Positions 1 through 64,000 of a stretch of 64,000 nucleotides of DNA are shown piece after piece. Within the stretch, counting starts at the first letter, position 1; each line of letters starts with the position of its first letter. The translations under genes were made by a program, and so were the position numbers. Source of the DNA: Pelobacter propionicus DSM 2379 (lineage in GTDB: Bacteria > Desulfobacterota > Desulfuromonadia > Geobacterales > Pseudopelobacteraceae); the NCBI RefSeq assembly GCF_000015045.1, contig NC_008609.1:1233344-1297343 (forward strand), read 5' to 3'. The notes under the pieces are model-generated. The model made no database searches. It was given only the letters and a program-made list of their open reading frames with translations, and had not been told where the DNA came from.

Positions 1-72
1 GGGTTGACGGGGCTCGAACCCGCGACTTCCAGCGTGACAGGCTGGCACTCTAACCAACTGAGCTACAACCCC
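1..72 (-). tRNA. tRNA-Asp (GTC), 3' end cut by window edge
   Basis: Read on the minus strand, this folds as a tRNA: acceptor GGGGTTG (66-72), a D-arm with GCTCAGTTGGTTAGAG, an anticodon stem CCAGC/GCTGG enclosing a CTGTCAC loop (anticodon GTC at 36-38, Asp), and a T-arm with GGGTTCGAGCCCC. The acceptor 3' strand runs off base 1, so the last pairing base, the discriminator and any CCA are missing. The tRNA class is clear; only the 3' end is unseen. Confidence 0.95.
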
Positions 73-110
73 GCAAACTACTACCTGTAGTAAAAAATTA
101 CCGTCCCTGC

Positions 111-389
111 TTATTTTGCGTTAACCGCATCCTTCAGTGTCTTGCCCGGTCTGAACTTCGGGATGGTTGCGGCCGGAATATTGATTTTCTTTCCTGTCTG
201 TGGATTCTGCCCCTTGCGTGCGGCTCGTTTGGAAGTGCAGAACGTACCGAAACCGACCAGACTCAGCTTGTCACCCTGCTTGAGAGCCTCGGTCACCGTT
301 GATATGAATGCGCTGAGAGCCTTCTCGGCATCGACTTTCTTGAGCCCGGACTCCTCTGCCACTGCGCTAATCAGTTCCGCCTTTGTCAC
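111..389 (-). CDS. hup: HU-family DNA-binding protein
   Basis: A 92-residue histone-like nucleoid protein of normal HU length. It carries the HU signature in the arm region (GFGTF near residue 48, then RxGxNPQTGKxI and the IPA turn that intercalates DNA), and ends with KFRPGKxLK. HU dimers bend and compact DNA. I chose the GTG at 387-389 because an AGGAGGT ribosome site lies 6 bases before it and the protein then begins VTKAELI, the usual HU start. The upstream in-frame extension has no family support. It is a single gene just downstream of nothing visible and followed by tRNA-Asp. Confidence 0.95.
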   Translation of the reverse strand: MTKAELISAVAEESGLKKVDAEKALSAFISTVTEALKQGDKLSLVGFGTFCTSKRAARKGQNPQTGKKINIPAATIPKFRPGKTLKDAVNAK

Positions 390-565
390 GCTACACCTCC
401 TGTGTATTGTGTGATGCAAGGAGAGTTGGTTTTTACCAGATTACATCGGAAACTGTCAAGCAAAATGTCTGGCGAATCCACATTTCATGGGGTACCGCGG
501 GTTGTGTGTCATTTTCCCTGGCCTTGATGGAAAGGAGAGGGAAAATGACAGGTTCGCAGTTCAGG

Positions 566-1818
566 TTAGGCGGCGTCGCTTACCTGTTGTTCATAGACGA
601 CGATCGGTTTTTCCTTGTGGTAGATCACTTCTTCGCTGATGACCACTTCCTTGACATTGGGCTGTGACGGCACTTCGTACATGATGTCAAGCATGGAGTT
701 CTCAAGTATGGAGCGCAACCCCCGGGCACCGGTATTGCGCTTGAGGGCCTCCCGGGCAATGGCCACCAGGGAGCCGTCGGTAAAGCGAAGGCGCACGTTC
801 TCCAGTTCGAACAGCTTCTGGTACTGCTTGACCAGGGAGTTCTTCGGCTCCTTGAGGATCTGCACCATGGCGTCCTCGTCCAGTTCGGTGAGGGTGGCCA
901 GCATGGGCAGCCTGCCGATGAACTCCGGGATGTAGCCGTATTTCAGCAGGTCGTCCGGGGTGACGTTGAGCAGCAGTTCGCCCAGTTTCTTCTCAGCCCG
1001 CTTCTTGACATCGGCGCCGAAACCCAGGCTCTTCATGCCGATACGCTGCTGGATGACGCTGTCAAGTCCGGCAAACGCGCCGCCGCAGATGAAGAGGATG
1101 TTGGTCGTGTCCACCTTCATGAATTCCTGCTGGGGATGCTTGCGTCCACCCTTGGGCGGGATGCTGGCGACGGTCCCCTCGATGATCTTCAAGAGCGCCT
1201 GCTGAACTCCCTCGCCGGAAACGTCGCGGGTGAGGGAAGGTGACTCGCTCTTTCGGGCGATCTTGTCGATTTCGTCGATGTAGATGATCCCCTTCTGGGC
1301 TCGCTCCACGTCATAGTCGGCTGCCTGCAGCAGGCTTAAGATGATGTTCTCCACATCCTCGCCCACGTAGCCCGCCTCGGTGAGGTTGGTGGCGTCGGCC
1401 ATGGCAAAGGGGACCTTGAGGATGCGCGCCAGTGTCTGGGCCAGGAGCGTCTTACCCGAACCGGTGGGGCCCAGCAGAAGTATGTTGCTCTTCTGCATCT
1501 CCACGTCGCCCGGCTTGTTGCTGGTCTCGATGCGCTTGTAGTGGTTGTACACCGCCACCGACAGCACTTTCTTGGCCTTTTCCTGGCCGATGACGTACTC
1601 GTCCAGGACATCCTTGATCTCGCGCGGTTTGGGCAGCTTCTTTAAGTCGGGGCCGAGGGTCTCCTCCATCTTGAGTTCCTCGGCGATGATGTCGTTGCAT
1701 AGTTCGATGCACTCGTCGCAGATGTACACCGCCGGTCCGGCGATCAGTTTCTTGACCTCTTCCTGGCTCTTTCCGCAGAACGAGCAGGTCAGATTTTCCT
1801 GCGTTGTTTCCCGTCGGC

Positions 1819-1822
<4 letters not shown>
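566..1822 (-). CDS. clpX: ATP-dependent Clp protease ATP-binding subunit ClpX
   Basis: The AAA+ unfoldase that feeds substrates to ClpP; 418 residues, typical length. The N-terminal zinc-binding domain is intact (CxxC at 13-16 and 35-38, ending ICDEC). It is followed by a Walker A motif GPTGSGKT, a Walker B motif [10 protein letters not shown], the pore-loop region GYVGEDVE and a sensor motif RNTGARGLR near the C terminus. The start overlaps the end of clpP by 4 bases (ATGA), so the two are translationally coupled in the usual clpP-clpX order behind trigger factor. Confidence 0.98.
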
Positions 1823-2418
<596 letters not shown>

Positions 2419-2537
2419 GATGCCCTTTCATTTGTGCTGACGCATGCCGTGTGACGTGCTTGGCCGGTTCCACGGCCGGATCGGAGATCCCCTTGGCCTC
2501 GATCTATCTGCTGTCGTGAGTTTCGCCCGCTGGCGGA

Positions 2538-3851
2538 CTAGGCCTCCGCCGCGGTTTCGGCGGGGTCTGTCTCGGTGATCACGGCGTTGTCCAGCAGAAA
2601 ACGGACCGCCTTGTCTTCCTTGATTTCGGCGATCAGTGAGTGGCGTACCGAAGGGCTGCTGGTGTAGTGCTCCTTGATCCGCTCCAACATCTCTTCGTTG
2701 CCGCCTGCCAGCTTCTCATAGCGTTTCTCGATCTCCTCGTCGCTGACGCTGAAATCCTCTTTCTCGATCAGGGCCATGAGCAGCAGGCCACCGCGGACCT
2801 TGTCGGTCGCGGAGTCGCGAACTCTTTCGCGGAAGCTGTCGTCGTCCATCCCCATCATCTCCATGGACATGTTGCGGCTCTTGAGGCGGTTCTTCAGGTT
2901 CTGCAGCATCTGCTCCACCTGGCGCTTGACCATGGATTGGGGGACATCCAGCGGGTTCTTCTCGATCAGCGCCTGGATGACGGTCTCGCGCTGCTCCTGC
3001 TCGATGCGGTCCTGTTCGTGCTGCTGGTGGTATTCGGTCATCTTTTCGCGCAGTTGCTCGACGGTCTCGAACTCACCGAACTGCTGAGCGAACTCGTCGT
3101 TGAGCTCGGGAAGCTCCTTGCGCTTGATCTCGTTGAGCGTGACCATGAAGGCGCCTTCCTTGCCGGCAACCTCGGGATTGCGGTAGGCCTCGGGTAGGGT
3201 CACGGTGACATGTTTCGATTCACCACACTTCATGCCCACCAGCTGGTCTTCGAATTCCGGCAGCAGGCGATGGGCGCCGACTTCCACGACGGCGTTCTCG
3301 GCGGAGGTGCTCTCTTCGGGGAAGCCGTCCACGGAAAAGGCGTAGTCGATGGTGACCATGTGCCCCATTTCTACGGCCACATCGCCTTCCACCGGCACCA
3401 GTTGGGCCATGCCGTCGCGCATGCGGGCGATTTCGTCCTCGATCTTCTGGGGATCGAACACGTAGCGTTCCTTGGTGATCTCAAGGCCGGTGTACTGGGT
3501 GAGCAGGACCTCCGGCATCACTTCCACCAGGGCGCTGTACTTGAAGGGGGTTCCTTCTTCCAGGATGTCACATTCAACGGTCGGGGCGTCGATCGGCTCG
3601 ATTTTGTGTTCCGCCAGGGTCTTGAAGAGGGTCGTCTCGTAGAAACGCCGCATGACTTCGTCGCGCATGGAGTCGGCGTAGGTGCGTTTTATCAGCTGCA
3701 GGGGCGCTTTGCCGGGGCGGAATCCCTGGATCTTGGCGCGCTTCTGGATGGTGGCGTAGGTCTTCTCAATTTCGCTGTTAACCTGGTCGGCAGGGATCTC
3801 GATGCTGACTTTCTTGCTAACGGGGCTGATGGTTTCGACGTTAACCTGCAT
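2538..3851 (-). CDS. tig: trigger factor, ribosome-associated chaperone
   Basis: About 437 residues. The ribosome-binding signature GFRPGKAP sits near residue 44, a central FKBP-like region (around VTIDYAFSVDGF to LPEAYRNPEVAGKEGAF) follows, and the C terminus is helical and acidic. It binds nascent chains at the exit tunnel. I chose the ATG at 3849-3851: the earlier in-frame GTG at 3864-3866 overlaps what looks like the GAGG ribosome site of this ATG, and the protein then begins MQVNVE as in relatives. First gene of the tig-clpP-clpX unit. Confidence 0.97.
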   Translation of the reverse strand: MQVNVETISPVSKKVSIEIPADQVNSEIEKTYATIQKRAKIQGFRPGKAPLQLIKRTYADSMRDEVMRRFYETTLFKTLAEHKIEPIDAPTVECDILEEGTPFKYSALVEVMPEVLLTQYTGLEITKERYVFDPQKIEDEIARMRDGMAQLVPVEGDVAVEMGHMVTIDYAFSVDGFPEESTSAENAVVEVGAHRLLPEFEDQLVGMKCGESKHVTVTLPEAYRNPEVAGKEGAFMVTLNEIKRKELPELNDEFAQQFGEFETVEQLREKMTEYHQQHEQDRIEQEQRETVIQALIEKNPLDVPQSMVKRQVEQMLQNLKNRLKSRNMSMEMMGMDDDSFRERVRDSATDKVRGGLLLMALIEKEDFSVSDEEIEKRYEKLAGGNEEMLERIKEHYTSSPSVRHSLIAEIKEDKAVRFLLDNAVITETDPAETAAEA

Positions 3852-3918
3852 TGCTGATAACCTCACATGGATGGAATTGGTTACTGAAAATAAACTGTAA
3901 AGGTAAAGGGGAGGCGCA

Positions 3919-4003
3919 TGGTGCGAGAGAGGAGACTTGAACTCCTATACCTTACGGTGCCAGATCCTAAGTCTGGTGCGTCTGCCAATTCCGCCACTCT
4001 CGC
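3919..4003 (-). tRNA. tRNA-Leu (TAG), with encoded CCA
   Basis: On the minus strand this is an 85-base class II tRNA. Acceptor arms are GCGAGAG and CTCTCGC, with discriminator A and an encoded CCA at 3919-3921. The anticodon stem CCAGA/TCTGG holds the loop CTTAGGA (anticodon TAG, Leu). A long variable arm follows the anticodon stem and the T-arm is GGAGTTCAAGTCTCC. All stems pair well. Confidence 0.97.
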
Positions 4004-4122
4004 GTACGCGCACTCAGGAGTACCGTTTTTTGTGGCGATACCCTGAAAAATAAGTTGAATAGTGATTCATATTGCAAAACACTCCCGCGGTCAAGAACTA
4101 TTTTTGCAGGGGAAAGGCTTGC

Positions 4123-4467
4123 TCAGCCTCCGGCCAGCTTGACCCGAAACCCCCGGTTCTGAAGTTCCTGCACCAGCAGCTCGCGGTGATCTCCCTGGAT
4201 TTCCAGTGCTCCATTCTTGATTGTACCGCCGCATCCGCAGCGCTTTTTTAGCGCGCCGGCCAGCTCCTTGAGTGCCGTGCCTTCCAGGGGAATGCCGGTG
4301 ATGACTATGACCGTTCCCCCGCCGCGCCCTTTGACTTCCCGGCGCAGGCGCACCTGATCGTCGGACGGTTGCGCGGCTGGCGTGCGGGATGCCGCGCCGC
4401 GCTTGTCTGGTCGTATCCTGCCGGTTTCGCTGGAATAGACCAGGGTGGTGTTGTCGCTGTTCTTCAC
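4123..4467 (-). CDS. yciH: SUI1/YciH-family translation initiation factor-like protein
   Basis: A 114-residue protein with the SUI1 (eIF1-like) domain. After a variable basic N terminus, residues about 40-112 carry VxIITGIPLEG, ALKKRCGCGGT and the family end GDHRELLVQELQNRGFRVKLAGG. Bacterial YciH proteins affect start-codon selection fidelity. The GTG at 4465-4467 has a GGGGGAAC purine stretch before it. It is followed on the same strand by yraN, a phosphatase and yhbY, all small housekeeping genes. Confidence 0.93.
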   Translation of the reverse strand: MKNSDNTTLVYSSETGRIRPDKRGAASRTPAAQPSDDQVRLRREVKGRGGGTVIVITGIPLEGTALKELAGALKKRCGCGGTIKNGALEIQGDHRELLVQELQNRGFRVKLAGG

Positions 4468-4594
4468 TGTTCCCCCAGCTCGTGAGTCATGGGAATTCCC
4501 CCGTCGTTACGGCGTTTCGTTCCCGTGAGGGCGGGCGTCGTCGATGGAGGGGTAAGTGTCTGTCGTGATGGATGCTCGCTGGCCGTCAAGCTCA

Positions 4595-5017
4595 TCAATA
4601 TGCAAGCTCAAAGGCGTTGACGATATGTTCGATGGAGTGGCGCCCGCCATCTTCCAGCAGGATGGCGATCACGTCGAAGCGCGCCTGGCTGTCGTGGAGA
4701 TGGTTCCTGGAGAGCCAGGTCAGGGCGGCCTTGGATATCTGGCGCTGTTTGAAGGGGGTCACCGCCAGTTGGGGCGGTCCGTAGGAACGGTCGCGGCGGG
4801 TTTTGACCTCCACGAATACCAGGCTCCTCTCCCCCGGCGCGCGGGCCACGATGTCCAGTTCTCCCCCCTTGCAGCGGAAGTTACGCTCCAGGATTCGGTA
4901 GCCCTGCTGGCCGAGGAAGGAGGTTGCGATCTCCTCGCCCCTGCTACCGGTGTTCCTGTTGTCCGGCCGCGCCGTGGAGGAAGGGGACTCCTGGCGCCCG
5001 TCCCCGGGCCGCTTCAT
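4595..5017 (-). CDS. yraN: YraN/UPF0102 family endonuclease-like protein
   Basis: A 140-residue protein of the UPF0102 family with a restriction-endonuclease-like fold. Family landmarks are GSRGEEIATSFL, the ILERNFRCKGGELDIVA block with its metal-binding E and D, and FVEVKTR. The exact cellular role is not settled. I chose the ATG at 5015-5017, which overlaps the stop of the downstream-strand phosphatase by 4 bases; the longer in-frame extension to 5116 lies inside that phosphatase gene and has no family likeness. Confidence 0.9.
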   Translation of the reverse strand: MKRPGDGRQESPSSTARPDNRNTGSRGEEIATSFLGQQGYRILERNFRCKGGELDIVARAPGERSLVFVEVKTRRDRSYGPPQLAVTPFKQRQISKAALTWLSRNHLHDSQARFDVIAILLEDGGRHSIEHIVNAFELAY

Positions 5018-5670
5018 GGCGACTTTCCGGTCAGGATGATCCGGGAAACGTCGCTGCAGGAGTCTGCCCGGTAGTCGGCCTGCCGCAGTTCTTCCGGGGC
5101 GCCGTACCCCCAGCAACAGCCGATGGTGGTGATGCCGGCCCGTCTTCCGGCCTGGATGTCGTTGATGCTGTCTCCCGCCATCACCGCCTCCGTGGCAGAA
5201 ATGTCGAGGCGTTCCAGAGTCTTCAGCAGGGGGAGTGGTGAGGGTTTCATCTCCGCGAAGCTGTTGCCGCCGCAGATGACTTCGAAGAGGGGGGCAATTC
5301 CCAGTTCTCCCAGGATCAGTCTGCTCAAGGCTTCGTTCTTGTTGGAGATGGCTGCCAGGGTTATACCGTTGTCGACCAGGCTCTCCAGCGCCTCCCGTGC
5401 ACCGGGGTAGAGGCGGCTCTTGTCGACGATGTGGCCGTGGTTGTACTCCAGGAACCGGGCCAGTCCCTGTTGCACGATGTGCTCGTCATCGCTCTTCAGC
5501 GCCCTGCGTACCAGGTTGTGGGCCCCCTTGCCGATCAGGAGCCGCACCTCGGCCAGGGGGAGGGCGGGCCTGTCAAGGGAGGAGAGCATGTGGTTAACCG
5601 CGTCGGCCAAATCGGCCAGGGAGTCCACCAGGGTGCCGTCCAGGTCGAAGAAAGCGGAGCGAACGGTCAT
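5014..5670 (-). CDS. HAD-family phosphatase, phosphoglycolate phosphatase-like
   Basis: A 218-residue haloacid dehalogenase hydrolase. Motif I FFDLDGTLVDS provides the nucleophile Asp9 and acid Asp11, motif II is AAISNK, and the metal-binding motif near the C terminus is MAGDSINDIQAGRRAG, followed by GCCWGYG, a Gph-like ending. Phosphoglycolate phosphatase is the closest role, removing 2-phosphoglycolate, but HAD substrates cannot be read from sequence alone. It overlaps yhbY by 1 base and yraN by 4, so the three are one operon. Confidence 0.9.
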   Translation of the reverse strand: MTVRSAFFDLDGTLVDSLADLADAVNHMLSSLDRPALPLAEVRLLIGKGAHNLVRRALKSDDEHIVQQGLARFLEYNHGHIVDKSRLYPGAREALESLVDNGITLAAISNKNEALSRLILGELGIAPLFEVICGGNSFAEMKPSPLPLLKTLERLDISATEAVMAGDSINDIQAGRRAGITTIGCCWGYGAPEELRQADYRADSCSDVSRIILTGKSP

Positions 5671-5987
5671 CAGGACTGGGCCCTGGCCGGTTTTGCGGCC
5701 GCGGGGAGCACGATCACCGGCGTTTCGGCGGGGCGGTAGAGCAGGAAGGTTCTGCCCAGGATCTGGGCCACCTGGGCGTTGCAGGCCCTGGCCAGCATCT
5801 CCGACGACTCATGCTTGTCCAGCATGCAACTCTCCAGCAGCTTGACCTTGATCAGTTCGTGGTGCTCGAGGGCGGCGTTGACCTCGTTGATCAGTGCCTC
5901 CTCGATCTCTTTCTTGCCGATCTGGATGATCGGTTTGAGGCTGTGGCCAAGGGCACGCAGGTGGCGTTTCTGTTTTCCGGTCAACAT
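5670..5987 (-). CDS. yhbY: YhbY-family (CRM domain) RNA-binding protein
   Basis: A 105-residue CRM-domain protein. The start MLTGKQKRHLRALGHSLKPI and the GKKEIEEALINEVNAALEHHELIKVKLLE block are typical of YhbY, which associates with pre-50S ribosomal particles. The C terminus ends in an Ala/Pro-rich tail. I chose the ATG at 5985-5987, preceded by a GAGGAAC ribosome site; the 27-residue upstream extension does not resemble the family. First gene of the yhbY-HAD-yraN group. Confidence 0.93.
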   Translation of the reverse strand: MLTGKQKRHLRALGHSLKPIIQIGKKEIEEALINEVNAALEHHELIKVKLLESCMLDKHESSEMLARACNAQVAQILGRTFLLYRPAETPVIVLPAAAKPARAQS

Positions 5988-6240
5988 GGGGTGTTCCTCG
6001 CGGTTATCTTCTGTGGAAGTTCTTTTCTGCTTTCGCCATTGTATAGCACAGCCGCCAGAGGCTGGCAAACCTGCAAATCATCGCGCCCGCAAACAATGGG
6101 GGGCGACCGGTCGACGGTTACCTTTGGGTGACGATTATATGGAAAATGATATACATCCATTGATGTTTATGCTATAAAAGCAAAATTTGGCAGTTGTGCA
6201 GTTTCCGCTGCCCAGGCAGCGGCTAACAGGAGCTTTGTGA

Positions 6241-8280
6241 ATGAATCCAGCCAAATATAAGATTTCAAGCTCGTTGACGTCTCTCAACGCGGAGCCGGTG
6301 GAGCAGGCTCCCCTTCCCGCGAAAAGAACCGGCTCGAAGGTGCACCGTCTTCCACCTTCCATCTGGAAGAAGATGGTTGCCGAGGCAAAAAGCCCCCTGG
6401 ACAAGGGGATTGAGCGCACGCGGGACTTTTTCCTGCGCGAGCAGCTCCCCGACGGCTACTGGTGGGCGGAGCTGGAATCCAACGTAACCATCAGCGCCGA
6501 ATACGTTATGCTGTTCCACTTCCTGGGGATGGTTGACCGGGAGCGTGAGCGCAAACTGGCCAACTACATCCTAGCCAAGCAGACCTCCGAGGGGTTCTGG
6601 TCCCTCTGGCACAACGGCCCCGGCGACCTCTCCACCACCATCGAAGCCTATTTTGCCCTCAAGCTGGCCGGCTATTCGGCCGACCATCCGGCCATGGCCA
6701 AGGCGCGGGCTTTCGTCCTGGCTAACGGCGGCATCATCAAGGCCCGGGTCTTCACCAAGATCTTCCTGGCGCTGTTTGGCGAGTTCGCCTGGTTCGGCGT
6801 CCCCTCCATGCCCATCGAGCTGATGCTGCTCCCCGACTGGGCCTATTTCAACATGTACGAATTCTCCAGCTGGTCCCGCGCCACGATCATCCCGCTGTCG
6901 GTGGTCATGTCGGAACGGCCGGTGCGCAAGCTACCGCCGCGGGCCCAGGTCCAGGAACTCTTTGTCCGGCCGCCGCGGCCCACCGATTACACCATCACCC
7001 GCGAGGACGGCCTCTTCACTTGGAAGAACTTCTTCATCGGTGCCGACCATCTGATCAAGGTCTATGAGTCGTCGCCGATCCGTCCCTTCAAGAAGAGGGC
7101 GGTTGCCCTGGCCGAGAACTGGATCCTGGAGCACCAGGAGCAGTCCGGCGACTGGGGCGGCATCCAGCCGGCCATGCTTAACTCCATCCTGGCCCTGCAC
7201 TGTCTGGGATATGCCAACGACCACCCGGCGGTGGCCAAGGGGCTGGACGCACTGGCCAACTTCTGCATCGAGGACGACGACTGCATCGTGCTGCAGTCCT
7301 GCGTCTCGCCGGTGTGGGACACGGCTTTGGCGCTGGTGGCGCTGCAGGAGGCGGACGTGCCCGCCGACCATCCCGCCCTGGTCAAGGCAGCCCAGTGGCT
7401 TCTGAACCTTGAGGTGCGGCGCAAGGGGGACTGGCAGGTGAAGTGCCCCGAACTGGAGCCGGGCGGCTGGGCCTTCGAGTTCCTCAACGACTGGTATCCG
7501 GACGTGGACGACTCCGGGTTTGTCATGCTGTCCATCAAGAACATCAAGGTTCGTGACCGCAAGCATCGGGAAGAAGCCATCAAGCGAGGCATCGCCTGGT
7601 GCCTGGGCATGCAGAGCGAGAACGGCGGCTGGGGCGCCTTCGACCGGAACAACACCAAGTACCTGCTCAACAAGATCCCCTTTGCCGACCTGGAAGCGTT
7701 GATCGATCCCCCTACGGCGGATCTGACCGGCCGCATGCTGGAGCTGATGGGCAATTTCGACTACCCCAAAAGCCACCCCGCAGCCGAGCGTGCCCTGGCC
7801 TTCCTCAAGAAGGAGCAGGAGTCGGAAGGACCCTGGTGGGGGCGCTGGGGGGTCAACTACCTCTACGGCACCTGGTCGGTACTCTGCGGCCTGGAGGCCA
7901 TCGGCGAGGATATGAACCAGCCCTACATCAGGAAGGCGGTCAACTGGATCAAATCCCGCCAGAACAACGACGGCGGCTGGGGCGAGGTGTGCGAGTCCTA
8001 CTTTGACCGTTCCCTGATGGGGAGCGGGCCGAGCACCGCCTCCCAGACCGGTTGGGCGCTGCTGGCCCTGATGGCGGCCGGAGAGGCCAACTCCCGGGCA
8101 GCGGCCCAGGGTGTCAAGTACCTTCTGGAGACCCAGAACGAGGACGGCACCTGGGATGAGGATGCTTTTACCGGAACCGGTTTTCCCAAGTTCTTCATGA
8201 TCAAGTATCACATCTATCGCAACTGCTTTCCGCTGACCGCGCTGGGCAGATACCGCAGGCTGACCGCCGCCAAGGGGTAA
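6241..8280 (+). CDS. shc: squalene-hopene cyclase
   Basis: A 679-residue class II terpene cyclase that converts squalene to hopene, the pentacyclic hopanoid core; a monotopic membrane enzyme. The catalytic DxDD acid motif is present as DVDD at residues 421-424. Several QW repeats are visible (for example QEQSGDWGG, QSENGGWGAF, RQNNDGGWGE and TQNEDGTWDE). An AGGAG ribosome site lies 8 bases before the ATG. It heads a co-directional set with hpnA, dxs and hpnH. The N-terminal 45 residues are variable. No squalene-forming genes (hpnCDE or sqs) lie in this window. Confidence 0.97.
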   Translation: MNPAKYKISSSLTSLNAEPVEQAPLPAKRTGSKVHRLPPSIWKKMVAEAKSPLDKGIERTRDFFLREQLPDGYWWAELESNVTISAEYVMLFHFLGMVDRERERKLANYILAKQTSEGFWSLWHNGPGDLSTTIEAYFALKLAGYSADHPAMAKARAFVLANGGIIKARVFTKIFLALFGEFAWFGVPSMPIELMLLPDWAYFNMYEFSSWSRATIIPLSVVMSERPVRKLPPRAQVQELFVRPPRPTDYTITREDGLFTWKNFFIGADHLIKVYESSPIRPFKKRAVALAENWILEHQEQSGDWGGIQPAMLNSILALHCLGYANDHPAVAKGLDALANFCIEDDDCIVLQSCVSPVWDTALALVALQEADVPADHPALVKAAQWLLNLEVRRKGDWQVKCPELEPGGWAFEFLNDWYPDVDDSGFVMLSIKNIKVRDRKHREEAIKRGIAWCLGMQSENGGWGAFDRNNTKYLLNKIPFADLEALIDPPTADLTGRMLELMGNFDYPKSHPAAERALAFLKKEQESEGPWWGRWGVNYLYGTWSVLCGLEAIGEDMNQPYIRKAVNWIKSRQNNDGGWGEVCESYFDRSLMGSGPSTASQTGWALLALMAAGEANSRAAAQGVKYLLETQNEDGTWDEDAFTGTGFPKFFMIKYHIYRNCFPLTALGRYRRLTAAKG

Positions 8281-8439
8281 GGCCGCAGGGCAGCACATTC
8301 GGCATTTATTTGCAGGAGGCCCCGAGTTCGCCGCAATCCGGGGCTTTCCCCTTTTTTGAGCGGCCTGTTTTGGTACTACCGCGATTGTCCGCGGCAATCC
8401 CGTCCACGGCTGGTCCGTGCGTCGGATACACAGGAGCAT

Positions 8440-9423
8440 ATGAAGACTTTCATCACCGGCGCCACCGGGTTCATAGGCGCAAGTATTGTCAGGGAACTAT
8501 TGAAGGAGGGGCGCCAGGTGCGCGCCCTGGTGCGCCCCAGTTCGGATACCTCCAACCTGGCCGGACTGGACGTGGAGTTCTGGAAGGGGGACCTGCGCGA
8601 CCGGGACAGCCTGGTGAGCGGTTTGAAGGGGTGCGACGTGCTTTACCACGCGGCCGCCGATTACCGCCTCTGGACGCGCAACCCCGCCGAGATGTACCGC
8701 ATCAACGTGGATGGCACGGCCGCCATTCTGGACGCTGCCCTGAAAAACGGCCTCTCCCGCGTGGTCTACACCAGCAGCGTGGGGACCCTGGGCAATCCGG
8801 GGGACGGCACTCCGGGAAGCGAGGATGCGCCGGTCACCCTGAACGACATGGTCGGACATTACAAGAAGAGCAAGTTCCTGGCCGAGCGCGAGGCGGATAC
8901 GTTCGTGGCCAGGGGGTTGCCGTTGGTCATCGTCAATCCCTCAACCCCCATCGGCCCTCTGGACATCAAGCCGACCCCCACCGGCAAGATCATCGTCGAC
9001 TTCCTGAACCGCAGGATGCCGGCCTATCTGGATACGGGACTCAACATCATCGCGGTGGAGGATTGCGCCCGTGGCCACCTCTTGGCGGAGAAGCGGGGCC
9101 AGGTGGGCAGAAAGTACATCCTGGGCAACAGCAACCTGACCCTGGCCGACATCTTCAAGCTGCTGAACAGGATAACCGGACTGCCCGCCCCCCGGTTGCG
9201 GCTTCCCTATACGCCGATCCTGCTGGCCGCTTATGTCAATGAGGGACTCTCCCGGATTACGGGCAGGGAACCGCTGATCCCTCTGGCCGGGGTGCAGATG
9301 GCGGCGAAGTTCATGTTCTTCGACTCATCCCGTGCGGTCAGGGAGCTGGGGCTGCCCCAGTCGTCGGTGGAGGATGCCCTGCGGCGCGCCGTGGAGTGGT
9401 TCAGGGCCAACCGGTATGCGTGA
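8440..9423 (+). CDS. hpnA: hopanoid-associated sugar epimerase HpnA (SDR family)
   Basis: A 327-residue extended short-chain dehydrogenase. The NAD-binding GATGFIG motif is at residues 7-13, the active-site tyrosine is in the HYKKSK block (YxxxK), and NPSTPIGPLDIKPTPTG is characteristic of HpnA. In hopanoid producers HpnA-type epimerases accompany shc. I chose the ATG at 8440, preceded by AGGAG, because the protein then starts MKTFITGATG; the upstream extension is not family-like. It sits 160 bases after shc in the same direction. Confidence 0.94.
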   Translation: MKTFITGATGFIGASIVRELLKEGRQVRALVRPSSDTSNLAGLDVEFWKGDLRDRDSLVSGLKGCDVLYHAAADYRLWTRNPAEMYRINVDGTAAILDAALKNGLSRVVYTSSVGTLGNPGDGTPGSEDAPVTLNDMVGHYKKSKFLAEREADTFVARGLPLVIVNPSTPIGPLDIKPTPTGKIIVDFLNRRMPAYLDTGLNIIAVEDCARGHLLAEKRGQVGRKYILGNSNLTLADIFKLLNRITGLPAPRLRLPYTPILLAAYVNEGLSRITGREPLIPLAGVQMAAKFMFFDSSRAVRELGLPQSSVEDALRRAVEWFRANRYA

Positions 9424-9497
9424 CGTCAGCCGGCGATTGCTCGCAACCACTGCCGATTGAAACGCGCCCGACTGGCCTGTGATGGAGAAACAGTAAA

Positions 9498-11372
9498 ATG
9501 TATCAGTATTTGAACCATATAGATTCACCCGATGATTTGAAGAAGCTGAAGCCGGAGCATCTGCTGGATCTGGCGGCCGAGGTGCGCCGCTTCCTGCTGG
9601 AGAAGGTCTCTGTCACCGGCGGCCATCTGGGGTCCAACCTGGGCACGGTGGAACTCTCCATCGCGCTGCTGTACTGCTTCGACTCGCCCAACGACAAGAT
9701 CATCTGGGACGTGGGGCACCAGGCCTATACCCACAAGATCCTCACCGGCAGGAGGGACCGCTTCCACACCCAGCGCCAGTACAAGGGGCTCTCCGGTTTT
9801 CCCAAGCGCTCCGAGTCCGAGCATGACGCTTTCGGGGTGGGGCACTCATCCACCTCCATCTCCGCGGCCTTGGGGATGGCGGCGGCGGCCGATCTGGCTG
9901 GCGCGAAAAACCACGCCATCGCCGTCATCGGTGACGGATCCCTGACCGGTGGCATGGCCTTCGAGGCGCTGAACCAGGCCGGCCATCTCAAGAAGGACCT
10001 GATCGTTATCTTGAACGACAACGAGATGTCCATCTCCAAAAACGTGGGGGCCTTTTCTTCGTTCATCTCCCGCAAGATGACCGGCAGATACTTCCGCGAC
10101 CTGAAGAAGGAGATGCAGGGGCTTTTGCGCAACATTCCGGCCATCGGCTCCGACATCCTGCACTTTGCCCGGCGGGCCGAGAATTCGCTGAAGAGCTTCC
10201 TGACGCCGGGGTCGCTGTTCGAAGCGTTGGGTTTCGACTATCTGGGGCCGCTGGATGGTCACGACCTGCCCCAGCTGATCGAGGTGTTCAACAACATCAA
10301 CCAGCTGGACGGTCCGCTGCTGGTGCATGTCATGACCACCAAGGGCAAGGGGTACAAGCCGGCCGAGGAAAACCCGGACAAGTTCCACGGCGTGGGGCCC
10401 TTCGACATCGTCACCGGCAAGGCGACGTCCTCTACCTCGGCCAGGAGCTACACGGAGCTGTTTGGCGAGGCCATGGTGGATCTGGCAGAGCAGGATCCCC
10501 GGGTCGTGGCCATTACCGCCGCCATGCGCGACGGCACCGGGTTGAAGACCTTCTCCGAGCGCTTTCCCAAACGCTTCTTCGACGTGGGGATCGCCGAACA
10601 GCACGCCATGACCTTCGCCGCCGGCCTGGCAGCCGACGGTTTCCGTCCGGTAACCGCCATCTATTCCACCTTCGTACAGCGCGCCTATGACCAGGTCTTT
10701 CACGACATCTGTCTGCAGAAGCTGCCGGTGACCATCGCCATGGACCGCGCCGGCCTGGTGGGGGACGACGGCCCGACCCACCATGGAGTGATGGACTACT
10801 CCTTTCTGCGCCACATCCCCGGACTGGCCCTGATGGCGCCCAAGGACGAGAACGAGCTTCGCCACATGCTCAAGACCGCCGTCACGAGCGGCGTTCCCAT
10901 CTCCCTGCGCTATCCGCGCGGCGCGGGTATGGGGGTGGAGCTGGACAGGGATCTGAAGACCCTGGATATCGGCAGGGGAGAGCTTTTGATGGAGGGGAGC
11001 GACATCTGCCTGATTGCCATCGGCTCCACGGTCTATCCGGCGCTCCAGGCCGCCCATTCCCTGCAAGGGCTGGGGGTGCGGGTTGGGGTGGTCAATGCCC
11101 GTTTCATCAAGCCGCTGGATGCCGAGTTGATCCTCTCCGTTGCCGGTTCGTGCGGCCGGATCATGACCGTGGAGGAGAACCTGCTGCAGGGAGGATTCGG
11201 CAGCGCGGTCCTGGAACTGCTCAACGACAACAACATGCAGGATGTGATCGTCAGGCGCCTCGGCATACCCGACCGTTTCGTGGAGCATGGCTCCCAGGCG
11301 CGGCTGCGCCAGGATCTGGGCATCGATGCCGAGGGGATCGCCGCGGCTGCCCTGGCGTTTCTCAAACAGTAG
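9498..11372 (+). CDS. dxs: 1-deoxy-D-xylulose-5-phosphate synthase
   Basis: A 624-residue thiamine diphosphate enzyme that condenses pyruvate and glyceraldehyde-3-phosphate, the first step of the MEP isoprenoid pathway. Seen: the HLGSNLG motif, the ThDP/Mg site [15 protein letters not shown] with NDNEMSIS, the DGHD block, and the transketolase pyrimidine domain with [13 protein letters not shown]. Placing dxs inside the hopanoid set would link isoprenoid precursor supply to hopene formation, an arrangement found in several hopanoid clusters. Confidence 0.98.
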
Positions 11373-11516
11373 GCCGCGGGCACGTATGCTATCAGCCAGG
11401 GGAACATCGACTCCCCTGCCTTTGAAACAGGGACGGCATCAACGCCGACCTGAAATAGTTGCTTCTGGAAAAGTAACAGGCCGGTTTACGGCTTGCCACT
11501 GAAAGGATTTTTTTAC

Positions 11517-12515
11517 ATGCGTTTCCCGCTTCGCCTCAACTACGACCTGACTAGATACATCATTGCTAACAAACTCCGCAAGGTGGAGAAGTTTCCGCTG
11601 GTGCTGATGCTGGAACCGACCCACCTGTGCAACCTGGCCTGCTCCGGTTGTGGTCGCATCCGCGAATACGCTGACACCATGCAGGAGATGATGAGTCTGG
11701 ATGACTGCCTGAAGTCGGTGGACGAGTGCCCGGCGCCGGTCGTCACCATCACCGGCGGCGAGCCGCTGCTTTATCCCCAGATCAACGAGTTGATCCAGGG
11801 AACCCTGGATCGCGGTAAGCATATCTACCTCTGCACCAATGGCCTCCTGCTGGAAAAGGCCCTGGACAGCATGAAGCCTCACCCCAATTTCACCTTCAAC
11901 ATCCACATGGACGGCCTGGAAGAAACCCACGACCGGATCCTGGAGCGCAAGGGCGCCTTCAAGATCGCCATGGAGGGGATCAGGAAGGCCAAGCAGAAGG
12001 GCTTCCGGGTCTGCACCAACACCACCATCTTCAAGGAAACCGATCTGATGGAGATCGAAATGCTCTTCACCCATCTGGAGGAGATGGGGGTGGACGGCCT
12101 GCTGGTGGCGCCCGGCTTCGGCTACGAGGCGGTGGGGGAAAAGCTGTTCCTGGAGCGCCGCGATATCGAGCGCAAATTCGCCGACGTGTACGAGATGAGC
12201 AAAAAGCACCGCTTCTTCTCCACCCCCATGTACCTCCGTTTCCTGAAGGGGGAGAAGAAACTGGAGTGCACCCCCTGGGGCAACCCGACCCGCAACACCC
12301 AGGGGTGGAAGGCGCCCTGCTACCTGATCACCGATACCCACTATCCCAGCTTCAAGGAGATGATGGAAAAGACCGACTGGGACAGGTACGGCGTGGGCAA
12401 GGACCCGCGCTGCGCCCAGTGCATGATGCACTGCGGCTTCGAGCCGACGGTGGTCGGCGAGATCGGCAAGAGCTGGAAGGATATCTGGGAAATGTTTGTC
12501 TGGAATCTTACCTGA
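11517..12515 (+). CDS. hpnH: adenosyl-hopene transferase HpnH (radical SAM)
   Basis: A 332-residue radical SAM protein. The cluster-binding motif is CNLACSGC (CxxxCxxC), followed by the SAM-contacting TITGGEPLLYPQ block and a C-terminal Cys-rich region CAQCMMHCGFEPT. HpnH joins 5'-deoxyadenosyl to hopene, the first step toward bacteriohopanepolyols. I chose the ATG at 11517 with AAAGGA 8 bases before it, so the protein begins MRFPLRLNYDLTRYI as in the family. It ends the hopanoid set; a terminator follows. Confidence 0.95.
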   Translation: MRFPLRLNYDLTRYIIANKLRKVEKFPLVLMLEPTHLCNLACSGCGRIREYADTMQEMMSLDDCLKSVDECPAPVVTITGGEPLLYPQINELIQGTLDRGKHIYLCTNGLLLEKALDSMKPHPNFTFNIHMDGLEETHDRILERKGAFKIAMEGIRKAKQKGFRVCTNTTIFKETDLMEIEMLFTHLEEMGVDGLLVAPGFGYEAVGEKLFLERRDIERKFADVYEMSKKHRFFSTPMYLRFLKGEKKLECTPWGNPTRNTQGWKAPCYLITDTHYPSFKEMMEKTDWDRYGVGKDPRCAQCMMHCGFEPTVVGEIGKSWKDIWEMFVWNLT

Positions 12516-12600
12516 TGATTTTGAATGGTTGTGAAGGTTTGCTAGCATGTAATAAATACCTATAAATATCAATATAATACGACTTGATAATGTGCCTTTC

Positions 12601-12637
12601 ACCCGCTAAGCTTTGCGAAGAGTTTAGCGGGTTTTTT
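12601..12637 (+). terminator. rho-independent terminator after hpnH
   Basis: ACCCGCTAA pairs with TTTAGCGGGT across a short loop and is followed by seven T residues. It closes the shc-hpnA-dxs-hpnH unit, about 85 bases after the hpnH stop. Confidence 0.9.
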
Positions 12638-12657
12638 TAATTTATGTCGTACCTATA

Positions 12658-12694
12658 TCGTACCTTTTTTGGGGTGATGTCTAAAAAGGTACGA
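12658..12694. repeat. 12-bp inverted repeat before the broken integrase
   Basis: TCGTACCTTTTT (12658-12669) and AAAAAGGTACGA (12683-12694) are perfect inverted copies separated by 13 bases. A partial direct copy, GTCGTACCT, lies just upstream at about 12647. The position between the hpnH terminator and a tyrosine recombinase start suggests an operator or attachment-site arm of the integrated element. I did not find a matching copy at the right side, near 15 kb. Confidence 0.6.
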
Positions 12695-12713
12695 AAATGC
12701 AGGGAGGGACGTC

Positions 12714-13924
12714 ATGCCGAAACTGTCACTTACCAAGCGGAACATCGACCGGCTGCCGTTCTCGGAATTCGGTCAGACTGACTACTTCGATAACGAACTG
12801 AAAGGGTTGGTCTTGAGGGTTGGGCAGGAGTCGAAAACGTTCTTTGTTGTGGTGGATATGATGGACCCCCTCACCAGAAAATACAAGAAGGCCAGCGCCA
12901 AGATCGGGCGGTATGGCGAGATCCCCCCAGAGCAAACGCGACGGACGGCGCCGGAGATCATGCAGCGGCTTTGCGCTGGCAAGCCCGCTGAAGAAGAAGC
13001 ACCACCAACCCTGCGAGACCTGTATCACCTCTACGTCAAACACAAGGGGCTGAAACACACTACCGAGGCCGGTTATCGAGTCCACATCAATTGGCGAGTA
13101 CGGTAAGTTCAAGACCGGGCTTGACGTTCCGTTGCCGGTCCTGGTGGACATGCTGAAGCCCGATGTGGTTGTCACGCGCTATCAGCAGGTGCTGGATGGT
13201 TTCGGCAAGGGGGCTGCTTCCAACGCCTTCAAGATGCTCCAGGCGATCATCAACTACGGGATGGTGCTTTACCCTCAACACATCAACCGGAACCCGGTCA
13301 AGGTTATCTCGGATGCCAAACTCTGGCCTGATATTCAGGCGCGGACAACCTGTATCGAGCCGGTGCAATTCAAGGTTTTTTATGACATGCTCCTGTCGTT
13401 TTCGGTGATTCACCGCGACTGCTACCTGTTCGCCCTCTATCAGGGGTTGCGACCATAGCCTACGATGGGTAGATGTAGACCTTGAAAAGAGGCTGTTCGA
13501 CCTCTCCTACATGGATTCAGTGACCAAACACCGGGGGGTACTGCCGCTGTCCCGTCAGGCCGTGGCAATTTTGGAGCGCCGCAAGAACTCCATGCAGGAT
13601 AGCGATATGTGGGTGTTTCCGTCCGAGACTGGCAGGGGGAAGGACGGTCATATCACTCTGCGTGCTGACAAGATCAAGACAAAAACCGGTCTCGACATAA
13701 CGCCGCACAGTCTGCGTCGGTCATTCACTACGGTGGGCGAAAGGTTGAAGCTGCGCCGGGAGGACATTAACCTTTTGACGAATCATATAGACCAGTCAGT
13801 TACCGGCAAACATTACAGTCGTATCGGCGTTGACGACCTGAGAGCGCCGCTGCAGGCGATCGCCAGTGAGATCGAACGCCTGATGACTGAAGGCGTAGGT
13901 GTGAAGAAAATTTCTTCGATGTAA
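12714..13924 (+). pseudogene. phage-type tyrosine recombinase, broken by two frameshifts
   Basis: Three consecutive reading frames together make one integrase of about 400 residues. Part 1 (12714 to about 13090) has the N-terminal DUF4102-like start (LTKRNIDRLPF... DNELKGLVLRVG) and the core-binding region. Part 2 (about 13085-13455) continues with a SAM-like domain and the catalytic-domain start ALYQGLRP. Part 3 (about 13457-13924) continues SLRWVDVDLEKRLF, then HSLRRSF and the tyrosine region GKHYSRIG. A single extra base near 13455 restores the frame between parts 2 and 3. The catalytic residues survive, so inactivation looks recent, unless the shifts are sequencing errors. Confidence 0.85.
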
Positions 13925-13994
13925 CTGCACGTCACGCAAACCGAGGCAAGAAACCATTCCCCTGCTGGATCGTCCGCTTTTCCATCGCATCGGA

Positions 13995-14213
13995 GTGGCG
14001 GCCGAGCGGGATCGTATCGACCGCGCCTACAAGTCCGGCGTTCTCGCCGGTCAGAAGCACATCATGCAGGAGTTGGCCCGGCTGGTGGAGACGTATCTGG
14101 CCAAGCATGTTTTTGTGGCGTTTGGGGGCGATGTAACGACGTGCCGCCAGAAGGTGGACTTCTACGTCCCGAATCCCAAGAATCCGAACGAATCGCAGCA
14201 GGTGTGCCGATGA
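13995..14213 (+). CDS. small hypothetical protein in element remnant
   Basis: A 72-residue ORF starting at GTG 13995 (reads MAAERDRIDRAYKSGVLAGQKH), rich in charged residues and ending KNPNESQQVCR. I do not recognise the family. Its stop overlaps the ATG of the next ORF by the ATGA arrangement, which supports real translation. It probably belongs to the same integrated element as the broken recombinase. The start is uncertain because no strong ribosome site is visible. Confidence 0.45.
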   Translation: MAAERDRIDRAYKSGVLAGQKHIMQELARLVETYLAKHVFVAFGGDVTTCRQKVDFYVPNPKNPNESQQVCR

Positions 14214-14542
14214 ACGGACCACAGGTTGAGCGGCAGGGGGATGTTTTCCACCATGTTGACGTACTCGGCCAACGGCATGCAGTGACGCTGGCCGATGTTC
14301 TCGAAGCGGTAAGCGGGCAAGTTGCCTGCCTCAACGAGGTCAGCGCGGCGCTGTTGTTTCTTCAGGATTCACTCCAGGCCCGCGCATGCCTCGGCGGTCG
14401 TCATTACGACCTGGATGAGTTCCAGGAACGGGGGCTGGCGGCCATCTGTGGCGGGCTGTTCGACTCCATCGAGACGCACATCGAAATGTCGGCGGATGCA
14501 CTTCCGGTGATCCATCGCTACCGGGCGCGACAAGATGAATGA
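14210..14542 (+). CDS. small hypothetical protein in element remnant
   Basis: A 110-residue ORF beginning MNGPQVERQGDVFHHVDVLGQ, with a helical stretch LADVLEAVSGQVACLNEVSAALL in the middle and ETHIEMSADALPVIHRYRA near the end. I do not recognise the family. The ATG at 14210 overlaps the preceding stop by 4 bases, the common coupling of co-translated genes. No membrane segment or signal peptide is seen. Likely cargo or control gene of the decayed element. Confidence 0.5.
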   Translation: MNGPQVERQGDVFHHVDVLGQRHAVTLADVLEAVSGQVACLNEVSAALLFLQDSLQARACLGGRHYDLDEFQERGLAAICGGLFDSIETHIEMSADALPVIHRYRARQDE

Positions 14543-14679
14543 CTGGTAAAGGTCGCCGGGCCATGAGCGCGGGCGGCCTTTCGCATATCCGGGGATAGGG
14601 AATCGCGACCTGACACGGCGGCAACTCCTGGCCGCCTTCCCCGGTTTTTCAAACAGGTGTCACGAAGGAGAGTGGCGAG

Positions 14680-14871
14680 ATGGAGGCGTGGGAAAAACCG
14701 CTTACCCTGAAGCAGGTGGCGTACGTTCTGGAAGCAGCAGAGGATGAAAAGACAGAGGAGGCTGTTTTCGGCCTGATCGAGGCAGGCAAGCTGCCGCCGT
14801 CAGCGTTGTTCGATGATGATAACCCCGAGATTTCACGCCCTGTTCGGGGACGGCTTTGGAAGCATACTTGA
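14680..14871 (+). CDS. small hypothetical protein, possible DNA-binding-like
   Basis: A 63-residue acidic ORF (MEAWEKPLTLKQVAYVLEAAEDEKTEEAVFGLIEAGKLPPS). The LTLKQVAYVLE...VFGLIEAGKLPP pattern recalls the helix-turn-helix of excisionase or MerR-like small proteins, where a helix is followed by a LIxxGKLP wing; this is pattern likeness only. A GGAGAGTGGCGAG purine stretch precedes the ATG. It is the last ORF of the element remnant before the GntR operon. Confidence 0.5.
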   Translation: MEAWEKPLTLKQVAYVLEAAEDEKTEEAVFGLIEAGKLPPSALFDDDNPEISRPVRGRLWKHT

Positions 14872-15000
14872 AGCGGATGTACTCGCGGATATAGAACTGC
14901 TCCGGCTTGTGCGCCAGCTTCCGGCTGGTTTCGCTTGATGTCTACCACGCAATTTGCCGGACGTGACCGCAGGTGGTTCAGGCTTGTCTTTGGGGAGTGT

Positions 15001-15024
15001 AGATGTTATGTTGTCATGACATCT
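15001..15024. promoter_or_regulatory. palindromic operator candidate for the GntR regulator
   Basis: AGATGT and ACATCT (15001-15006 and 15019-15024) flank the perfect palindrome TGTCATGACA (15012-15021). It lies 26 bases before the start of a GntR/UTRA regulator. Regulators of that class commonly bind short palindromes in their own promoter, so autoregulation is likely. Confidence 0.6.
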
Positions 15025-15049
15025 TAACCTTGAGATCCCAGGGGGGAAT

Positions 15050-15796
15050 ATGCTGGACCCGGAAAACCGTATGCCCTTGTATCACCAGGTCGAAAGCCAT
15101 CTCAAGGAGAATATCGGCAACGGCACGTGGAAGGCCGGAGAGGCGATTCCTCCCGAACGGATGCTTGTGGATCAGTACGGGGTCAGCAGGATCACGATTC
15201 GCCAGGCCCTTGCAAATCTCGTGGCCGCTGGTCTGCTCTACCGGAAGCATGGTAAAGGAACGTTTGTCGCCGGCGCGCAGGATCGCCCCATAACCGAATC
15301 CCTTGCCAATCTGACCGGGCACCTGGAAGAGTTGCAGTTGCGCGGACTTAATCCTCAGGTTCGGGTGCTGGCGCTGGAGACCAGGACGCTGGCTGCCGAG
15401 GTGGCGGAGGCCCTGGAACGGAGTCCTGCCGCCCCGGGGTGGTATCTCTACCGCCTGGTTACTGTGGATCGGCAGCCGCTCATGCTTTCCACCGTGTGGT
15501 TGCCCCGCGACCTGGAAATAGAGCTGACCGAAGACATTTTGAAGCAGCACGGCATGGCGCTGCTGCTGACGCGTAACGGAATCTTCCCCCTTCGTGGCAG
15601 GCAGCGGATCGGAGCCTCAAGCGCTGGCCCGGAGGAGGCGCAACTGCTGGGGATTCGACCGGGTGATGCGGTGCTCTGTGTCAAGAGGGTTATCTACGGT
15701 GCCGCGAGTCGTCCGCTGGTTTGGTTCAGAACGCTCTATCGCTCTGATCGCTATGAATACGAAGTAGAACTTAAGAGAGGTCGTTCACAGGCATGA
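15050..15796 (+). CDS. GntR-family (HutC/UTRA) transcriptional regulator
   Basis: A 248-residue regulator. Residues 8-75 form the winged helix (PLYHQVESHLKENI, IPPERMLVDQYGVSRITIRQALANLVAAGLLYRKHGKGTFV, all classic GntR). Residues about 90-240 form a UTRA ligand-binding domain (GIRPGDAVLCVKRV, YRSDRYEYEVEL ending). The effector cannot be read from sequence. GGGGGGAA precedes the ATG. Its stop overlaps the start of the TSUP exporter by 4 bases, so it very likely controls that transporter. Confidence 0.93.
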   Translation: MLDPENRMPLYHQVESHLKENIGNGTWKAGEAIPPERMLVDQYGVSRITIRQALANLVAAGLLYRKHGKGTFVAGAQDRPITESLANLTGHLEELQLRGLNPQVRVLALETRTLAAEVAEALERSPAAPGWYLYRLVTVDRQPLMLSTVWLPRDLEIELTEDILKQHGMALLLTRNGIFPLRGRQRIGASSAGPEEAQLLGIRPGDAVLCVKRVIYGAASRPLVWFRTLYRSDRYEYEVELKRGRSQA

Positions 15797-16626
15797 TTAC
15801 TACTACGCTGGAAATTTTTCTGATCGCCATCGCAGCCGGCGTTGTCGGTTCCATCCTGGGTCTGGGGGGGGGAATCATCATTGTGCCGGCCCTTACCCTG
15901 TTGTTCGATGTGCCGATGCGCTCCGCAGTGGCCGCCTCGACCGTGTCCATCATTGCCACCTCGACCGGTGCGGCAGTGGCCTATCTGCACGACCGGCTGT
16001 CCAACGTGAGGGTCGCCATGTGGCTGGAGATGGGGACTGCTGCCGGAGCATTGAGCGGCGCCCTGGTGGCCGGCTACCTCAATCAGCGTCTGTTGTTCAT
16101 CATGTTCGGTCTTCTGCTCGCCTATTCCGGGTTCAATATGTTCAAGGCCCGAAAGCAGGAACTGCCGGGAGAGGTGACCCCCGACAGGGTGTCACGGCGA
16201 CTGGGGCTTGGCGGTTCCTACCACGACCATTCCCTGGACACTCAGGTCACCTATCAGGTTACTCGGAGCATTCCGGGCCTGATCCTGATGTATTTTTCTG
16301 GTGCCGCGGCTGGTACGCTGGGAATCGGAGCCGGCATCTTCAAGGTGCCGGCGATGGAGCAGGTGATGCGCATGCCGTTCAAAGCTTCGACCGCTACCTC
16401 AAACTTCATGATCGGGGTAACGGCGGCCTCCGGCGCGGTGGTCTACTTTGCCCGCGGTGACGTGAACCCGCTGATTGCCGGTCCCGTCGTGCTGGGAGTC
16501 CTGCTGGGGGCGCTGGTGGGAGCCAGGCTGATGGTACGGATGAATACGAAAACCATTCGCAAGCTGTTTATCCCGTTGATTGCCTACACTGCCATCATGA
16601 TGGTGTACAGGGGGATCTGGAAATGA
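15793..16626 (+). CDS. TauE/SafE (TSUP) family membrane exporter
   Basis: A 277-residue polytopic membrane protein of the TSUP family. It opens with the family glycine motif GSILGLGGGIIIVPALTLLF and repeats it in the second half (AAAGTLGIGAGIFKVPAMEQVM), the internal duplication of this fold. TSUP members move sulfite, sulfoacetate, taurine-related or other organosulfur anions. The gene sits between a UTRA regulator and a DUF1634 protein, both overlapping by 4 bases. Confidence 0.92.
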   Translation: MITTTLEIFLIAIAAGVVGSILGLGGGIIIVPALTLLFDVPMRSAVAASTVSIIATSTGAAVAYLHDRLSNVRVAMWLEMGTAAGALSGALVAGYLNQRLLFIMFGLLLAYSGFNMFKARKQELPGEVTPDRVSRRLGLGGSYHDHSLDTQVTYQVTRSIPGLILMYFSGAAAGTLGIGAGIFKVPAMEQVMRMPFKASTATSNFMIGVTAASGAVVYFARGDVNPLIAGPVVLGVLLGALVGARLMVRMNTKTIRKLFIPLIAYTAIMMVYRGIWK

Positions 16627-16934
16627 TGGCTGCTGGACGGAACGAGAAGACCACCGGGGAACCGATTGAAATAGTTCTGGCCCGCTTGCTGCGTATCGGT
16701 ACCGTCATCGCCGCCGCCTTGCTGGCAACCGGAATCGGCGCCATGCTGCTGGCGGGTGCGAATTGGGCACCCCGACTGATTACGGCCGGCCTGGTCGTGC
16801 TCCTGGGGACGCCGGTCATGCGCGTGCTGGTTGCCGGACTGGTCTTTGTACGGCAACGGGACTGGCTTTTTTCCCTGTTCTGCCTGATCGTGCTCTGCTC
16901 CTTGGCAGCCGGTATCATACTGGGGCGCGTCTGA
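16623..16934 (+). CDS. DUF1634 membrane protein
   Basis: A 103-residue protein with three hydrophobic segments (about residues 27-50, 54-74 and 82-101) and the DUF1634 pattern LARLLRIGTVIAAALLATG and TPVMRVLVAGLVFVRQRDWLFSL. DUF1634 genes are regularly found directly after TSUP transporter genes, as here, and are thought to be accessory subunits. ATGATG at the junction overlaps the exporter stop by 4 bases. Confidence 0.9.
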   Translation: MMAAGRNEKTTGEPIEIVLARLLRIGTVIAAALLATGIGAMLLAGANWAPRLITAGLVVLLGTPVMRVLVAGLVFVRQRDWLFSLFCLIVLCSLAAGIILGRV

Positions 16935-17178
16935 TCAGGCGCGCCTGGGTGGGCGCTCTTCGGTCCGTGTGGTTGTTGCCGGCATATCGGCATACAAGCG
17001 GCCGGTAACCCCGGATACCTACGGATAGATCGGTATGATGCATACAAAATGCAGCCACCCAGGCGGTGAATGACGTTTTGTCCGGTTCGTCTGCTTGTAC
17101 CCGTGTTTATCCCCTGTGTCCGAGTTTCAGCTGCCTTTGTAGAGGATTAATTCATTTCGTTGGCCTGGTGACGGCCGG

Positions 17179-17218
17179 GCGGGGGCTTGCATCGAACGAT
17201 GCAAGCCCCCGCTTTTTT
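17179..17218 (+). terminator. rho-independent terminator
   Basis: GCGGGGGCTTGCAT (17179-17192) pairs perfectly with ATGCAAGCCCCCGC (17199-17212), followed by TTTTTT. It lies 245 bases after the DUF1634 stop and upstream of the nrfHA region, so it either ends the GntR-TSUP operon or an untranslated RNA from 16935 onward. Confidence 0.88.
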
Positions 17219-17368
17219 GGCGAAAACAGGGACTCTACGGCTATGGGGGCCGTGTCGAACGGCGGATGCCCGAGAAAGCAGCGACGCTGTCCTGTGTCTC
17301 GTTTGCCGCTCTACCCGTCGCCATGGGGGAAAGCAAATGGGGATGGCATTGAATTGTTCTGCAAAAAA

Positions 17369-17382
17369 TTGATTTTGGTCAA
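17369..17382. promoter_or_regulatory. HcpR/FNR-type dyad upstream of nrfHA
   Basis: TTGATTTTGGTCAA followed by G. It fits the TTGACC-NN-GGTCAA pattern with a weaker left half. It lies 236 bases before nrfH, farther than the sister sites at 19579, 23328 and 24252, so control of nrfHA from here would need a long leader. Confidence 0.5.
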
Positions 17383-17604
17383 GGAAAGTCTGTGTGGCCC
17401 GTTTACCTTCATGTCCGCCGCACAACTTCGGTGAACGCTCCTGTTCGATTTAACCAGGGGTAACGGCAGGGTGGGGAGGAAAACCTCTGCTGTTCCGTCT
17501 GCTGAAACGCGGTTCGTTTGTGATACAGTTTGAACATCGTTGCCGCCGGGCCTGATGGTGACGCGTGTGATGGGGTGCAGTGATCCGGTTACGGGGGAGG
17601 TGGC

Positions 17605-18072
17605 ATGATGCTGAACCGGCTGAACAAGAAGCGGGCGATGATGCTGGGCCTGGCGGGAGTGGCAACACTGCTGGCCGCGGCTTTTCTGCTGCTGGGGCCT
17701 CCGGGACTGTTGGCGAAATCCGAATCTCCCGACTTCTGTGCCAGTTGCCATGTCATGGAAAGCCAATATACCGCTTTTTTGCGTTCGGGAGCGCACCGCA
17801 GGTTTCGCTGCGTGGACTGCCACCTACCCAACGAAAATCTGGCGAGCCATTACATTTGGAAGTCCATCGATGGCATGAAGGACGTGATCTTTTTCTACTC
17901 AGGCCACATTCCGGAACGGATCAGGCTTTCCCGTCATGGAACCAAGGTGCTCCAGGCTAACTGTATCAGGTGTCATGTAGAGCTGGTTTCGCCCATCAAC
18001 ACCGAACGGCACTGCTGGAGCTGCCATCGAGGCATCACCCATCTGCGTAGCGGAGCACGGGTAACACGCTGA
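17605..18072 (+). CDS. nrfH: cytochrome c nitrite reductase small subunit NrfH
   Basis: A 155-residue tetraheme quinol dehydrogenase of the NapC/NirT family that passes electrons from menaquinol to NrfA. One N-terminal membrane anchor (about residues 13-36) is followed by four CxxCH motifs: CASCH (from Cys45), CVDCH, CIRCH and CWSCH. An early CxxCHxM pattern (CASCHVM) is the usual NrfH heme 1 site. GGGGGAGG precedes an ATGATG start; either ATG is possible. NrfA follows 24 bases later. Confidence 0.95.
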   Translation: MMLNRLNKKRAMMLGLAGVATLLAAAFLLLGPPGLLAKSESPDFCASCHVMESQYTAFLRSGAHRRFRCVDCHLPNENLASHYIWKSIDGMKDVIFFYSGHIPERIRLSRHGTKVLQANCIRCHVELVSPINTERHCWSCHRGITHLRSGARVTR

Positions 18073-18096
18073 ATTCAGTTAAAAGGGGGTATTCCA

Positions 18097-19560
18097 ATGA
18101 GAATAAGGACCGTTGTGTGTGTCGTTGTCGTTGCGTGTGTGTGGCTGCTCGCCGCCGGCTGCGCTCCCCAGAAGGCCGAACAGGTAAGGGCGGTGCAGAT
18201 TGCGGACGGCACCATCGATCCGGCCGAGTGGGGAAAAGCGTATCCGGTGGAATACGAGATGTGGAAAAAGACGGCCGAACCGCCCGATACTCCCGGGCTG
18301 AGCAAGTACAAGAAGGGGAATGACGATCCCAAATCAATGGTGGACAAACTCTCCGAGTATCCCTACCTGGCCCTGCTCTTTAACGGCTGGGGTTTCGGGA
18401 TTGGCTACAACGAACCGCGCGGGCATTCACACATGGTTCAGGATCAGCTGGATATCGACTCCTCTCGCCTCAAGGCCGGCGGTGTTTGCCTCACCTGCAA
18501 AACCCCCTACGCCAACTATCTCATGAAAACCATGGGGGCCGACTACTACAAGACCCCCTACAAGGAGGTCCTGGCCAGGATTCCCAATCAGAAGTTCGCC
18601 ACCCTCAGCGTTGCCTGCATCGATTGCCACAACAACAGGGACATGTCCCTGACTCTGTCCCGTGACTTCACCCTCGGCGCCGCGCTGCGCGGCATGGGGG
18701 TGGATACGGCAAAGCTCGACCACCAGACGAAACGGACCCTGGTCTGCGCCCAGTGCCATGTCACCTATGTGATCCCCAAGGACAAGGATATGAAGTCGGT
18801 CGGCCTGTTCTTCCCCTGGCAGGGAAGCAAGCCGGGCAACATCACCATTGAGAACATCATCGCCACGATCAAGAGCGATCCTTCCTATCTGGAGTGGAAG
18901 CAGACCGTAACCGGCTTCAAGTTGGGCTTTATCCGCCACCCCGAATACGAGCTCTACTCCAACAACAGCGTGCACTGGAAGGGAGGAGCTTCCTGCGCCG
19001 ACTGCCACATGCCCTTCACCAAGGTCGGTGTTCATAAGGCTTCCGATCACCGCATAACCAGCCCGCTGAAAAACGGACTCAAGGGCTGTATCCAGTGCCA
19101 CGCCGAAAGCCAGGAATGGCTCAAGGAGCAGATCATAGCCATTCAGGACAGAACCGTGTCCCTGCAGCTTCGCGCCGGCTATGCGACCGCCACCGTGGCA
19201 AAGCTTTTCGAGAAGGTTCACACCGCCCAGGCGGCAGGCAAGAAAATTGACGCATCGCTCTATGCCATGGCCAAGGAGTATTACGAGCAGGCCTTCTACC
19301 GCTGCATCTTCATCGGCGCCGAAAACTCGATCGGCTTCCACAATCCGACCGAATCGATGCGTGTTCTGGGAGACTCCATCGCCTTTGCCACCAAGGCCGA
19401 AGCGTTTCTCCGTCAGGCGCTGGCCCAGGCCGGGGTAATCGTTCCGGCTAAGGTTGACCTTGAACTGGCCAAGTACCTGAACAACAGGGGGGCGGCCAAG
19501 TTGAATTTCCGCAAGGAACTGGAGCTTCCCGATCCAAGCGGCATCCAGAATCGATTCTGA
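18097..19560 (+). CDS. nrfA: ammonia-forming cytochrome c nitrite reductase NrfA
   Basis: A 487-residue periplasmic pentaheme enzyme that reduces nitrite to ammonium with six electrons. It has a lipoprotein-type signal (LLAAGC, Cys22), the active-site CxxCK motif CLTCK, and four CxxCH sites CIDCH, CAQCH, CADCH and CIQCH. The distal active-site residues are in the family blocks NEPRGHSHM and HWKGGASCADCHMPF. AAGGGGGT precedes the ATG. With NrfH it forms a membrane-bound complex fed by menaquinol. Confidence 0.97.
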   Translation: MRIRTVVCVVVVACVWLLAAGCAPQKAEQVRAVQIADGTIDPAEWGKAYPVEYEMWKKTAEPPDTPGLSKYKKGNDDPKSMVDKLSEYPYLALLFNGWGFGIGYNEPRGHSHMVQDQLDIDSSRLKAGGVCLTCKTPYANYLMKTMGADYYKTPYKEVLARIPNQKFATLSVACIDCHNNRDMSLTLSRDFTLGAALRGMGVDTAKLDHQTKRTLVCAQCHVTYVIPKDKDMKSVGLFFPWQGSKPGNITIENIIATIKSDPSYLEWKQTVTGFKLGFIRHPEYELYSNNSVHWKGGASCADCHMPFTKVGVHKASDHRITSPLKNGLKGCIQCHAESQEWLKEQIIAIQDRTVSLQLRAGYATATVAKLFEKVHTAQAAGKKIDASLYAMAKEYYEQAFYRCIFIGAENSIGFHNPTESMRVLGDSIAFATKAEAFLRQALAQAGVIVPAKVDLELAKYLNNRGAAKLNFRKELELPDPSGIQNRF

Positions 19561-19578
19561 TTGAGTAATCGCGTATTT

Positions 19579-19592
19579 TTGACAACAGTCAA
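19579..19592. promoter_or_regulatory. HcpR-type dyad upstream of hcp
   Basis: TTGACAACAGTCAA, a perfect TTGAC-N4-GTCAA dyad with T-rich left and A-rich right flanks, 93 bases before the hcp start. It matches the ATTTGACCnnGGTCAAG-type motif that comparative genomics assigned to the Crp/Fnr-family regulator HcpR in Desulfuromonadales (recalled from literature). Confidence 0.7.
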
Positions 19593-19684
19593 ACCGTGCC
19601 AGGAGAGGGAGGTATATCTTTCACGCATACAAGACGAGAAATTCACCAAACCAGTTTCATACACCACACAGCGGGAGGAAAAAT

Positions 19685-21280
19685 ATGTTCTGTAATCAAT
19701 GCGAGCAGGCTGCAAACGGGATCGGGTGCAACGTATCGGGCGTATGCGGCAAGAAACCTGAGGTGGCGGCCCTGCAGGACCACCTGCTGTACGGCCTGAA
19801 GAGCCTGGCCCTCTACGCCGAGAAAATCGGCCGGCACCCCGAGATCGACCGCTTCACCATCGAGGGACTCTTCACTACGGTCACCAACGTGGACTTCGAT
19901 GCCCCTCGCATCAGCGCCATGATCACTCGCTGCTATTTGCTCAAGGAAAAAGCTAAGGACTGGGCCGGTATCACCATTCCGGGTGACGTTGCCGCCTGGC
20001 AGCCGGCCGCCGACTTGCAGGGCCGGATTGCCCAGGGTGAGGCTTACGGCATCAACAGCCAGCACGACAACGAAGATATCCGTTCCGTGATCGAAATCCT
20101 GCTGTACGGCCTGAAGGGCATGGCCGCCTATGTGGACCACGCCATGATCCTGGGCAAGGGAGACGACGAGGTGATGGCCTTCTTCCAGAGGGCGCTGGCA
20201 GCCACCACCGATCCCAGCCTGGGGCTGATGGACTTCGTCGGCCTTGCCATGGAGTGCGGCAAGCAGAACCTGACCGTCATGGGGCTCCTGGACAACGCCC
20301 ACACCGGCACCTACGGCCACCCGGTTCCCACGCCGGTACAGCTGGGCACCAGGGCAGGCAAGGGGATCCTGGTCTCCGGCCATGACCTGAAGATGCTGGA
20401 GGAGCTGCTCAAGCAGACCCAGTTCAAAGGGATCAACGTCTACACCCACGGCGAGATGCTGCCGGCCCACGGCTACCCCGGCCTGAAGAAGTACAAGCAC
20501 CTGGTGGGTAACTTCGGTGGAGCCTGGCAGGATCAGGCCAAGGAGTTCACGGAGTTCCCCGGCGCCATCATCTTCAATACCAACTGCATCCAGCGCCCGG
20601 ATGACTCCTACAAGGACCGGCTCTTCACCTGGGGCCTGGTAGCTTGGCCTGACGTGCAGCACATTGACGGCTGGGACTTCAGCGCTGTCATCAACAAGGC
20701 CTTGGAATGCCCGGACCTGCCGGAGAACCCGGGCAAGGAGATCCTGACCGGTTTCGGCCACAACGCCGTGCTGGGCGTGGCGGACAAGGTCATCGACGCG
20801 GTCAAGAGCGGCGCCATCAAGCACTTCTTCCTCATCGGCGGCTGCGACGGCGCCAAGTCGGGACGCAACTACTACACCGAGTTTGCCGAGAAACTCCCCA
20901 AAGACACGGTCATTCTGACCCTGGCCTGCGGCAAGTACCGCTTCAACAAACTTGACTTCGGCGACATCGGCGGCATCCCGCGGCTCCTGGACATCGGCCA
21001 GTGCAACGATGCCTACTCGGCCATCCAGATCGCCGTGGCTTTGGCCGGCGCCTTTGGCTGCGGGGTGAACGACCTGCCGCTCTCCATGATCCTCTCCTGG
21101 TACGAGCAGAAAGCGGTGGTCATCCTGCTGACGCTTTTGCACCTGGGGATCAAGAACATCAAACTAGGGCCAACCCTGCCGGCCTTCATCACCCCCAATG
21201 TGCTCAGCTTCCTGGTGGAAAACTTCAACATCGGCCCGATCACCACGGCCGAGGCCGACATCAAGGCCATTCTGGGGTAG
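19685..21280 (+). CDS. hcp: hydroxylamine reductase / hybrid cluster protein
   Basis: A 531-residue Hcp. The N-terminal cluster cysteines are in CNQCEQAANGIGCNVSGVCGK, and the hybrid-cluster ligands lie in NTNCIQ, GGCDGAK and LACGKYRFN regions in the C-terminal half. Hcp proteins reduce hydroxylamine in vitro and act as NO reductases or protein S-nitrosylases in cells. GGGAGGAAAAT precedes the ATG, and an HcpR-type dyad lies upstream. A terminator follows at 21307-21340, so the gene can be its own unit. Confidence 0.97.
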   Translation: MFCNQCEQAANGIGCNVSGVCGKKPEVAALQDHLLYGLKSLALYAEKIGRHPEIDRFTIEGLFTTVTNVDFDAPRISAMITRCYLLKEKAKDWAGITIPGDVAAWQPAADLQGRIAQGEAYGINSQHDNEDIRSVIEILLYGLKGMAAYVDHAMILGKGDDEVMAFFQRALAATTDPSLGLMDFVGLAMECGKQNLTVMGLLDNAHTGTYGHPVPTPVQLGTRAGKGILVSGHDLKMLEELLKQTQFKGINVYTHGEMLPAHGYPGLKKYKHLVGNFGGAWQDQAKEFTEFPGAIIFNTNCIQRPDDSYKDRLFTWGLVAWPDVQHIDGWDFSAVINKALECPDLPENPGKEILTGFGHNAVLGVADKVIDAVKSGAIKHFFLIGGCDGAKSGRNYYTEFAEKLPKDTVILTLACGKYRFNKLDFGDIGGIPRLLDIGQCNDAYSAIQIAVALAGAFGCGVNDLPLSMILSWYEQKAVVILLTLLHLGIKNIKLGPTLPAFITPNVLSFLVENFNIGPITTAEADIKAILG

Positions 21281-21306
21281 CGGAATGACACGATAAACGA
21301 TTGACA

Positions 21307-21340
21307 ACACACGCCTCGTGGTTCTTCGCGAGGCGTGTGT
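21307..21340 (+). terminator. hairpin terminator after hcp
   Basis: ACACACGCCTCG (21307-21318) pairs with CGAGGCGTGTGT (21329-21340) across a 10-base loop, followed by CATTTCT. The T-run is weak, so read-through into the PAS gene is possible. Confidence 0.65.
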
Positions 21341-21358
21341 CATTTCTGGGGAGGAACT

Positions 21359-21793
21359 ATGGACAGACGCTTGAATCAGCTGCTCAATGAAGCGCCGGAC
21401 GCGATTATCATTGCCGACAGGGAAGGGGGTGTCCGCTTCTGGAACCGAGGGGCGGAATTGATGTTTGGCCATAGTGCGGCCGAAGCCGTGGGCCAATCGC
21501 TCGATCTGATCATCCCCGAAAACCTGCGCAAGCGCCACTGGGAAGGCTACTGGCGGGTGATGGCCTCCGGTGAGACCAAGTACAAAACCGGCCTGCTCTC
21601 GTCTCCTGGCGTCCGCAAGGACGGCAGCCGCGTTTCGCTGGAATTCAGCATGGTAATGCTGCGCGACGAGGCCGGAGCCATGCAGGGATGCGCCGCAATC
21701 ATGCGCGATGTGACCGAACGATGGACGAGGGAGAAGGAACTGAAGGAGCGTTTGACTGCCTGCGAAACAAAACTGGCAGCAGTATCTGTTTAA
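21359..21793 (+). CDS. single PAS-domain sensor protein
   Basis: A 144-residue protein that is almost entirely one PAS domain with PAC motif ([28 protein letters not shown], then [21 protein letters not shown]), ending in a coiled-coil stub. No output domain is attached. Relatives of this type often bind heme or sense redox state, but no heme ligand can be assigned here. I chose the ATG at 21359 with GGGGAGGAAC before it. It lies between hcp and fprA, so a role in nitrosative or oxygen sensing is a fair inference. Confidence 0.8.
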
Positions 21794-21846
21794 TCTCTTG
21801 TGATTTTGGCCTTTACCAAAAACAATCCAAAGGGAGGGATTTTGTC

Positions 21847-23064
21847 ATGGGCGTTCCGATAAACAAAACCATAACCTGGGTAGGCAAGGTGGATTGGGAA
21901 TTACGCACTTTTCATGGCGAAGAGTATTCCACGCACCGGGGCTCTTCCTATAACTCCTATCTGGTCCGCGATGAAAAGACAGTGCTCATCGATACGGTCT
22001 GGGCGCCGTTTGCCAAGGAGTTTGTGCACAATCTACAACAGGAGATTGATCTCAAGAACATCGACTACATCATTGTCAACCATGGTGAAAGCGATCACAG
22101 CGGCGCTTTGCCGGAGCTCATGCGCCTGATTCCCGATATTCCGATCTACTGTACCGCCAATGCGGTCAAATCCCTGAAGGGGCACTACCATCAGGACTGG
22201 AATTTCCATGTCGTCAAGAGCGGCGACCGCCTGAATATCGGTACGAAAGAGCTGATCTTCGTGGAAGCGCCCATGCTCCACTGGCCTGACACCATGTTCT
22301 GCTATCTGACCGATGACAACACCCTCTTCAGCAGTGATGCCTTTGGACAGCACTATGCCACGGAGCGCATGTTCAACGATCTGGTCGACCAGCCGGAACT
22401 GTTCCAGGAGTGCATCAAGTACTACGCCAACATCCTGACCCCCTTCAGCCCCCTGGTTGATCGGAAAATCAAGGAGTTTGTCGGCCTGAATCTGCCGCTG
22501 GACATGATCTGCCCCAGCCATGGCGTCGTCTGGCGTGACAACCCGCTCCAGATCGTGACCACCTACCTGGAGTGGGCTGCCAACTATCACGAAAACCAGA
22601 TCACGATTATCTATGACAGCATGTGGGACGGAACGAGAAAGATGGCCGAAGCGATCGCCAGGGGTATCACCGGGTCGGACCGTGATGTGGTGGTCAAGAT
22701 TTTCAACGCCTCCCGTAGCGACAAGAACGACATCATTACGGAAGTATTCAGGTCAAAGGCGATACTCGTCGGTTCTCCCACGATCAACAGGGGCATACTC
22801 TCCGCTATGGCGGCAATTCTCGAAGAAATCAGGGGGCTGGGCTTCAAGAACAAGAAGGCCGCCGCGTTCGGAGCCTACGGATGGAGCGGTGAGTCGGTAA
22901 AGATGCTGTCGGAACGGCTGAAGGAGGGAGGTTTCTTGCTTGTCAATGACGGACTGAAGCTGCTCTGGAATCCGGACGAGAAGGGGTTAGCCGCTTGCCT
23001 CGACTTTGGCGGCGAGATCGCCCGAGCGGGGCGTATGCAATACGCCCCTACATCAGGGTCATAA
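21847..23064 (+). CDS. fprA: FprA-type flavodiiron protein (NO/O2 reductase)
   Basis: A 405-residue A-type flavoprotein. The N-terminal metallo-beta-lactamase fold has diiron ligands in HGESDHSG (His79, Glu81, Asp83, His84), and a C-terminal flavodoxin domain begins near residue 255 ([17 protein letters not shown], then [14 protein letters not shown]). Such proteins reduce O2 to water or NO to N2O in anaerobes. AAAGGGAGGG precedes the ATG at 21847. The last eleven residues ([11 protein letters not shown]) are encoded by a palindromic repeat, so the tail is probably acquired. No fused rubredoxin. Confidence 0.95.
23028..23048. repeat. palindromic repeat at the 3' end of fprA
   Basis: GGGGCGTAT (23028-23036) and ATACGCCCC (23040-23048) are perfect inverted copies with a 3-base loop, followed by TACATCAGGG. 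The element lies inside the last codons of fprA and adds a non-conserved tail. Elements of the form GGGGCGTATxxxATACGCCCCTAC look like dispersed intergenic repeats; no other copy is in this window. Confidence 0.7.
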
Positions 23065-23189
23065 ATGTCGTCTTCTGGTTGCAACACGGAATTAGATACG
23101 AGGGGGCAGGGGGCGTTATGAAATGTGCCAAAAACAGAATCAGTCATGAAAAATGAGCATGACACCCGTTAAGTAAACGACGGCTGAAT

Positions 23190-23212
23190 CCCCGTCCACA
23201 GGACGGGGTTTT
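23190..23212 (+). terminator. rho-independent terminator after fprA
   Basis: CCCCGTCC (23190-23197) pairs with GGACGGGG (23201-23208) across ACA and is followed by TTTT. It lies 125 bases downstream of the fprA stop, ending that transcript. Confidence 0.85.
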
Positions 23213-23246
23213 CAGGCTTCAAAAAAATACAGAGCTGCAATTCACC

Positions 23247-23288
23247 TGCAAAGGGCGCCTCGTGATTCACTGCGAGGAGCCCTTTGCA
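23247..23288. repeat. long hairpin between fprA and the M24 peptidase
   Basis: TGCAAAGGGCGCCTCG (23247-23262) pairs with CGAGGAGCCCTTTGCA (23273-23288) with one mismatch and a 10-base loop. No T-run follows on the plus strand; on the minus strand an A-run at 23220-23227 gives a T-run some 20 bases beyond. It could be a weak minus-strand terminator or a structured RNA. Confidence 0.5.
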
Positions 23289-23327
23289 ATCTGCCGGACT
23301 ATTTTGCCCATATTTCTCAACCGCTTT

Positions 23328-23341
23328 TTGACGTGAGTCAA
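23328..23341. promoter_or_regulatory. HcpR-type dyad upstream of the M24 peptidase
   Basis: TTGACGTGAGTCAA, a perfect TTGAC-N4-GTCAA dyad with TTT to the left and AT to the right, 110 bases before the peptidase start. Same shape and spacing as the site before hcp. Confidence 0.65.
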
Positions 23342-23450
23342 ATACTACCATGTGGATTGATGTACTCTGTCCACAGACAAGAGAGGATATGGACAATTTG
23401 GCAGTTCGAGTCGGATGCAGGACCAAATCCCGAAACAGAGGAGTGCAACT

Positions 23451-24116
23451 ATGACCCAGGATGCAGCGGTAGTGGAGCAAACCAAAGCAGGATTTTCCGT
23501 CGAGAAAATGCAGGAAACCAGAGCGAAGGCACAGCAGGCGGTAAGCCGGATTGCCGGTCAGGTCAAGGCAGGGATGCTGGAAGAAGATGCCAACAAAATG
23601 GTGGTTGCCACCTTGCTGGAAATGGGTGCCACAAAGGCATTCCACAAGCCCTACATCCGCTTCGGAAGCAACACCACCAAAACCTTTGGCGCCGATTCCG
23701 ATCCGGGAGTCCGTTTGGGCGAGGACGACATCTTCTTTATCGATGTCGGACCGGTCTGGGAAGGGTACGAAGGGGATGCGGGTGATACCTTCGTTACCGG
23801 AAGCGATCCGGAACTGAAACGCTGCGCGGTGGATGCCAGGCGAATTTACGATGCCGTTGAAAAGAAGTGGAAAGCGGAAAAGGCCACCGGTGTTGAGCTG
23901 TATCAGTTTGCCGAACAGATGGCCAAGGATCTGGGGTGGGTGCTGAACCTGGATCTGGGGGGGCATCGCCTGGGAGACTATTCCAGTGCGGAGCATTACG
24001 AAGGTCCCCTGTCCGAGATTTCCTTTCACCCTTCCCCCAATCTCTGGATGGTTGAAATCCATATCCGCCATCCGGAAAAACAATTTGGCGCGTTTTACGA
24101 GGATCTGCTGGTCTAG
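23451..24116 (+). CDS. M24-family (aminopeptidase P-like) protein
   Basis: A 221-residue protein with the pita-bread fold of M24 metallopeptidases but without the N-terminal domain of aminopeptidase P. Metal-ligand blocks are visible: IDVGPVWEGYEGDAGDTF supplies the two aspartates, LGGHRLGDY supplies the histidine, and VEIHI with an earlier glutamate supplies the rest. I chose the ATG at 23451 after GGAG. It stands alone, with a dyad upstream and a terminator downstream. Its link to nitrosative stress is only by the shared dyad. Confidence 0.8.
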   Translation: MTQDAAVVEQTKAGFSVEKMQETRAKAQQAVSRIAGQVKAGMLEEDANKMVVATLLEMGATKAFHKPYIRFGSNTTKTFGADSDPGVRLGEDDIFFIDVGPVWEGYEGDAGDTFVTGSDPELKRCAVDARRIYDAVEKKWKAEKATGVELYQFAEQMAKDLGWVLNLDLGGHRLGDYSSAEHYEGPLSEISFHPSPNLWMVEIHIRHPEKQFGAFYEDLLV

Positions 24117-24149
24117 TACCCGGTAAATCTTCGTATTCGCTATCGGCGC

Positions 24150-24190
24150 GGAAAGGCGGGGATGATGTGATTCCCCGCCTTTCCGTTTCT
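24150..24190 (+). terminator. terminator after the M24 peptidase
   Basis: GGAAAGGCGGGG (24150-24161) pairs perfectly with CCCCGCCTTTCC (24173-24184), then GTTTCT. It ends the M24 transcript about 35 bases after its stop. Confidence 0.8.
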
Positions 24191-24251
24191 ACAACCTTCA
24201 CACTACTTCTCGACCCGCTCCTGGTGACCTGTTGCTGGAAATACCGGAACC

Positions 24252-24265
24252 ATGACCTGGGTCAA
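24252..24265. promoter_or_regulatory. HcpR-type dyad upstream of ric
   Basis: ATGACCTGGGTCAA: the core TGACC-TG-GGTCA is the full consensus TTGACCnnGGTCAA with one change at the first base. It lies 117 bases before the ric start. Confidence 0.7.
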
Positions 24266-24336
24266 ATCGATTTCAGGGACTCTCCGGTATACTGACCTCA
24301 ACATCGTGGAAGTCACGATTCGCTGCACGAAAGCCA

Positions 24337-24362
24337 GGAGAACAGGTGCGCCCTGTTTCTCC
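24337..24362 (+). promoter_or_regulatory. leader hairpin before ric
   Basis: GGAGAACAGG (24337-24346) pairs with CCTGTTTCTCC (24352-24362), one bulged base, 5-base loop, ending 20 bases before the ATG of ric and just before its AAAGGAG ribosome site. It may affect translation or transcript stability. I considered a B12 box because AAGCCAGGAGA precedes it, but the rest of that aptamer is absent. Confidence 0.45.
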
Positions 24363-24381
24363 AGGGGCAAAGGAGACCGCA

Positions 24382-25335
24382 ATGAACAAACAGAAAACGG
24401 GACAGAAGGGGGACGTAACGGGTAAAACCATCGGTGAACTGGTTGCCTCCGACTATCGGGCCGCCAGGGTCTTCGAGAAATACGGAATCGATTTCTGCTG
24501 CGGCGGCAAAATCCCCCTTGCGACCGCCTGTCAGGAGCGTGGTATCGATCCTGATCTGGTCAGCCGGGAGATTGGGGAGGCCGCGAGCGAACCGCTGGAG
24601 CGGAGCCAGAACTACGCCGCCTGGGGGCTGCCGTTCCTGGCGGATTACATCATAAACACCCACCATGCCTACTTGAACGAGAATCTCAGCCAGATCTCCG
24701 CCTATGCCGACAAGATCGCCCAGGTCCATGGCGCCAGGCACCCCGAGGTGATTGAGATCGCCAGGATCTTCGACAAGATAGCGACCGACATGGTGGCCCA
24801 TCTCCGCGAAGAAGAGGACGTGCTCTTTCCTGCCATCAAACGGATCGATGCGGCAGTACAGGCCGGCAGGGAACCGGATGCGGGAGACAGGGAAACCGTC
24901 AAAACCAGTCTTGCGCAACTTGATCGCGAGCATGAAGAGATCGGCGACGCGGTCCACACCATCCGCGATCTCTCCAACAACTATGGGATTCCGAACGATG
25001 TCTGCACCACCTTCATGCTCACCTACCGGATGCTGAAGGAATTTGAGGACGATCTTCACAAGCATGTCCACATGGAGAACAATATCCTCTTTCCCAAAGC
25101 AGCGCAGCTCTCGGTCGAATCCTGTTCAAGGGAGGAAAAGGCCATGGGGAAAACAGTAGCGGTTGATCAGAATGAATGCATCAGTTGCGGTCTCTGCATC
25201 GAGAGTTTGCCCGAGGTTTTTCGCTTCGCCGACAACGGCACGTCGGAAGCCTATGATCAGGGCGGGGCTTCCGAGGACAAGATCCAGTCGGCCATCAACA
25301 ACTGCCCGGTCTCCTGCATCCACTGGAAGGAATAA
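24382..25335 (+). CDS. ric: iron-sulfur cluster repair diiron protein (Ric) fused to a ferredoxin
   Basis: A 317-residue fusion. Residues 12-70 are the ScdA_N/DUF542 domain with FCCGGK, residues about 80-245 are a hemerythrin-like diiron domain (NTHHAYLNEN, HLREEEDVLFPAI, REHEEIG, HKHVHMENNILFP). Residues 255-317 are a single-cluster ferredoxin (CISCGLCIESLPEVFRF and NNCPVSCIHW). Ric proteins (YtfE, ScdA) restore clusters damaged by NO or oxidants; the ferredoxin may supply electrons. I chose the ATG at 24382 after AAAGGAG. An in-frame ribosome site and ATG at 25144 could also give the ferredoxin alone. Confidence 0.93.
   Translation: MNKQKTGQKGDVTGKTIGELVASDYRAARVFEKYGIDFCCGGKIPLATACQERGIDPDLVSREIGEAASEPLERSQNYAAWGLPFLADYIINTHHAYLNENLSQISAYADKIAQVHGARHPEVIEIARIFDKIATDMVAHLREEEDVLFPAIKRIDAAVQAGREPDAGDRETVKTSLAQLDREHEEIGDAVHTIRDLSNNYGIPNDVCTTFMLTYRMLKEFEDDLHKHVHMENNILFPKAAQLSVESCSREEKAMGKTVAVDQNECISCGLCIESLPEVFRFADNGTSEAYDQGGASEDKIQSAINNCPVSCIHWKE
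25130..25146 (+). promoter_or_regulatory. internal ribosome site and ATG for a free ferredoxin
   Basis: AGGGAGGAAAAGGCC directly precedes ATG 25144-25146 inside the ric reading frame. Translation from there would give a 63-residue ferredoxin (MGKTVAVDQNECISCG...). The site is as strong as any gene start in this window, suggesting two products from one gene. Confidence 0.6.
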
Positions 25336-25362
25336 CCCGCAACAGGGGGTGTCAGGGATAAA

Positions 25363-25702
25363 GTGCCTTCATCAAAATCAGCAGCCACGTTACGTGCCAT
25401 CGTGCAGTGGTGTTTCATGCTCTGGGTGGTCGGGATCGGCATCCGTTTAGGGCTGTTTGTCGCAGTCATGGAGAGGGGCGCAGCCGTTCTCCATGACTGC
25501 GTCCTCCGGGGGTGAATGGATTCTGCCCATCGGCGACTTGGCCAGTTTGAAGTACTGGCTGGTTTTGGGAACCATTCATCCGGTGCATCCCGCGGCCCGA
25601 TTCGTCTTTTTGGCTGGCATCGCAACGGGAATGCACAACGGACACTGGCACAGCTCGTTGAGCCCTGCTATCGGCACCTCATCCTGCTTGTCCCGTACCT
25701 GA
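25363..25702 (+). pseudogene. N-terminal remnant of a NapH/CcoG-like polyferredoxin membrane protein
   Basis: Two frames together resemble the start of a 4Fe-4S binding membrane protein. The first (from GTG 25363) reads SAATLRAIVQWCFMLWVVGIGIRLGLFV. The second (about 25505-25640) reads EWILPIGDLASLKYWLVLGTIHPVHPAARFVFLAGIA, matching the family's GFLPIGALMSLKYWLLTG...VHPAG block. The frame changes near 25495-25505 and the FCGWICPVG cluster region is gone. So the gene is frameshifted and truncated. It lies just after the Ric-ferredoxin gene. Confidence 0.7.
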
Positions 25703-25762
25703 TTCACTGAAGCGGCATCGATTTCCGCGTGGACCACAGGCCCGTATCCCCATGGAGAAGAA

Positions 25763-26293
25763 ATGACAATACAAAGAAGGTTGACCGGATTCCCCCGGCG
25801 CTGCAAGGCGCCGCTGCGGGGACCGCGCCCCCCCATGACATTGCGTTACGCCATCTGGAGCTTCCTCAGCGGTACGCTGGGGATACTGGCTATTTTCGAG
25901 ATTACCTCACTGGTTGGCCAGCCACTGCTGATCGGCTCGTTCGGTGCGTCGGCGGTGCTGCTGTTTGGCGCAACGGAGTCGCCGCTGGCTCAGCCGCGAA
26001 ATCTGGTGGGAGGGCATCTCGTCTCGGCAACGGTGGCGGTGATTGTGGTCGCCCTGTTCGGTTCCACCCCTCTTACCATTGCTTTCGGGGTAGGGTTGGC
26101 CATCTTTGCCATGAACCTGACCCACACGACCCACCCACCGGGGGGAGCGACCGCCCTGATCGGCGTACAGGGCGCGGTCGGACCTGGATTCATCCTGGTT
26201 CCGGTTCTGGCCGGTGCCCTTATTCTGCTGGTTACCGCACTCTTTACCAACAATGTCGTCTACCATCGCAGATACCCCAGGCACTGGTTATGA
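25763..26293 (+). CDS. HPP-family integral membrane protein
   Basis: A 176-residue protein with the HPP motif (THPPGGATAL near residue 122) and four to five hydrophobic segments. Typical blocks are LIGSFGASAVLLFGATESPLAQPRN and GGHLVSATVAVIV. Some HPP proteins carry nitrite, which fits the nitrite-reducing neighbours, but the substrate is inferred. GGAGAAGAA precedes the ATG. The first 25 residues are basic and soluble. Confidence 0.88.
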   Translation: MTIQRRLTGFPRRCKAPLRGPRPPMTLRYAIWSFLSGTLGILAIFEITSLVGQPLLIGSFGASAVLLFGATESPLAQPRNLVGGHLVSATVAVIVVALFGSTPLTIAFGVGLAIFAMNLTHTTHPPGGATALIGVQGAVGPGFILVPVLAGALILLVTALFTNNVVYHRRYPRHWL

Positions 26294-26819
26294 ATGAAGG
26301 ACGTATCCTCATGAGTCCTGTCTGCCGTGCTATTGCTCCGTATATGCTCCCCTGAGCGGGCGTTTTGGCTTTGTTGGCTGGGGCGCTGCTCAGGTGGGTT
26401 GTGGGGGTATTTGTGATCCCGTCAGCGCGGACGACCTTTTTCCATGTTTCTGAAATGTTTTTCATTTTCCGCCGGTTGGATTCTGATTTATCCCTGGATG
26501 TAACCACCTCAATAAAACAATAGTTGATTGACATAGGCCAATCAGTTGTTAATCTCACACCTGTATGCGTGAAATTTTTCCCGCACAATCTGAATCAATG
26601 CACCAAATATGGTCGGGATGGGTGCCAACGGTTCCGTTCGCTGGTGGCGTGAAAGCGAATGGCGAGAGTTGCTTCTGCCCGTTTCTGGTACGTGCGGCGG
26701 CCGAAAATACTGAAATCAAGGGTTGACAACGGTAGTTTCTTTAGTTAGAGTTTGGACGGGTTTAGAACTTTAGATAGAGGGGTTGGAACGCATGTTGTAA
26801 TACCAAAGGAGGAGATTTT
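26294..26819. other. 525-base intergenic region before the exported ethanolamine system
   Basis: No supportable protein gene. It carries an inverted repeat TGATTG-N8-CAATCA (26525-26544) that could be an operator, and a good promoter (26723-26751). Short repeats of the form TTTAGnTAGAG follow the promoter. No tRNA or riboswitch is seen; in particular there is no cobalamin aptamer. Confidence 0.6.
26723..26751 (+). promoter_or_regulatory. sigma70-type promoter for the binding protein-porin-EutBC genes
   Basis: TTGACA (26723-26728), a 17-base spacer, then TAGAGT (26746-26751), which matches TATAAT at four of six bases. It lies about 70 bases before the ATG at 26820. A TTGGAACG-N4-TTGTA stretch at 26783-26799 recalls a sigma54 promoter but is too close to the start codon. 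Confidence 0.6.
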
Positions 26820-27920
26820 ATGAGAACGATGTCCCTTGTGTCTATCGGCTTATTCATTGCGGTTGTCTTGTGTGGGATTCATCCCGCTTGGGCAGTTCAG
26901 CAGGAGACCATTCGCATTACCTGCTGGGAGGGGTATGCGGACACGGCGTTTGTTGATGATTTCAAGGCCATAATAAAGAAGAAGTACAACATAAATGTGG
27001 ACGTGAAACCCTCCTACGCAACCGGTCAAGAAGATTTCTACAATGCCGCCAAGAACGGCACCGCTGACCTCATTTCCCCCCCCGCCGACATGGCAAAATC
27101 TTCCAAGTTCAACTTTTTCAGAAAAGGGCGAGTGGTACTGGCTCCCCTTGACATGATAAATATTCCCAATGCAGCACATATGCTGCCGTTTTTCACGGCG
27201 GACACGTCTCTTGGCGTGGCTGGGAAGCGCTATGGCCTTCCCTATAACTGTGGTCCCTACGGGTTGGCGTTCAATGCCGACGTCGTCAAGGAGACTCCGT
27301 CAAGCTGGAATATATTCTGGGATCCGCAGTATGCCGGCAAATACACTATCAATAACAACTTCCATAAGGTCAATATCTGGATCACGGCCCTTGCACTCGG
27401 CTATAAGTACGAGGATCTGTTCGATATCGACCGGCTTGACCGTAGCAGGATCCAGCCCAGGTTGAATGAACTGGTCAAAGGGGCCAAGAGCCTCTGGGAC
27501 GGGGAAGCCAATGCTGACGAATTCCCCCAGTTGTCGTTGGCCACCACCTGGGGATTTGCGGTGGTGAAGGCAAATCAGAAGGGCGGCAACTGGAAACTGG
27601 CCACCGCGAAGGAAGGCGGAAGTGCCTGGATTGACTACTGGTGCATTACCCATGCAGCAAAAGGGATGAAGAAAAAACTGTGCGAAGAGTGGATCAATCT
27701 GCACCTGTCCCCCAAATACCAGGCAGCGGTTGTCAAGCAGCAGGGCGTCTCGCCGGTGGTCGACAATGTGGGTGATCTGGTGAGCGCTGAGGAGAGAAGC
27801 CTCTTCAATGTGGGCAACAACGACTACTTTAAGACCGTGGCAATCTGGCGGGTCATGGACAAGAAAACCGAGAAGGCCTTTGGTGAGATGTGGGAGATGG
27901 CAAAAAAACAGAGGCAGTAA
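26820..27920 (+). CDS. orphan periplasmic solute-binding protein, PotD-like
   Basis: A 366-residue protein with a Sec signal peptide ending at AWA (about residue 25). The mature part begins IRITCWEGYADTAFVDDFKAIIKKKYNINVDV, a spermidine/putrescine-type (family 1) binding protein fold, with YGLPYNCGPYGLAFNADVV and WDPQYAGKYTI typical of PotD relatives. No polyamine permease or ATPase is nearby, so it is an orphan. In the mxa locus of methylotrophs a binding protein homologue (MxaJ) accompanies the periplasmic enzyme; this gene may be its counterpart here. Ligand (ethanolamine, choline or polyamine) is unknown. AAAGGAGGAG precedes the ATG. Confidence 0.85.
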   Translation: MRTMSLVSIGLFIAVVLCGIHPAWAVQQETIRITCWEGYADTAFVDDFKAIIKKKYNINVDVKPSYATGQEDFYNAAKNGTADLISPPADMAKSSKFNFFRKGRVVLAPLDMINIPNAAHMLPFFTADTSLGVAGKRYGLPYNCGPYGLAFNADVVKETPSSWNIFWDPQYAGKYTINNNFHKVNIWITALALGYKYEDLFDIDRLDRSRIQPRLNELVKGAKSLWDGEANADEFPQLSLATTWGFAVVKANQKGGNWKLATAKEGGSAWIDYWCITHAAKGMKKKLCEEWINLHLSPKYQAAVVKQQGVSPVVDNVGDLVSAEERSLFNVGNNDYFKTVAIWRVMDKKTEKAFGEMWEMAKKQRQ

Positions 27921-28097
27921 ATGCCCTGTGCCAAGGGCTCTGCCAGGTATCCCAACACCTTCAACCGAGAAAATGGTCCGGAAGGACATGGTCGGCAGTC
28001 GTTTCGTCGACGAGAATCCATAAAGGTTTAGAACGGGCCAGAAAGGGACGTGGAGCATGAGGGAACTACCATACTACAAGGAGCAAAGGAGGGTAAC

Positions 28098-28925
28098 ATG
28101 AAGGCATCGTTAAGAACACTGGCTTTGAGTTTGATGTTTGCCGTTGGAATGGGGGTGGGTACGTATGCCCATGCGCAGGACGCGGTAGCGGAACCGGCAC
28201 CGCCAGCCGGGTATAAACTGATCCCCGAGGATCTCACCGCCGACTTGAACGTGTCGCTCTACACGCAATACGTCTGGCGTGGATACGCGCTCAGCAAAGA
28301 CAGTCTGGTCATCTTTCCCACCCTGACCGTGGGCTACAAGGGATTTGCCTTTAATGTCTGGACGGATCTTGATACCGATTACGATGGTCTCGGGCCGGCA
28401 GGAGATTCGCACAACTGCAGGTTGTGGGAAACGGACTATGTCCTTACCTACAGCAACTCCTATGAGCCGTGGAAACTGAACTACACCCTGGGATGGATCT
28501 ACTACGACACGGATGGTACTGATGGTCTCACCCCCACCAAGAGCCAGGAGCTCTTTGTAACCCTCGGCCTGGATACGTTGCTTAAACCAACGTTCAGCGT
28601 CTTTCAGGAGATTGAAACAGGCCACGCCTGGTACTTCCAGTTGGGGCTTTCCCACAGCTTGGCCGTCTACAAGGACTGGTCCCTGGACCTAGCGGGAACG
28701 GTCAGCTACCTCAACAATAAATCAACCAACGACTTTTCCGATTTCCATGACGGCAACATCTCGGCCGGCCTGAAGATTCCGCTGAACAAATACCTCTCGA
28801 TTACGCCCAAGATTCAGTACTCGTTCCCGCTCAGTTCAGCCGCTTCCAAAGATATCGAGGCAGGCAGCCTGACTCGCGCGCACAACTTCGTTTACGGGGG
28901 TATTATATTCGACCTGGCAATCTAG
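28098..28925 (+). CDS. TorF-family putative outer-membrane porin
   Basis: A 275-residue protein with a Sec signal peptide (MKASLRTLALSLMFAVGMGVGTYAHAQ). The mature protein alternates aromatic and polar residues as a beta barrel does, and contains the TorF/Gcw_chp signature DLNVSLYTQYVWRGYALSKDS and the aromatic-ended C terminus NFVYGGIIFDLAI. Such proteins are proposed outer-membrane channels. AAGGAGGGTAAC precedes ATG 28098. Lying between a binding protein and an exported EutBC, it may admit the substrate. Confidence 0.85.
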   Translation: MKASLRTLALSLMFAVGMGVGTYAHAQDAVAEPAPPAGYKLIPEDLTADLNVSLYTQYVWRGYALSKDSLVIFPTLTVGYKGFAFNVWTDLDTDYDGLGPAGDSHNCRLWETDYVLTYSNSYEPWKLNYTLGWIYYDTDGTDGLTPTKSQELFVTLGLDTLLKPTFSVFQEIETGHAWYFQLGLSHSLAVYKDWSLDLAGTVSYLNNKSTNDFSDFHDGNISAGLKIPLNKYLSITPKIQYSFPLSSAASKDIEAGSLTRAHNFVYGGIIFDLAI

Positions 28926-28977
28926 CCCCTGCTGACTTGTCGAGAGCCATACCAACTGACAAAGGAGGTTCCAGAGT

Positions 28978-31260
28978 ATGAAACGATTGTTTTTGATTGC
29001 AGCGATGCTTGTCGTTGGAATTCTGACGTTGAGCACGAACAGCCATGCCATTGCAATAAAAAGCGTAAAACCGGGTGAGGATGTTTTCAAGTACATCCAA
29101 CGGGTCAAAGGCTCGTTTGATCAGGTGCTGTATCAGCAGGTGATCGGCGCGTCAAACGCCTTCAAGGAGGGGGACAAGACCATCGGCGTAGCCGCCGATA
29201 CCAATACCAGCCGAGAAAACGCCCGGAAGCTTTTGGCAAATACCAAAATCAAGGATATCACCAATCACCCCTTGCATAATGACGACCTTTACAAGTTTAT
29301 CGCCAAGTCCGTTGATCCTGCCCAGTACGCTAAAATTAAAGACTGGACAATGGGCAGGATGAAAGCCTTCCTGCTGGACAAATCGGAAGCCGAAATCAAG
29401 TCGGTCATGTACGGCATGAACAGCGAAGTGGTCGGCTGTCTGCCCAAGCTGATGAGCAACAAGGAACTGATCGCGGTCAACCGGAAGATCTTCAACCCGC
29501 TTCCCGGAACCAAGATCGGCGCCAAAGGGTATCTGAGCGCACGCATCCAGCCCAACTCACCCACTGACGATCCCGAAGAGATCATGATGCAGGTGCTTTC
29601 TGCATTCTCATACGGCGTTGGCGATCTGGTGCTTGGCACCAACCCGGTGGACGGAACGAAAGAACAAACTGCACGGGTAGAGGCATCCCTCAAGGATGTG
29701 GTCGATACGTTCAAACTGAACGGTACCATTCCTTGGTGCGTCCTGGCCCATATTGACGTTCAGAGGGAGATATTCAACGAGAAACCGGAACTGATTGACT
29801 GCATGTTCCAGAGCCTTGCAGGAACCGATACGGCAAACAAGACGTTCGACATTTCCGTCGAGAAGATGGTCGACCACGCCAAGTCCCGCGCCGGACAGAG
29901 ATACGGTCTCTATTTCGAGACCGGTCAGGGCTCCGATTTCACCAACGGCGGTGCCGAAGGCGTCGACATGGTCGTACTCGAATCCCGCAAGTACGGGATG
30001 GCACGCGGTCTGCAGCAGGTTCTTGCCCAGGTTCAGCCCCAGGGTGCATATCTCCATGTCAATGATGTGGCCGGTTTCATCGGACCGGAAGTGTTCCGCA
30101 CCAAGGAACAACTGGTGCGCTGCTGCCTGGAAGACATCCTGATGGGCAAACTGCAGGGGATCACGATAGGTCTGGATATCTGTTCCACTCTGCACATGTC
30201 GGTAAGCCTTGACGACCTGGAGTGGTGCCAGGACCAGATCATGCCGGCAAATCCTGCCTATCTTATGGCTCTTCCCACCAGAAACGACCCGATGCTCAGC
30301 TATCTGACCACCAGCTATCAGGATCATGTGCGTATCCGCAGCAAGTTCGGCTACAAGGTTAACGATACCATGTGGGACTTCTTCAAGCGCATCCAGGTTA
30401 TCGACAAGAACGGCAAGCCGACCAAGCATTTCGGCGATCCGATCTGGGTCTACTACCAGTATTGCAAAGCCAAGGGTGACACACGCTCCCAGCAGGAAAT
30501 CATGGCCGAAGGCAAGCAGAAGTTCGACGCCATCCACAACACCTGGCTCAAGACCGGTAACAAGGTGCCTCTGGCATCCGGTTACGGAAAGAACATCTGG
30601 GACCTGAATCCGCAACTGGACAAGAAGATCCGTGAACTCTACGCCGACGCCAAAAAAGCCATCTGGGCCGAATTTACGCCGGAATTTCTCAAGAGCGTGC
30701 CTGACTCGGTTCAGCTGGGAACCCTGTCCAAGGATCGCGAAAACTACATCGTGCATCCCGAAACCGGTGAACAGCTGAACAAACAGTCTGTCGCGACTCT
30801 TCAGAAACTGCGTGATTCCTGGCAGGGGCAGACACCTGACGTGCAGATCGTCGTCTCCGATGGTTTGAACGCCAAGTCGATCATGGCTCCTGAGCATACG
30901 CTGCCGTACATCACGGCGCTGAGAAAAGAACTGCAGGCCGCAGGGTTGACCGCTGACAAGAAAAACATCGTCATCAGCAGTGGCCGCGTACGCGCAGGCT
31001 ACATGGTCGGTGATGTTCTGTTCAACAATGCCGATCCTGGAAAAGCCCGCGCCGTTGTTCATATCATTGGCGAACGCCCGGGTACGGGGCAGGACGCCTT
31101 CTCGGTATATATTGCCGCTCCCAAGGGAAAAGTATGGGCAGAGAAGAAGGTAGACCACAATATCGTGAAAGTGCAGTCCGGTATCTCCAAACAGGCTACC
31201 AAGCCTGCGGACGCAGCTAAACAGACCGTCAAACTGATCAAGGAATTGATGGCAAGCTAA
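28978..31260 (+). CDS. exported single-chain ethanolamine ammonia-lyase (EutB-EutC fusion)
   Basis: A 760-residue protein. Residues 1-24 are a clear Sec signal peptide (hydrophobic core, SHA cleavage site, no twin arginine). Residues about 27-490 match EutB; residues known in the enzyme to bind substrate or cofactor are kept: Arg189 and Gln191 (SARIQPN), Asn222 (GVGDLVLGTNP), Glu314 (YFETGQGS), Phe367 (GFIGPE), Asp400 (GLDICST). Residues about 540-725 match EutC, with DREnYIVHPETGEQL, VQIVVSDGLN, SGRVRAGYMVGD and GERPGTGQ at 698-705. The normal enzyme is cytosolic with two separate subunits and uses adenosylcobalamin to make acetaldehyde and ammonia. GGAGG precedes the ATG. Confidence 0.9.
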   Translation: MKRLFLIAAMLVVGILTLSTNSHAIAIKSVKPGEDVFKYIQRVKGSFDQVLYQQVIGASNAFKEGDKTIGVAADTNTSRENARKLLANTKIKDITNHPLHNDDLYKFIAKSVDPAQYAKIKDWTMGRMKAFLLDKSEAEIKSVMYGMNSEVVGCLPKLMSNKELIAVNRKIFNPLPGTKIGAKGYLSARIQPNSPTDDPEEIMMQVLSAFSYGVGDLVLGTNPVDGTKEQTARVEASLKDVVDTFKLNGTIPWCVLAHIDVQREIFNEKPELIDCMFQSLAGTDTANKTFDISVEKMVDHAKSRAGQRYGLYFETGQGSDFTNGGAEGVDMVVLESRKYGMARGLQQVLAQVQPQGAYLHVNDVAGFIGPEVFRTKEQLVRCCLEDILMGKLQGITIGLDICSTLHMSVSLDDLEWCQDQIMPANPAYLMALPTRNDPMLSYLTTSYQDHVRIRSKFGYKVNDTMWDFFKRIQVIDKNGKPTKHFGDPIWVYYQYCKAKGDTRSQQEIMAEGKQKFDAIHNTWLKTGNKVPLASGYGKNIWDLNPQLDKKIRELYADAKKAIWAEFTPEFLKSVPDSVQLGTLSKDRENYIVHPETGEQLNKQSVATLQKLRDSWQGQTPDVQIVVSDGLNAKSIMAPEHTLPYITALRKELQAAGLTADKKNIVISSGRVRAGYMVGDVLFNNADPGKARAVVHIIGERPGTGQDAFSVYIAAPKGKVWAEKKVDHNIVKVQSGISKQATKPADAAKQTVKLIKELMAS

Positions 31261-31270
31261 ACACTGAATG

Positions 31271-31313
31271 GCCCCAAAGAGGCATCTTTACGGTGTCTCT
31301 TTGGGGCTTTCTT
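31271..31313 (+). terminator. rho-independent terminator after the EutBC fusion gene
   Basis: GCCCCAAAGAG (31271-31281) pairs perfectly with CTCTTTGGGGC (31297-31307) across a 15-base loop, followed by TTTCTT. It separates the binding protein-porin-EutBC transcript from the transporter and Mxa-like genes, or attenuates read-through. Confidence 0.88.
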
Positions 31314-31380
31314 GTGCCACCAATCAGGCGAATCGAACCCACCCGTGTAACATAATTCGTAACTCATCGAGCTTCATCCT

Positions 31381-32163
31381 ATGGATACAGAGCAAACACT
31401 AGCTCAGGCTGACTACATCATTCCTTCCCTGGCTCAAAAAATTCAACTCTATATAGCGGCGCTGAAAACGGTCCCCTTCTACCGTTATGGGGAAATCGGC
31501 AATATCTGCTACACCATTGGCAAAAACATCCTGGATGGCGTCATTCTTTTCACCATGTTTTCAATGGCTGAACAGGAACTGAAGGTTGCTGCCATACTGG
31601 GAGTGGTTGTGAAATACGCGTATCCGGGCATTAGCATGATCTCAAGTACCTGTATTTCAGGATTTATAGACCATCTGGAAGCGGTTCGCGACACCACCAG
31701 GCAGATTGCCCGCCTTATCAGGGCACAGTTAGGGGTAGCCGTGGGTCAGGCCCTGGGTGCCGTTTGCCTGTTACTCTGTTTTCCTCCCGTATTTACGTTC
31801 TTTTTCGCCAGTGTATCCTTTAAGGCCTATCTGCTGGTGGCAATCTACCTGCTGCACCACGTGTGTGACGGATCGTCGCAAATCATCGAGGGCAGAACCT
31901 GGTTCAAGATCATCGAAATAAAAATCCGCAGAGGGCACAATGCGAAGCTTTCCCAGAATTTCTGGGTAATATATACTCTGGCCCAAAACTTTCAGCTTCT
32001 TTTGGGGCAACTCTTCATCTGGTCTGCCTTGGGCATAACCAGCGAGTTCTCCCCTGATCTGACATCTGTCGCTTTGAGCATTACCGTCTATTGCGGCTTT
32101 TTCTGCGTCGTTATTTCGAAATTCATTCTTCCCGCTGCCTACAAGCTAAAGCTCTGCTCCTGA
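31381..32163 (+). CDS. integral membrane protein of unknown family
   Basis: A 260-residue protein that I do not recognise. It has about five hydrophobic segments (around residues 50-75, 80-100, 118-145, 147-165, 205-255) and ends KFILPAAYKLKLCS. Polar stretches between them include HLEAVRDTTRQIARLIRAQLG and EIKIRRGHNAKLSQN, likely cytoplasmic. The start codon lacks a clear ribosome site. It lies directly after the EutBC terminator and 25 bases before the ABC ATPase gene, so it probably belongs to the transporter-Mxa transcript and may serve as a permease or anchor. Confidence 0.7.
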   Translation: MDTEQTLAQADYIIPSLAQKIQLYIAALKTVPFYRYGEIGNICYTIGKNILDGVILFTMFSMAEQELKVAAILGVVVKYAYPGISMISSTCISGFIDHLEAVRDTTRQIARLIRAQLGVAVGQALGAVCLLLCFPPVFTFFFASVSFKAYLLVAIYLLHHVCDGSSQIIEGRTWFKIIEIKIRRGHNAKLSQNFWVIYTLAQNFQLLLGQLFIWSALGITSEFSPDLTSVALSITVYCGFFCVVISKFILPAAYKLKLCS

Positions 32164-32188
32164 TAACTGTCTGACTCCTGGTTTTCCT

Positions 32189-32950
32189 ATGCTTGTCGTT
32201 GACACACTTCATTTTTCCATTGATGGCAAAAAGATTCTGGATGGCATATCCGCATGTTTCGAGCCGCGCAAGATTCATGGGATCATCGGTCCGAACGGAT
32301 CCGGCAAATCCACCCTGTTGAAGAATATCTGCAGGCTCTGGGAGCCGCAGTCCGGGGCTATCGTTCTCAACGGCAAAAATCTGGCCAAGATGCCTCGGAA
32401 AGAACTGAGCACGCTGGTTACCCTGGTTCCGCAGAACACGACCATCGGTTTTCCCGTATCGGTGTTCGACATCGTAGCCATGGGGCGAAACCCGCATCTG
32501 GGAAGGTTCGAGGGGGTAGGGCCGAGGGACCGGGAAATTATCGAGCGGGCGCTATGGCAGACCAATATCCATGCCCTGAAGGATAGAAACATCAACGAAT
32601 TGTCCGGCGGAGAGGGGCAACTGGCGATAATCGCCCGGGCTATCGCGACCGAGGCGCCTCTGATACTGCTGGATGAGCCGACCTCGGAACTTGACGTCAA
32701 GCACACGCTGGAGATCGTCAAGCTGTTATGCGAACTCAAGGATCAGGGCAAAACCATACTGGTGACCATCCATGACCTGAATCTGGCCAGAAAGTTGTGT
32801 GATACAATTACGATATTGTGCGCCGGGAAGTTGTTTTTCTCGGGCGCTCCGGAGGACGCCTTTTCCGAGGAAAACATCAGCCAGGTTTTTCAGGTGAGGG
32901 TGAGGGAGTACAAACACGATGGCACGACCTTCCTTGATTTCCGTTCCTAA
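32189..32950 (+). CDS. FecE/BtuD-type ABC transporter ATP-binding protein
   Basis: A 253-residue ATPase of the iron-siderophore/cobalamin uptake class. Walker A is GPNGSGKS (34-41), the signature is LSGGEGQ (variant of LSGGQ), Walker B is LILLDEP, and the switch histidine is in VTIHD. The MGRNPHLGRF block is typical of FecE/BtuD proteins. Together with the next two genes it makes a complete importer. The substrate class could be a corrinoid, siderophore or heme; the neighbourhood argues for a corrinoid. Confidence 0.92.
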   Translation: MLVVDTLHFSIDGKKILDGISACFEPRKIHGIIGPNGSGKSTLLKNICRLWEPQSGAIVLNGKNLAKMPRKELSTLVTLVPQNTTIGFPVSVFDIVAMGRNPHLGRFEGVGPRDREIIERALWQTNIHALKDRNINELSGGEGQLAIIARAIATEAPLILLDEPTSELDVKHTLEIVKLLCELKDQGKTILVTIHDLNLARKLCDTITILCAGKLFFSGAPEDAFSEENISQVFQVRVREYKHDGTTFLDFRS

Positions 32951-32969
32951 GAGCATCGAAACATCCGCC

Positions 32970-34001
32970 ATGCGAAGCTGTCGGATACTCAGCGCACTTC
33001 TCGCGTTCTGCTGTCTGGTTGCCTGTGCCCCCCCGTCCGGGGTGAATCACGGTCAGAAAGCGGTTCCCCCCCTTGATATGCACAGGTTGATCACAGAGCT
33101 GAGCCATGTCAGGGGCAAAACCCAGGCTGAAGGCGCATGGCCCCGAAAAATACGCTACAGCTTTGATGTGCATGACTTGAAGACGGATACGTTCCGGCAG
33201 GAGACAAAAAGCTTTGAGATTCAGAAGAAGCCGCTGCGCATAATACCCCATGCGGTGGGCGTCGCCGAGATCTTGTGGGCAATCTGCCCGCGCGAGCGCT
33301 TGATTGCCTTTAATGATCTTACCGCTGATCCGGACTCGAGCTTTATAGCCGACAAGGCACGGCAGCAGGGCCCAATCTTCAGATCAAAACAGACGGAACT
33401 GGTGATCGGCTACCGCCCGGATCTGGTCTTTACGGTGTTTTATTCCGGTGCTGATTTCAAGGAAAAGCTCAGCCAGGCACAGATTCCCAGCTTTGAACTC
33501 GGGCATTTCGGGTCGATCGAGTCGGTACAGCGGCAGATTCTGCTCATAGGAGACGTCATCGGTGAGGAGGGCAATGCCCGTGCTCTGGTGAATCTCATGA
33601 ATGAGAGGATCCGGGACCTTAAGGCCCGGACCCCCCACAGAGATCACCCGATCCGCGTTCTGTATTATGACGAGGGGGGCTATGTTCCCGGCAGATTTTC
33701 AAATTTCAACTCGATCTGCGACATGATCGGTGCCGTCAATGTGGGGACTGAGCAGGGCATTGCATCCTGGTCGCGGATCGACTACGAAACCCTGCTCAAG
33801 TGGAACCCGGACGTCATTATCGTTCCCGATCGCAGCAAGCTGAAGGAACTGCTTGTGTCGAATCGTCTGCTGTCCCACGCCAGGGCCATACGGAGCAACT
33901 CCGTGTATGACGTCCCCGGCGTGTATCTGCGGGCTTCATCCCAATACATGCTTCTCAGCGCCGATCTGATCGCGGGGATCATCTACCGGCAGCCCCGCTA
34001 A
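32970..34001 (+). CDS. BtuF/FecB-type substrate-binding lipoprotein
   Basis: A 343-residue lipoprotein. Signal peptide MRSCRILSALLAFCCLVAC with lipobox LVAC (Cys19). The mature part has the class III binding protein layout: LRIIPHAVGVAEILWAICPRERLIAF, YRPDLVFTVF, a long connecting helix near VQRQILLIGDVIGEEGNARALVNL, and WNPDVIIVPD. I chose ATG 32970 rather than 32919 because it starts at the signal peptide and lies after the ATPase stop. It lacks clear ribosome-site support. About 80 residues more than BtuF before the first lobe, with a charged insert. Confidence 0.85.
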   Translation: MRSCRILSALLAFCCLVACAPPSGVNHGQKAVPPLDMHRLITELSHVRGKTQAEGAWPRKIRYSFDVHDLKTDTFRQETKSFEIQKKPLRIIPHAVGVAEILWAICPRERLIAFNDLTADPDSSFIADKARQQGPIFRSKQTELVIGYRPDLVFTVFYSGADFKEKLSQAQIPSFELGHFGSIESVQRQILLIGDVIGEEGNARALVNLMNERIRDLKARTPHRDHPIRVLYYDEGGYVPGRFSNFNSICDMIGAVNVGTEQGIASWSRIDYETLLKWNPDVIIVPDRSKLKELLVSNRLLSHARAIRSNSVYDVPGVYLRASSQYMLLSADLIAGIIYRQPR

Positions 34002-34007
34002 TCCGTC

Positions 34008-35036
34008 ATGGTGAAAAAGGACTATTTCATAATCGCACTCCTGATGGCCCTGGTTGTTGCCGGTGGTCTGCTCTCCCTCTCGTCGGGCTCATGGTCGATT
34101 CCTGCCTCCCATGTGGTCATGATCGTTTTGTCAAAATTGGGGCTGTACGCCGGCGCCATCAGTGACGTGGAGGCTTCCATTGTCTGGGACGGCCGGCTTC
34201 CGCGCTTTCTGGTCGCCTTTCTGGTGGGCTTTTCCCTTGGCGGAGCAGGTACGATCATGCAGGGGATATTCAAGAATCCCATGGCCAGTCCCGGAGTCAT
34301 GGGCATCGACGCAGGTGCGGCGCTGGGCGCCGTGCTGGCCATTTACCTGGGGCTTGCATCGTACTCGCTGGTGGCGCTCCCCTGCGCGGCGATCGTTTTT
34401 TCCCTGCTCACCCTGGTCATGGTCTTCGCCATCGCCACATCAGGAGGGCGGACGTCGGTTTCAACGCTGCTGCTGGCGGGCATTGCCCTCAGCCTGGTGT
34501 TCGGCGCCCTCACATCATTTGTCATTACCCTGAGCACCGCGGAGTTCGACGTTGGGCGGGTGATCGTGAACTGGCTCATGGGTGACCTTAACAACCGCTC
34601 CTGGGAGCACGTTGCCATCGTCATTCCGACCACTCTTGTCGCACTCCTGGGAACCCTCTTTTTTGCCCGGGACCTTAACCTTCTCATGCTCGGAGAAGAA
34701 ACCGCGGCAAACCTGGGAGTCAACATACGACGCGCCCGCAATGGTCTTTTGCTCTTTTCCTCCATCGAAACCGGCGGAGCCATCGCGGTGTCGGGGGTCA
34801 TCGGCTTTGTCGGGCTGGTGGCGCCGCATATCATGCGTAGCCTCACCGGACCGGACAACCGGAAGCTGATATTCTCTTCCGGGCTGCTGGCGGCGGTTTT
34901 CATTATCTACGCCGATCTTTTTGTGCGGCTGATCGTAACGGTGGACCTGAAGGTGGGGATCATCACCTCCATGCTCGGCGGCCCGTTTTTTCTCTATCTG
35001 ATCGTAAAGCACAGAAAACAGTTTGAATACATGTGA
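34008..35036 (+). CDS. FecCD/BtuC-type ABC transporter permease
   Basis: A 342-residue polytopic permease with about ten membrane helices. Family marks are WDGRLPRFLVAFLVGFSLGGAGTIMQGIFKNPMASPGVMGIDAGAALGAV near residues 57-110 and the ATPase-coupling end GVIGFVGLVAPHIMRSLTGPDNRKLI. It begins 6 bases after the binding-protein stop. This completes an importer of the cobalamin/siderophore class. The gene order ATPase, binding protein, permease is unusual but all three are present and intact. Confidence 0.94.
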   Translation: MVKKDYFIIALLMALVVAGGLLSLSSGSWSIPASHVVMIVLSKLGLYAGAISDVEASIVWDGRLPRFLVAFLVGFSLGGAGTIMQGIFKNPMASPGVMGIDAGAALGAVLAIYLGLASYSLVALPCAAIVFSLLTLVMVFAIATSGGRTSVSTLLLAGIALSLVFGALTSFVITLSTAEFDVGRVIVNWLMGDLNNRSWEHVAIVIPTTLVALLGTLFFARDLNLLMLGEETAANLGVNIRRARNGLLLFSSIETGGAIAVSGVIGFVGLVAPHIMRSLTGPDNRKLIFSSGLLAAVFIIYADLFVRLIVTVDLKVGIITSMLGGPFFLYLIVKHRKQFEYM

Positions 35037-35088
35037 ATAAGCCAGCCTGGGGCCAGGCCATGGATTCCACTACCTATCGTTGCAGTAC

Positions 35089-36123
35089 ATGGGAACGCAC
35101 ATGCAGGAACCAATCGCAGACGGCGCAAGCACGGCGGAGCTTTTTGAACAGTACGTGGGCATGGTTCAGCGGATAAAAGCTGAAATCGCCAAAGTTGTCA
35201 TCGGCCAGGAGGAGATGATCAGCCTGATGATCCATGCGCTCCTCTCCAAGGGACACATACTGCTTGAAGGTGTTCCCGGGCTGGCGAAAAGCCTTGCCGT
35301 TGAGACCTTCGCGAAAGTGATCGGCGGTAATTTCAAACGTTTTCAGTTCACCCCGGACAAGATGCCCAGCGACATAACCGGCACCATGGTGTGGAACGAG
35401 AAGGAAGACGAGTTTGAATTCCATGCCGGCCCCATCTTCTGCAACATTTTCCTGGCCGACGAGATAAACCGGGCTTCGCCGAAGGTGCAATCCGCACTGC
35501 TGCAGGCGATGCAGGAAAAGGAAGTGACCGTGGAGTGCACGCACTACGACATCCCGCGTCCGTTCATGGTGCTTGCCACGGAGAACCCCATCGAGCAGAT
35601 CGGCACCTATCCCCTGGCAGAGGCCCAGGTCGACCGTTTCATGGTCAAATATGATGTCGGCTATATGCAAAAAGATGAGGAGTTCGAGCTCATACAGAGG
35701 AAAAACAGTAACTTTGACCAGCTCAAAAGCGACATACACACGGTTCTCACCCTCGATGACATACTGGCAGTCCAGCAGCTCATCCATGACCGGATCAGGG
35801 TGAGCCAGAAGGTCATGCGCTACATACTGAACATCTGCACAGCAACGCGCCCGCGCGACACCTATGCCCCGCAGGAGTTTGTGGCTGATATTCACCAGTA
35901 CATCAGGCTCGGCGCATCGCCTCGGGCCTCTGAATCGCTTCTGGGACTGGCAAAAGTGTATGCCTTTGGCCAGCAGCGTGACTTCGTTACGTTCGACGAT
36001 GTCGTCCTATGCGCCCGGCACGTGCTCAGGCATCGTATTCTGCTCAACAGCACCGCGCTGTCGCAGCAGGTCAGCGCCGACACGATTGTCCAGGAAATCC
36101 TTAAAATGGTCCAGCCGTACTGA
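35089..36123 (+). CDS. MoxR-family AAA+ ATPase (MxaR-like)
   Basis: A 344-residue AAA_3 ATPase. Walker A is GVPGLAKS (about 61-68), Walker B FLADEINRASPKVQSALLQAMQE, sensor 1 ATENPIEQIGTYPLAEAQVDRF, and a C-terminal lid. MoxR proteins act as chaperones with VWA-domain partners to mature enzymes; the first described one serves methanol dehydrogenase. ATG 35089 is my choice; TTG 35080 and ATG 35101 are also in frame and no ribosome site decides. It opens a six-gene set matching mxaRSACKL. Confidence 0.9.
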   Translation: MGTHMQEPIADGASTAELFEQYVGMVQRIKAEIAKVVIGQEEMISLMIHALLSKGHILLEGVPGLAKSLAVETFAKVIGGNFKRFQFTPDKMPSDITGTMVWNEKEDEFEFHAGPIFCNIFLADEINRASPKVQSALLQAMQEKEVTVECTHYDIPRPFMVLATENPIEQIGTYPLAEAQVDRFMVKYDVGYMQKDEEFELIQRKNSNFDQLKSDIHTVLTLDDILAVQQLIHDRIRVSQKVMRYILNICTATRPRDTYAPQEFVADIHQYIRLGASPRASESLLGLAKVYAFGQQRDFVTFDDVVLCARHVLRHRILLNSTALSQQVSADTIVQEILKMVQPY

Positions 36124-36131
36124 AAAAGCCC

Positions 36132-37010
36132 ATGGTCAAATCGGAAAAGAGTCTGTTGTCCAAAAAGGAGCTGCTGGAGATATTCATCAGTCACCGGGTG
36201 CATTCACCCTTTCCCGGGGACTGGGAGAGTGTCTTCAAGGGGCTGGGATACGAGTTCTGGTCGCTCAGGGAGCTTGAGCCCGGCGATTCGTTCCGGAACA
36301 TCGACTGGAAGGCGACGGCCAGGACCGGCACGTTTTATGTGCGCGAATTTCTTGCCGAGAGCTACTTCAACGTTATGATCCTGTACGACATCAGCAACTC
36401 GGTGCGCTTCGGCAGGAAGGAGTTGCTCCAGGCGCACATCGCCGTGTCGCTGGCATACAGCGCGATCCTGGGCAACAACGGTTGCGGATTGATCCTTTTC
36501 GCGGACGATAGTGTCCGCTTTATTCCGCCGCGCATGGGCAGGTCGCATTTCATGGAGATTCTGGATGCCATTGCCCATGCGGAACCGGTTGCCTGCGGTG
36601 CGACTAATTTGGGCGCCGCACTGACCAAGCTGATCAACGAAGTCCCGGAGAGCCTTGCCTTCGTACTGTCTGATTTCATGTATCCGCTTGATTTCAGATA
36701 CAGTTTTCACCGCACGGCACACGGGACCGACAAGCATGAGGTCAAGGCGATCCAGGTGCTCGAGGAGTGCGAAATCGAGCTGCCTCCGCATTCGAAAGGT
36801 ATTCTGCCGCTCTACGACTATGAGAGCGGAAGGACCGTGGCGCTGGATATGGGAAAATGGAAGGCGTATAACGCTGCCATGAGTCAGCTGCGGTTGGCTA
36901 CCAAAGAGCGTCTGAACCGCGCCGGAATCGATCTGGTAACCATCAGCCCGGCGGATGATTTTGTCCGAAAAATAGATGATTTTATGAAGCGATCTCCATC
37001 AAGATCTTAG
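36132..37010 (+). CDS. DUF58 protein (MxaS-like)
   Basis: A 292-residue soluble protein with the DUF58 signature GDWESVFKGLGYEFWSLRELEPGDSFRNIDWKATARTGTFYVREFLAE (residues 24-72), followed by a degenerate VWA-like fold beginning YFNVMILYDISNSVRFG and LAFVLSDFMYPLDF. DUF58 genes regularly follow moxR genes, and in methylotrophs this position is mxaS. It begins 8 bases after the ATPase stop. Its DISNS replaces the metal-binding DxSxS of VWA domains only partly (DISNS retains the pattern). Confidence 0.87.
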   Translation: MVKSEKSLLSKKELLEIFISHRVHSPFPGDWESVFKGLGYEFWSLRELEPGDSFRNIDWKATARTGTFYVREFLAESYFNVMILYDISNSVRFGRKELLQAHIAVSLAYSAILGNNGCGLILFADDSVRFIPPRMGRSHFMEILDAIAHAEPVACGATNLGAALTKLINEVPESLAFVLSDFMYPLDFRYSFHRTAHGTDKHEVKAIQVLEECEIELPPHSKGILPLYDYESGRTVALDMGKWKAYNAAMSQLRLATKERLNRAGIDLVTISPADDFVRKIDDFMKRSPSRS

Positions 37011-37027
37011 ATACGGGTACGGATGCC

Positions 37028-38650
37028 ATGACTTACCGCTTTACAAAATGCTGCGCCATCATACTGCTCCTTGTCTCCATATTGGCGGACTCTGCTTCCG
37101 TGGCTTTTGCCAGGGCTGCCGCCTTCTCCTTTGACTCGGTCTGGTTTTATCGCGACGGGACCAGGGTTGTCCCGGAGATCGGCACGAACTGGCTCACGGT
37201 CGTCTTTGACCCACGCTCCATCCCCGATGGCGACAGTTTCGAATCCAGCGCTGCCCCTGACGATGCCGCTACCAGCGGTGGCGCCAGCGAGATCAGCGAT
37301 CCGGCCGGGGACTTTATCAAGAAGAAGGCCAGGGCCATGGTCAAGGCCAACAGGCGTCTCAGCGAGTATCTCTACGACCCCAACCTTGCCGAAGGCGCCT
37401 GCTTCCTTCGGATGCGCAACGGGCTGAAGCCCCAGGAAATACGCCAGCTTGTCAGCCGTTTGAGCCGGGACGGAACCGTTGCCTACGTCCATCCGACGGT
37501 GATCATCAGCGGCAAGACCTACGCGTACTTCAACGCCTTCGACCTGAAATGGAAGACAGGCACTTCCGAGGCCCAGCGGCAATCCCTGCTGCGGGCATCC
37601 CATGCGATGCTCGATGAAAACGATCCGTTGGCAACCCGCCATACGGTCAATGTTGCCAGGATTCCCTTTTTCAAGGCGTTCAACCTGCTTGCCGAGGATA
37701 TCAGGGTACTCAGGGCCACACCGCGTCTGGTGGAAGTAAAACCGTCGATCAGCGCCAAGCTGGCCCTTTTCATGAGCGGGGGGAACATCGGTGACAGCAT
37801 TCCCTTTACGCTCACCATTGCCTTCTCCGAGCTGGTGAAAATCGATCCAAGCTCCATTGCGACCCTCAATCTGCGGCCGCCTGAACTTCAGAAGGAACTC
37901 TTTGACTGCACCTTTGACCCGTACGATTACGCATCGTCAGTCAACAAGAGCCCGATCGTCATCACCGGCCGGATGGCGGTTTACGCCCCCGGAGAGTTTA
38001 GTCTGCCGCCCGTCAAGATCAGCTATTCGTGCCCGTCCTGTCCCGACAGCAGCGTGCGTACCATTGAGACGGAGCCGGTCCTGTACAGGGTTTCCTCCAT
38101 CATCCCAAAAGCCAAGTCGGAAAACCGGCTGATCGTGCCAACCGACCCGGTTGCTTACGTTTCTCGCCATGACGCGTTGCGCCGGCAGTCCCTGCGCTAT
38201 CTCTGGTTCGCCATGCTCTGCTTTGCCTGTCTCGTTCCCTGCGCCCTATGGGCCTTCAGGCTGCGCCCCAGGGTCACCGCCGAACGGAACCTCCTGGAGG
38301 AACGCAAAAGGGCTCTCCAGCTGGCAGGCCGGCTGCGTGTGTTGCTGCTTGACACGCCTGCCGTTCCTCACTGGAGCTACCTGGGGGAAGTCGGCGGGTT
38401 GTTGCGCGAGTATCTGCTGCTGCTCTACGGAATCGATGCAAAGTATCGGGGAGGGAGCGGCAGGCGGTTCATGGAAACCATCGCAGAGCTTCTTCCGCCG
38501 GAGTGCTGCGGCCCATTGCGGCGCATCTTTTCCGACATCGATGACAGTGTTGCCCTCGAATCAGAAAGCTATTCGGATATTGAACGGTTGCAGCGCGATA
38601 TTCTGACTATTGTGGATCAGACCGCCCGCGATGGCGCAGGCCGGGGGTAA
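37028..38650 (+). CDS. membrane-anchored BatD/MxaA-like protein
   Basis: A 540-residue protein with a Sec signal (about residues 1-30), a large periplasmic part, one membrane segment near residues 390-410 (YLWFAMLCFACLVPCALWAF) and a cytoplasmic tail of about 125 residues. The block before the membrane (ITGRMAVYAPGEFSLPPVKISYSCP) is like the Ig-type domain of BatD and MxaA. Residues about 105-245 contain two similar units ending VAYVHPTVII and LVEVKPSI, recalling subtilase propeptides. MxaA in methylotrophs is needed for calcium insertion in methanol dehydrogenase. This one is longer than usual. Confidence 0.72.
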   Translation: MTYRFTKCCAIILLLVSILADSASVAFARAAAFSFDSVWFYRDGTRVVPEIGTNWLTVVFDPRSIPDGDSFESSAAPDDAATSGGASEISDPAGDFIKKKARAMVKANRRLSEYLYDPNLAEGACFLRMRNGLKPQEIRQLVSRLSRDGTVAYVHPTVIISGKTYAYFNAFDLKWKTGTSEAQRQSLLRASHAMLDENDPLATRHTVNVARIPFFKAFNLLAEDIRVLRATPRLVEVKPSISAKLALFMSGGNIGDSIPFTLTIAFSELVKIDPSSIATLNLRPPELQKELFDCTFDPYDYASSVNKSPIVITGRMAVYAPGEFSLPPVKISYSCPSCPDSSVRTIETEPVLYRVSSIIPKAKSENRLIVPTDPVAYVSRHDALRRQSLRYLWFAMLCFACLVPCALWAFRLRPRVTAERNLLEERKRALQLAGRLRVLLLDTPAVPHWSYLGEVGGLLREYLLLLYGIDAKYRGGSGRRFMETIAELLPPECCGPLRRIFSDIDDSVALESESYSDIERLQRDILTIVDQTARDGAGRG

Positions 38651-38656
38651 ACTCCC

Positions 38657-39760
38657 ATGAGCATTCAGTATCCCTGGGCACTGCTGCTCCTGGCGATCAT
38701 ACCGGCAGTGCTGGTTGCCACTAAAAAGTGCGCCGTCAGGACCGGTTTTTCCTGGGTAGCTGCGTTAGACCGGGAATTGAGGCCCGGGCCGCTAAAAGCG
38801 TACGGCGCCGATCTGCTTGCCGCGACCGCCATGGTCCTGATCGTGCTTGCCATCGCCAACGTGCAGTATTCCAGTTACTGGCAAAAGACGTACCCAGAGT
38901 CCAGGTGGATAATGCTGGTTCAGGATCTCTCCGGATCCATGGGAAGGTCCGGTGAGGAGGGCGCCAGCCAGACCCTGGGAGATGTCGCCCTCGATGGGGC
39001 CTCGTCTTTCATCGATATGCGCAAGAAGGACGACCTGATCGGTATTATCGCTTTTTCCGATGTGGCGCAGCTGGTTGCGCCTCCCTCCTTTGACAGGGAA
39101 ATTCTGAAGAGAAAGCTGGAACTGCTCAGGAGAAAAAACGATTCCCCGCTGTTCAGGGACCTGGTCTTGGGGGGGGAGACCAATGCTTCCTATGCCACCT
39201 GGCTTGCGGTATGCGTTTTCTTCATGTTTCTTCCCGAGGAAAACCAGCCATCCTACGAGCAGATAAATGACATGCGTTATTCGCTGATGGGGCGCAGCGG
39301 CACCGCGCTGCACATCCCCGCGCAACTGAAAGACATAGATTTCGGCCGGGGAATGGCTATTGTTCTCTTTACCGACGGTCGCATAGAATCGAGCCAGGGC
39401 AACGGAGACGTGGAGAGCGGGCTGCTCAATTTCATTAATGTTATCAGCCTGGTGAGGCGGTTGGGCATACGGCTCTATCTCGTCGTCGTGGGGGGTGAGG
39501 TTGCCAATGACGTGCGCCAGGCCATTGAGGAGCCAGTGGGCGGCTCTTCCGCTGGTCACGTATTCAGCATGCCCCGCTCCCTGGACAAGGCACGGATTGC
39601 CTCGGTCTACAACAACATCAATACCATGGAGAAAAACAGGTTGCTGGTAAAACTGGAGAAACGGAAAAAGGATACCAGGAGGCCGCTGGCGCTGGCGGCT
39701 GCCGTTATGCTGGCAGCCTGTTGCCTCGTGCGCATTCTCCCCGCCACACGAAGGATCTGA
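38657..39760 (+). CDS. VWA-domain membrane protein (BatA/MxaC-like)
   Basis: A 367-residue protein with two N-terminal hydrophobic segments (about residues 6-22 and 50-67), a periplasmic or cytosolic VWA domain with an intact metal site DLSGSMGRS (Asp90 to Ser94) and a C-terminal membrane segment (LALAAAVMLAACCLVRIL). The domain has an insertion of about 50 residues with a hydrophobic stretch ASYATWLAVCVFFMFLPEE. It corresponds in place and type to mxaC. Six bases separate it from the preceding gene. Confidence 0.87.
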   Translation: MSIQYPWALLLLAIIPAVLVATKKCAVRTGFSWVAALDRELRPGPLKAYGADLLAATAMVLIVLAIANVQYSSYWQKTYPESRWIMLVQDLSGSMGRSGEEGASQTLGDVALDGASSFIDMRKKDDLIGIIAFSDVAQLVAPPSFDREILKRKLELLRRKNDSPLFRDLVLGGETNASYATWLAVCVFFMFLPEENQPSYEQINDMRYSLMGRSGTALHIPAQLKDIDFGRGMAIVLFTDGRIESSQGNGDVESGLLNFINVISLVRRLGIRLYLVVVGGEVANDVRQAIEEPVGGSSAGHVFSMPRSLDKARIASVYNNINTMEKNRLLVKLEKRKKDTRRPLALAAAVMLAACCLVRILPATRRI

Positions 39761-39763
39761 ACG

Positions 39764-40522
39764 ATGATCAAAAACACCAGAATATCCATAGCACTCATCA
39801 TTGTCGTGGCCCTCACCTTCACGACGTTGGGCGTATACTGCAGCCGCGAGTACCGTACTCTCAACGAGCGGGAAGTGAGCGAGAGGCTGCTGCGGCAGGA
39901 GCTACACCGGGTGGACGCAGTGACGGACGACGCTGCCGCCGTCGCGGCCTACAGGAAGATTTCCCCGACGCTCCCCGAGATCCAGTTGCGCATCGTGCAG
40001 CGTCAATGGCGCATCGCCCTGGAGCTTCTGGGATACATGCAGCGCGCCAGAAGCAATAGTGAACTGCAGAACGAGACCGTCGTATACGATGGCCAGCTGA
40101 AAAGACTTCTTGATGAGATTGTCGAGCGCTGCGGGGCTACTCTGGCGGATGCGGCGTCCCTGCGGCCCGATATCACCTGGCGTTTATACAATACGGCCGG
40201 GGCCGCCAAGGTGTTGAGCGCGCTGGTGATGCTGGAAAGCGAGCAGAATGCGGACAAGGTGCAGGGTGTCATGCGCGATGCGCTGGCGGACTTCAAGTCC
40301 GCCATAGAAGCCGTGGACAAATCCGGTGTGTCGCCTCTGTACAAAAACATTCCCCGCTGGAACTTCGAGGTGCTCAACGGCGAGGAGAATGTCCGGAAAT
40401 TCGAGGTTTCTATGACTGACATGGAAAAAAACCAGGCGCTGAAAGAAAACCTTGAAACGCTGATACCCGATATCGGCGGCTATGCCCCCGGCGAGCCCAT
40501 GGATACACGGGTAAAAAAATAA
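39764..40522 (+). CDS. small membrane-anchored protein (position of MxaK)
   Basis: A 252-residue protein with one N-terminal membrane segment (ISIALIIVVALTFTTLGVYCS) and a helical, charged periplasmic part (for example DAVTDDAAAVAAYRKISPTLPEIQLRIVQRQWRIALELL). I do not recognise the sequence itself; the MxaK assignment rests on position between the two VWA genes, the single anchor and the size class. It starts 3 bases after the preceding stop. Confidence 0.65.
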   Translation: MIKNTRISIALIIVVALTFTTLGVYCSREYRTLNEREVSERLLRQELHRVDAVTDDAAAVAAYRKISPTLPEIQLRIVQRQWRIALELLGYMQRARSNSELQNETVVYDGQLKRLLDEIVERCGATLADAASLRPDITWRLYNTAGAAKVLSALVMLESEQNADKVQGVMRDALADFKSAIEAVDKSGVSPLYKNIPRWNFEVLNGEENVRKFEVSMTDMEKNQALKENLETLIPDIGGYAPGEPMDTRVKK

Positions 40523-40537
40523 AGGGCCTTTCCTGCC

Positions 40538-41551
40538 ATGAATCTGGAACATAGCGGCACCCTCTGGCTGCTGCTCGCCATCCCCTGCTTCCTCTGCTCT
40601 GCGCTCGTATCCCATAAAAAGGCGAGCACGTTGCTGTACCGCTTCGCCCAGACGAAAAAACGGCCCGTTCCCGCTATCGTTTCCACCCTGTTCCTGAGTC
40701 TCGCCTTGGCCGCGCTGATTCTTGCCCTGGCCGGCCCCAGGCTGCAGTACACAAAAACTGTCTTCAATCGCAGCGGTATCGATCTGGCCATCGGGATCGA
40801 TGTGTCAAAGTCGATGCTGGCGGAAGATGAAACACTTCCCCCGGAGGGGAAGAAACTCTTCAGCATACCGAACCGCCTGAACCGCGCCCGCTACTGCGCG
40901 CTTACCATTCTGAGCGCTCTCAAGGGGGAGCGTGTGGGCGTGTTCCTGTTCGCCAGCAAGGGGGTTCCCATCGTTCCCCTGACCAACGACTATGGCTACT
41001 GCCAGTACATCCTCAAACACGCCAATGACTCCACCATCTCAACTCCCGGCAGCGACCTGGGGCAGGCGATAACGACCGGTATTTACCTGTTCGAGGAGAG
41101 CTCCCGCACGTCGGTCAAAAGCATCGTATTGATTTCTGACGGCGAGGACATCAACGAGGACAGCTCCGTGATGCATGAGGCTGCCCAGCGCGCCGCGGCC
41201 AAGGGAATCGCCATCTACACGGTCGGTACCGGCAGGGGCCAGGGGGTCATGGTTCCCATCAGGGACGCCATAGGTGCCGCCATAGAGGGGTATTACCAGG
41301 ATGAAGACGGTTCGTACCTGAAAACGCGGCTGGAGCAGGACAGCTTGAAGAGCATTTCAAACACCAGCGGAGGCCGTTACTTCAGCGCCCATGTAGCGCG
41401 AGTCGAGGAAGATGTCGTTGATGCCCTGCTGAAGCGCGCCCGAACCATCGAATATACCAGGGCCACGGAACTCGCCTGGTACGATCTGTCGCCGGCGCTG
41501 CTCGGCGCGGCGCTGCTGTTTTTACTGATCGGCATAATCGCCGGACGCTGA
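40538..41551 (+). CDS. VWA-domain membrane protein (BatB/MxaL-like)
   Basis: A 337-residue protein. Two N-terminal hydrophobic segments (about 6-20 and 45-67) precede a VWA domain with intact metal site GIDVSKSML (Asp88, Ser90, Ser92), ALKGERVGVFLFASKGVPIVPLTND and VLISDGEDINED, and a final membrane helix (ALLGAALLFLLIGIIAG). This is the BatB/MxaL architecture. It is the last gene of the six-gene set; a terminator follows. Paired VWA proteins of this kind work with MoxR ATPases. Confidence 0.9.
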   Translation: MNLEHSGTLWLLLAIPCFLCSALVSHKKASTLLYRFAQTKKRPVPAIVSTLFLSLALAALILALAGPRLQYTKTVFNRSGIDLAIGIDVSKSMLAEDETLPPEGKKLFSIPNRLNRARYCALTILSALKGERVGVFLFASKGVPIVPLTNDYGYCQYILKHANDSTISTPGSDLGQAITTGIYLFEESSRTSVKSIVLISDGEDINEDSSVMHEAAQRAAAKGIAIYTVGTGRGQGVMVPIRDAIGAAIEGYYQDEDGSYLKTRLEQDSLKSISNTSGGRYFSAHVARVEEDVVDALLKRARTIEYTRATELAWYDLSPALLGAALLFLLIGIIAGR

Positions 41552-41669
41552 TACGGCTGCCTGGGCCCGCTCTCTTCAGCGGTGAAGTGGAGTTCGCGAG
41601 CCGCCTGACCGACGTGGAAGGCATGGGCTGGGTAACGGGGAAACAGCGGGGCTGGCAAAGAGAATCGGC

Positions 41670-41693
41670 AAAGCCCCACATTTGTGGGGCTTT
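41670..41693. terminator. bidirectional terminator between mxaL-like gene and chemoreceptor
   Basis: AAAGCCCCACA (41670-41680) pairs perfectly with TGTGGGGCTTT (41683-41693). The A and T ends make it usable on both strands, between two converging genes. Confidence 0.85.
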
Positions 41694-41735
41694 GGTCATT
41701 GGTGGTGGGATATCCGGAGGCTCATTGTCTGGAGT

Positions 41736-43370
41736 TTACAATCTGAACTGCTGTACCAGCCGCTGCAGTTCTCCGGCGTTTCTGCTGAGGTGCGCCGCCG
41801 CGGTGACGGATTCCTGGGCGCCGTGGGATGTCTGCCGCACGACCTGGGTGATCTGCTGCATGTTGCCGGCTATCTCACCGGTGGTGGCGGTCTGCTCCTC
41901 GGCAGCGGTGGCGATCTGGCTGACCTGCATGGCAACGTCGTTGATCTGCTCCAGAATGTCCCGCAGCGCGTCGCCTGAGCGGGCCGCCTCCATGGTACCG
42001 GCCTCCACCTGATCGACTCCCTGCTCCATGGCGGCCACGGCAGCGCCGGTCTCAGCCTGGATGGCTTTGATCATCTCATCGATCTCATGTGTGGCGCGGG
42101 TGGTGCGTTCCGCCAGGGCACGCACCTCGTCGGCAACCACCGCGAAGCCTCTCCCCTGTTCCCCTGCCCGGGCCGCCTCGATGGCGGCGTTCAATGCCAG
42201 CAGGTTCGTCTGGTCGGCGATATCCTCGATGGCGCCGATGATGGCGCCGATCTGATTGCTACGTGCCCCAAGACTCTCCACGGTCTTTGCCGACTCCTGC
42301 ACCCGGGCCGCGATCTGCCCCATCACCGCCACCGTCTTTTCAACGACCTCGGCGCCGCTTTGGGCCGAGGCCGAAGCGTGCTGCGCTCCCTCGGCCGCCA
42401 TCTGGCAGTTCTGGGCGATGTCGCCCGATGTGGCTGACATCTCTTCGCCGGCCGTGGCCACGGTTACGGCCTGGCCGGCGATCTCTTCGGCGTTGCCGGC
42501 GGTCCGTTCGGCGGTGGCATGCAGTTGGTCCGCGGCTAACGCCACCAACGACGATGTTCCGGATACCTGGTTGATGATATTGCGCAGGTTATCCACCATG
42601 ACCTTCATTGCCCGCAGCAGCTGGCCGGTTTCGTCTTCCGAACCAACCCGAACGTCAACGCTCAGGTCACCGGAGGCGATGGTGTTGGCTACGGAAACCG
42701 CCTGCGTGAGTCGGGCGTTTATGCTGCGTACGATACCGTAGAATACCGCCAGGATCGCAACGAAGAGCAGCATGCCCATGGAGGTCAGAGCGATTTCGGA
42801 GGTGCGCAGCATGGCCGCGGCGCGTCGTTCCGTTTCGCTGTTAGCCGCGTTGCTCAGAACAACGATCTGGTCGATGGCGCTCCGGTGAGCCTCATAGGAG
42901 GGGGAGAGCACGTCGCGCAGCAGGTGTTCCGCCCTGGTGCGGTCGTGCGCCCGCAAGGCGGGAAAAAACTCCCCTTCCACCGTGTTGTAGAACTTCACCG
43001 CCGGCCTGTAGGACTCTTCCAGCAGCAGCGTCCTACCCTTTCCCGGAGGAAGTTCCCTGACCCAATGGTCATGGCGCTGGTCGTATTCGGCACGCAGTTT
43101 CTTCAGCCGTTCATGATAGCCGGGGAGTTTGGAATCGTCTGTCTCCACCATCGCCCGCAGAACAACGAAGTACGATTCGATGATGTATTCGGGGGGCGGC
43201 AGGATATCGGCGATAAGATCCTTGCCGCGTACGATCTCATGGTACACGGGGCCATCGATCTTGATCCGGTTGATGGAAACGTGCGTGAAGACTAAGATGG
43301 CCAGAATGCCAGCCAGGATGATTGCGCAGGTGCTGATCAGTTTTGCCTTGATGGTGATGAACATCGTCAT
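41736..43370 (-). CDS. methyl-accepting chemotaxis protein
   Basis: A 544-residue chemoreceptor. N-terminal membrane helix (about 9-29), a periplasmic four-helix-bundle-like sensor (about 30-185), a second membrane helix ([17 protein letters not shown]), a HAMP domain ([25 protein letters not shown]) and a signalling domain with the conserved hairpin tip [23 protein letters not shown]. It signals through CheA/CheW to the flagellar motor or another output. GAGG lies 5 bases before ATG 43368-43370. The ligand is unknown; it converges on the Mxa-like operon. Confidence 0.95.
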
Positions 43371-43737
43371 TGATCCTCATAGGGGGAATTGCCGCACGCA
43401 CAGGGAACTGTGATGCCGTTGCGGGTAAGTGAACGATTGGAGAGAACGGTCTTAATGAGACCAAGAATAGACTATCCGGTGAAGACCTGTCTACAGGGAA
43501 TGTGGGCTCGACCTGACACTTCACCATCGAATTGTCATGGAACAGTCCGTGGCAATTCGTGCGTCTGGAAGGGGCCGTGCGCGCCGTTCGTGTGATCCGC
43601 TGGTGGCGACAGCCGGGGGAGCGGAAACGCTTGGGGGTGTTATGTGCGCCAAGGGTGTGGTAAGGGAGTAGTCCGGTGGCGATGGGGCGGGAGCGCGTCC
43701 GTACCGCCCCATCGCTACCCCGCAAAGGAGGAGAACC
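43371..43737. other. 367-base divergent intergenic region
   Basis: Lies between the chemoreceptor (leftward) and the unknown 265-residue protein (rightward). I see no gene. It contains the leader hairpin at 43675-43719 (listed separately). No clear sigma28-type promoter was recognised for the chemoreceptor. Confidence 0.5.
43675..43719 (+). promoter_or_regulatory. strong leader hairpin next to a ribosome site
   Basis: GGTGGCGATGGGGCGG (43675-43690) pairs with CCGCCCCATCGCTACC (43704-43719), 15 of 16 bases, 13-base loop. Only CCGC separates it from AAAGGAGGAG, the ribosome site of the next gene. Such placement suggests control of translation or of transcript stability. Confidence 0.6.
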
Positions 43738-44535
43738 ATGGAATCCAGGCTGCTGTTTCTCATCAACCGCCACGACCGGTGGAGTTATGCCCGGCTGATA
43801 CTTCTGGAGCAGGAGGAGGATCAGCTGGTTATTGGTTTTATAGCCCGGCCGGACGATTATGCCCTCGATGGTATCCTGGCCGAATATCGCGGGTTGGTGG
43901 GTCTGGCCTGCGATGATCTCTGCTGCCATGCCTCCATCCGGGACGTGGAGCGGAATCGGACCGCTGAGGGGGAACTGGTCACCCTCAGCTGCCGCAGGCT
44001 GGTGCTCCAGCCCACCCTGGAGTTGATCGCCGAGGAGAAGATGCGCCCGTGGGAGCTGGAGTGGGAGCAGCCGCTTAAAGAGCTGGCCATGTACGACGGC
44101 ATGATGGGGTTTGCCCAGGCGCCTCCGGTCCGCCCTGGCTTTGTCACCCTGGTCAACCATACCGCCTGGAGGATTCTCCTGGGGAGGAACATGCCCTACG
44201 AGTACGGCGAGAAGGGGAGGGTGACCGGTTTCGTCGATGCCGGCGGCAATGCCAAACCTGATGTGGTCAAGCTGATGGAGACCCCCTGTCCCTTCCACCT
44301 GCTGTATCCCCTGCTGGGGCACGACCGGGATCTGTTCCTGGCCCTGTCCCGGCTGTTCGCCGGCTATCTTCTGATGGATCGCGGGGTGGTTGACGATGTG
44401 CGGGAGTTTTCCCTGCAGATGGACCGGGACGGGAACCTGCTGGTTTCCTTCAAGGGGATACGGTCGGGGGTGACCAAGGATGATCTGCCGATCCTGGTCG
44501 CCGTGCGGGAGACCTGCCGGCTGGCGGAGGAGTGA
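43738..44535 (+). CDS. unknown 265-residue soluble protein
   Basis: I do not recognise a family. The protein (MESRLLFLINRHDRWSYARLILLEQEEDQLVIGF...) has no signal peptide or membrane segment and is acidic. It has a CDDLCCH cluster near residue 57 and a second Cys in TPCPFHLL. AAAGGAGGAGAACC before the ATG is among the strongest ribosome sites here, and codon use matches the neighbours, so expression is likely. It stands alone, converging on cbiO, preceded by a strong hairpin. Confidence 0.75.
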   Translation: MESRLLFLINRHDRWSYARLILLEQEEDQLVIGFIARPDDYALDGILAEYRGLVGLACDDLCCHASIRDVERNRTAEGELVTLSCRRLVLQPTLELIAEEKMRPWELEWEQPLKELAMYDGMMGFAQAPPVRPGFVTLVNHTAWRILLGRNMPYEYGEKGRVTGFVDAGGNAKPDVVKLMETPCPFHLLYPLLGHDRDLFLALSRLFAGYLLMDRGVVDDVREFSLQMDRDGNLLVSFKGIRSGVTKDDLPILVAVRETCRLAEE

Positions 44536-44656
44536 GCAGAGGCTGGTTTTATCTCTGCGTCAGCACTATCCCAGACTTCTCCCTGCTTGGGGGGATGGGC
44601 GTGGCCACAGTCGGAGAGTACTGCTTCTGAATTGGATCGACGGCCCCAGGCGTATT

Positions 44657-45514
44657 TTATGCCGGTACGCGCAGAATTGCCAGCTGGTCCAGCAGCTGCT
44701 GGTGGCTGCGGGGGGGAGGGGTGTCTCCGGATGCCAGCCCCGCGGCCATGAGCGAGTGATGCAGTTGGGCCACCCGGGGTATGCCGATGCCGAAACTCTC
44801 CAGCCGCTCCAGTACCCAGGGGAGCTCGCTGGCCGGCCAGTTGGCGGCGCAGCGTCCCGTCTCCAGCACGCTGACCCGGTCGGCCCACTGGTAGGCGAAG
44901 TCGATGTCATGGGTGGCGATGATGATGGTCATGCCGCTGTCGTGGAGCCGCTCCAGTACCACCGTCAGCTCTGCCTGCATGGCGGCGTCCAGGCCGGCCA
45001 TGGGCTCGTCCAGGATCAAAAGCTCCGGCTCCATGGCCAGCACCCCGGCGATGCAGACCCGCTTCTTCTGGCCGTAGCTCATGGCATGCACCGGGCGGTC
45101 GGCGTGGGATGCCATGCCCACGGCCGTCAGGGAACGCTCGACCCTGTCGCGCACGACCTCCGTTGTCAGCCCCAGGTTCAAGGGGCCGAAGGATACGTCC
45201 TCGCGTACGCTGGCCGAGAAGAGCTGGGCATCGGGATTCTGGAAGACCACACCGATGCGGGAGCGGAGTCTGCGTAATCCCTTGCGTCCGTAATCCAGGG
45301 GAGTCCCGTCCAGCAGCACCTGGCCAGCCTGGGGACGCAGCACGCCGTTGCACTGCAGAAAGAGGGTTGTCTTGCCCGCGCCGTTCAGCCCCAAGAGGGC
45401 AGTGCGCCTCCCCTGGTGAAAGGAGATGGAGCAGTCATCCAGCCCCCGACTTCCGTCGGGATAGCGGTAACTGACCCCGCACAGTTCCAGTATGCTTTTT
45501 CCGGTTGGTGTCAT
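44657..45514 (-). CDS. cbiO: cobalt ECF transporter ATP-binding protein CbiO
   Basis: A 285-residue ATPase. Walker A GLNGAGKT, Q-loop VFQNPDAQLF (typical of ECF ATPases), signature MSYGQKKRV, Walker B LLILDEPMAGLD and IATHD. The ATG overlaps the cbiQ stop by 4 bases. It drives cobalt uptake with CbiM, CbiN and CbiQ. The C-terminal region beyond residue 225 is an extra accessory part (RLESFGIGIPRVAQLHHSLMAAGL). Confidence 0.95.
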   Translation of the reverse strand: MTPTGKSILELCGVSYRYPDGSRGLDDCSISFHQGRRTALLGLNGAGKTTLFLQCNGVLRPQAGQVLLDGTPLDYGRKGLRRLRSRIGVVFQNPDAQLFSASVREDVSFGPLNLGLTTEVVRDRVERSLTAVGMASHADRPVHAMSYGQKKRVCIAGVLAMEPELLILDEPMAGLDAAMQAELTVVLERLHDSGMTIIIATHDIDFAYQWADRVSVLETGRCAANWPASELPWVLERLESFGIGIPRVAQLHHSLMAAGLASGDTPPPRSHQQLLDQLAILRVPA

Positions 45515-46257
45515 GGGTGCATCACCGCCAGGATGATCAGGAGGCAGCCCGCCGTCAGGCCGACCAGGATGCTGCTGGCGCCGTCGGGATACGTTGGGGT
45601 CAGGAATCTGAGCGGGCCGTCATTGGCGCGGGAGAGAGCCGCCTGCTGCAGAGCCCGGGAGCGTTGCCAGACCTGGACCGTGAGCGCCGCCACCATGATG
45701 CCCAGGGAGCGCAGCGCCAGCCGGGGGGTGGCGTAACCCAGGCGCGACGCCTGGGCGGTGACGATGTCGTGGGTCGCCTCCAAGAAGACGAACAGGGTGC
45801 GGTAGCAGAGGGTCATCAGGTCGGTCAGTACCTCCGGAAAGCCCAGGCGGCGCAACAGCGAGATAAGGTCGTTGAGCGGCGTGGAGAGCGCCAGGAAGAG
45901 CAGCGCAGCCAGGCAGACCAGAGAGCGTCCGGCAACGTGCAACGCCTCCCGCAACTGGACATCCCCGCTGCTTAAGGTCAGCCAGGGGAAGCTGGCTTGC
46001 CACCCCAGGGACACCGCCAGGGTCGTGCCGCTTACCAGCAGGAACAGGAGCGGCGCGGCGCTAACGCGCAGATAGCAGCGCAGGGGAATGCGTGCCCCGC
46101 GGCAGGTGACGGCCGCCAGGAGCGCGGCCAACAGGAGGGCGATGGTCGGGGTTGATGCGGCAAAGGCGGCAATCATGCCGCAGAGCGCAAAGACGCATTT
46201 GGCGGCGGGGTGTACCCGCCGCCAGCGATTGGAGTAGGAGAGCTGCTCGATCAGCAT
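45511..46257 (-). CDS. cbiQ: cobalt ECF transporter membrane subunit CbiQ
   Basis: A 248-residue T component. Several hydrophobic segments lie in the first two thirds, and the cytoplasmic coupling region carries LISLLRRLGFPEVLTDLMTLCYRTLFVFLEATHDIVTAQASRLGY, the CbiQ pattern with Ala-Arg-Gly-like coupling motifs. It overlaps cbiN by 1 base and cbiO by 4, all in the cbiMNQO order. Confidence 0.94.
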   Translation of the reverse strand: MLIEQLSYSNRWRRVHPAAKCVFALCGMIAAFAASTPTIALLLAALLAAVTCRGARIPLRCYLRVSAAPLLFLLVSGTTLAVSLGWQASFPWLTLSSGDVQLREALHVAGRSLVCLAALLFLALSTPLNDLISLLRRLGFPEVLTDLMTLCYRTLFVFLEATHDIVTAQASRLGYATPRLALRSLGIMVAALTVQVWQRSRALQQAALSRANDGPLRFLTPTYPDGASSILVGLTAGCLLIILAVMHP

Positions 46258-46583
46258 CAGGCCTCGCTCTTGTTTCGGCGCAGCCTGGCGCGGGTCACCG
46301 AACTCCCCAGCCAGTAGCCGATGAATCCGGCTCCCAGGGCGGCCTGGAGGGCGAAGAGCAGGGAGCCGATCTCGCCGCTGGGGGGCTCCATGAGCGGCTT
46401 GAACCAGGGTTTGTACTGGGGGGCGATGGCTGTGATGGTGTCCTTGGCCTTGTCGTCGGCTCCGGCGAAGATCTCCACCTCGGCTCCGTCCGGCCCCGGC
46501 GCGGGGCGCTTCACCATCCAGAGCGGCACTGCCACCAAGAGCGCCACCAGGGCCAGCAGGATCAGGTTCTGATAGCGTTTCAT
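46257..46583 (-). CDS. cbiN: cobalt transport auxiliary protein CbiN
   Basis: A 108-residue protein with an N-terminal membrane helix ([17 protein letters not shown]), a short extracytoplasmic loop with [53 protein letters not shown], the classic CbiN end with a second helix, and a basic tail. CbiN helps load cobalt into CbiM. It overlaps cbiM by 4 bases. Confidence 0.95.
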
Positions 46584-47260
46584 GCCTGCACCTCCTGTCC
46601 GTTTCCCTCGATATTCAGGCTGCCCAACTCTTCCCGGTTGAAGCGCAGGAGGGCGTTCATCACCACCACGGTCAAAAGCCCCTCGCTGATGGCCAGGGGG
46701 ATCTGGGTCAGGGCGAATACGCCGGCGAACTTGGCCAGGGATGCCGTGAAGCCGCCCACCGGGTCGGGAAAGGCGAAGGCCAGCTGGCAGGCCGTGGTGA
46801 CGTAGGTTAAAAGGTCGCCCAGGGAGGCTGCCAGGAAAACCCCTACGCCGAAGGGGAACCGGGCCGCGCGGGCCAGACGGAAGACGGCGGCGGCGGCGAA
46901 GGGGCCGACGATGGCCATGGAGAAGATATTGGCGCCCAGGGTGGTCAGGCCGCCGTGGGCCAGAAGCAGTGCCTGGAACAGCAGCACCACCGCTCCGATG
47001 GGGGCTACGGCGGAGGGTCCGAACAGTATCGCCCCCAGTCCGGTGCCGGTGGGATGGGAGCAGCTGCCGGTGACGGAAGGCATCTTCAGGGCCGAGAGCA
47101 CGAAGGTGAAGGCCGCGGCCACCCCCAGCAGCATGCGCTGTTCCGGATTTTTATTGATCTTTTTATTTATGGAGTACAGGCCGTAGGCGACCACAGGCGC
47201 GGACGCGACGCTCCATCCGATGGCATGTTCAACAGGCAGAAAACCTTCCATGATGTGCAT
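46580..47260 (-). CDS. cbiM: cobalt ECF transporter S component CbiM
   Basis: A 226-residue membrane protein starting [16 protein letters not shown]; the N-terminal Met-His-Ile-Met region binds the Co2+ ion in this family. Other family blocks are [43 protein letters not shown] and [19 protein letters not shown] chose the ATG at 47258-47260 after AAGGAGAAAC; the 87-residue upstream extension is inside the riboswitch. Expression should stop when cobalamin is plentiful. Confidence 0.96.
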
Positions 47261-47301
47261 GATGTTTCTCCTTTCCGTGCAACGCGGCAAACGCCATAAA
47301 A

Positions 47302-47334
47302 AAAGTCCGCATCTGCAAGCAGCATGCGGACTTT
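47302..47334 (-). terminator. rho-independent terminator of the cbi riboswitch
   Basis: On the minus strand AAAGTCCGCAT pairs with ATGCGGACTTT around an 11-base loop, followed by a T-run (A-run at 47298-47304 on the plus strand). It lies between the aptamer and cbiM, the standard expression platform of a transcription-controlling riboswitch. Confidence 0.9.
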
Positions 47335-47394
47335 CCGTATTCAAAGGTCCTTGTGGATTCGCTGTGCACTCTCCCGGTCCCCCGGGAACTAGCT

Positions 47395-47570
47395 GAGTGG
47401 CGTGGATCAGTGGCAGGTCTTCTGGCTCGCGATTCATCCTCCGGGCGCCTTCCCAGTCAAAAACCAGTGGCCGTTGCCCCTTGTCATCGCTTACAGCGGC
47501 GGGTCCGCGGGGGAGTCGCACCCCTCTTCCCTATCAAGCCCTGTCGGGCGCCCTGATCCGGTATGAGTGT
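47395..47570 (-). promoter_or_regulatory. cobalamin riboswitch controlling cbiMNQO
   Basis: Minus-strand landmarks of the cobalamin aptamer appear in order: ATAGGGAAGAGGGGTGCGACTCCCCC, GGACCCGCCGCTGTAAGC, GCCACTG (47465-47471), TGGGAAGGC (47447-47455) and the B12 box AGCCAGAAGACCTGCC (47412-47427). A terminator follows toward cbiM. Ends are approximate. Adenosylcobalamin or hydroxocobalamin binding would switch cobalt import off. Confidence 0.95.
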
Positions 47571-47679
47571 TCCGCCGTTGAGCGGATATGTGCCTCGCAG
47601 ACTATCCAATACGGCTCCGGCTGTCAAGTCGTTTCCCGGCTCATTCCGCAACGGCCGTGACCGCTCGCGGAGAGGGAGG

Positions 47680-47937
47680 CTAGTGGCCGCAGAAGCTCCA
47701 CATGCTCTCGGGAACGACCATGCGCACCGGCTCTCCGTCGACGGTGGTGGCCATGGTCAGGTTGCCCGATTCTTCCACAAAGGCATGGTCCTGTTCCATG
47801 TCGACGATCTTTAGCTGCTTCTGCAAACGGAGCGATACGGCGATATCCGCCAAGGAGTTGAGCCAGGCCTCCATCACCGGAGATTTGATGCGCACCTGGG
47901 GAAACACGTCCTGATTCTGCGTCGTCTGATCATTCAT
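47680..47937 (-). CDS. small conserved-looking protein next to the TonB receptor
   Basis: An 85-residue soluble protein (MNDQTTQNQDVFPQVRIKSPVMEAWLNSLADIAVSLRLQ...) ending DGEPVRMVVPESMWSFCGH. I do not recognise it. AGGGAGGG lies 7 bases before ATG 47937. It begins 14 bases after the TonB receptor stop on the same strand, so it is likely co-transcribed, and the C-terminal Cys-Gly-His could bind metal. No signal peptide. It lies just before the cbi riboswitch. Confidence 0.65.
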   Translation of the reverse strand: MNDQTTQNQDVFPQVRIKSPVMEAWLNSLADIAVSLRLQKQLKIVDMEQDHAFVEESGNLTMATTVDGEPVRMVVPESMWSFCGH

Positions 47938-47951
47938 CACACAAGCCCTCC

Positions 47952-49823
47952 CTAGAATCTCATCTGTATGCCGGCGGCGGCACGGATGCCGTCATCGGGA
48001 TGCCCCAGATGAGTTTCATACGCCGTATCGAAGAGATTATCAACCCTCAGATAGATTTCTGTGGCTATTTTTCCGATCTTGAACGGTTGGGTCGCCTTCA
48101 GGTCCACCAGAACGGCGTCGTCCATCCGCTGGTAGCTCTTGTTCTCCGCCTGACTGTAACGGCTCCCTTCGTAGCGGACCGTGGTCTCCAGTCTGGTGGC
48201 CAGGCGGGGGAGGGTGTAGGAGAGTGTGTATTTCATCTTCAGGCCGGGCGTGTAGGGGAGCTTCTTGCCGGTGCTCTTGACCGCCGAGTCCTGGATGGTC
48301 AGGCTGGCTTCCAGGGTCGGGCCGTTGTCCCAGGCGTACGTGGCCATGATCTCGCCCCCTTGGCGTTCGGCGCCCCGTATGTTCACCGGCCGATAGATCA
48401 TATCGCTCCCCCGGCGGGAACTGATCAGGTCGACGGTGTCGCTCCTGAACAGGGTCAGCTGCAGCAACCGGTCCTTGGCGAAGGTGTGTTCCAGCCCTAT
48501 TTCATAGGACCAGACCCGCTCCTTTTTCAGGTCCGGATTGCCCCGTGTCTGGTCGATGGAGCCGTGGCTGGTCTGGTAGAGCTGTCCGAACAGGGGGATG
48601 TTCACCGTGTAGCCGGCCCGCAGCTTGAGCAGCGTCTTGTCCGCAATGCCCCAACCCAGCCCGATGGTTCCCCCCGGGTTAGCGCCGAAGTCGTTGGTCA
48701 GGTCCCCCCGCAGGCCGAAGGTGGTTGTCAATGGGCCGAATCTGCGGTCGTACTGCACGCTGAGGCCGTTCCTGAAGCGCTCGTGCTCTCCGCTCAGGGT
48801 ATGGTCATAGCCGTTCCACTCGGTCATCCCGCCCAGACGCAGGTCCCAGTTTTCAGATTCATCCGACCAGGTGGTGTCCAGCTTGAGGCCGGCCTTGTTG
48901 TCGTTCAGGGTGTAGCGGGAGCCGGACTGGTCAGTGTCTTTCAGATAGATCATGTCGCCGTAGGCGGTGGCGCTGACGGTTCCCGATTGCCCCAGCAGGC
49001 CGGAGTAGCGAGCGTCCAGGGAACCCTTGCGGTACTCCTGGCGTGCATGGGGGGTCTCGTTGTCCACCGGTCCGGGCGAGCCGAATTCGGCCTGGTAGTA
49101 GCGGCCGTTGAACTCGTAGCGACGCCCCTCGTCTCCCTGGCGATTCCAGTTCAGGTTGAAGGCGCCGTCGTTGCGGTCGCTGTTGGTGCGTTTGCCGTCA
49201 CGGTGGTTTCCGGTGGCTGCGAGCAGGACGGTACTGTCGGAAACCGGCAGTTGGTGGCTTACACTTCCCTCCACCAGACCGTAGGAGCCTCCACCCCCCT
49301 TAAGCGAACTGCGCTGTTTCTCCTTGCCCCCCCCCTGTTTCGGCGTTCGGGTGATGATGTTGATGGCGCCGTCGCTCCCCCCCGGACCGAGCCAGACCGG
49401 AACCGGCGGCTTGAAGACCGAAACCGACTGGATGCTGTCCACCGGGATGGCGCTCAAGTCCTGGCTGCCGTACTGGTTTGAGTTGAGCGGCCTGCCGTTC
49501 AGGAGAACCATCACGCTGCCGGAGCGGCCCGAACCTCTGATGGAGATGCGCGAGCCGACCCCGGCGCTGGAATAGACCTCCACCCCTGGCATGGTCTTGA
49601 GGATCTCCTCCACGCTCCCCAGGTTGCGGCTTACGATCTCCCCGCGCTCCACCGTCGTCACATCAAGCGGATGGTTTGTGATGTACTCTTTCAGTCGTTC
49701 CGAGGTGACGACAACTTCGCCCAGGCTGTAGGGTTCTTCTTTGGCTGTTTCCGCGCCCAGGGATGTGCCGCTCAGCAGCGACAGGGTCAGCAGGGAGATG
49801 CCGGGGATCAGACGGATATGCAT
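47952..49823 (-). CDS. TonB-dependent outer-membrane receptor
   Basis: A 623-residue receptor with a signal peptide (MHIRLIPGISLLTLSLLSGTSLGAE), TonB box region SLGEVVVTSERL, a plug domain (DGAINIITR at its end) and a 22-stranded type barrel ending in QMRF. It is short, as BtuB-like receptors are. The substrate is unknown; the neighbouring CbiZ, cobalt transporter and B12 riboswitches suggest corrinoid or cobalt-chelate uptake. Confidence 0.92.
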   Translation of the reverse strand: MHIRLIPGISLLTLSLLSGTSLGAETAKEEPYSLGEVVVTSERLKEYITNHPLDVTTVERGEIVSRNLGSVEEILKTMPGVEVYSSAGVGSRISIRGSGRSGSVMVLLNGRPLNSNQYGSQDLSAIPVDSIQSVSVFKPPVPVWLGPGGSDGAINIITRTPKQGGGKEKQRSSLKGGGGSYGLVEGSVSHQLPVSDSTVLLAATGNHRDGKRTNSDRNDGAFNLNWNRQGDEGRRYEFNGRYYQAEFGSPGPVDNETPHARQEYRKGSLDARYSGLLGQSGTVSATAYGDMIYLKDTDQSGSRYTLNDNKAGLKLDTTWSDESENWDLRLGGMTEWNGYDHTLSGEHERFRNGLSVQYDRRFGPLTTTFGLRGDLTNDFGANPGGTIGLGWGIADKTLLKLRAGYTVNIPLFGQLYQTSHGSIDQTRGNPDLKKERVWSYEIGLEHTFAKDRLLQLTLFRSDTVDLISSRRGSDMIYRPVNIRGAERQGGEIMATYAWDNGPTLEASLTIQDSAVKSTGKKLPYTPGLKMKYTLSYTLPRLATRLETTVRYEGSRYSQAENKSYQRMDDAVLVDLKATQPFKIGKIATEIYLRVDNLFDTAYETHLGHPDDGIRAAAGIQMRF

Positions 49824-50006
49824 GGGAGGTTCCTTTGGTTGGTTTTTATCTGGAAAAAGCGGCCATTCACGCGAAGTTCGCGAAGAAAGATGGAAGGATC
49901 TTCACTACAGCCGAATAACCTGTCCGGTGAAGCATGGTTGCTCTGCAATTGCTATATTTCTTTGCGTCTTCGCGTCGTTGCGTGAGATGGATTGCCGCTT
50001 TCGGGT
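49824..50006. repeat. intergenic region with a dispersed repeat-like stretch
   Basis: TTTCTTTGCGTCTTCGCGTCGTTGCGTGA (around 49957-49986; first half shown here only by its key words) resembles a stretch near 59270-59300 (TTTCTTTGGGTCGTTGTGTCTTCGCGTGA). A partly inverted copy lies at 49866-49885. It looks like a dispersed intergenic repeat; I see no promoter or riboswitch for the receptor. Confidence 0.45.
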
Positions 50007-50867
50007 TCAAGGTTTCAGGCTGATTTCTCCCGCCGGGGTGATGGTTCCGGTGGCGCGGTTCCAATCCAGCAGCACCAGCCGCGGGTGAGGTGATACCAGG
50101 GTAAACAGGCGTTTGCCCTGGGCAATGGCCGCGCTTTCCCCGGCGCTGAAATCGATGCCAGGCTCCACGCCGGTGCGGTTGTTGACGATCAGCGGCAGGC
50201 CGGTCTCCCGGGAGCGCTCCTCCCAGTATCCCTTGGGTCCCATCTCTCCGGCCGGGGGCCAGTTGGCGGGGGAGAGCAGGATCCGAGCGCCCATCTGTTT
50301 GTGGCGGCTGCTGATCTCGTCCTTGTAGGCATCGGCGCAGATCAGAAAACCGATCGGGATGCCGTCGACGGTGAACAGGTTGTTCTCGATTCCCTTGGTG
50401 GCCCAATTCTCTGCCGGGCCGTTCACCACCCGGTGCTTGCGGTAGGTGCCCTGGATCACACCGTCCCTGTCGATGACCGCCACGCTGTTGTGCAGGTTTC
50501 CCGTGGTGCTGTCTCTCTCCGCAATGCCGATGAAGAGCGCCACCCCGTTGTGGCGAGCCCCGGCGGCAAGGGAGCGGATCCATTGATCGGGGAAGCTCTC
50601 GATCCAGCCGGTGCCGATGCGCGCGGCGAAGCCGTAGCCGGTTTCGGCCAATTCCGGGGTCAGCACCCAGTCGGCTTTCTCCGCGACAGCCTGTGCTATG
50701 GCGTTTTCGATGCTCCGGCGATTACGCCCGACTTCCCCTGGTCGGGCATCCAGGTGAAGCAGGGCGATGCGGATGCGCTCAGGGCCGGGTGCACCCGCCG
50801 CGTCGCCGATCATACCCTGGCCCAGAAACAGGGTGGCGAATATGAGCAGGAAGAGACAGTGCATCAT
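50007..50867 (-). CDS. exported nitrilase-superfamily carbon-nitrogen hydrolase
   Basis: A 286-residue C-N hydrolase with a Sec signal peptide (MMHCLFLLIFATLFLGQGMIGDAAG). The catalytic Glu-Lys-Cys triad is complete: Glu72 in TPELAETGYGF, Lys144 in YRKHRVV and Cys177 in LICADAYKDE. Members of this superfamily cleave amides or nitriles; most are cytosolic, so export is notable. The gene overlaps the end of the exported cbiZ by 4 bases, suggesting that both act on the same corrinoid, perhaps on its amide side chains. The substrate is inferred. Confidence 0.88.
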   Translation of the reverse strand: MMHCLFLLIFATLFLGQGMIGDAAGAPGPERIRIALLHLDARPGEVGRNRRSIENAIAQAVAEKADWVLTPELAETGYGFAARIGTGWIESFPDQWIRSLAAGARHNGVALFIGIAERDSTTGNLHNSVAVIDRDGVIQGTYRKHRVVNGPAENWATKGIENNLFTVDGIPIGFLICADAYKDEISSRHKQMGARILLSPANWPPAGEMGPKGYWEERSRETGLPLIVNNRTGVEPGIDFSAGESAAIAQGKRLFTLVSPHPRLVLLDWNRATGTITPAGEISLKP

Positions 50868-51712
50868 GGCGTTTTCGTCTGGGCGATGTGCGCGGTGGGA
50901 AGCCTGAATCCGTTCTGTTTGCCCAGGGCTTCGATCACCGCCTCATGGGTCGCCTTGCCGATCAGTTCGCCCAGTTTGCTGTGGCCGCCGGCATAACTTG
51001 CCCGGGGGCCGGTGGTGCCGGAGACGACGATTACGCTGTCCGTGCCGGTGCCGGTGGCCTGGACATTCTTCGTATAGCTGCTTGGCACGTTCAGGTCCTG
51101 CAGCGCCGCAGTCTTGGCCTCGGTTACGGTGACAATTGCCCGTGCCATGGCGCCGTCGGTCAGGCGGGCATTGGTCAGCAGCATGACGTTGATGGTGCCG
51201 TGGGGCTCCTGCCCCTCGATGTTGTTTCCCTGATCCACGCCGGTCCTGACGGCGTTGCCCCTGGCGCCGGCGGTGACCAGCACGGTGACGGTCAGCGGCC
51301 CGAATTCCTTCGTCACCATTGCCAGGTTGTCCAGGTCCGCTGCCGTGGCCATCTTGGTGATGTCGGTCGTGTTCAGCTTCAGGCTCCGGGCGGTTCTTTC
51401 ATGGATGAATTCGGTGTAGCTCTTTCCCCCCCTGCCGGCCTTGCCCATGAAGCTGTCGTTGACCCTGGCCCAGAGGAGCGGGTTGGCCGAGTGGTTCATG
51501 GCAGCCAGGGCATCCACCAGGCCATCGTAGGTGGAGAGGGTGCGGCGGCGCTCCGGGAACCTGACCACCAGGGTCTTCTCCCACATCTGCTCCCGTTCAC
51601 CCCTGATGATCGTCGCCTCGGCCTTCAGGTCGTCGGGTAGTTTTAGGTCGGCGGCAAAGAGCAGGGTGGGGATGGTCAGCAGGGTAATGAGGGTTATGAG
51701 AAACATACGCAT
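50864..51712 (-). CDS. cbiZ: exported adenosylcobinamide amidohydrolase CbiZ
   Basis: A 282-residue CbiZ with a Sec signal peptide (MRMFLITLITLLTIPTLLFA). The CbiZ core is unmistakable: VTVLVTAGARGNAVRTG, GTINVMLLTNARLTDGAMARAIVTVTEAKTAALQDLNVPS, GTGTDSVIVVSG and YAGGHSKLGELIGKATHEAVIEAL. CbiZ cuts the aminopropanol amide of cobinamides or cobamides, giving cobyric acid for rebuilding. Known CbiZ act in the cytoplasm; this one should be periplasmic. I chose ATG 51710-51712 after AAAGGAT. Overlaps the nitrilase-like gene by 4 bases. Confidence 0.93.
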   Translation of the reverse strand: MRMFLITLITLLTIPTLLFAADLKLPDDLKAEATIIRGEREQMWEKTLVVRFPERRRTLSTYDGLVDALAAMNHSANPLLWARVNDSFMGKAGRGGKSYTEFIHERTARSLKLNTTDITKMATAADLDNLAMVTKEFGPLTVTVLVTAGARGNAVRTGVDQGNNIEGQEPHGTINVMLLTNARLTDGAMARAIVTVTEAKTAALQDLNVPSSYTKNVQATGTGTDSVIVVSGTTGPRASYAGGHSKLGELIGKATHEAVIEALGKQNGFRLPTAHIAQTKTP

Positions 51713-51761
51713 GGTTGTATCCTTTCCGTTCAACGCTGTTCTTTGTTCTGTTTCCCGCGGG

Positions 51762-51796
51762 ATCCCACCCCTCCCCTTGAAGGGGAGGGGTGGGAT
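51762..51796. repeat. 17-bp perfect palindrome upstream of cbiZ
   Basis: ATCCCACCCCTCCCCTT (51762-51778) and AAGGGGAGGGGTGGGAT (51780-51796) pair perfectly with one unpaired base. It lies between the BtuB-like receptor stop and cbiZ. No T-run, so it is a processing hairpin or dispersed repeat rather than a standard terminator. Confidence 0.7.
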
Positions 51797-51843
51797 GGTA
51801 AGAGGATGGGTTTTGTTGTCCCGTTGCGTTGCAAACGGCTATT

Positions 51844-53880
51844 TTAGAAAATCCACCTGGCCCCTCCCACAAAGGTTCTTCCCCGCATGGGATAGCCGTT
51901 GATGTACTCGTAGTACCTGTCCAGCAGGTTCTCCACGGCGAGGGTCAGTTCCAGGTTCTTCAGCGGACGGATGGCCCCCTTGATGTCCATTGTCATGAAG
52001 CCCCCCTTGTTGACCACCGGATAGGGATAGGAGGCGGAGTAGTCCGTGATGTACTCGTTGCCCGAATAGTTGATGATCAGTTTTGCGTCCCATTTCTCCT
52101 GGCCGGCTTTGACACCGAAGGCGCCGGTCCATTCGGGGACGTTCAGCAGGTGTCCGTGGCTAGCGCTGTCTTTGCTTTCACCGTCGTATCTGGTTTTGTA
52201 GGTGACGTTTGCAAACGGTTGGACGGAAATGTCCAGGCCGGCTGCCAGGCCGACGTCATAGGCCGCGTTCATCTCGATCCCCTGGATCGTGGCGCTGGAA
52301 AGGTTTTTATAGCTGGTCGCTCCCAGGGCGCTGTCGTAGTAGCTGGCGATCTTGTGGGAGAAGCTGGTGTGAAAGAAGGTGAAGCCCCCCTTGAGATGGT
52401 CTTTGGCGTACTCCACCCCTCCCTCGTAGGTGGTGCTCTTCTCCGGTCCCAGGTCGCGGTTACCCAGAGTACGATAGCCGTAGAGGGTGTAGTCGCTGGC
52501 CAGTTCTCGGGGGGAGGGGGCCCTGAAGGCCGTTCCGATGGCAGCCTTCAGGCTGAGGCCGTCGGTGATCTTGTAGACTATGCCGCCCCGACCGGTGACG
52601 TGATCCATGCTACGGGAGACGGGGGTACTGGTGAGCCCCTTGGTTGACAGGGTGTTGTTGTCGAAGTAGTCGTAGCGCACGCCGGCGGTGAGCAGCAGTT
52701 TTTCCTTCAGCAGGCTGAGCCTCCCCTCGGCGAAGGCGGCGTAGTTGTCGTAACGTGAATCGGGATAGTAGGGGGCGCCGCTGCTGCTGGAGGTGTCCAC
52801 GGAGTTGCGGTCCCACTGTCCGCCGATGATGATGCGGTGTACGCCGATGGGGAAGACGTTCTGGATGCTGACCCCCTGGGAGCGGTTGTTGGAGGTGAAC
52901 CGGTCCGCGTTGCCCGGACCGGGCATGCCCATGCCGCCGGTGCTGTAGGAGTCGTCCTTGTTGTTGTTGATGTAGTATTTGAGCGTCGCGGTTTTGTTTG
53001 TGTATTCAAAATCGAAGGAGTTACGGGCCTTTTTGGAGTAGTCGTCCGGGTCCTTGGCGTAGACCGCGCCGGGAGAGCCCAGGTCCCTGCCGACCCAGCG
53101 CTGGAAACCGACCGAAACCCGGTGGTCGTTCAGGAAACTGTAGCCGAGCCGGGTGGAAAGCTCTTCGCTCTCGTAGGCGTTGTTGTCGTAGGAACCCTTT
53201 GGTGTGCGGTAGTCGTCGCTGGCCGACGCTGCGCCGGAGATGAAATAGTCGATGCCGTATTTCTTGCCATGTATATCGCCGCCGCTTTTCCAGTACCCCC
53301 AGGAACCGCCCTCCGCGCCTATGGAGCCGTGAACTCCCTCCTCGGTACCGCGTTTGGTAATGATGTTGATCACACCCCCCATGGCCTGGGAACCGTACAG
53401 TACGGAGCCGGGACCTTTTACGATCTCGATGCGCTCGATCTCGCTGGCCGGAATTTTGGCCATGTTGGTGGTGCCGGCCCGGTTGCCGTTCACCAGCAGC
53501 AGCACCCTGCTGCTGCTCTCGGTGAACAGGTCGGTGGAAAGCCCCCTGATCTCTACGTTGCCGGTCTGGGCACCGTTGTACTTATGCACGTGGCCGATGC
53601 CTGCCTCGGCCATCAGCTCGCCCGCGTCCCGTGCCGATGATGTTCTGATCTCCTCCTGGGTGATGACCTGAACCGATGCGGGGATGTCCAGGGTGGATTC
53701 CTGGATTCTGGTGGCGGTGACGACCATGCGGTCAAGGGTGGTGTCGGCACTCTTTGTTTCGGTGGACTGCTGATCTGGTTGCGCGGTTGTTTCATTCTGG
53801 TCCGCATGGGCAGTGGAATCGATTATGTGCGGCATGACCAGGGCATTGCAGAGTGACAGAATGACGAACGGGTGCTTCAT
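51844..53880 (-). CDS. BtuB-like TonB-dependent receptor under a B12 riboswitch
   Basis: A 678-residue outer-membrane receptor. Signal peptide (MKHPFVILSLCNALVMPHIIDSTAHA), TonB box TLDRMVVTATR, plug motifs (DAGELMAEAGIGHVHKYNG, GPGSVLYGSQAMGGVINIITKR) and a barrel ending GARWIF. The cobalamin riboswitch directly upstream makes a cobalamin or corrinoid the likely substrate. GAGGGAGGAAAACAA precedes the ATG. cbiZ and the nitrilase-like gene follow on the same strand, so import and processing are probably co-regulated. Confidence 0.93.
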   Translation of the reverse strand: MKHPFVILSLCNALVMPHIIDSTAHADQNETTAQPDQQSTETKSADTTLDRMVVTATRIQESTLDIPASVQVITQEEIRTSSARDAGELMAEAGIGHVHKYNGAQTGNVEIRGLSTDLFTESSSRVLLLVNGNRAGTTNMAKIPASEIERIEIVKGPGSVLYGSQAMGGVINIITKRGTEEGVHGSIGAEGGSWGYWKSGGDIHGKKYGIDYFISGAASASDDYRTPKGSYDNNAYESEELSTRLGYSFLNDHRVSVGFQRWVGRDLGSPGAVYAKDPDDYSKKARNSFDFEYTNKTATLKYYINNNKDDSYSTGGMGMPGPGNADRFTSNNRSQGVSIQNVFPIGVHRIIIGGQWDRNSVDTSSSSGAPYYPDSRYDNYAAFAEGRLSLLKEKLLLTAGVRYDYFDNNTLSTKGLTSTPVSRSMDHVTGRGGIVYKITDGLSLKAAIGTAFRAPSPRELASDYTLYGYRTLGNRDLGPEKSTTYEGGVEYAKDHLKGGFTFFHTSFSHKIASYYDSALGATSYKNLSSATIQGIEMNAAYDVGLAAGLDISVQPFANVTYKTRYDGESKDSASHGHLLNVPEWTGAFGVKAGQEKWDAKLIINYSGNEYITDYSASYPYPVVNKGGFMTMDIKGAIRPLKNLELTLAVENLLDRYYEYINGYPMRGRTFVGGARWIF

Positions 53881-53904
53881 TTGTTTTCCTCCCTCGGGAA
53901 ATGA

Positions 53905-54190
53905 AGATGGCTCCGAAACAGGTCTTCCGGCTCAGGGCGACCTACTTGCCGGCCTTCCCACCATGGTATGGCCCATGACAGTGGCATTCCTCTGCTTCCA
54001 TATCAGAGTGCTCTCTTCGTTGGCTCGTCGAAGGCTCCTCAACGTACTGATGCAGTACGCCTCCGTCGCCTTCTTTCTCGCCGCCTTGATATCATCTCTG
54101 ATCTGAAACCGGAATTCGGCGTTCGTTCCCTTTACGGCCGCGGGGCGGCGCGGGTCTTTCACCCGCTTCCCTTGATTCGGGCGTGAAAAT
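53905..54190 (-). promoter_or_regulatory. cobalamin riboswitch with an inserted palindrome
   Basis: Minus-strand landmarks: AAGGGAAGCGGGTGAAAGACCCGC, GCCCCGCGGCCGTAAAGGGAACGA, then about 115 extra bases, then GCCACTG (53979-53985), GGGAAGGC (53952-53959) and B12 box GAGCCGGAAGACCTGTT (53917-53933). No terminator precedes the receptor start, so control is probably at translation. Ends are approximate. Confidence 0.93.
53996..54108. repeat. imperfect 100-bp palindrome inside the riboswitch
   Basis: ATCAGAG (54002-54008) and CTCTGAT (54096-54102) frame the element, and GTACTG/CAGTAC (54044-54049, 54053-54058) lies at the same centre, near 54051. Intermediate arms such as AAGGC/GCCTT also pair. 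It sits between the aptamer's two conserved halves, in a stem that varies in the family, and looks like a small mobile hairpin element. Confidence 0.7.
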
Positions 54191-54255
54191 CGGTTCAATG
54201 TTCGAGGTTCGAGGTTTCAACCCCTCACCTCTTCCTCCTTACCCCTCACCAGCTT

Positions 54256-57200
54256 TTACGCTCCTCCCTTCCGGAAGCCCCAGGCCACCAGGGTGATGAA
54301 GATGGCGAAACCGACCATGAACATCCAGGGGATGGGGGCGGACGAGGCGCCACCGGCGGCCGCGCCGCTCTTTACCTCTTCCACCTCGAAGCCTGCAACC
54401 TGGGTTCCCGTGGCCCCCTTGCCGCTGCCGTCCGGCGCGCGGCCGGAGGCGCCCCTGGCGGATGTTTTCGCTCCCGCCGCGCGCCCCTGGCGGGCCTGTG
54501 CCGGCCGGGCCGCGGCCGGGTTGGAGCCCACCTGCTTCATGTCGTTCAGCGCCCGGACGAAGCCGCTGTTCAGGGGGGCGAGCCCCGGCACGGACAGCAG
54601 GGTCGATGAGGTGAATTTCGTCAGATGCGGATTGTTGCAGGTGTGGTCGCAGCAGGCCATGCCCACCTCTGCGGCGGTTTTGGCGTACTCCTCGGCCAGC
54701 TTCTCGATCACCTTCCGGTCCGGTTTCCAGTACTCCTTGCGGGCGGTCTCCAGCATGCGCGCCACCACGGACTGGTAGGCCCACATGTTGTTTGACTTCC
54801 GGAACATCTCCTTCATCCCCAGGCCGTTCTTGTCCTGGACGTAGGTTTCATACATCTCCTGCCACTTGGCCTTGTCCACCGCCTCGGGCACCGTCACCTG
54901 CCACCCCCACAGGTGCTCGGTGACTTTGTCGATGAAGCGCGCGCCGGCGTAGCCCTCCTTCATCATGGCCTTGATCCACTCCGGGTTCAGGTAGCGGGCA
55001 CGCATCTCCCGCCCCATGTTTTTCTCCAGGGTCTCCTGGTGGGCCTGTGTGGGGTTGGTCATGTTGCTGACGAACACCTCCGGCGTTTTTCCGTCCACGG
55101 CGCGGATGGCCATGGCCAGGCCGCCCAGATACTGGTAGAAGTCGTCCGTATCCAACACGCCGATGGTGTTGGTGGAGCGGCTGTGGATGGCAATCTTGCT
55201 TCCTGAAAGGGCGTTTTTCAACAGCACCTGGCCCAGCTCCTCACCCCCCTGTTTACCCCCTTCGCTCCAGAACCCCTGGCCGTACAGGTAGCCGACCCGC
55301 CGGAAATAGACGTCGATGACCTTCTTCTCGTTGTCCCAGGTGTTGGAGGCCACGATGGCGTTTTCCAGGCCGTTGCCGTAGGCCCCGGAGGGTTCGGTGA
55401 AGATGCGCACCGAAGCCATGCGGCGGGCGGTCTCCTCCGGCACCCCTTTTTTCATCAGCATCTTCTGGGTGGTGAGGGTGTTGGCGCGGACGACGTTATC
55501 CTGTTCCTTCTGGTCCCTGGCAACGGAGACCGCTTTGTCCAAGAGGTCCATCAGCCCCGAAAACAGGTCGCGGTACAGCCCCGAGGGGGTCATGGTCACG
55601 TCGATGCGCGGCCTGCCCAGCTCGGCGCGGGGGATGGCCTCCACCCCCTGGACCCTGCCCCGCTCGTCCCACACCGGACGCACCCCCATCAGGTACATGA
55701 CCTGGGACTCCATCACCCCCTCGTGGCGGATACACTCCGTGGCCCAGAGAACAAAGGAAAGCTTGTCCGGGTAGACACCGTGGCGTGCGCGGTAGTTCTC
55801 GATCAGTTCCCCCGCCAGTTTGACGCCAGTGGCGTAGGTGGCGGGGGAGGGGACCCGGGCCGGGTCGAAGGAGTAGAAGTTCTTGCCGGTGGGGAGGGAA
55901 TCCGGGTTGCGGATCGGGTCGTTGCCGGTGCCGGCCGGGATGTACCTGCCGTTTAAGGCATTGATGAACGAGTCCAGCTCCCGCGGGCCACTGCGACGGA
56001 TGGCGTCTTCCAGCGCCGCGATTCTCTTTGCCCGTGCAGCGGGGTCGAGCCCCTTCTCAATGGAGATGATGGCCTCGGCCGTGCTGCGGATGTACCTCTC
56101 CTCGGGCGATTTTCCGAAGGTGTGCAGGCCGAAGGGGGTGGTGGTCTCGGCGATATCCTTTATGTGGTGCTCAAGCTCTTCCACGTCGTCATGGGTGGCG
56201 ATGGCCTTCAGTTTCAGGTCGGTCAGCATGCCGCTCTTCCCGGCGATGCGGTTGACCTCCTCCAGCTTGGAGGCCGCCAATTGGGGCGATTTCTCCCGGG
56301 CGTTGTTGTAATCGCTGATCAGGGCCGCCAGTTCTTTCAGGTCGCGGTTCATGCCGGCCTTGTCGAAGGGAGGGGTCATGTAGTCCACCACCACCGCCAT
56401 GCCGCGGCGCTTGGCCTGGATCCCTTCCCCCACGTCATCCACGATGTAGGGGTAGATGTTGGGCAGATCCTGGATCAGCACCTCGGAGGGATCCTCTCTG
56501 GTAAAGCCGATCTCCTTGCCCCCCATCCACTCGTGGGTGCCGTGGGTGCCGATGTGGGCCAGGGCATCGGCCCTGAATCCCTTCTTCAGCCAGAGATAGT
56601 AGGCCAGGTACTGGTGATGGGGCGCGATGGTGGGGTCATGGTAGGCCTTGACGATGTTCTGCGCCCACCCCTTGGCCGGCTGGGGCATGAGCAGCACGTT
56701 GCCGTAGCGCACCCCGGGAAGGATGAGGAATGCCTTCCCCGTTTCGTCGCGCCAGGTCATCATGCCGTTGTTTTTCTCCGGCTCTCCCCAGTCCCTGGTG
56801 ACCGACTTCCTGAAGGCGGGGGGAAGCTCGCGGAGCCACTTCCTGTAGGTTTCCACCGGCAGCAGCAATGCCCGGCCGCTGCGGGCCAGGCGGTCCATCT
56901 CGGCCGGGGCCCAGTTGGCCACGTTGCGGCCGTATCCGATGACATCGTCGTAGATGCGCTTCTTGGTCAGCTCATCCCGACCAGTGTCGTACCCCTCGGC
57001 CTTCATCCGGTTGAGGATCTCGTACAGGCTGTCCGGCAGCACGTTCAGGTAGGCGGCGCCGATCCCCTGCTTCCCCGGCGGGTAGCTGTAATAGATCAGG
57101 GCGATCTTCTTGTCCCTGTTGTTCTTTGTCTGGAGGTTGATCCAGGCCTTGACCCGGTCCACCAGCCGCTCGATGCGCTCCGGGATCGGCGTGGTGGTCA

Positions 57201-58278
57201 CGTATTCCAGGCCGCTCTCCTGATCAACCACCTTTTCCCGGGAGGCCACCACCGTGGGCTGGATGATGCCGGCCAGCTCCGGCAGTCCCACGCTGGAAGA
57301 GCGCTCGAAGATGTCCAGCCCCACCGGGGATTTCTCCCATTCCTCCCGGGACTGGGACATGAGGGTGATGGCGTCGATCACCGGCACTCCCAGCCTGGAG
57401 AGGATCGGGATGGCGCGCTGGGGCGACATGCCCACCTTGAGGGAAACGCCGATCACCGCCTGGACCCGGCTCTTGCCCTCCCTGTCCATCAGAAACCGCT
57501 CCACGGCCACTTCCGAGGGAAAGCCGAAAATCGGGATGGCGTTCATTCCCCGGGCCTCCAGCCGATCCACAATGGCGTCCACCAACTGCATCTCGCCGGA
57601 ATCGAGATGCGTCTTGAAGAAGGGGATGCCGACCCAGGGACCGGGCCGGGAGCGGTACAGGCGCCGGTACTCCTCAAAACTGCCCACGACCCGGTGGCCA
57701 TCCCGCAGATAATATCCCTGCTGGGGAACCCGGTACGGTTCGCGATACTCCACGCTCTGGCCGCAATCCCGTTTGAGCAGGAACAGCAGCAGCTGGGTCA
57801 TGTTTTCCACGCCGTTCTCACGGTAGTAGGCGTTCACCTTCTCGTCGTTGATTAGCCCCAACTGCTGGTCTTCCTTGCCGTAGTTGCCTCCCACCGCATA
57901 GACGCGCACCCCCTGGGCGATCAGATCCATGAGGTGCGGCTTCAGCCCTTCCACCAGGCGGCGGTCCATGATGTGGATGATGCCGATGCCGGACGCCGCG
58001 GCGGGGGCTGCCTGGCGGGCCAGGCTCCGGTCCAGTTTTTCTCCCCTCTTGCCGGTAATGATCCGGAAATCCAGGCCGAGGCTCTGCTGGGGAAAGCGGG
58101 CGCGAATGGTCTTGACCGCTTCGATGCTGGTTTTGGAGTTGAAGTCGCCCATCATCAGGTGCACGCCGGTTTTCGAAGGCGTTGCATCGGAAGATGGGGT
58201 AAGGATAAGCAGTGACGATACGAAGACAGCGAGAACGGCAGAGAACAGGAAACGGGGAGAAAGCCTATTCGGGAACAT
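54256..58278 (-). CDS. membrane-anchored, exported CobN-like chelatase (HmuS-like)
   Basis: A 1340-residue CobN/BchH-family protein. Unlike cytosolic CobN it has a signal peptide (about 1-32), a C-terminal Ala/Gly/Arg-rich linker (about 1250-1300) and a final membrane helix (IPWMFMVGFAIFITLVAWGF). Family blocks include HIGTHGTHEWMGGKEIGF, ALYYSYPPGKQGIGAAYLN and PRIDVTMTPSGLYRDLFSGLMDLLD, plus a CCDHTCNNPHLTKF motif near residue 1207. This layout is that of HmuS in Bacteroidetes, reported to strip metal from heme. Here the B12 riboswitch context points to corrinoids or cobalt. Overlaps the DUF2149 gene by 14 bases. Confidence 0.88.
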   Translation of the reverse strand: MFPNRLSPRFLFSAVLAVFVSSLLILTPSSDATPSKTGVHLMMGDFNSKTSIEAVKTIRARFPQQSLGLDFRIITGKRGEKLDRSLARQAAPAAASGIGIIHIMDRRLVEGLKPHLMDLIAQGVRVYAVGGNYGKEDQQLGLINDEKVNAYYRENGVENMTQLLLFLLKRDCGQSVEYREPYRVPQQGYYLRDGHRVVGSFEEYRRLYRSRPGPWVGIPFFKTHLDSGEMQLVDAIVDRLEARGMNAIPIFGFPSEVAVERFLMDREGKSRVQAVIGVSLKVGMSPQRAIPILSRLGVPVIDAITLMSQSREEWEKSPVGLDIFERSSSVGLPELAGIIQPTVVASREKVVDQESGLEYVTTTPIPERIERLVDRVKAWINLQTKNNRDKKIALIYYSYPPGKQGIGAAYLNVLPDSLYEILNRMKAEGYDTGRDELTKKRIYDDVIGYGRNVANWAPAEMDRLARSGRALLLPVETYRKWLRELPPAFRKSVTRDWGEPEKNNGMMTWRDETGKAFLILPGVRYGNVLLMPQPAKGWAQNIVKAYHDPTIAPHHQYLAYYLWLKKGFRADALAHIGTHGTHEWMGGKEIGFTREDPSEVLIQDLPNIYPYIVDDVGEGIQAKRRGMAVVVDYMTPPFDKAGMNRDLKELAALISDYNNAREKSPQLAASKLEEVNRIAGKSGMLTDLKLKAIATHDDVEELEHHIKDIAETTTPFGLHTFGKSPEERYIRSTAEAIISIEKGLDPAARAKRIAALEDAIRRSGPRELDSFINALNGRYIPAGTGNDPIRNPDSLPTGKNFYSFDPARVPSPATYATGVKLAGELIENYRARHGVYPDKLSFVLWATECIRHEGVMESQVMYLMGVRPVWDERGRVQGVEAIPRAELGRPRIDVTMTPSGLYRDLFSGLMDLLDKAVSVARDQKEQDNVVRANTLTTQKMLMKKGVPEETARRMASVRIFTEPSGAYGNGLENAIVASNTWDNEKKVIDVYFRRVGYLYGQGFWSEGGKQGGEELGQVLLKNALSGSKIAIHSRSTNTIGVLDTDDFYQYLGGLAMAIRAVDGKTPEVFVSNMTNPTQAHQETLEKNMGREMRARYLNPEWIKAMMKEGYAGARFIDKVTEHLWGWQVTVPEAVDKAKWQEMYETYVQDKNGLGMKEMFRKSNNMWAYQSVVARMLETARKEYWKPDRKVIEKLAEEYAKTAAEVGMACCDHTCNNPHLTKFTSSTLLSVPGLAPLNSGFVRALNDMKQVGSNPAAARPAQARQGRAAGAKTSARGASGRAPDGSGKGATGTQVAGFEVEEVKSGAAAGGASSAPIPWMFMVGFAIFITLVAWGFRKGGA

Positions 58279-58603
58279 AGATCACCTTGCCGTCCTTCAG
58301 TTTGTAGGCCGTGCCCAGGCGTTCGCCTTCGCCGGAGAGCCGCTTGTCGGTGACTTTTTGCACCTTGATCTCCTTCCCCTTCTTGGTGACGATCTCCACC
58401 CTGCCGTCGGCGCTCTTCTTCATGATGGTCATCTCCGACTTGGGGTCCATCATGTCCAGCATGTTGTAGGCCATGAACAGGGCGATCATCATGCTGACGA
58501 TGAAGACCACGCTCACGTCGAACAGGTTGGCCACGCCGGAAATGGGGTCCTCCAACGGCTCTTCGTATTTGTCGAAACGTCCCCGACGCTTAAGAAAGCT
58601 CAT
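58265..58603 (-). CDS. DUF2149 membrane protein (HmuU-like)
   Basis: A 112-residue protein with one membrane segment (FDVSVVFIVSMMIALFMAYNML, about residues 28-50), a periplasmic tail and the DUF2149 signature EPLEDPISGVANLFDVSVVFIV. It is similar in layout to ExbD/TolR. DUF2149 lies between CobN-like and ExbB-like genes in hmu-type loci. Overlaps its neighbours by 14 bases on both sides. Confidence 0.85.
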   Translation of the reverse strand: MSFLKRRGRFDKYEEPLEDPISGVANLFDVSVVFIVSMMIALFMAYNMLDMMDPKSEMTIMKKSADGRVEIVTKKGKEIKVQKVTDKRLSGEGERLGTAYKLKDGKVIYVPE

Positions 58604-59183
58604 CCGCTGCTTCCTCCCTGGGGATCTCCCGGTGCTGGCCCGCCGAACGCAGCATCCCTTCGGTCATGAATTCCATCTCGCGCATGTCGGCCCGCACCCA
58701 CTTTTCCTTGACCAGGGACATGACATAGGCCACCACGCTGCTGGCCAGGCCGACAACGACCGTGGTGAACGCGGTCACCATGCTTCCGGCCATCTTGGGC
58801 ATGTCCCCCTGGGCCATGGCGGAGAGCGAGATGCCCATGGGGATCAGGGTTCCCATCAGACCCAGGGCCGGGCCGACCCGGATGACGAAGCGGATTTTGT
58901 CCAGGGACTTGATCAGCCCCAGTTCGGCAGCCTGCAGCAGGCGCTCCAGAGCGATGTCCAGGTTGGCTTTGTCGGTGGTGGCCTCCAGTTCCTTTGCCAG
59001 GGCCGTGCGGTAGCGCTCCAGGGAGACGAAGCGTCCCTGTCTCCGGTCCAGGTATTCCCGCAGAAACCAGCCGAAGAAGACCACCACCCAGCAGGTGATC
59101 AGCACCAGAGCGGTGACCACCGGAAAGAGCAGCACCGATGAGATGATGAAGAGAAAACTTTCCAGTCCGGCAAGAATATTCAT
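58590..59183 (-). CDS. MotA/TolQ/ExbB-family proton channel protein (HmuT-like)
   Basis: A 197-residue protein with three membrane segments (about 9-31, 107-130, 140-160) and the family block LGLMGTLIPMGISLSAMAQGD ... ITAFTTVVVGLASSVVAYVMSLV. With DUF2149 it probably forms a proton-driven motor that energises the CobN-like protein or a receptor. GAGGAGTCGTAC precedes the ATG. First gene of the three-gene overlap. Confidence 0.9.
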   Translation of the reverse strand: MNILAGLESFLFIISSVLLFPVVTALVLITCWVVVFFGWFLREYLDRRQGRFVSLERYRTALAKELEATTDKANLDIALERLLQAAELGLIKSLDKIRFVIRVGPALGLMGTLIPMGISLSAMAQGDMPKMAGSMVTAFTTVVVGLASSVVAYVMSLVKEKWVRADMREMEFMTEGMLRSAGQHREIPREEAADELS

Positions 59184-59364
59184 GTACGACTCCTCTTTTT
59201 GTTGTGAATCGGAAAACGGTGACCTTACGTAAATTCGTGAAAAATGCTAAGTAAAGTCAGTGGTTTGTGTTTCTTTGGGTCGTTGTGTCTTCGCGTGATC
59301 ACATGCCGTTTTCGGTGAAAGGGTTTTGAAAAAGCAAAAACCGTAGTACTGCGTAACATCTGAA

Positions 59365-59517
59365 ACCAACCCCCCTCAGTCCCCCCTTGTCAGGGGGGAA
59401 GCCTTAATATTCCCCTGACAAACCGTCATCGTGGCGGCCATTGCCACCCTCTTCATCCTTGCAAGGGGGGAGGCCTTGAAGTCTCCCCTGACAAGGGGAG
59501 GTTTGGAGGGGGTTGGT
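59365..59517. repeat. inverted repeat element of about 150 bp
   Basis: ACCAACCCCCCTCAGTCCCCCCTTGTCAGGGGGGAAGCC on the left and its inverted relative (ending GACAAGGGGAGGTTTGGAGGGGGTTGGT) on the right. Inner hairpins (CCCCCCTTGTCAGGGGGG and CTCCCCTGACAAGGGGAG) are themselves palindromic. It fills most of the 375-base gap 59184-59559 between the ExbB-like and DUF2162 genes; nothing else is seen there. Confidence 0.75.
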
Positions 59518-59559
59518 GCGAAAATAACACAAGCGGTTTTTGGGCAATGTGCCCCAGCG

Positions 59560-60282
59560 TTATCCCCTTTCGCCCTTCCCGCCCCTGCCTGCCAGGTAGC
59601 CGGCCAGGGCCAGGAGCAGGATGAAGATCATAACGCCTGTGGCATCGGTACTCTGGGCAATGCGGTTTTCGCTGATGAACGAGCTGTACATCCCCCGGGC
59701 CGCCTCGATCTTGGCCGGGAGGAACAGCGAGGCGATGAAGTAGAGGCCGACCACGATCATGGCCATGCCCAGGGATGTCTCCGATGCCCCTGCGGAACGC
59801 GGCCGGGCGATGAGCGCCACCAGCAGTGCCATGAGGGCGAAGGCGCTCCCCAGGCAGAGCCCGGTGAGGAGCGGCGGCAGCTTGATCGCGTTCAGTGCGG
59901 CCCAGATGGAGAAGGTCATGGCGGTCAGGCAGACCGGGCAGGGGACCAGCATCAGCAGACGCGCCCTAGGGGGACGTTCGCAGCAATCGGCGGCCTGGTG
60001 TTCATGGCGTTTGCCGAAGATGACCACCATGCCCCAGGCGATCATGCCGGTCGCCAGCAGGGTGTGCAGCCAGGGGCCCTTGGCCAGGATCGGCTGAAGG
60101 ATCCGCATCAGCCGTTCCGCCGCGACGGCGATCAGCATGAACAGCCCCATATAGCCCCCCAGTGTCAGGGCGATCCCCCGCCTTCCGACCCTGCCGTAGC
60201 CAAGGCCTAGGCCGACCTTGAGGGCGAAGATCCCCAGGCTGAAGAGCATGCCGCCGATCCAGAGGATGATGTTCAGGTTCAT
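59560..60282 (-). CDS. DUF2162 predicted membrane transporter (HmuV-like)
   Basis: A 240-residue protein with six to seven hydrophobic segments. It opens MNLNIILWIGGMLFSLGIFALKVGLGLGYG, characteristic of DUF2162, and has a CPVCLTAMTFS motif near residue 113 (CxxC in a membrane context) after a charged HEHQAADCCERPPRA loop. DUF2162 is the last conserved gene of hmu-type loci. It could move metal or help redox chemistry; the function is unknown. Confidence 0.85.
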   Translation of the reverse strand: MNLNIILWIGGMLFSLGIFALKVGLGLGYGRVGRRGIALTLGGYMGLFMLIAVAAERLMRILQPILAKGPWLHTLLATGMIAWGMVVIFGKRHEHQAADCCERPPRARLLMLVPCPVCLTAMTFSIWAALNAIKLPPLLTGLCLGSAFALMALLVALIARPRSAGASETSLGMAMIVVGLYFIASLFLPAKIEAARGMYSSFISENRIAQSTDATGVMIFILLLALAGYLAGRGGKGERG

Positions 60283-60405
60283 GGCATTCCTTTCTTGTTC
60301 ACATTGGATTCGCTGTAAAAAGATTCCCCTCCCACCCCCGGACGGGAGAGGAATGGGGTATTCCCTGCGTACAGATATGTGCCGACCGCCGCATCCCCCG
60401 TTACA

Positions 60406-61215
60406 TCAGTCCCGCAGTTCGAACCTGACCGGCAAAAGCGCCCGGCAGGGGACCGGTCTGCCGTGGCGCAGGGCCGGCCTGAAGCGGGATGCCTTTACCG
60501 CTGTCAGCGCGGCTTCGTCAAAGCCGTGCCCCGCCTTTTCCAGCAGTTCCACCCCTTTGAGGGCTCCGCTCTCGTCCAGGGTCAGGCGCAGCAGAACCGT
60601 TCCCTCCTTGCCGAGCCGGCGGGCGAAACGGGGATAGACCGGCAGCACACGGCTCAGGTATGTCGGCCCTCCCTGGGCGCCGAATTCCCCCTCGAAGGGT
60701 TTGCCCGAACCGCCCGATCCGCCGGAACCGGAACCGGAGTTGCCGCTGGATGAGCCGCCGCCCCCCTGGGCCGTGCCGCCAGCGTCGCCTCCCCCGTGGG
60801 ATGTTGCGGCGCCGGTCTGCTGTCCCCTGGCAGTCCCTTCCGTTGCCGTTCCCTGGTTCACCGGGGAGGGGAGAGGTGGCTGCGCGGCGGCTTGTTTCTG
60901 TATGGGCGTGGCTATGGCCTGGGGCCGTGGAAGGGGCGTTGCCAGGGGGGACGGTTCCTGGTGCGCCGCCGGGCCCGGAGCAGCCGCTTTCCGCGTCGCC
61001 GCGCTCTTCGGGCCGGGGGCCGGACGCCCCCCCATGGGGGCGAGGGTGGCGAAGCTGGGCATCCGCAAGTCCACCATGATGCAGTCATGCACCTTTGGTG
61101 TGTAGGGAAGGGTGCAGCAGAAGGCGAACAGCGCCCCGTGCAGCACGAGCGATGACCAGACCGGCCAGGACTGGTCTGGCCGGATCAGTACTGTAACGTC
61201 ACTTCGCCGTAACAT
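60406..61215 (-). CDS. tonB: TonB family energy-transducing protein
   Basis: A 269-residue TonB. N-terminal membrane anchor (about 18-37), a Pro/Ala then Gly/Ser-rich spacer (residues about 65-170, with runs such as GGGGSSSGNSGSGSGGSGGSG) and a C-terminal TonB domain (YPRFARRLGKEGTVLLRLTLDESGALKGVELLEKAGHGFDEAALTAVKASRFRPA). It passes energy from ExbB/ExbD to the receptors. It overlaps the receptor's 3' end by 31 bases. The start has a weak ribosome site. Confidence 0.92.
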   Translation of the reverse strand: MLRRSDVTVLIRPDQSWPVWSSLVLHGALFAFCCTLPYTPKVHDCIMVDLRMPSFATLAPMGGRPAPGPKSAATRKAAAPGPAAHQEPSPLATPLPRPQAIATPIQKQAAAQPPLPSPVNQGTATEGTARGQQTGAATSHGGGDAGGTAQGGGGSSSGNSGSGSGGSGGSGKPFEGEFGAQGGPTYLSRVLPVYPRFARRLGKEGTVLLRLTLDESGALKGVELLEKAGHGFDEAALTAVKASRFRPALRHGRPVPCRALLPVRFELRD

Positions 61216-63395
61216 GATCGCCCCGGAGATTTTGTGGATGAGAAGTATTTCTCATCGAAGATGTTGTTGACCGAAAAGGATGCCGTTGCCCAGGACGTCA
61301 GTTTGTAGCGCAGTTTGACGTCCGTGGTGATGTAGGAGTCGTAGACCCCCTTCACATTCCTGGCAGTGTCGTTGTTGGTGTCGTTGCCGTACCGTTTTCC
61401 CACGTAGCGGGCGATGACCGACGCGCCTGCGGGCCCATACTCCAGGTCGGCGCCGGCGTTGTACATGGTGCGGGGGATATCGGTCATGCGTTTTCCCTCC
61501 GTGGCCGGGACGGCGCTGTTCTTGGTTATCTTGGCGTTGGTGTAGGTGTAGTTGGCGAACAGGCGCAGCAGTTTTCCGAATTTCTGTTCCAGCTCCACCT
61601 CCACCCCCTTGCTTTCGCCTCTGCCGGCGTTTTTCTTTTCCCGGATGCTGCCGGTGGTGGTGCTGTAGATCATGTCCTTGATGTAGTTCTCAAAATAGGT
61701 GGCCTTGACCGTTGCGCCTTGCCACAGATCCTGGCTTACGCCGCCGTCCCAGCTGACGCTTCGCTCCGGCTTTAAGTCCGGGTTGCACTGGTAGGTGGTG
61801 GAGCTTCCCATCATGGTGGTGCGGTAGAGTTCGTAGTTGCTGGGAGCGCGGAAAGCCTTGCCGCCGGAGACCTTCAGGGTGGTGCCCGCAAAGGGCGTGT
61901 AGACGATGGCCCCCTTGGGGCTGAATGCGCTTTCGCTGCGGGAGCCGAATGACGTGGGACCGACCGTGACGACGTTGGACGCGTTGGAGGCCAGGACATG
62001 GCCGTCGCTGGTTTCCCACCAGTCCTGGCGGAATCCGGCGTAGAGCGTCAGGTTATCCAGGATTGAAATTTCGTCCTGCATGAACAGCGCATAGATCCTG
62101 TCCGTTCCCCTGGCTTCCCCGATAAGCTGCCCCTTGCTGTGCTCATTCGTCCAGTCGGAAAGCACATAGTCCTTGCCGTTGATCTCCGACTGGCGGAAGG
62201 CGCCTCCGACGGTGAAGATGTTCCAGGATAGGAGCGGGAAGGTTACCTGCACGTCAGCGCTCAGGGCCGAGGCGGGGGTGCTGGTGAGTTTGCCCGGACC
62301 GTCGGAGCGGGTGGCTACCGGGGATTTGGTCGTGCTGCTGGCGGTGGCATACCAGCTGGTATCCTGATCCAGGTAGCTGATCCCGGCCTTGATCTTGGCG
62401 GAGGCTATCTCCGTTTCCAGGGAAAGAGCGTAGATGTTTTGGTTGTTGGCGCCGTAGGTCCCCAGGAAGGAGTACTCCGAGCCGGAAGAGCTCCAGTAAG
62501 GGTTTCCCGAGGAGTCGGTCATATAGGTCTCGGGATCGTTGTAGGAGTATTCGCCATAGGACTTGAGGAAGGTGAAGAGCAGTTTCGTGCTGGAATTGAA
62601 ATCATACCCGGCCTTGACGGTAAGATTGTCCTGCCAGGCCTCGTTCTCGCCCTTGTGGCCCAGCAGAAAGGTAGCCTTTTCGTCACTGGTCAGCGTCGGT
62701 CGCGCCCCGCTGGTGCCGCTGCCGGGAGTGCCGGTCACCAGATCGGTTACGTAACCGTCCGTTCCGGTGTAATCGTTGTAAAGGTAGATATGGAATTTGT
62801 CTTTAATCACATCACCGTAGGAGACCGCCACACGCCGGGTGTTTTCCGGAGCATCCCCCTCCAGGGCGGAACCGAAGCCGGTCTTGAGGGTGAACTCGCG
62901 CTTGGTCGGCATTTTGGTGATCACATTGACGACGCCGCCCATGGCGTTGCCGCCGTAGAGGCTGGAGGTTGCCCCCTTGACAATCTCGATCCTCTCGATG
63001 GTGCCGGGGGCAATGCTGTTTGACTGGATCGATCCGGCGAAGGGGCTGTTCAGGGTGATGCCGTCCACCATGATCAGCGTCCTGTTCTGTCCGGGAACGC
63101 CGCGCAGGGTAATGTTCGCTATCGTATCCATGGGGCCTTTTGAACGCGAAAGCATGACACCGGACGTTCCCTTCAAGGCGTCGTCAAAGGTAAGGACTTC
63201 TTTTTTTTCGATTTCCTGCTTCGTGACCACGGACGCGCTGCCGGGCGCGGAGTCCAACTCCTTTTCGGTTCTGGTGGCGGTCACGATGACCGTATCCATC
63301 TGTTCCGTTTCCCGTTCCTGGGCCGTTGCGACAGACGGCGCAACCGCCAGCGCCACACCGCAGGCAATCGCGCGTATGAAATTTTCCTGCTGCAT
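61185..63395 (-). CDS. TonB-dependent outer-membrane receptor
   Basis: A 736-residue receptor with a signal peptide (MQQENFIRAIACGVALAVAPSVATAQ), TonB box MDTVIVTATRT, a plug (FDDALKGTSGVMLSRSKG, IERIEIVKGATSSLYGGNAMGGVVNVITK) and a barrel ending VTLQY. It lies between exbD and tonB, so the whole energised uptake machine is encoded together. Substrate unknown; the hmu-like genes downstream suggest a metallo-tetrapyrrole. Confidence 0.93.
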   Translation of the reverse strand: MQQENFIRAIACGVALAVAPSVATAQERETEQMDTVIVTATRTEKELDSAPGSASVVTKQEIEKKEVLTFDDALKGTSGVMLSRSKGPMDTIANITLRGVPGQNRTLIMVDGITLNSPFAGSIQSNSIAPGTIERIEIVKGATSSLYGGNAMGGVVNVITKMPTKREFTLKTGFGSALEGDAPENTRRVAVSYGDVIKDKFHIYLYNDYTGTDGYVTDLVTGTPGSGTSGARPTLTSDEKATFLLGHKGENEAWQDNLTVKAGYDFNSSTKLLFTFLKSYGEYSYNDPETYMTDSSGNPYWSSSGSEYSFLGTYGANNQNIYALSLETEIASAKIKAGISYLDQDTSWYATASSTTKSPVATRSDGPGKLTSTPASALSADVQVTFPLLSWNIFTVGGAFRQSEINGKDYVLSDWTNEHSKGQLIGEARGTDRIYALFMQDEISILDNLTLYAGFRQDWWETSDGHVLASNASNVVTVGPTSFGSRSESAFSPKGAIVYTPFAGTTLKVSGGKAFRAPSNYELYRTTMMGSSTTYQCNPDLKPERSVSWDGGVSQDLWQGATVKATYFENYIKDMIYSTTTGSIREKKNAGRGESKGVEVELEQKFGKLLRLFANYTYTNAKITKNSAVPATEGKRMTDIPRTMYNAGADLEYGPAGASVIARYVGKRYGNDTNNDTARNVKGVYDSYITTDVKLRYKLTSWATASFSVNNIFDEKYFSSTKSPGRSCYGEVTLQY

Positions 63396-63434
63396 GCATC
63401 CTCCCTCACTAAAATTGAATCGTGCTGTCCCGCG

Positions 63435-63848
63435 TTACGGCTTCGCCGGTTCCGTCACCATGCCCAGGCGCTCGATGCCGGCACCCTTGATGTCGGCCAT
63501 GGCCCTGACCACCTCGCCGTAGGGGACGCCGGCATCGGCCTTGAGGAAGATCTCCTTCTTCTCACGGTTGGCGAACATCTCCGAGAGACGGGAACGCAGG
63601 TCCCCGGCAGGCACTTCGTCCTTGTTGATGAAAATCCTGCCCTTTCCATCCACCGTGACGATCACCGTCTCCTCGGCCTGGGTCATGGCCTTGGTGTCCG
63701 CCTTGGGCAGGTTGACCTGCACCCCCTGCTGCATCATGGGAGCGGTAACCATGAAGATCACCAGGAGCACCAGCATGACGTCCACCAGCGGCGTGACGTT
63801 GATATCGGCCATGGCCGCGCGGTTGTTTCCCTGTCCTCCCATGGCCAT
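63435..63848 (-). CDS. exbD: ExbD/TolR biopolymer transport protein
   Basis: A 137-residue protein with one membrane helix whose functional Asp is in NVTPLVDVMLVLLVIFMVTAP (about residues 18-38), then the periplasmic domain with VPAGDLRSRLSEMFANREKKEIFLKAD. It forms the proton channel with ExbB. It starts 2 bases after the exbB stop. Confidence 0.95.
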   Translation of the reverse strand: MAMGGQGNNRAAMADINVTPLVDVMLVLLVIFMVTAPMMQQGVQVNLPKADTKAMTQAEETVIVTVDGKGRIFINKDEVPAGDLRSRLSEMFANREKKEIFLKADAGVPYGEVVRAMADIKGAGIERLGMVTEPAKP

Positions 63849-63850
63849 GG

Positions 63851-64000
63851 CTATCTCCCCGCCACGGTGCGCTGCACGATGTTGAGGAACTCAGTGGAGA
63901 AGCTGTCCATGTCGTTGGTCAGGACGCGGATCTTGTGCTGAAAATGGTTGTAGGCCATGACCGCCGGAATGGCGGCAACCAGGCCGATGGCGGTGGCGAT
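63851..64000 (-). CDS. exbB: ExbB/TolQ proton channel subunit, 5' part outside the window
   Basis: The last 49 residues of an ExbB are encoded here, from [34 protein letters not shown] to the stop TAG at 63851-63853. The [15 protein letters not shown] block is the third membrane helix region of ExbB. Directly upstream of exbD and tonB. Confidence 0.9.

Follow-up and report, generated by a model that had tools for sequence, protein, structure and literature searches.

The window analysed here is a stretch of 64,000 nucleotides from Pelobacter propionicus DSM 2379, and the gene under study, eutBC, occupies positions 28978-31260 of its forward strand: a single frame, open throughout, that encodes a Sec-type signal peptide and both parts of ethanolamine ammonia-lyase (EAL), EutB and EutC, in one chain of 760 residues, just as the initial annotation had read it. 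The EutB domain (residues 52-483; Pfam, E 1.7e-151) covers positions 6-434 of the 435 positions of the family model, and the EutC domain (residues 534-758; Pfam, E 1.5e-34) scores 119.8 bits against a cut-off of 25.8; with the NCBIfam models, the protein reaches 664 bits for the EutB subfamily (cut-off 554) and 95 bits for the EutC equivalog, which lies below the cut-off of 230. It is the sole EutB match in its own genome (4.24 Mb, three contigs searched).

The putative signal peptide takes up about residues 1-24 (28978-29049, forward strand), with an n-region that contains KR, a hydrophobic stretch of 12 residues with a mean of 3.06 and a cleavage site of small residues; the sequence reads MKRLFLIAAMLVVGILTLSTNSHA-IAI, with cleavage predicted after SHA. 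The alternative that the true start lies past residue 25 is ruled out by the local sequence: the ATG is preceded by a strong Shine-Dalgarno element, AAAGGAGGT, an in-frame stop is located six codons upstream, and there are no start codons between residues 18 and 50. The first candidates past residue 25 are the GTG codons at residues 50 and 55, and a start at residue 50 would lose residues 26-49, a stretch that is mostly conserved across the family.

The neighbouring genes are located on the same strand. Upstream of eutBC are the genes of an extracellular solute-binding protein (SBP_bac_6; 26820-27920; PF13343, E 3.1e-47), with an N-terminus that looks signal-like by eye and with neither a permease nor an ATPase of its own visible immediately next to it, and of a TorF/Gcw_chp-like outer-membrane porin (28098-28925), a weak match with both TIGR02001 (E 7.5e-5) and PF09694 (E 0.0017) below cut-off. 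Directly after eutBC, a terminator-like intrinsic hairpin of 17 pairs (31270-31308) has been found as a consensus match, and because of this strong hairpin we do not take a single operon, from the solute-binding protein to the second von Willebrand A (vWA) gene, as established. It is followed by the gene of a 260-residue membrane protein (31381-32163), predicted to be all-helical (AlphaFold2, pLDDT 90.5), which matches no Pfam family at E-values up to 1 and no NCBIfam model; it is half-MFS-like at best, and its best Z-score of 16.0 is near the background of unrelated helical bundles. An ABC transporter comes next, comprising an ATPase (32189-32950; the closest NCBIfam model is a corrinoid ABC ATPase, below cut-off), a periplasmic binding protein (Peripla_BP_2; 32919-34001; PF01497, E 5.7e-24) and a FecCD permease (34008-35036; PF01032, E 2.4e-90; the closest NCBIfam model is BtuC, below cut-off).

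The last six genes of this series form a module whose order (MoxR, DUF58, X, vWA, Y, vWA) resembles that of the mxaRSACKL genes, with four of the six members detectably homologous to Mxa proteins. Our Mxa references were taken from the methanol dehydrogenase regions of three genomes, in the family of a Microvirga host, and were named by their order beside MxaI. A MoxR-type AAA ATPase (35101-36123; AAA_3, E 2.3e-59) aligns with MxaR (hhalign, 99.88%), a DUF58 protein (36132-37010; PF01882, E 2.9e-43) with MxaS (98.6%) and a vWA protein (38657-39760; VWA_2, E 3e-7) with MxaC (94.7%), while a vWA/BatA-like protein at the mxaL position (40538-41551; VWA, E 3.2e-10) aligns best with MxaC (94.2%; MxaL, 14%). 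The two remaining proteins differ from this pattern: a 540-residue protein at the mxaA position (37028-38650) and a 252-residue protein at the mxaK position (39764-40522; DUF7266, E 0.0026, below cut-off) have no confident family, and show no similarity to the single MxaA and the single MxaK sequences that were compared. Methanol dehydrogenase, the periplasmic enzyme that mxaRSACKL helps to mature, uses PQQ and not adenosylcobalamin (AdoCbl). The mxaRSACKL genes have been called essential for its function (PMC4109929), and MoxR proteins have been described as maturation factors that are chaperone-like (PMC3893208), in the parts of these sources that we consulted. Because MoxR/vWA modules are widespread, the mxa parallel is a lead and not a proof.

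The eutBC protein is not a one-off: a scan of GTDB genomes has returned 412 relatives, and in all of the best 80, which were examined at 53-87% identity, the matches span both the EutB and the EutC parts (three of these matches, L015, L018 and L020, stop early, at or near contig or frame ends). Among the hosts of these 80 are Thermodesulfobacteriota, rhizobia, Myxococcota, Bacteroidota and Planctomycetota. eutBC is the only EutB match in 16 of 20 genomes selected from those that carry the 80 loci. A sample of 297 genomes from the same phylum contains 26 with a match of any kind, and in 14 the protein is of the exported type (at least 54% identity); 10 of these 14 sites coincide with the window itself or with loci of the best 80 relatives. 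The distribution in the family of an Ensifer host is patchy, since 3 of its 151 genomes carry eutBC, the centrally chosen host being counted. A search of plasmids gave 149 matching records, 47 of which contain 80% or more of the query at a single place; of the 40 plasmid matches listed, the best 25 are rhizobial, at 57.6-59.6% identity, and the remaining 15 are below 33%. The pSymA plasmids of Sinorhizobium meliloti carry a homologue, annotated as EutB in some records; in one of these loci (L143), it adjoins glucoamylase-family, glycosyl transferase, phosphoketolase and AdhP genes. A 3.7-Mb genome from the genus of locus L045, presumably that of P. carbinolicus, carries two eutBC copies at a distance of 28 kb from each other; each has a Sec signal, and the query finds no further match there.

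The enzyme itself appears to be intact. The AlphaFold2 model, built from an alignment of 40 rows (a selection from the 80 loci, the window protein and three cytosolic fusions), has a pLDDT of 90.8; residues 35-493 superimpose on the large subunit of E. coli EAL (3abo_A) with a Z-score of 45.3 and 2.0 Å over 438 residues, and residues 486-760 on the small subunit (7xrm_B) with a Z-score of 24.0 and 2.5 Å over 228 residues. Arg189, Gln191, Asn222, Glu314, Phe367 and Asp400, which we take to be the catalytic and substrate-surrounding residues from their roles in E. coli EAL, align with the E. coli and Listeria sequences and are invariant in all 40 rows, the three cytosolic fusions among them, in agreement with the initial annotation, which had listed them as kept. 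For the motif GERPGTGQ, also listed as kept, this holds in part: GERPG is invariant in the alignment, while the letters beyond it vary. A complete EutB domain, a EutC domain recognised by both Pfam and fold, and the six active-site residues thus place the protein within EAL; both the model and the residue conservation support the earlier view that eutBC is an intact enzyme, and the invariance of the active-site residues rules out a decayed relative.

With respect to the EutB/EutC enzymes of known structure (E. coli, 3abo and 7xrm; Listeria, 2qez), the likeness extends to both subunit folds, the active-site residues and GERPG, whereas the window protein differs in being one chain with an N-terminal export signal, instead of two chains, and in having no full-length EutA in its genome. 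To our knowledge, EAL has always been described as an intracellular enzyme, and those that have been characterised are cytoplasmic.

The export signal is a trait of the clade, as judged from the N-terminal sequences of its best 80 members. Nine relatives at 79-87% identity (L010-L018) have Sec signals similar to that of the window protein, so that the clean Sec signal peptide noted at the outset, with its basic n-region, hydrophobic core and cleavage site, is kept in its orthologues. Among the best 80 of the 412 relatives, 41 have a Sec-like signal, 38 have a twin-arginine (Tat) signal and one (L070) has neither, according to a simple classifier of our own, based on hydrophobicity and motifs and distinct from a SignalP-type predictor, with four calls set by hand. 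EutB-EutC fusions with signal peptides, for which a database search had been suggested, are found in 79 of the 80. In rhizobia a Tat start typically reads LSRRDLLV, in Syntrophaceae MSRRKFL; RK replaces RR in 5 of the 38.

The remaining possibility for the location of the enzyme inside the cell, that it is cytoplasmic and that its hydrophobic N-terminus is spurious or non-functional, has in its favour the cytoplasmic location of the characterised EALs and the synthesis of AdoCbl in the cytoplasm; the sequences of the relatives argue against it, not only because Sec-like or twin-arginine signals occur in 79 of the 80, but also because the type of signal switches on the tree. A criterion similar to our classifier picks out 2 of 79 cytosolic proteins encoded nearby, versus 58 of 61 proteins that are expected to be secreted (solute-binding proteins, 19 of 21; porins, 24 of 25; ABC binding proteins, 15 of 15), and it flags 60 of 71 exported-type eutBC frames, whose upstream extensions were left untrimmed. 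No signal was seen in 18 EutB or EutBC proteins from outside the exported clade (16 scored and the other two inspected by eye); an arginine-pair motif is present in three of them, but no hydrophobic stretch accompanies it, and one (L005) has a hydrophobic stretch ahead of the start that agrees with those of its relatives. We regard a cytoplasmic location as highly improbable, and export of the window protein as very likely.

A further alternative accepts that the enzyme faces the periplasm, but takes the N-terminal segment to be kept as a membrane anchor that tethers it there, with lipoproteins in some lineages. Lipobox-like cysteines do follow the hydrophobic stretch in six Tat-type relatives (L036, L075, L076, L078, L083 and L087) and in one of the Sec type (L063); against an anchor, the window protein and several Geobacteraceae relatives have a cleavage site after the hydrophobic region, in the variants SHA, SYA, SGA and SSA, followed by residues that are largely conserved, and we consider tethering improbable.

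A quick maximum likelihood tree of 86 rows, with SH-aLRT as its only measure of support, joins the exported-type proteins, L070 included, into one branch (support 99), which is sister to the cytosolic fusions L004-L006 (99); two changes suffice to account for the Sec and Tat types. These cytosolic fusions, together with L129, which is outside the tree, resemble the window protein in having EutB and EutC in one frame, at 37-39% identity, and differ from it in that no signal peptide is seen. Three genomes of one family (L120-L122) also have EutB and EutC in one open frame, 705-754 residues long, with an identity of about 34% and no signal; given these, the fusion may have arisen more than once. 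The sequences suggest that the exported clade is a branch of the EAL family with its site of action beyond the inner membrane.

The two signal types differ in their gene neighbourhoods. Sec-type loci often share a cassette, its genes recurring in the order of the window in many of them, that consists of the solute-binding protein, the porin, eutBC, the membrane protein, the BtuCDF-like ABC transporter and the MoxR/DUF58/vWA module. Counting only loci with enough flanking sequence, homologues occur at Sec and Tat loci, respectively, as follows: the solute-binding protein at 19/30 and 0/35, the porin at 21/30 and 0/35, the 260-residue membrane protein at 26/34 and 0/36, the ABC binding protein at 18/28 and 0/34, the FecCD permease at 18/27 and 0/33, MoxR at 17/27 and 0/33, DUF58 at 16/25 and 0/33, the 540-residue protein at 15/24 and 0/32, and the first vWA protein at 14/22 and 0/31. 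The ABC ATPase has been omitted because generic ATPases match, as they do at 30-36% identity in three Tat loci (L040, L042 and L055). Despite these strong raw counts, the link between the Sec signal and the cassette is not a statistical proof, because the tree yields two independent pairs only. Among the 297 same-phylum genomes, the 260-residue protein occurs in 10, eight of which have an exported-type EutBC (exceptions G279 and G368), and the 540-residue protein in eight, six of which have one (exceptions G279 and G298, the match in G298 being weak). Three Sec loci of the Candidatus Tharpella type (L021, L026 and L033) have homologues of a permease and of an aldehyde ferredoxin oxidoreductase near eutBC, and no 260-residue protein or MoxR gene in the flanking stretch examined, which is short for L026; the permease of L021, the one scanned of the three, is of the Asp-Al_Ex/TrkA_C type.

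The eutBC fusion itself has been known since 2012 in P. carbinolicus. The genome paper, in the parts seen, describes two fused genes, eutBC1 and eutBC2 (Pcar_0491 and Pcar_0467), in a setting that resembles ours: a solute-binding protein and a multi-membrane protein, a corrinoid-type ABC transporter, vWA proteins and no eutA, with cobalamin genes also reported alongside eutBC (PMC3543383). Its authors read the cluster as one of substrate uptake and cobalamin supply, and section 12, which deals with eutBC, makes no mention of a signal peptide, export or periplasmic catalysis (PMC3543383). Strains of P. carbinolicus are said there to grow on ethanolamine or choline (PMC3543383); for P. propionicus, no report of growth on ethanolamine was found in the literature searched. 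Nor was a paper on an exported EAL found among the matches listed in our literature search, which mostly left subscription papers outside. Among corrinoid enzymes, the reductive dehalogenase PceA is a reductase with no adenosyl-radical chemistry and with a fold unrelated to EAL. It shares with the Tat-type relatives a twin-arginine signal on a corrinoid enzyme (PMC5500849, seen in part).

The two divergent copies of P. carbinolicus, whose authors suggest that the ethanolamine and the choline lyase may be distinct enzymes (PMC3543383, in the part seen), also lend some weight to the idea that the exported protein has another job, acting on a different amino alcohol, such as choline or aminopropanol, or scavenging corrinoids as a binding protein. 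The corrinoid-type ABC transporter among the genes next to eutBC, the TonB receptors and cobalamin riboswitches farther away, and an identity to the nearest cytosolic fusions of 38-39%, low enough to allow a changed substrate, are compatible with it as well; however, the six substrate-surrounding residues do not vary in the 40 rows, and they would be superfluous in a protein that does no more than bind, so that we judge another job to be rather unlikely.

Apart from eutBC, on the opposite strand, lies a cobalt/tetrapyrrole uptake cluster (44657-63395) with CbiM, three TonB receptors, a CobN/Mg-chelatase-like protein, ExbB and TonB, and two further genes that appear cobalt-transporter-like by eye. 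Two cobalamin riboswitches (47395-47569 and 53900-54207) are located on that strand, at least 16 kb downstream of eutBC; none was found beside the window eutBC at the gathering threshold, and among 12 further loci one was found, about 1.1 kb downstream of eutBC in L045, so that riboswitch control of eutBC was rejected. CbiD and further genes of cobalamin synthesis lie near eutBC in loci of the Pelobacter type.

As initially remarked, the window has no eutA: the only EutA match of the genome is at 3.62 Mb, where it covers 44 residues (28.9 bits, just above the family cut-off) in a frame 432 residues long, and a scan with the family model found no full-length EutA in the genome. The missing eutA argues little, because full-length EutA occurs in only one of the seven scanned genomes that have an ordinary split EutB; its absence was therefore dropped as a sign of a changed system. 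The locus thus departs from the canonical cytosolic eut system both in lacking separate, unsignalled EutB and EutC and in lacking a genomic eutA, the latter being a weak distinction, since six of these seven genomes likewise have no full-length EutA.

The window also contains no aldehyde dehydrogenase gene, as had been stated: none of the eight PF00171 matches of the genome is inside it, and the several matches to aldehyde dehydrogenase and aldehyde ferredoxin oxidoreductase are likewise elsewhere. At the relatives' loci, where one member per group of neighbours was scanned for enzyme families, 9 of the 80 have a homologue of aldehyde ferredoxin oxidoreductase no more than about 10 kb away, and 16 (15 rhizobial loci and L038) have one of zinc alcohol dehydrogenase nearby, nine of these 16 together with phosphoketolase; a few loci have acetate kinase and phosphotransacetylase. 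These neighbouring enzymes fit acetaldehyde as the product.

Our best reading, which we hold to be probable, is that eutBC is a single-chain, AdoCbl-dependent ethanolamine ammonia-lyase, exported from the cytoplasm and active at the periplasmic face of the membrane. It is favoured by the signals of 79 of the 80 relatives, their union in one clade, the invariant active-site residues, the EAL fold and a EutB that is mostly the sole one of its genome; what speaks against it is the score of the EutC half under the NCBIfam equivalog cut-off, and the 8 of 34 testable Sec loci without the 260-residue protein, the commonest member of the cassette. According to this reading, the chain would cross the membrane unfolded, by the Sec pathway, the predicted EutB-EutC unit would fold in the periplasm and there receive AdoCbl, the porin would let ethanolamine in, perhaps with the solute-binding protein handing it on, and eutBC would split it into ammonia and acetaldehyde, the latter diffusing to the cytoplasm for consumption by aldehyde oxidoreductases or alcohol dehydrogenases. 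We infer a radical B12 activity in the periplasm.

The cofactor is the harder part of the proposal. AdoCbl is made in the cytoplasm and is light-labile, and we know of no route that supplies it to the periplasm. Enzymes of the Tat branch could be exported pre-loaded with the cofactor; in the Sec branch, as gene order might hint, the BtuCDF-like transporter and the MoxR/vWA module may supply, insert or recycle the corrinoid. A bolder version of the preferred reading, which we offer tentatively as a possibility, would make the whole clade one of extracytoplasmic adenosyl-radical B12 enzymes: Tat would export the holoenzyme, while in the Sec branch a MoxR/vWA machine that replaces EutA would load the enzyme with AdoCbl, or rid it of damaged cofactor, from across the membrane, with the BtuCDF-like transporter recovering the corrinoid.

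If eutBC does work as proposed, 5'-deoxyadenosyl radical chemistry occurs in the periplasm, for which we know of no description, and either free AdoCbl or the holoenzyme must reach that compartment; the gene content of the cassette suggests where the cofactor route might be sought, and the Sec/Tat split, together with the MoxR/vWA module, would make trans-membrane delivery of a cofactor open to direct test. Export would also be an alternative to the microcompartment for keeping the production of acetaldehyde out of the cytoplasm, and would add a little-noticed client of B12 in rhizobia, including the pSymA plasmids of Sinorhizobium meliloti.
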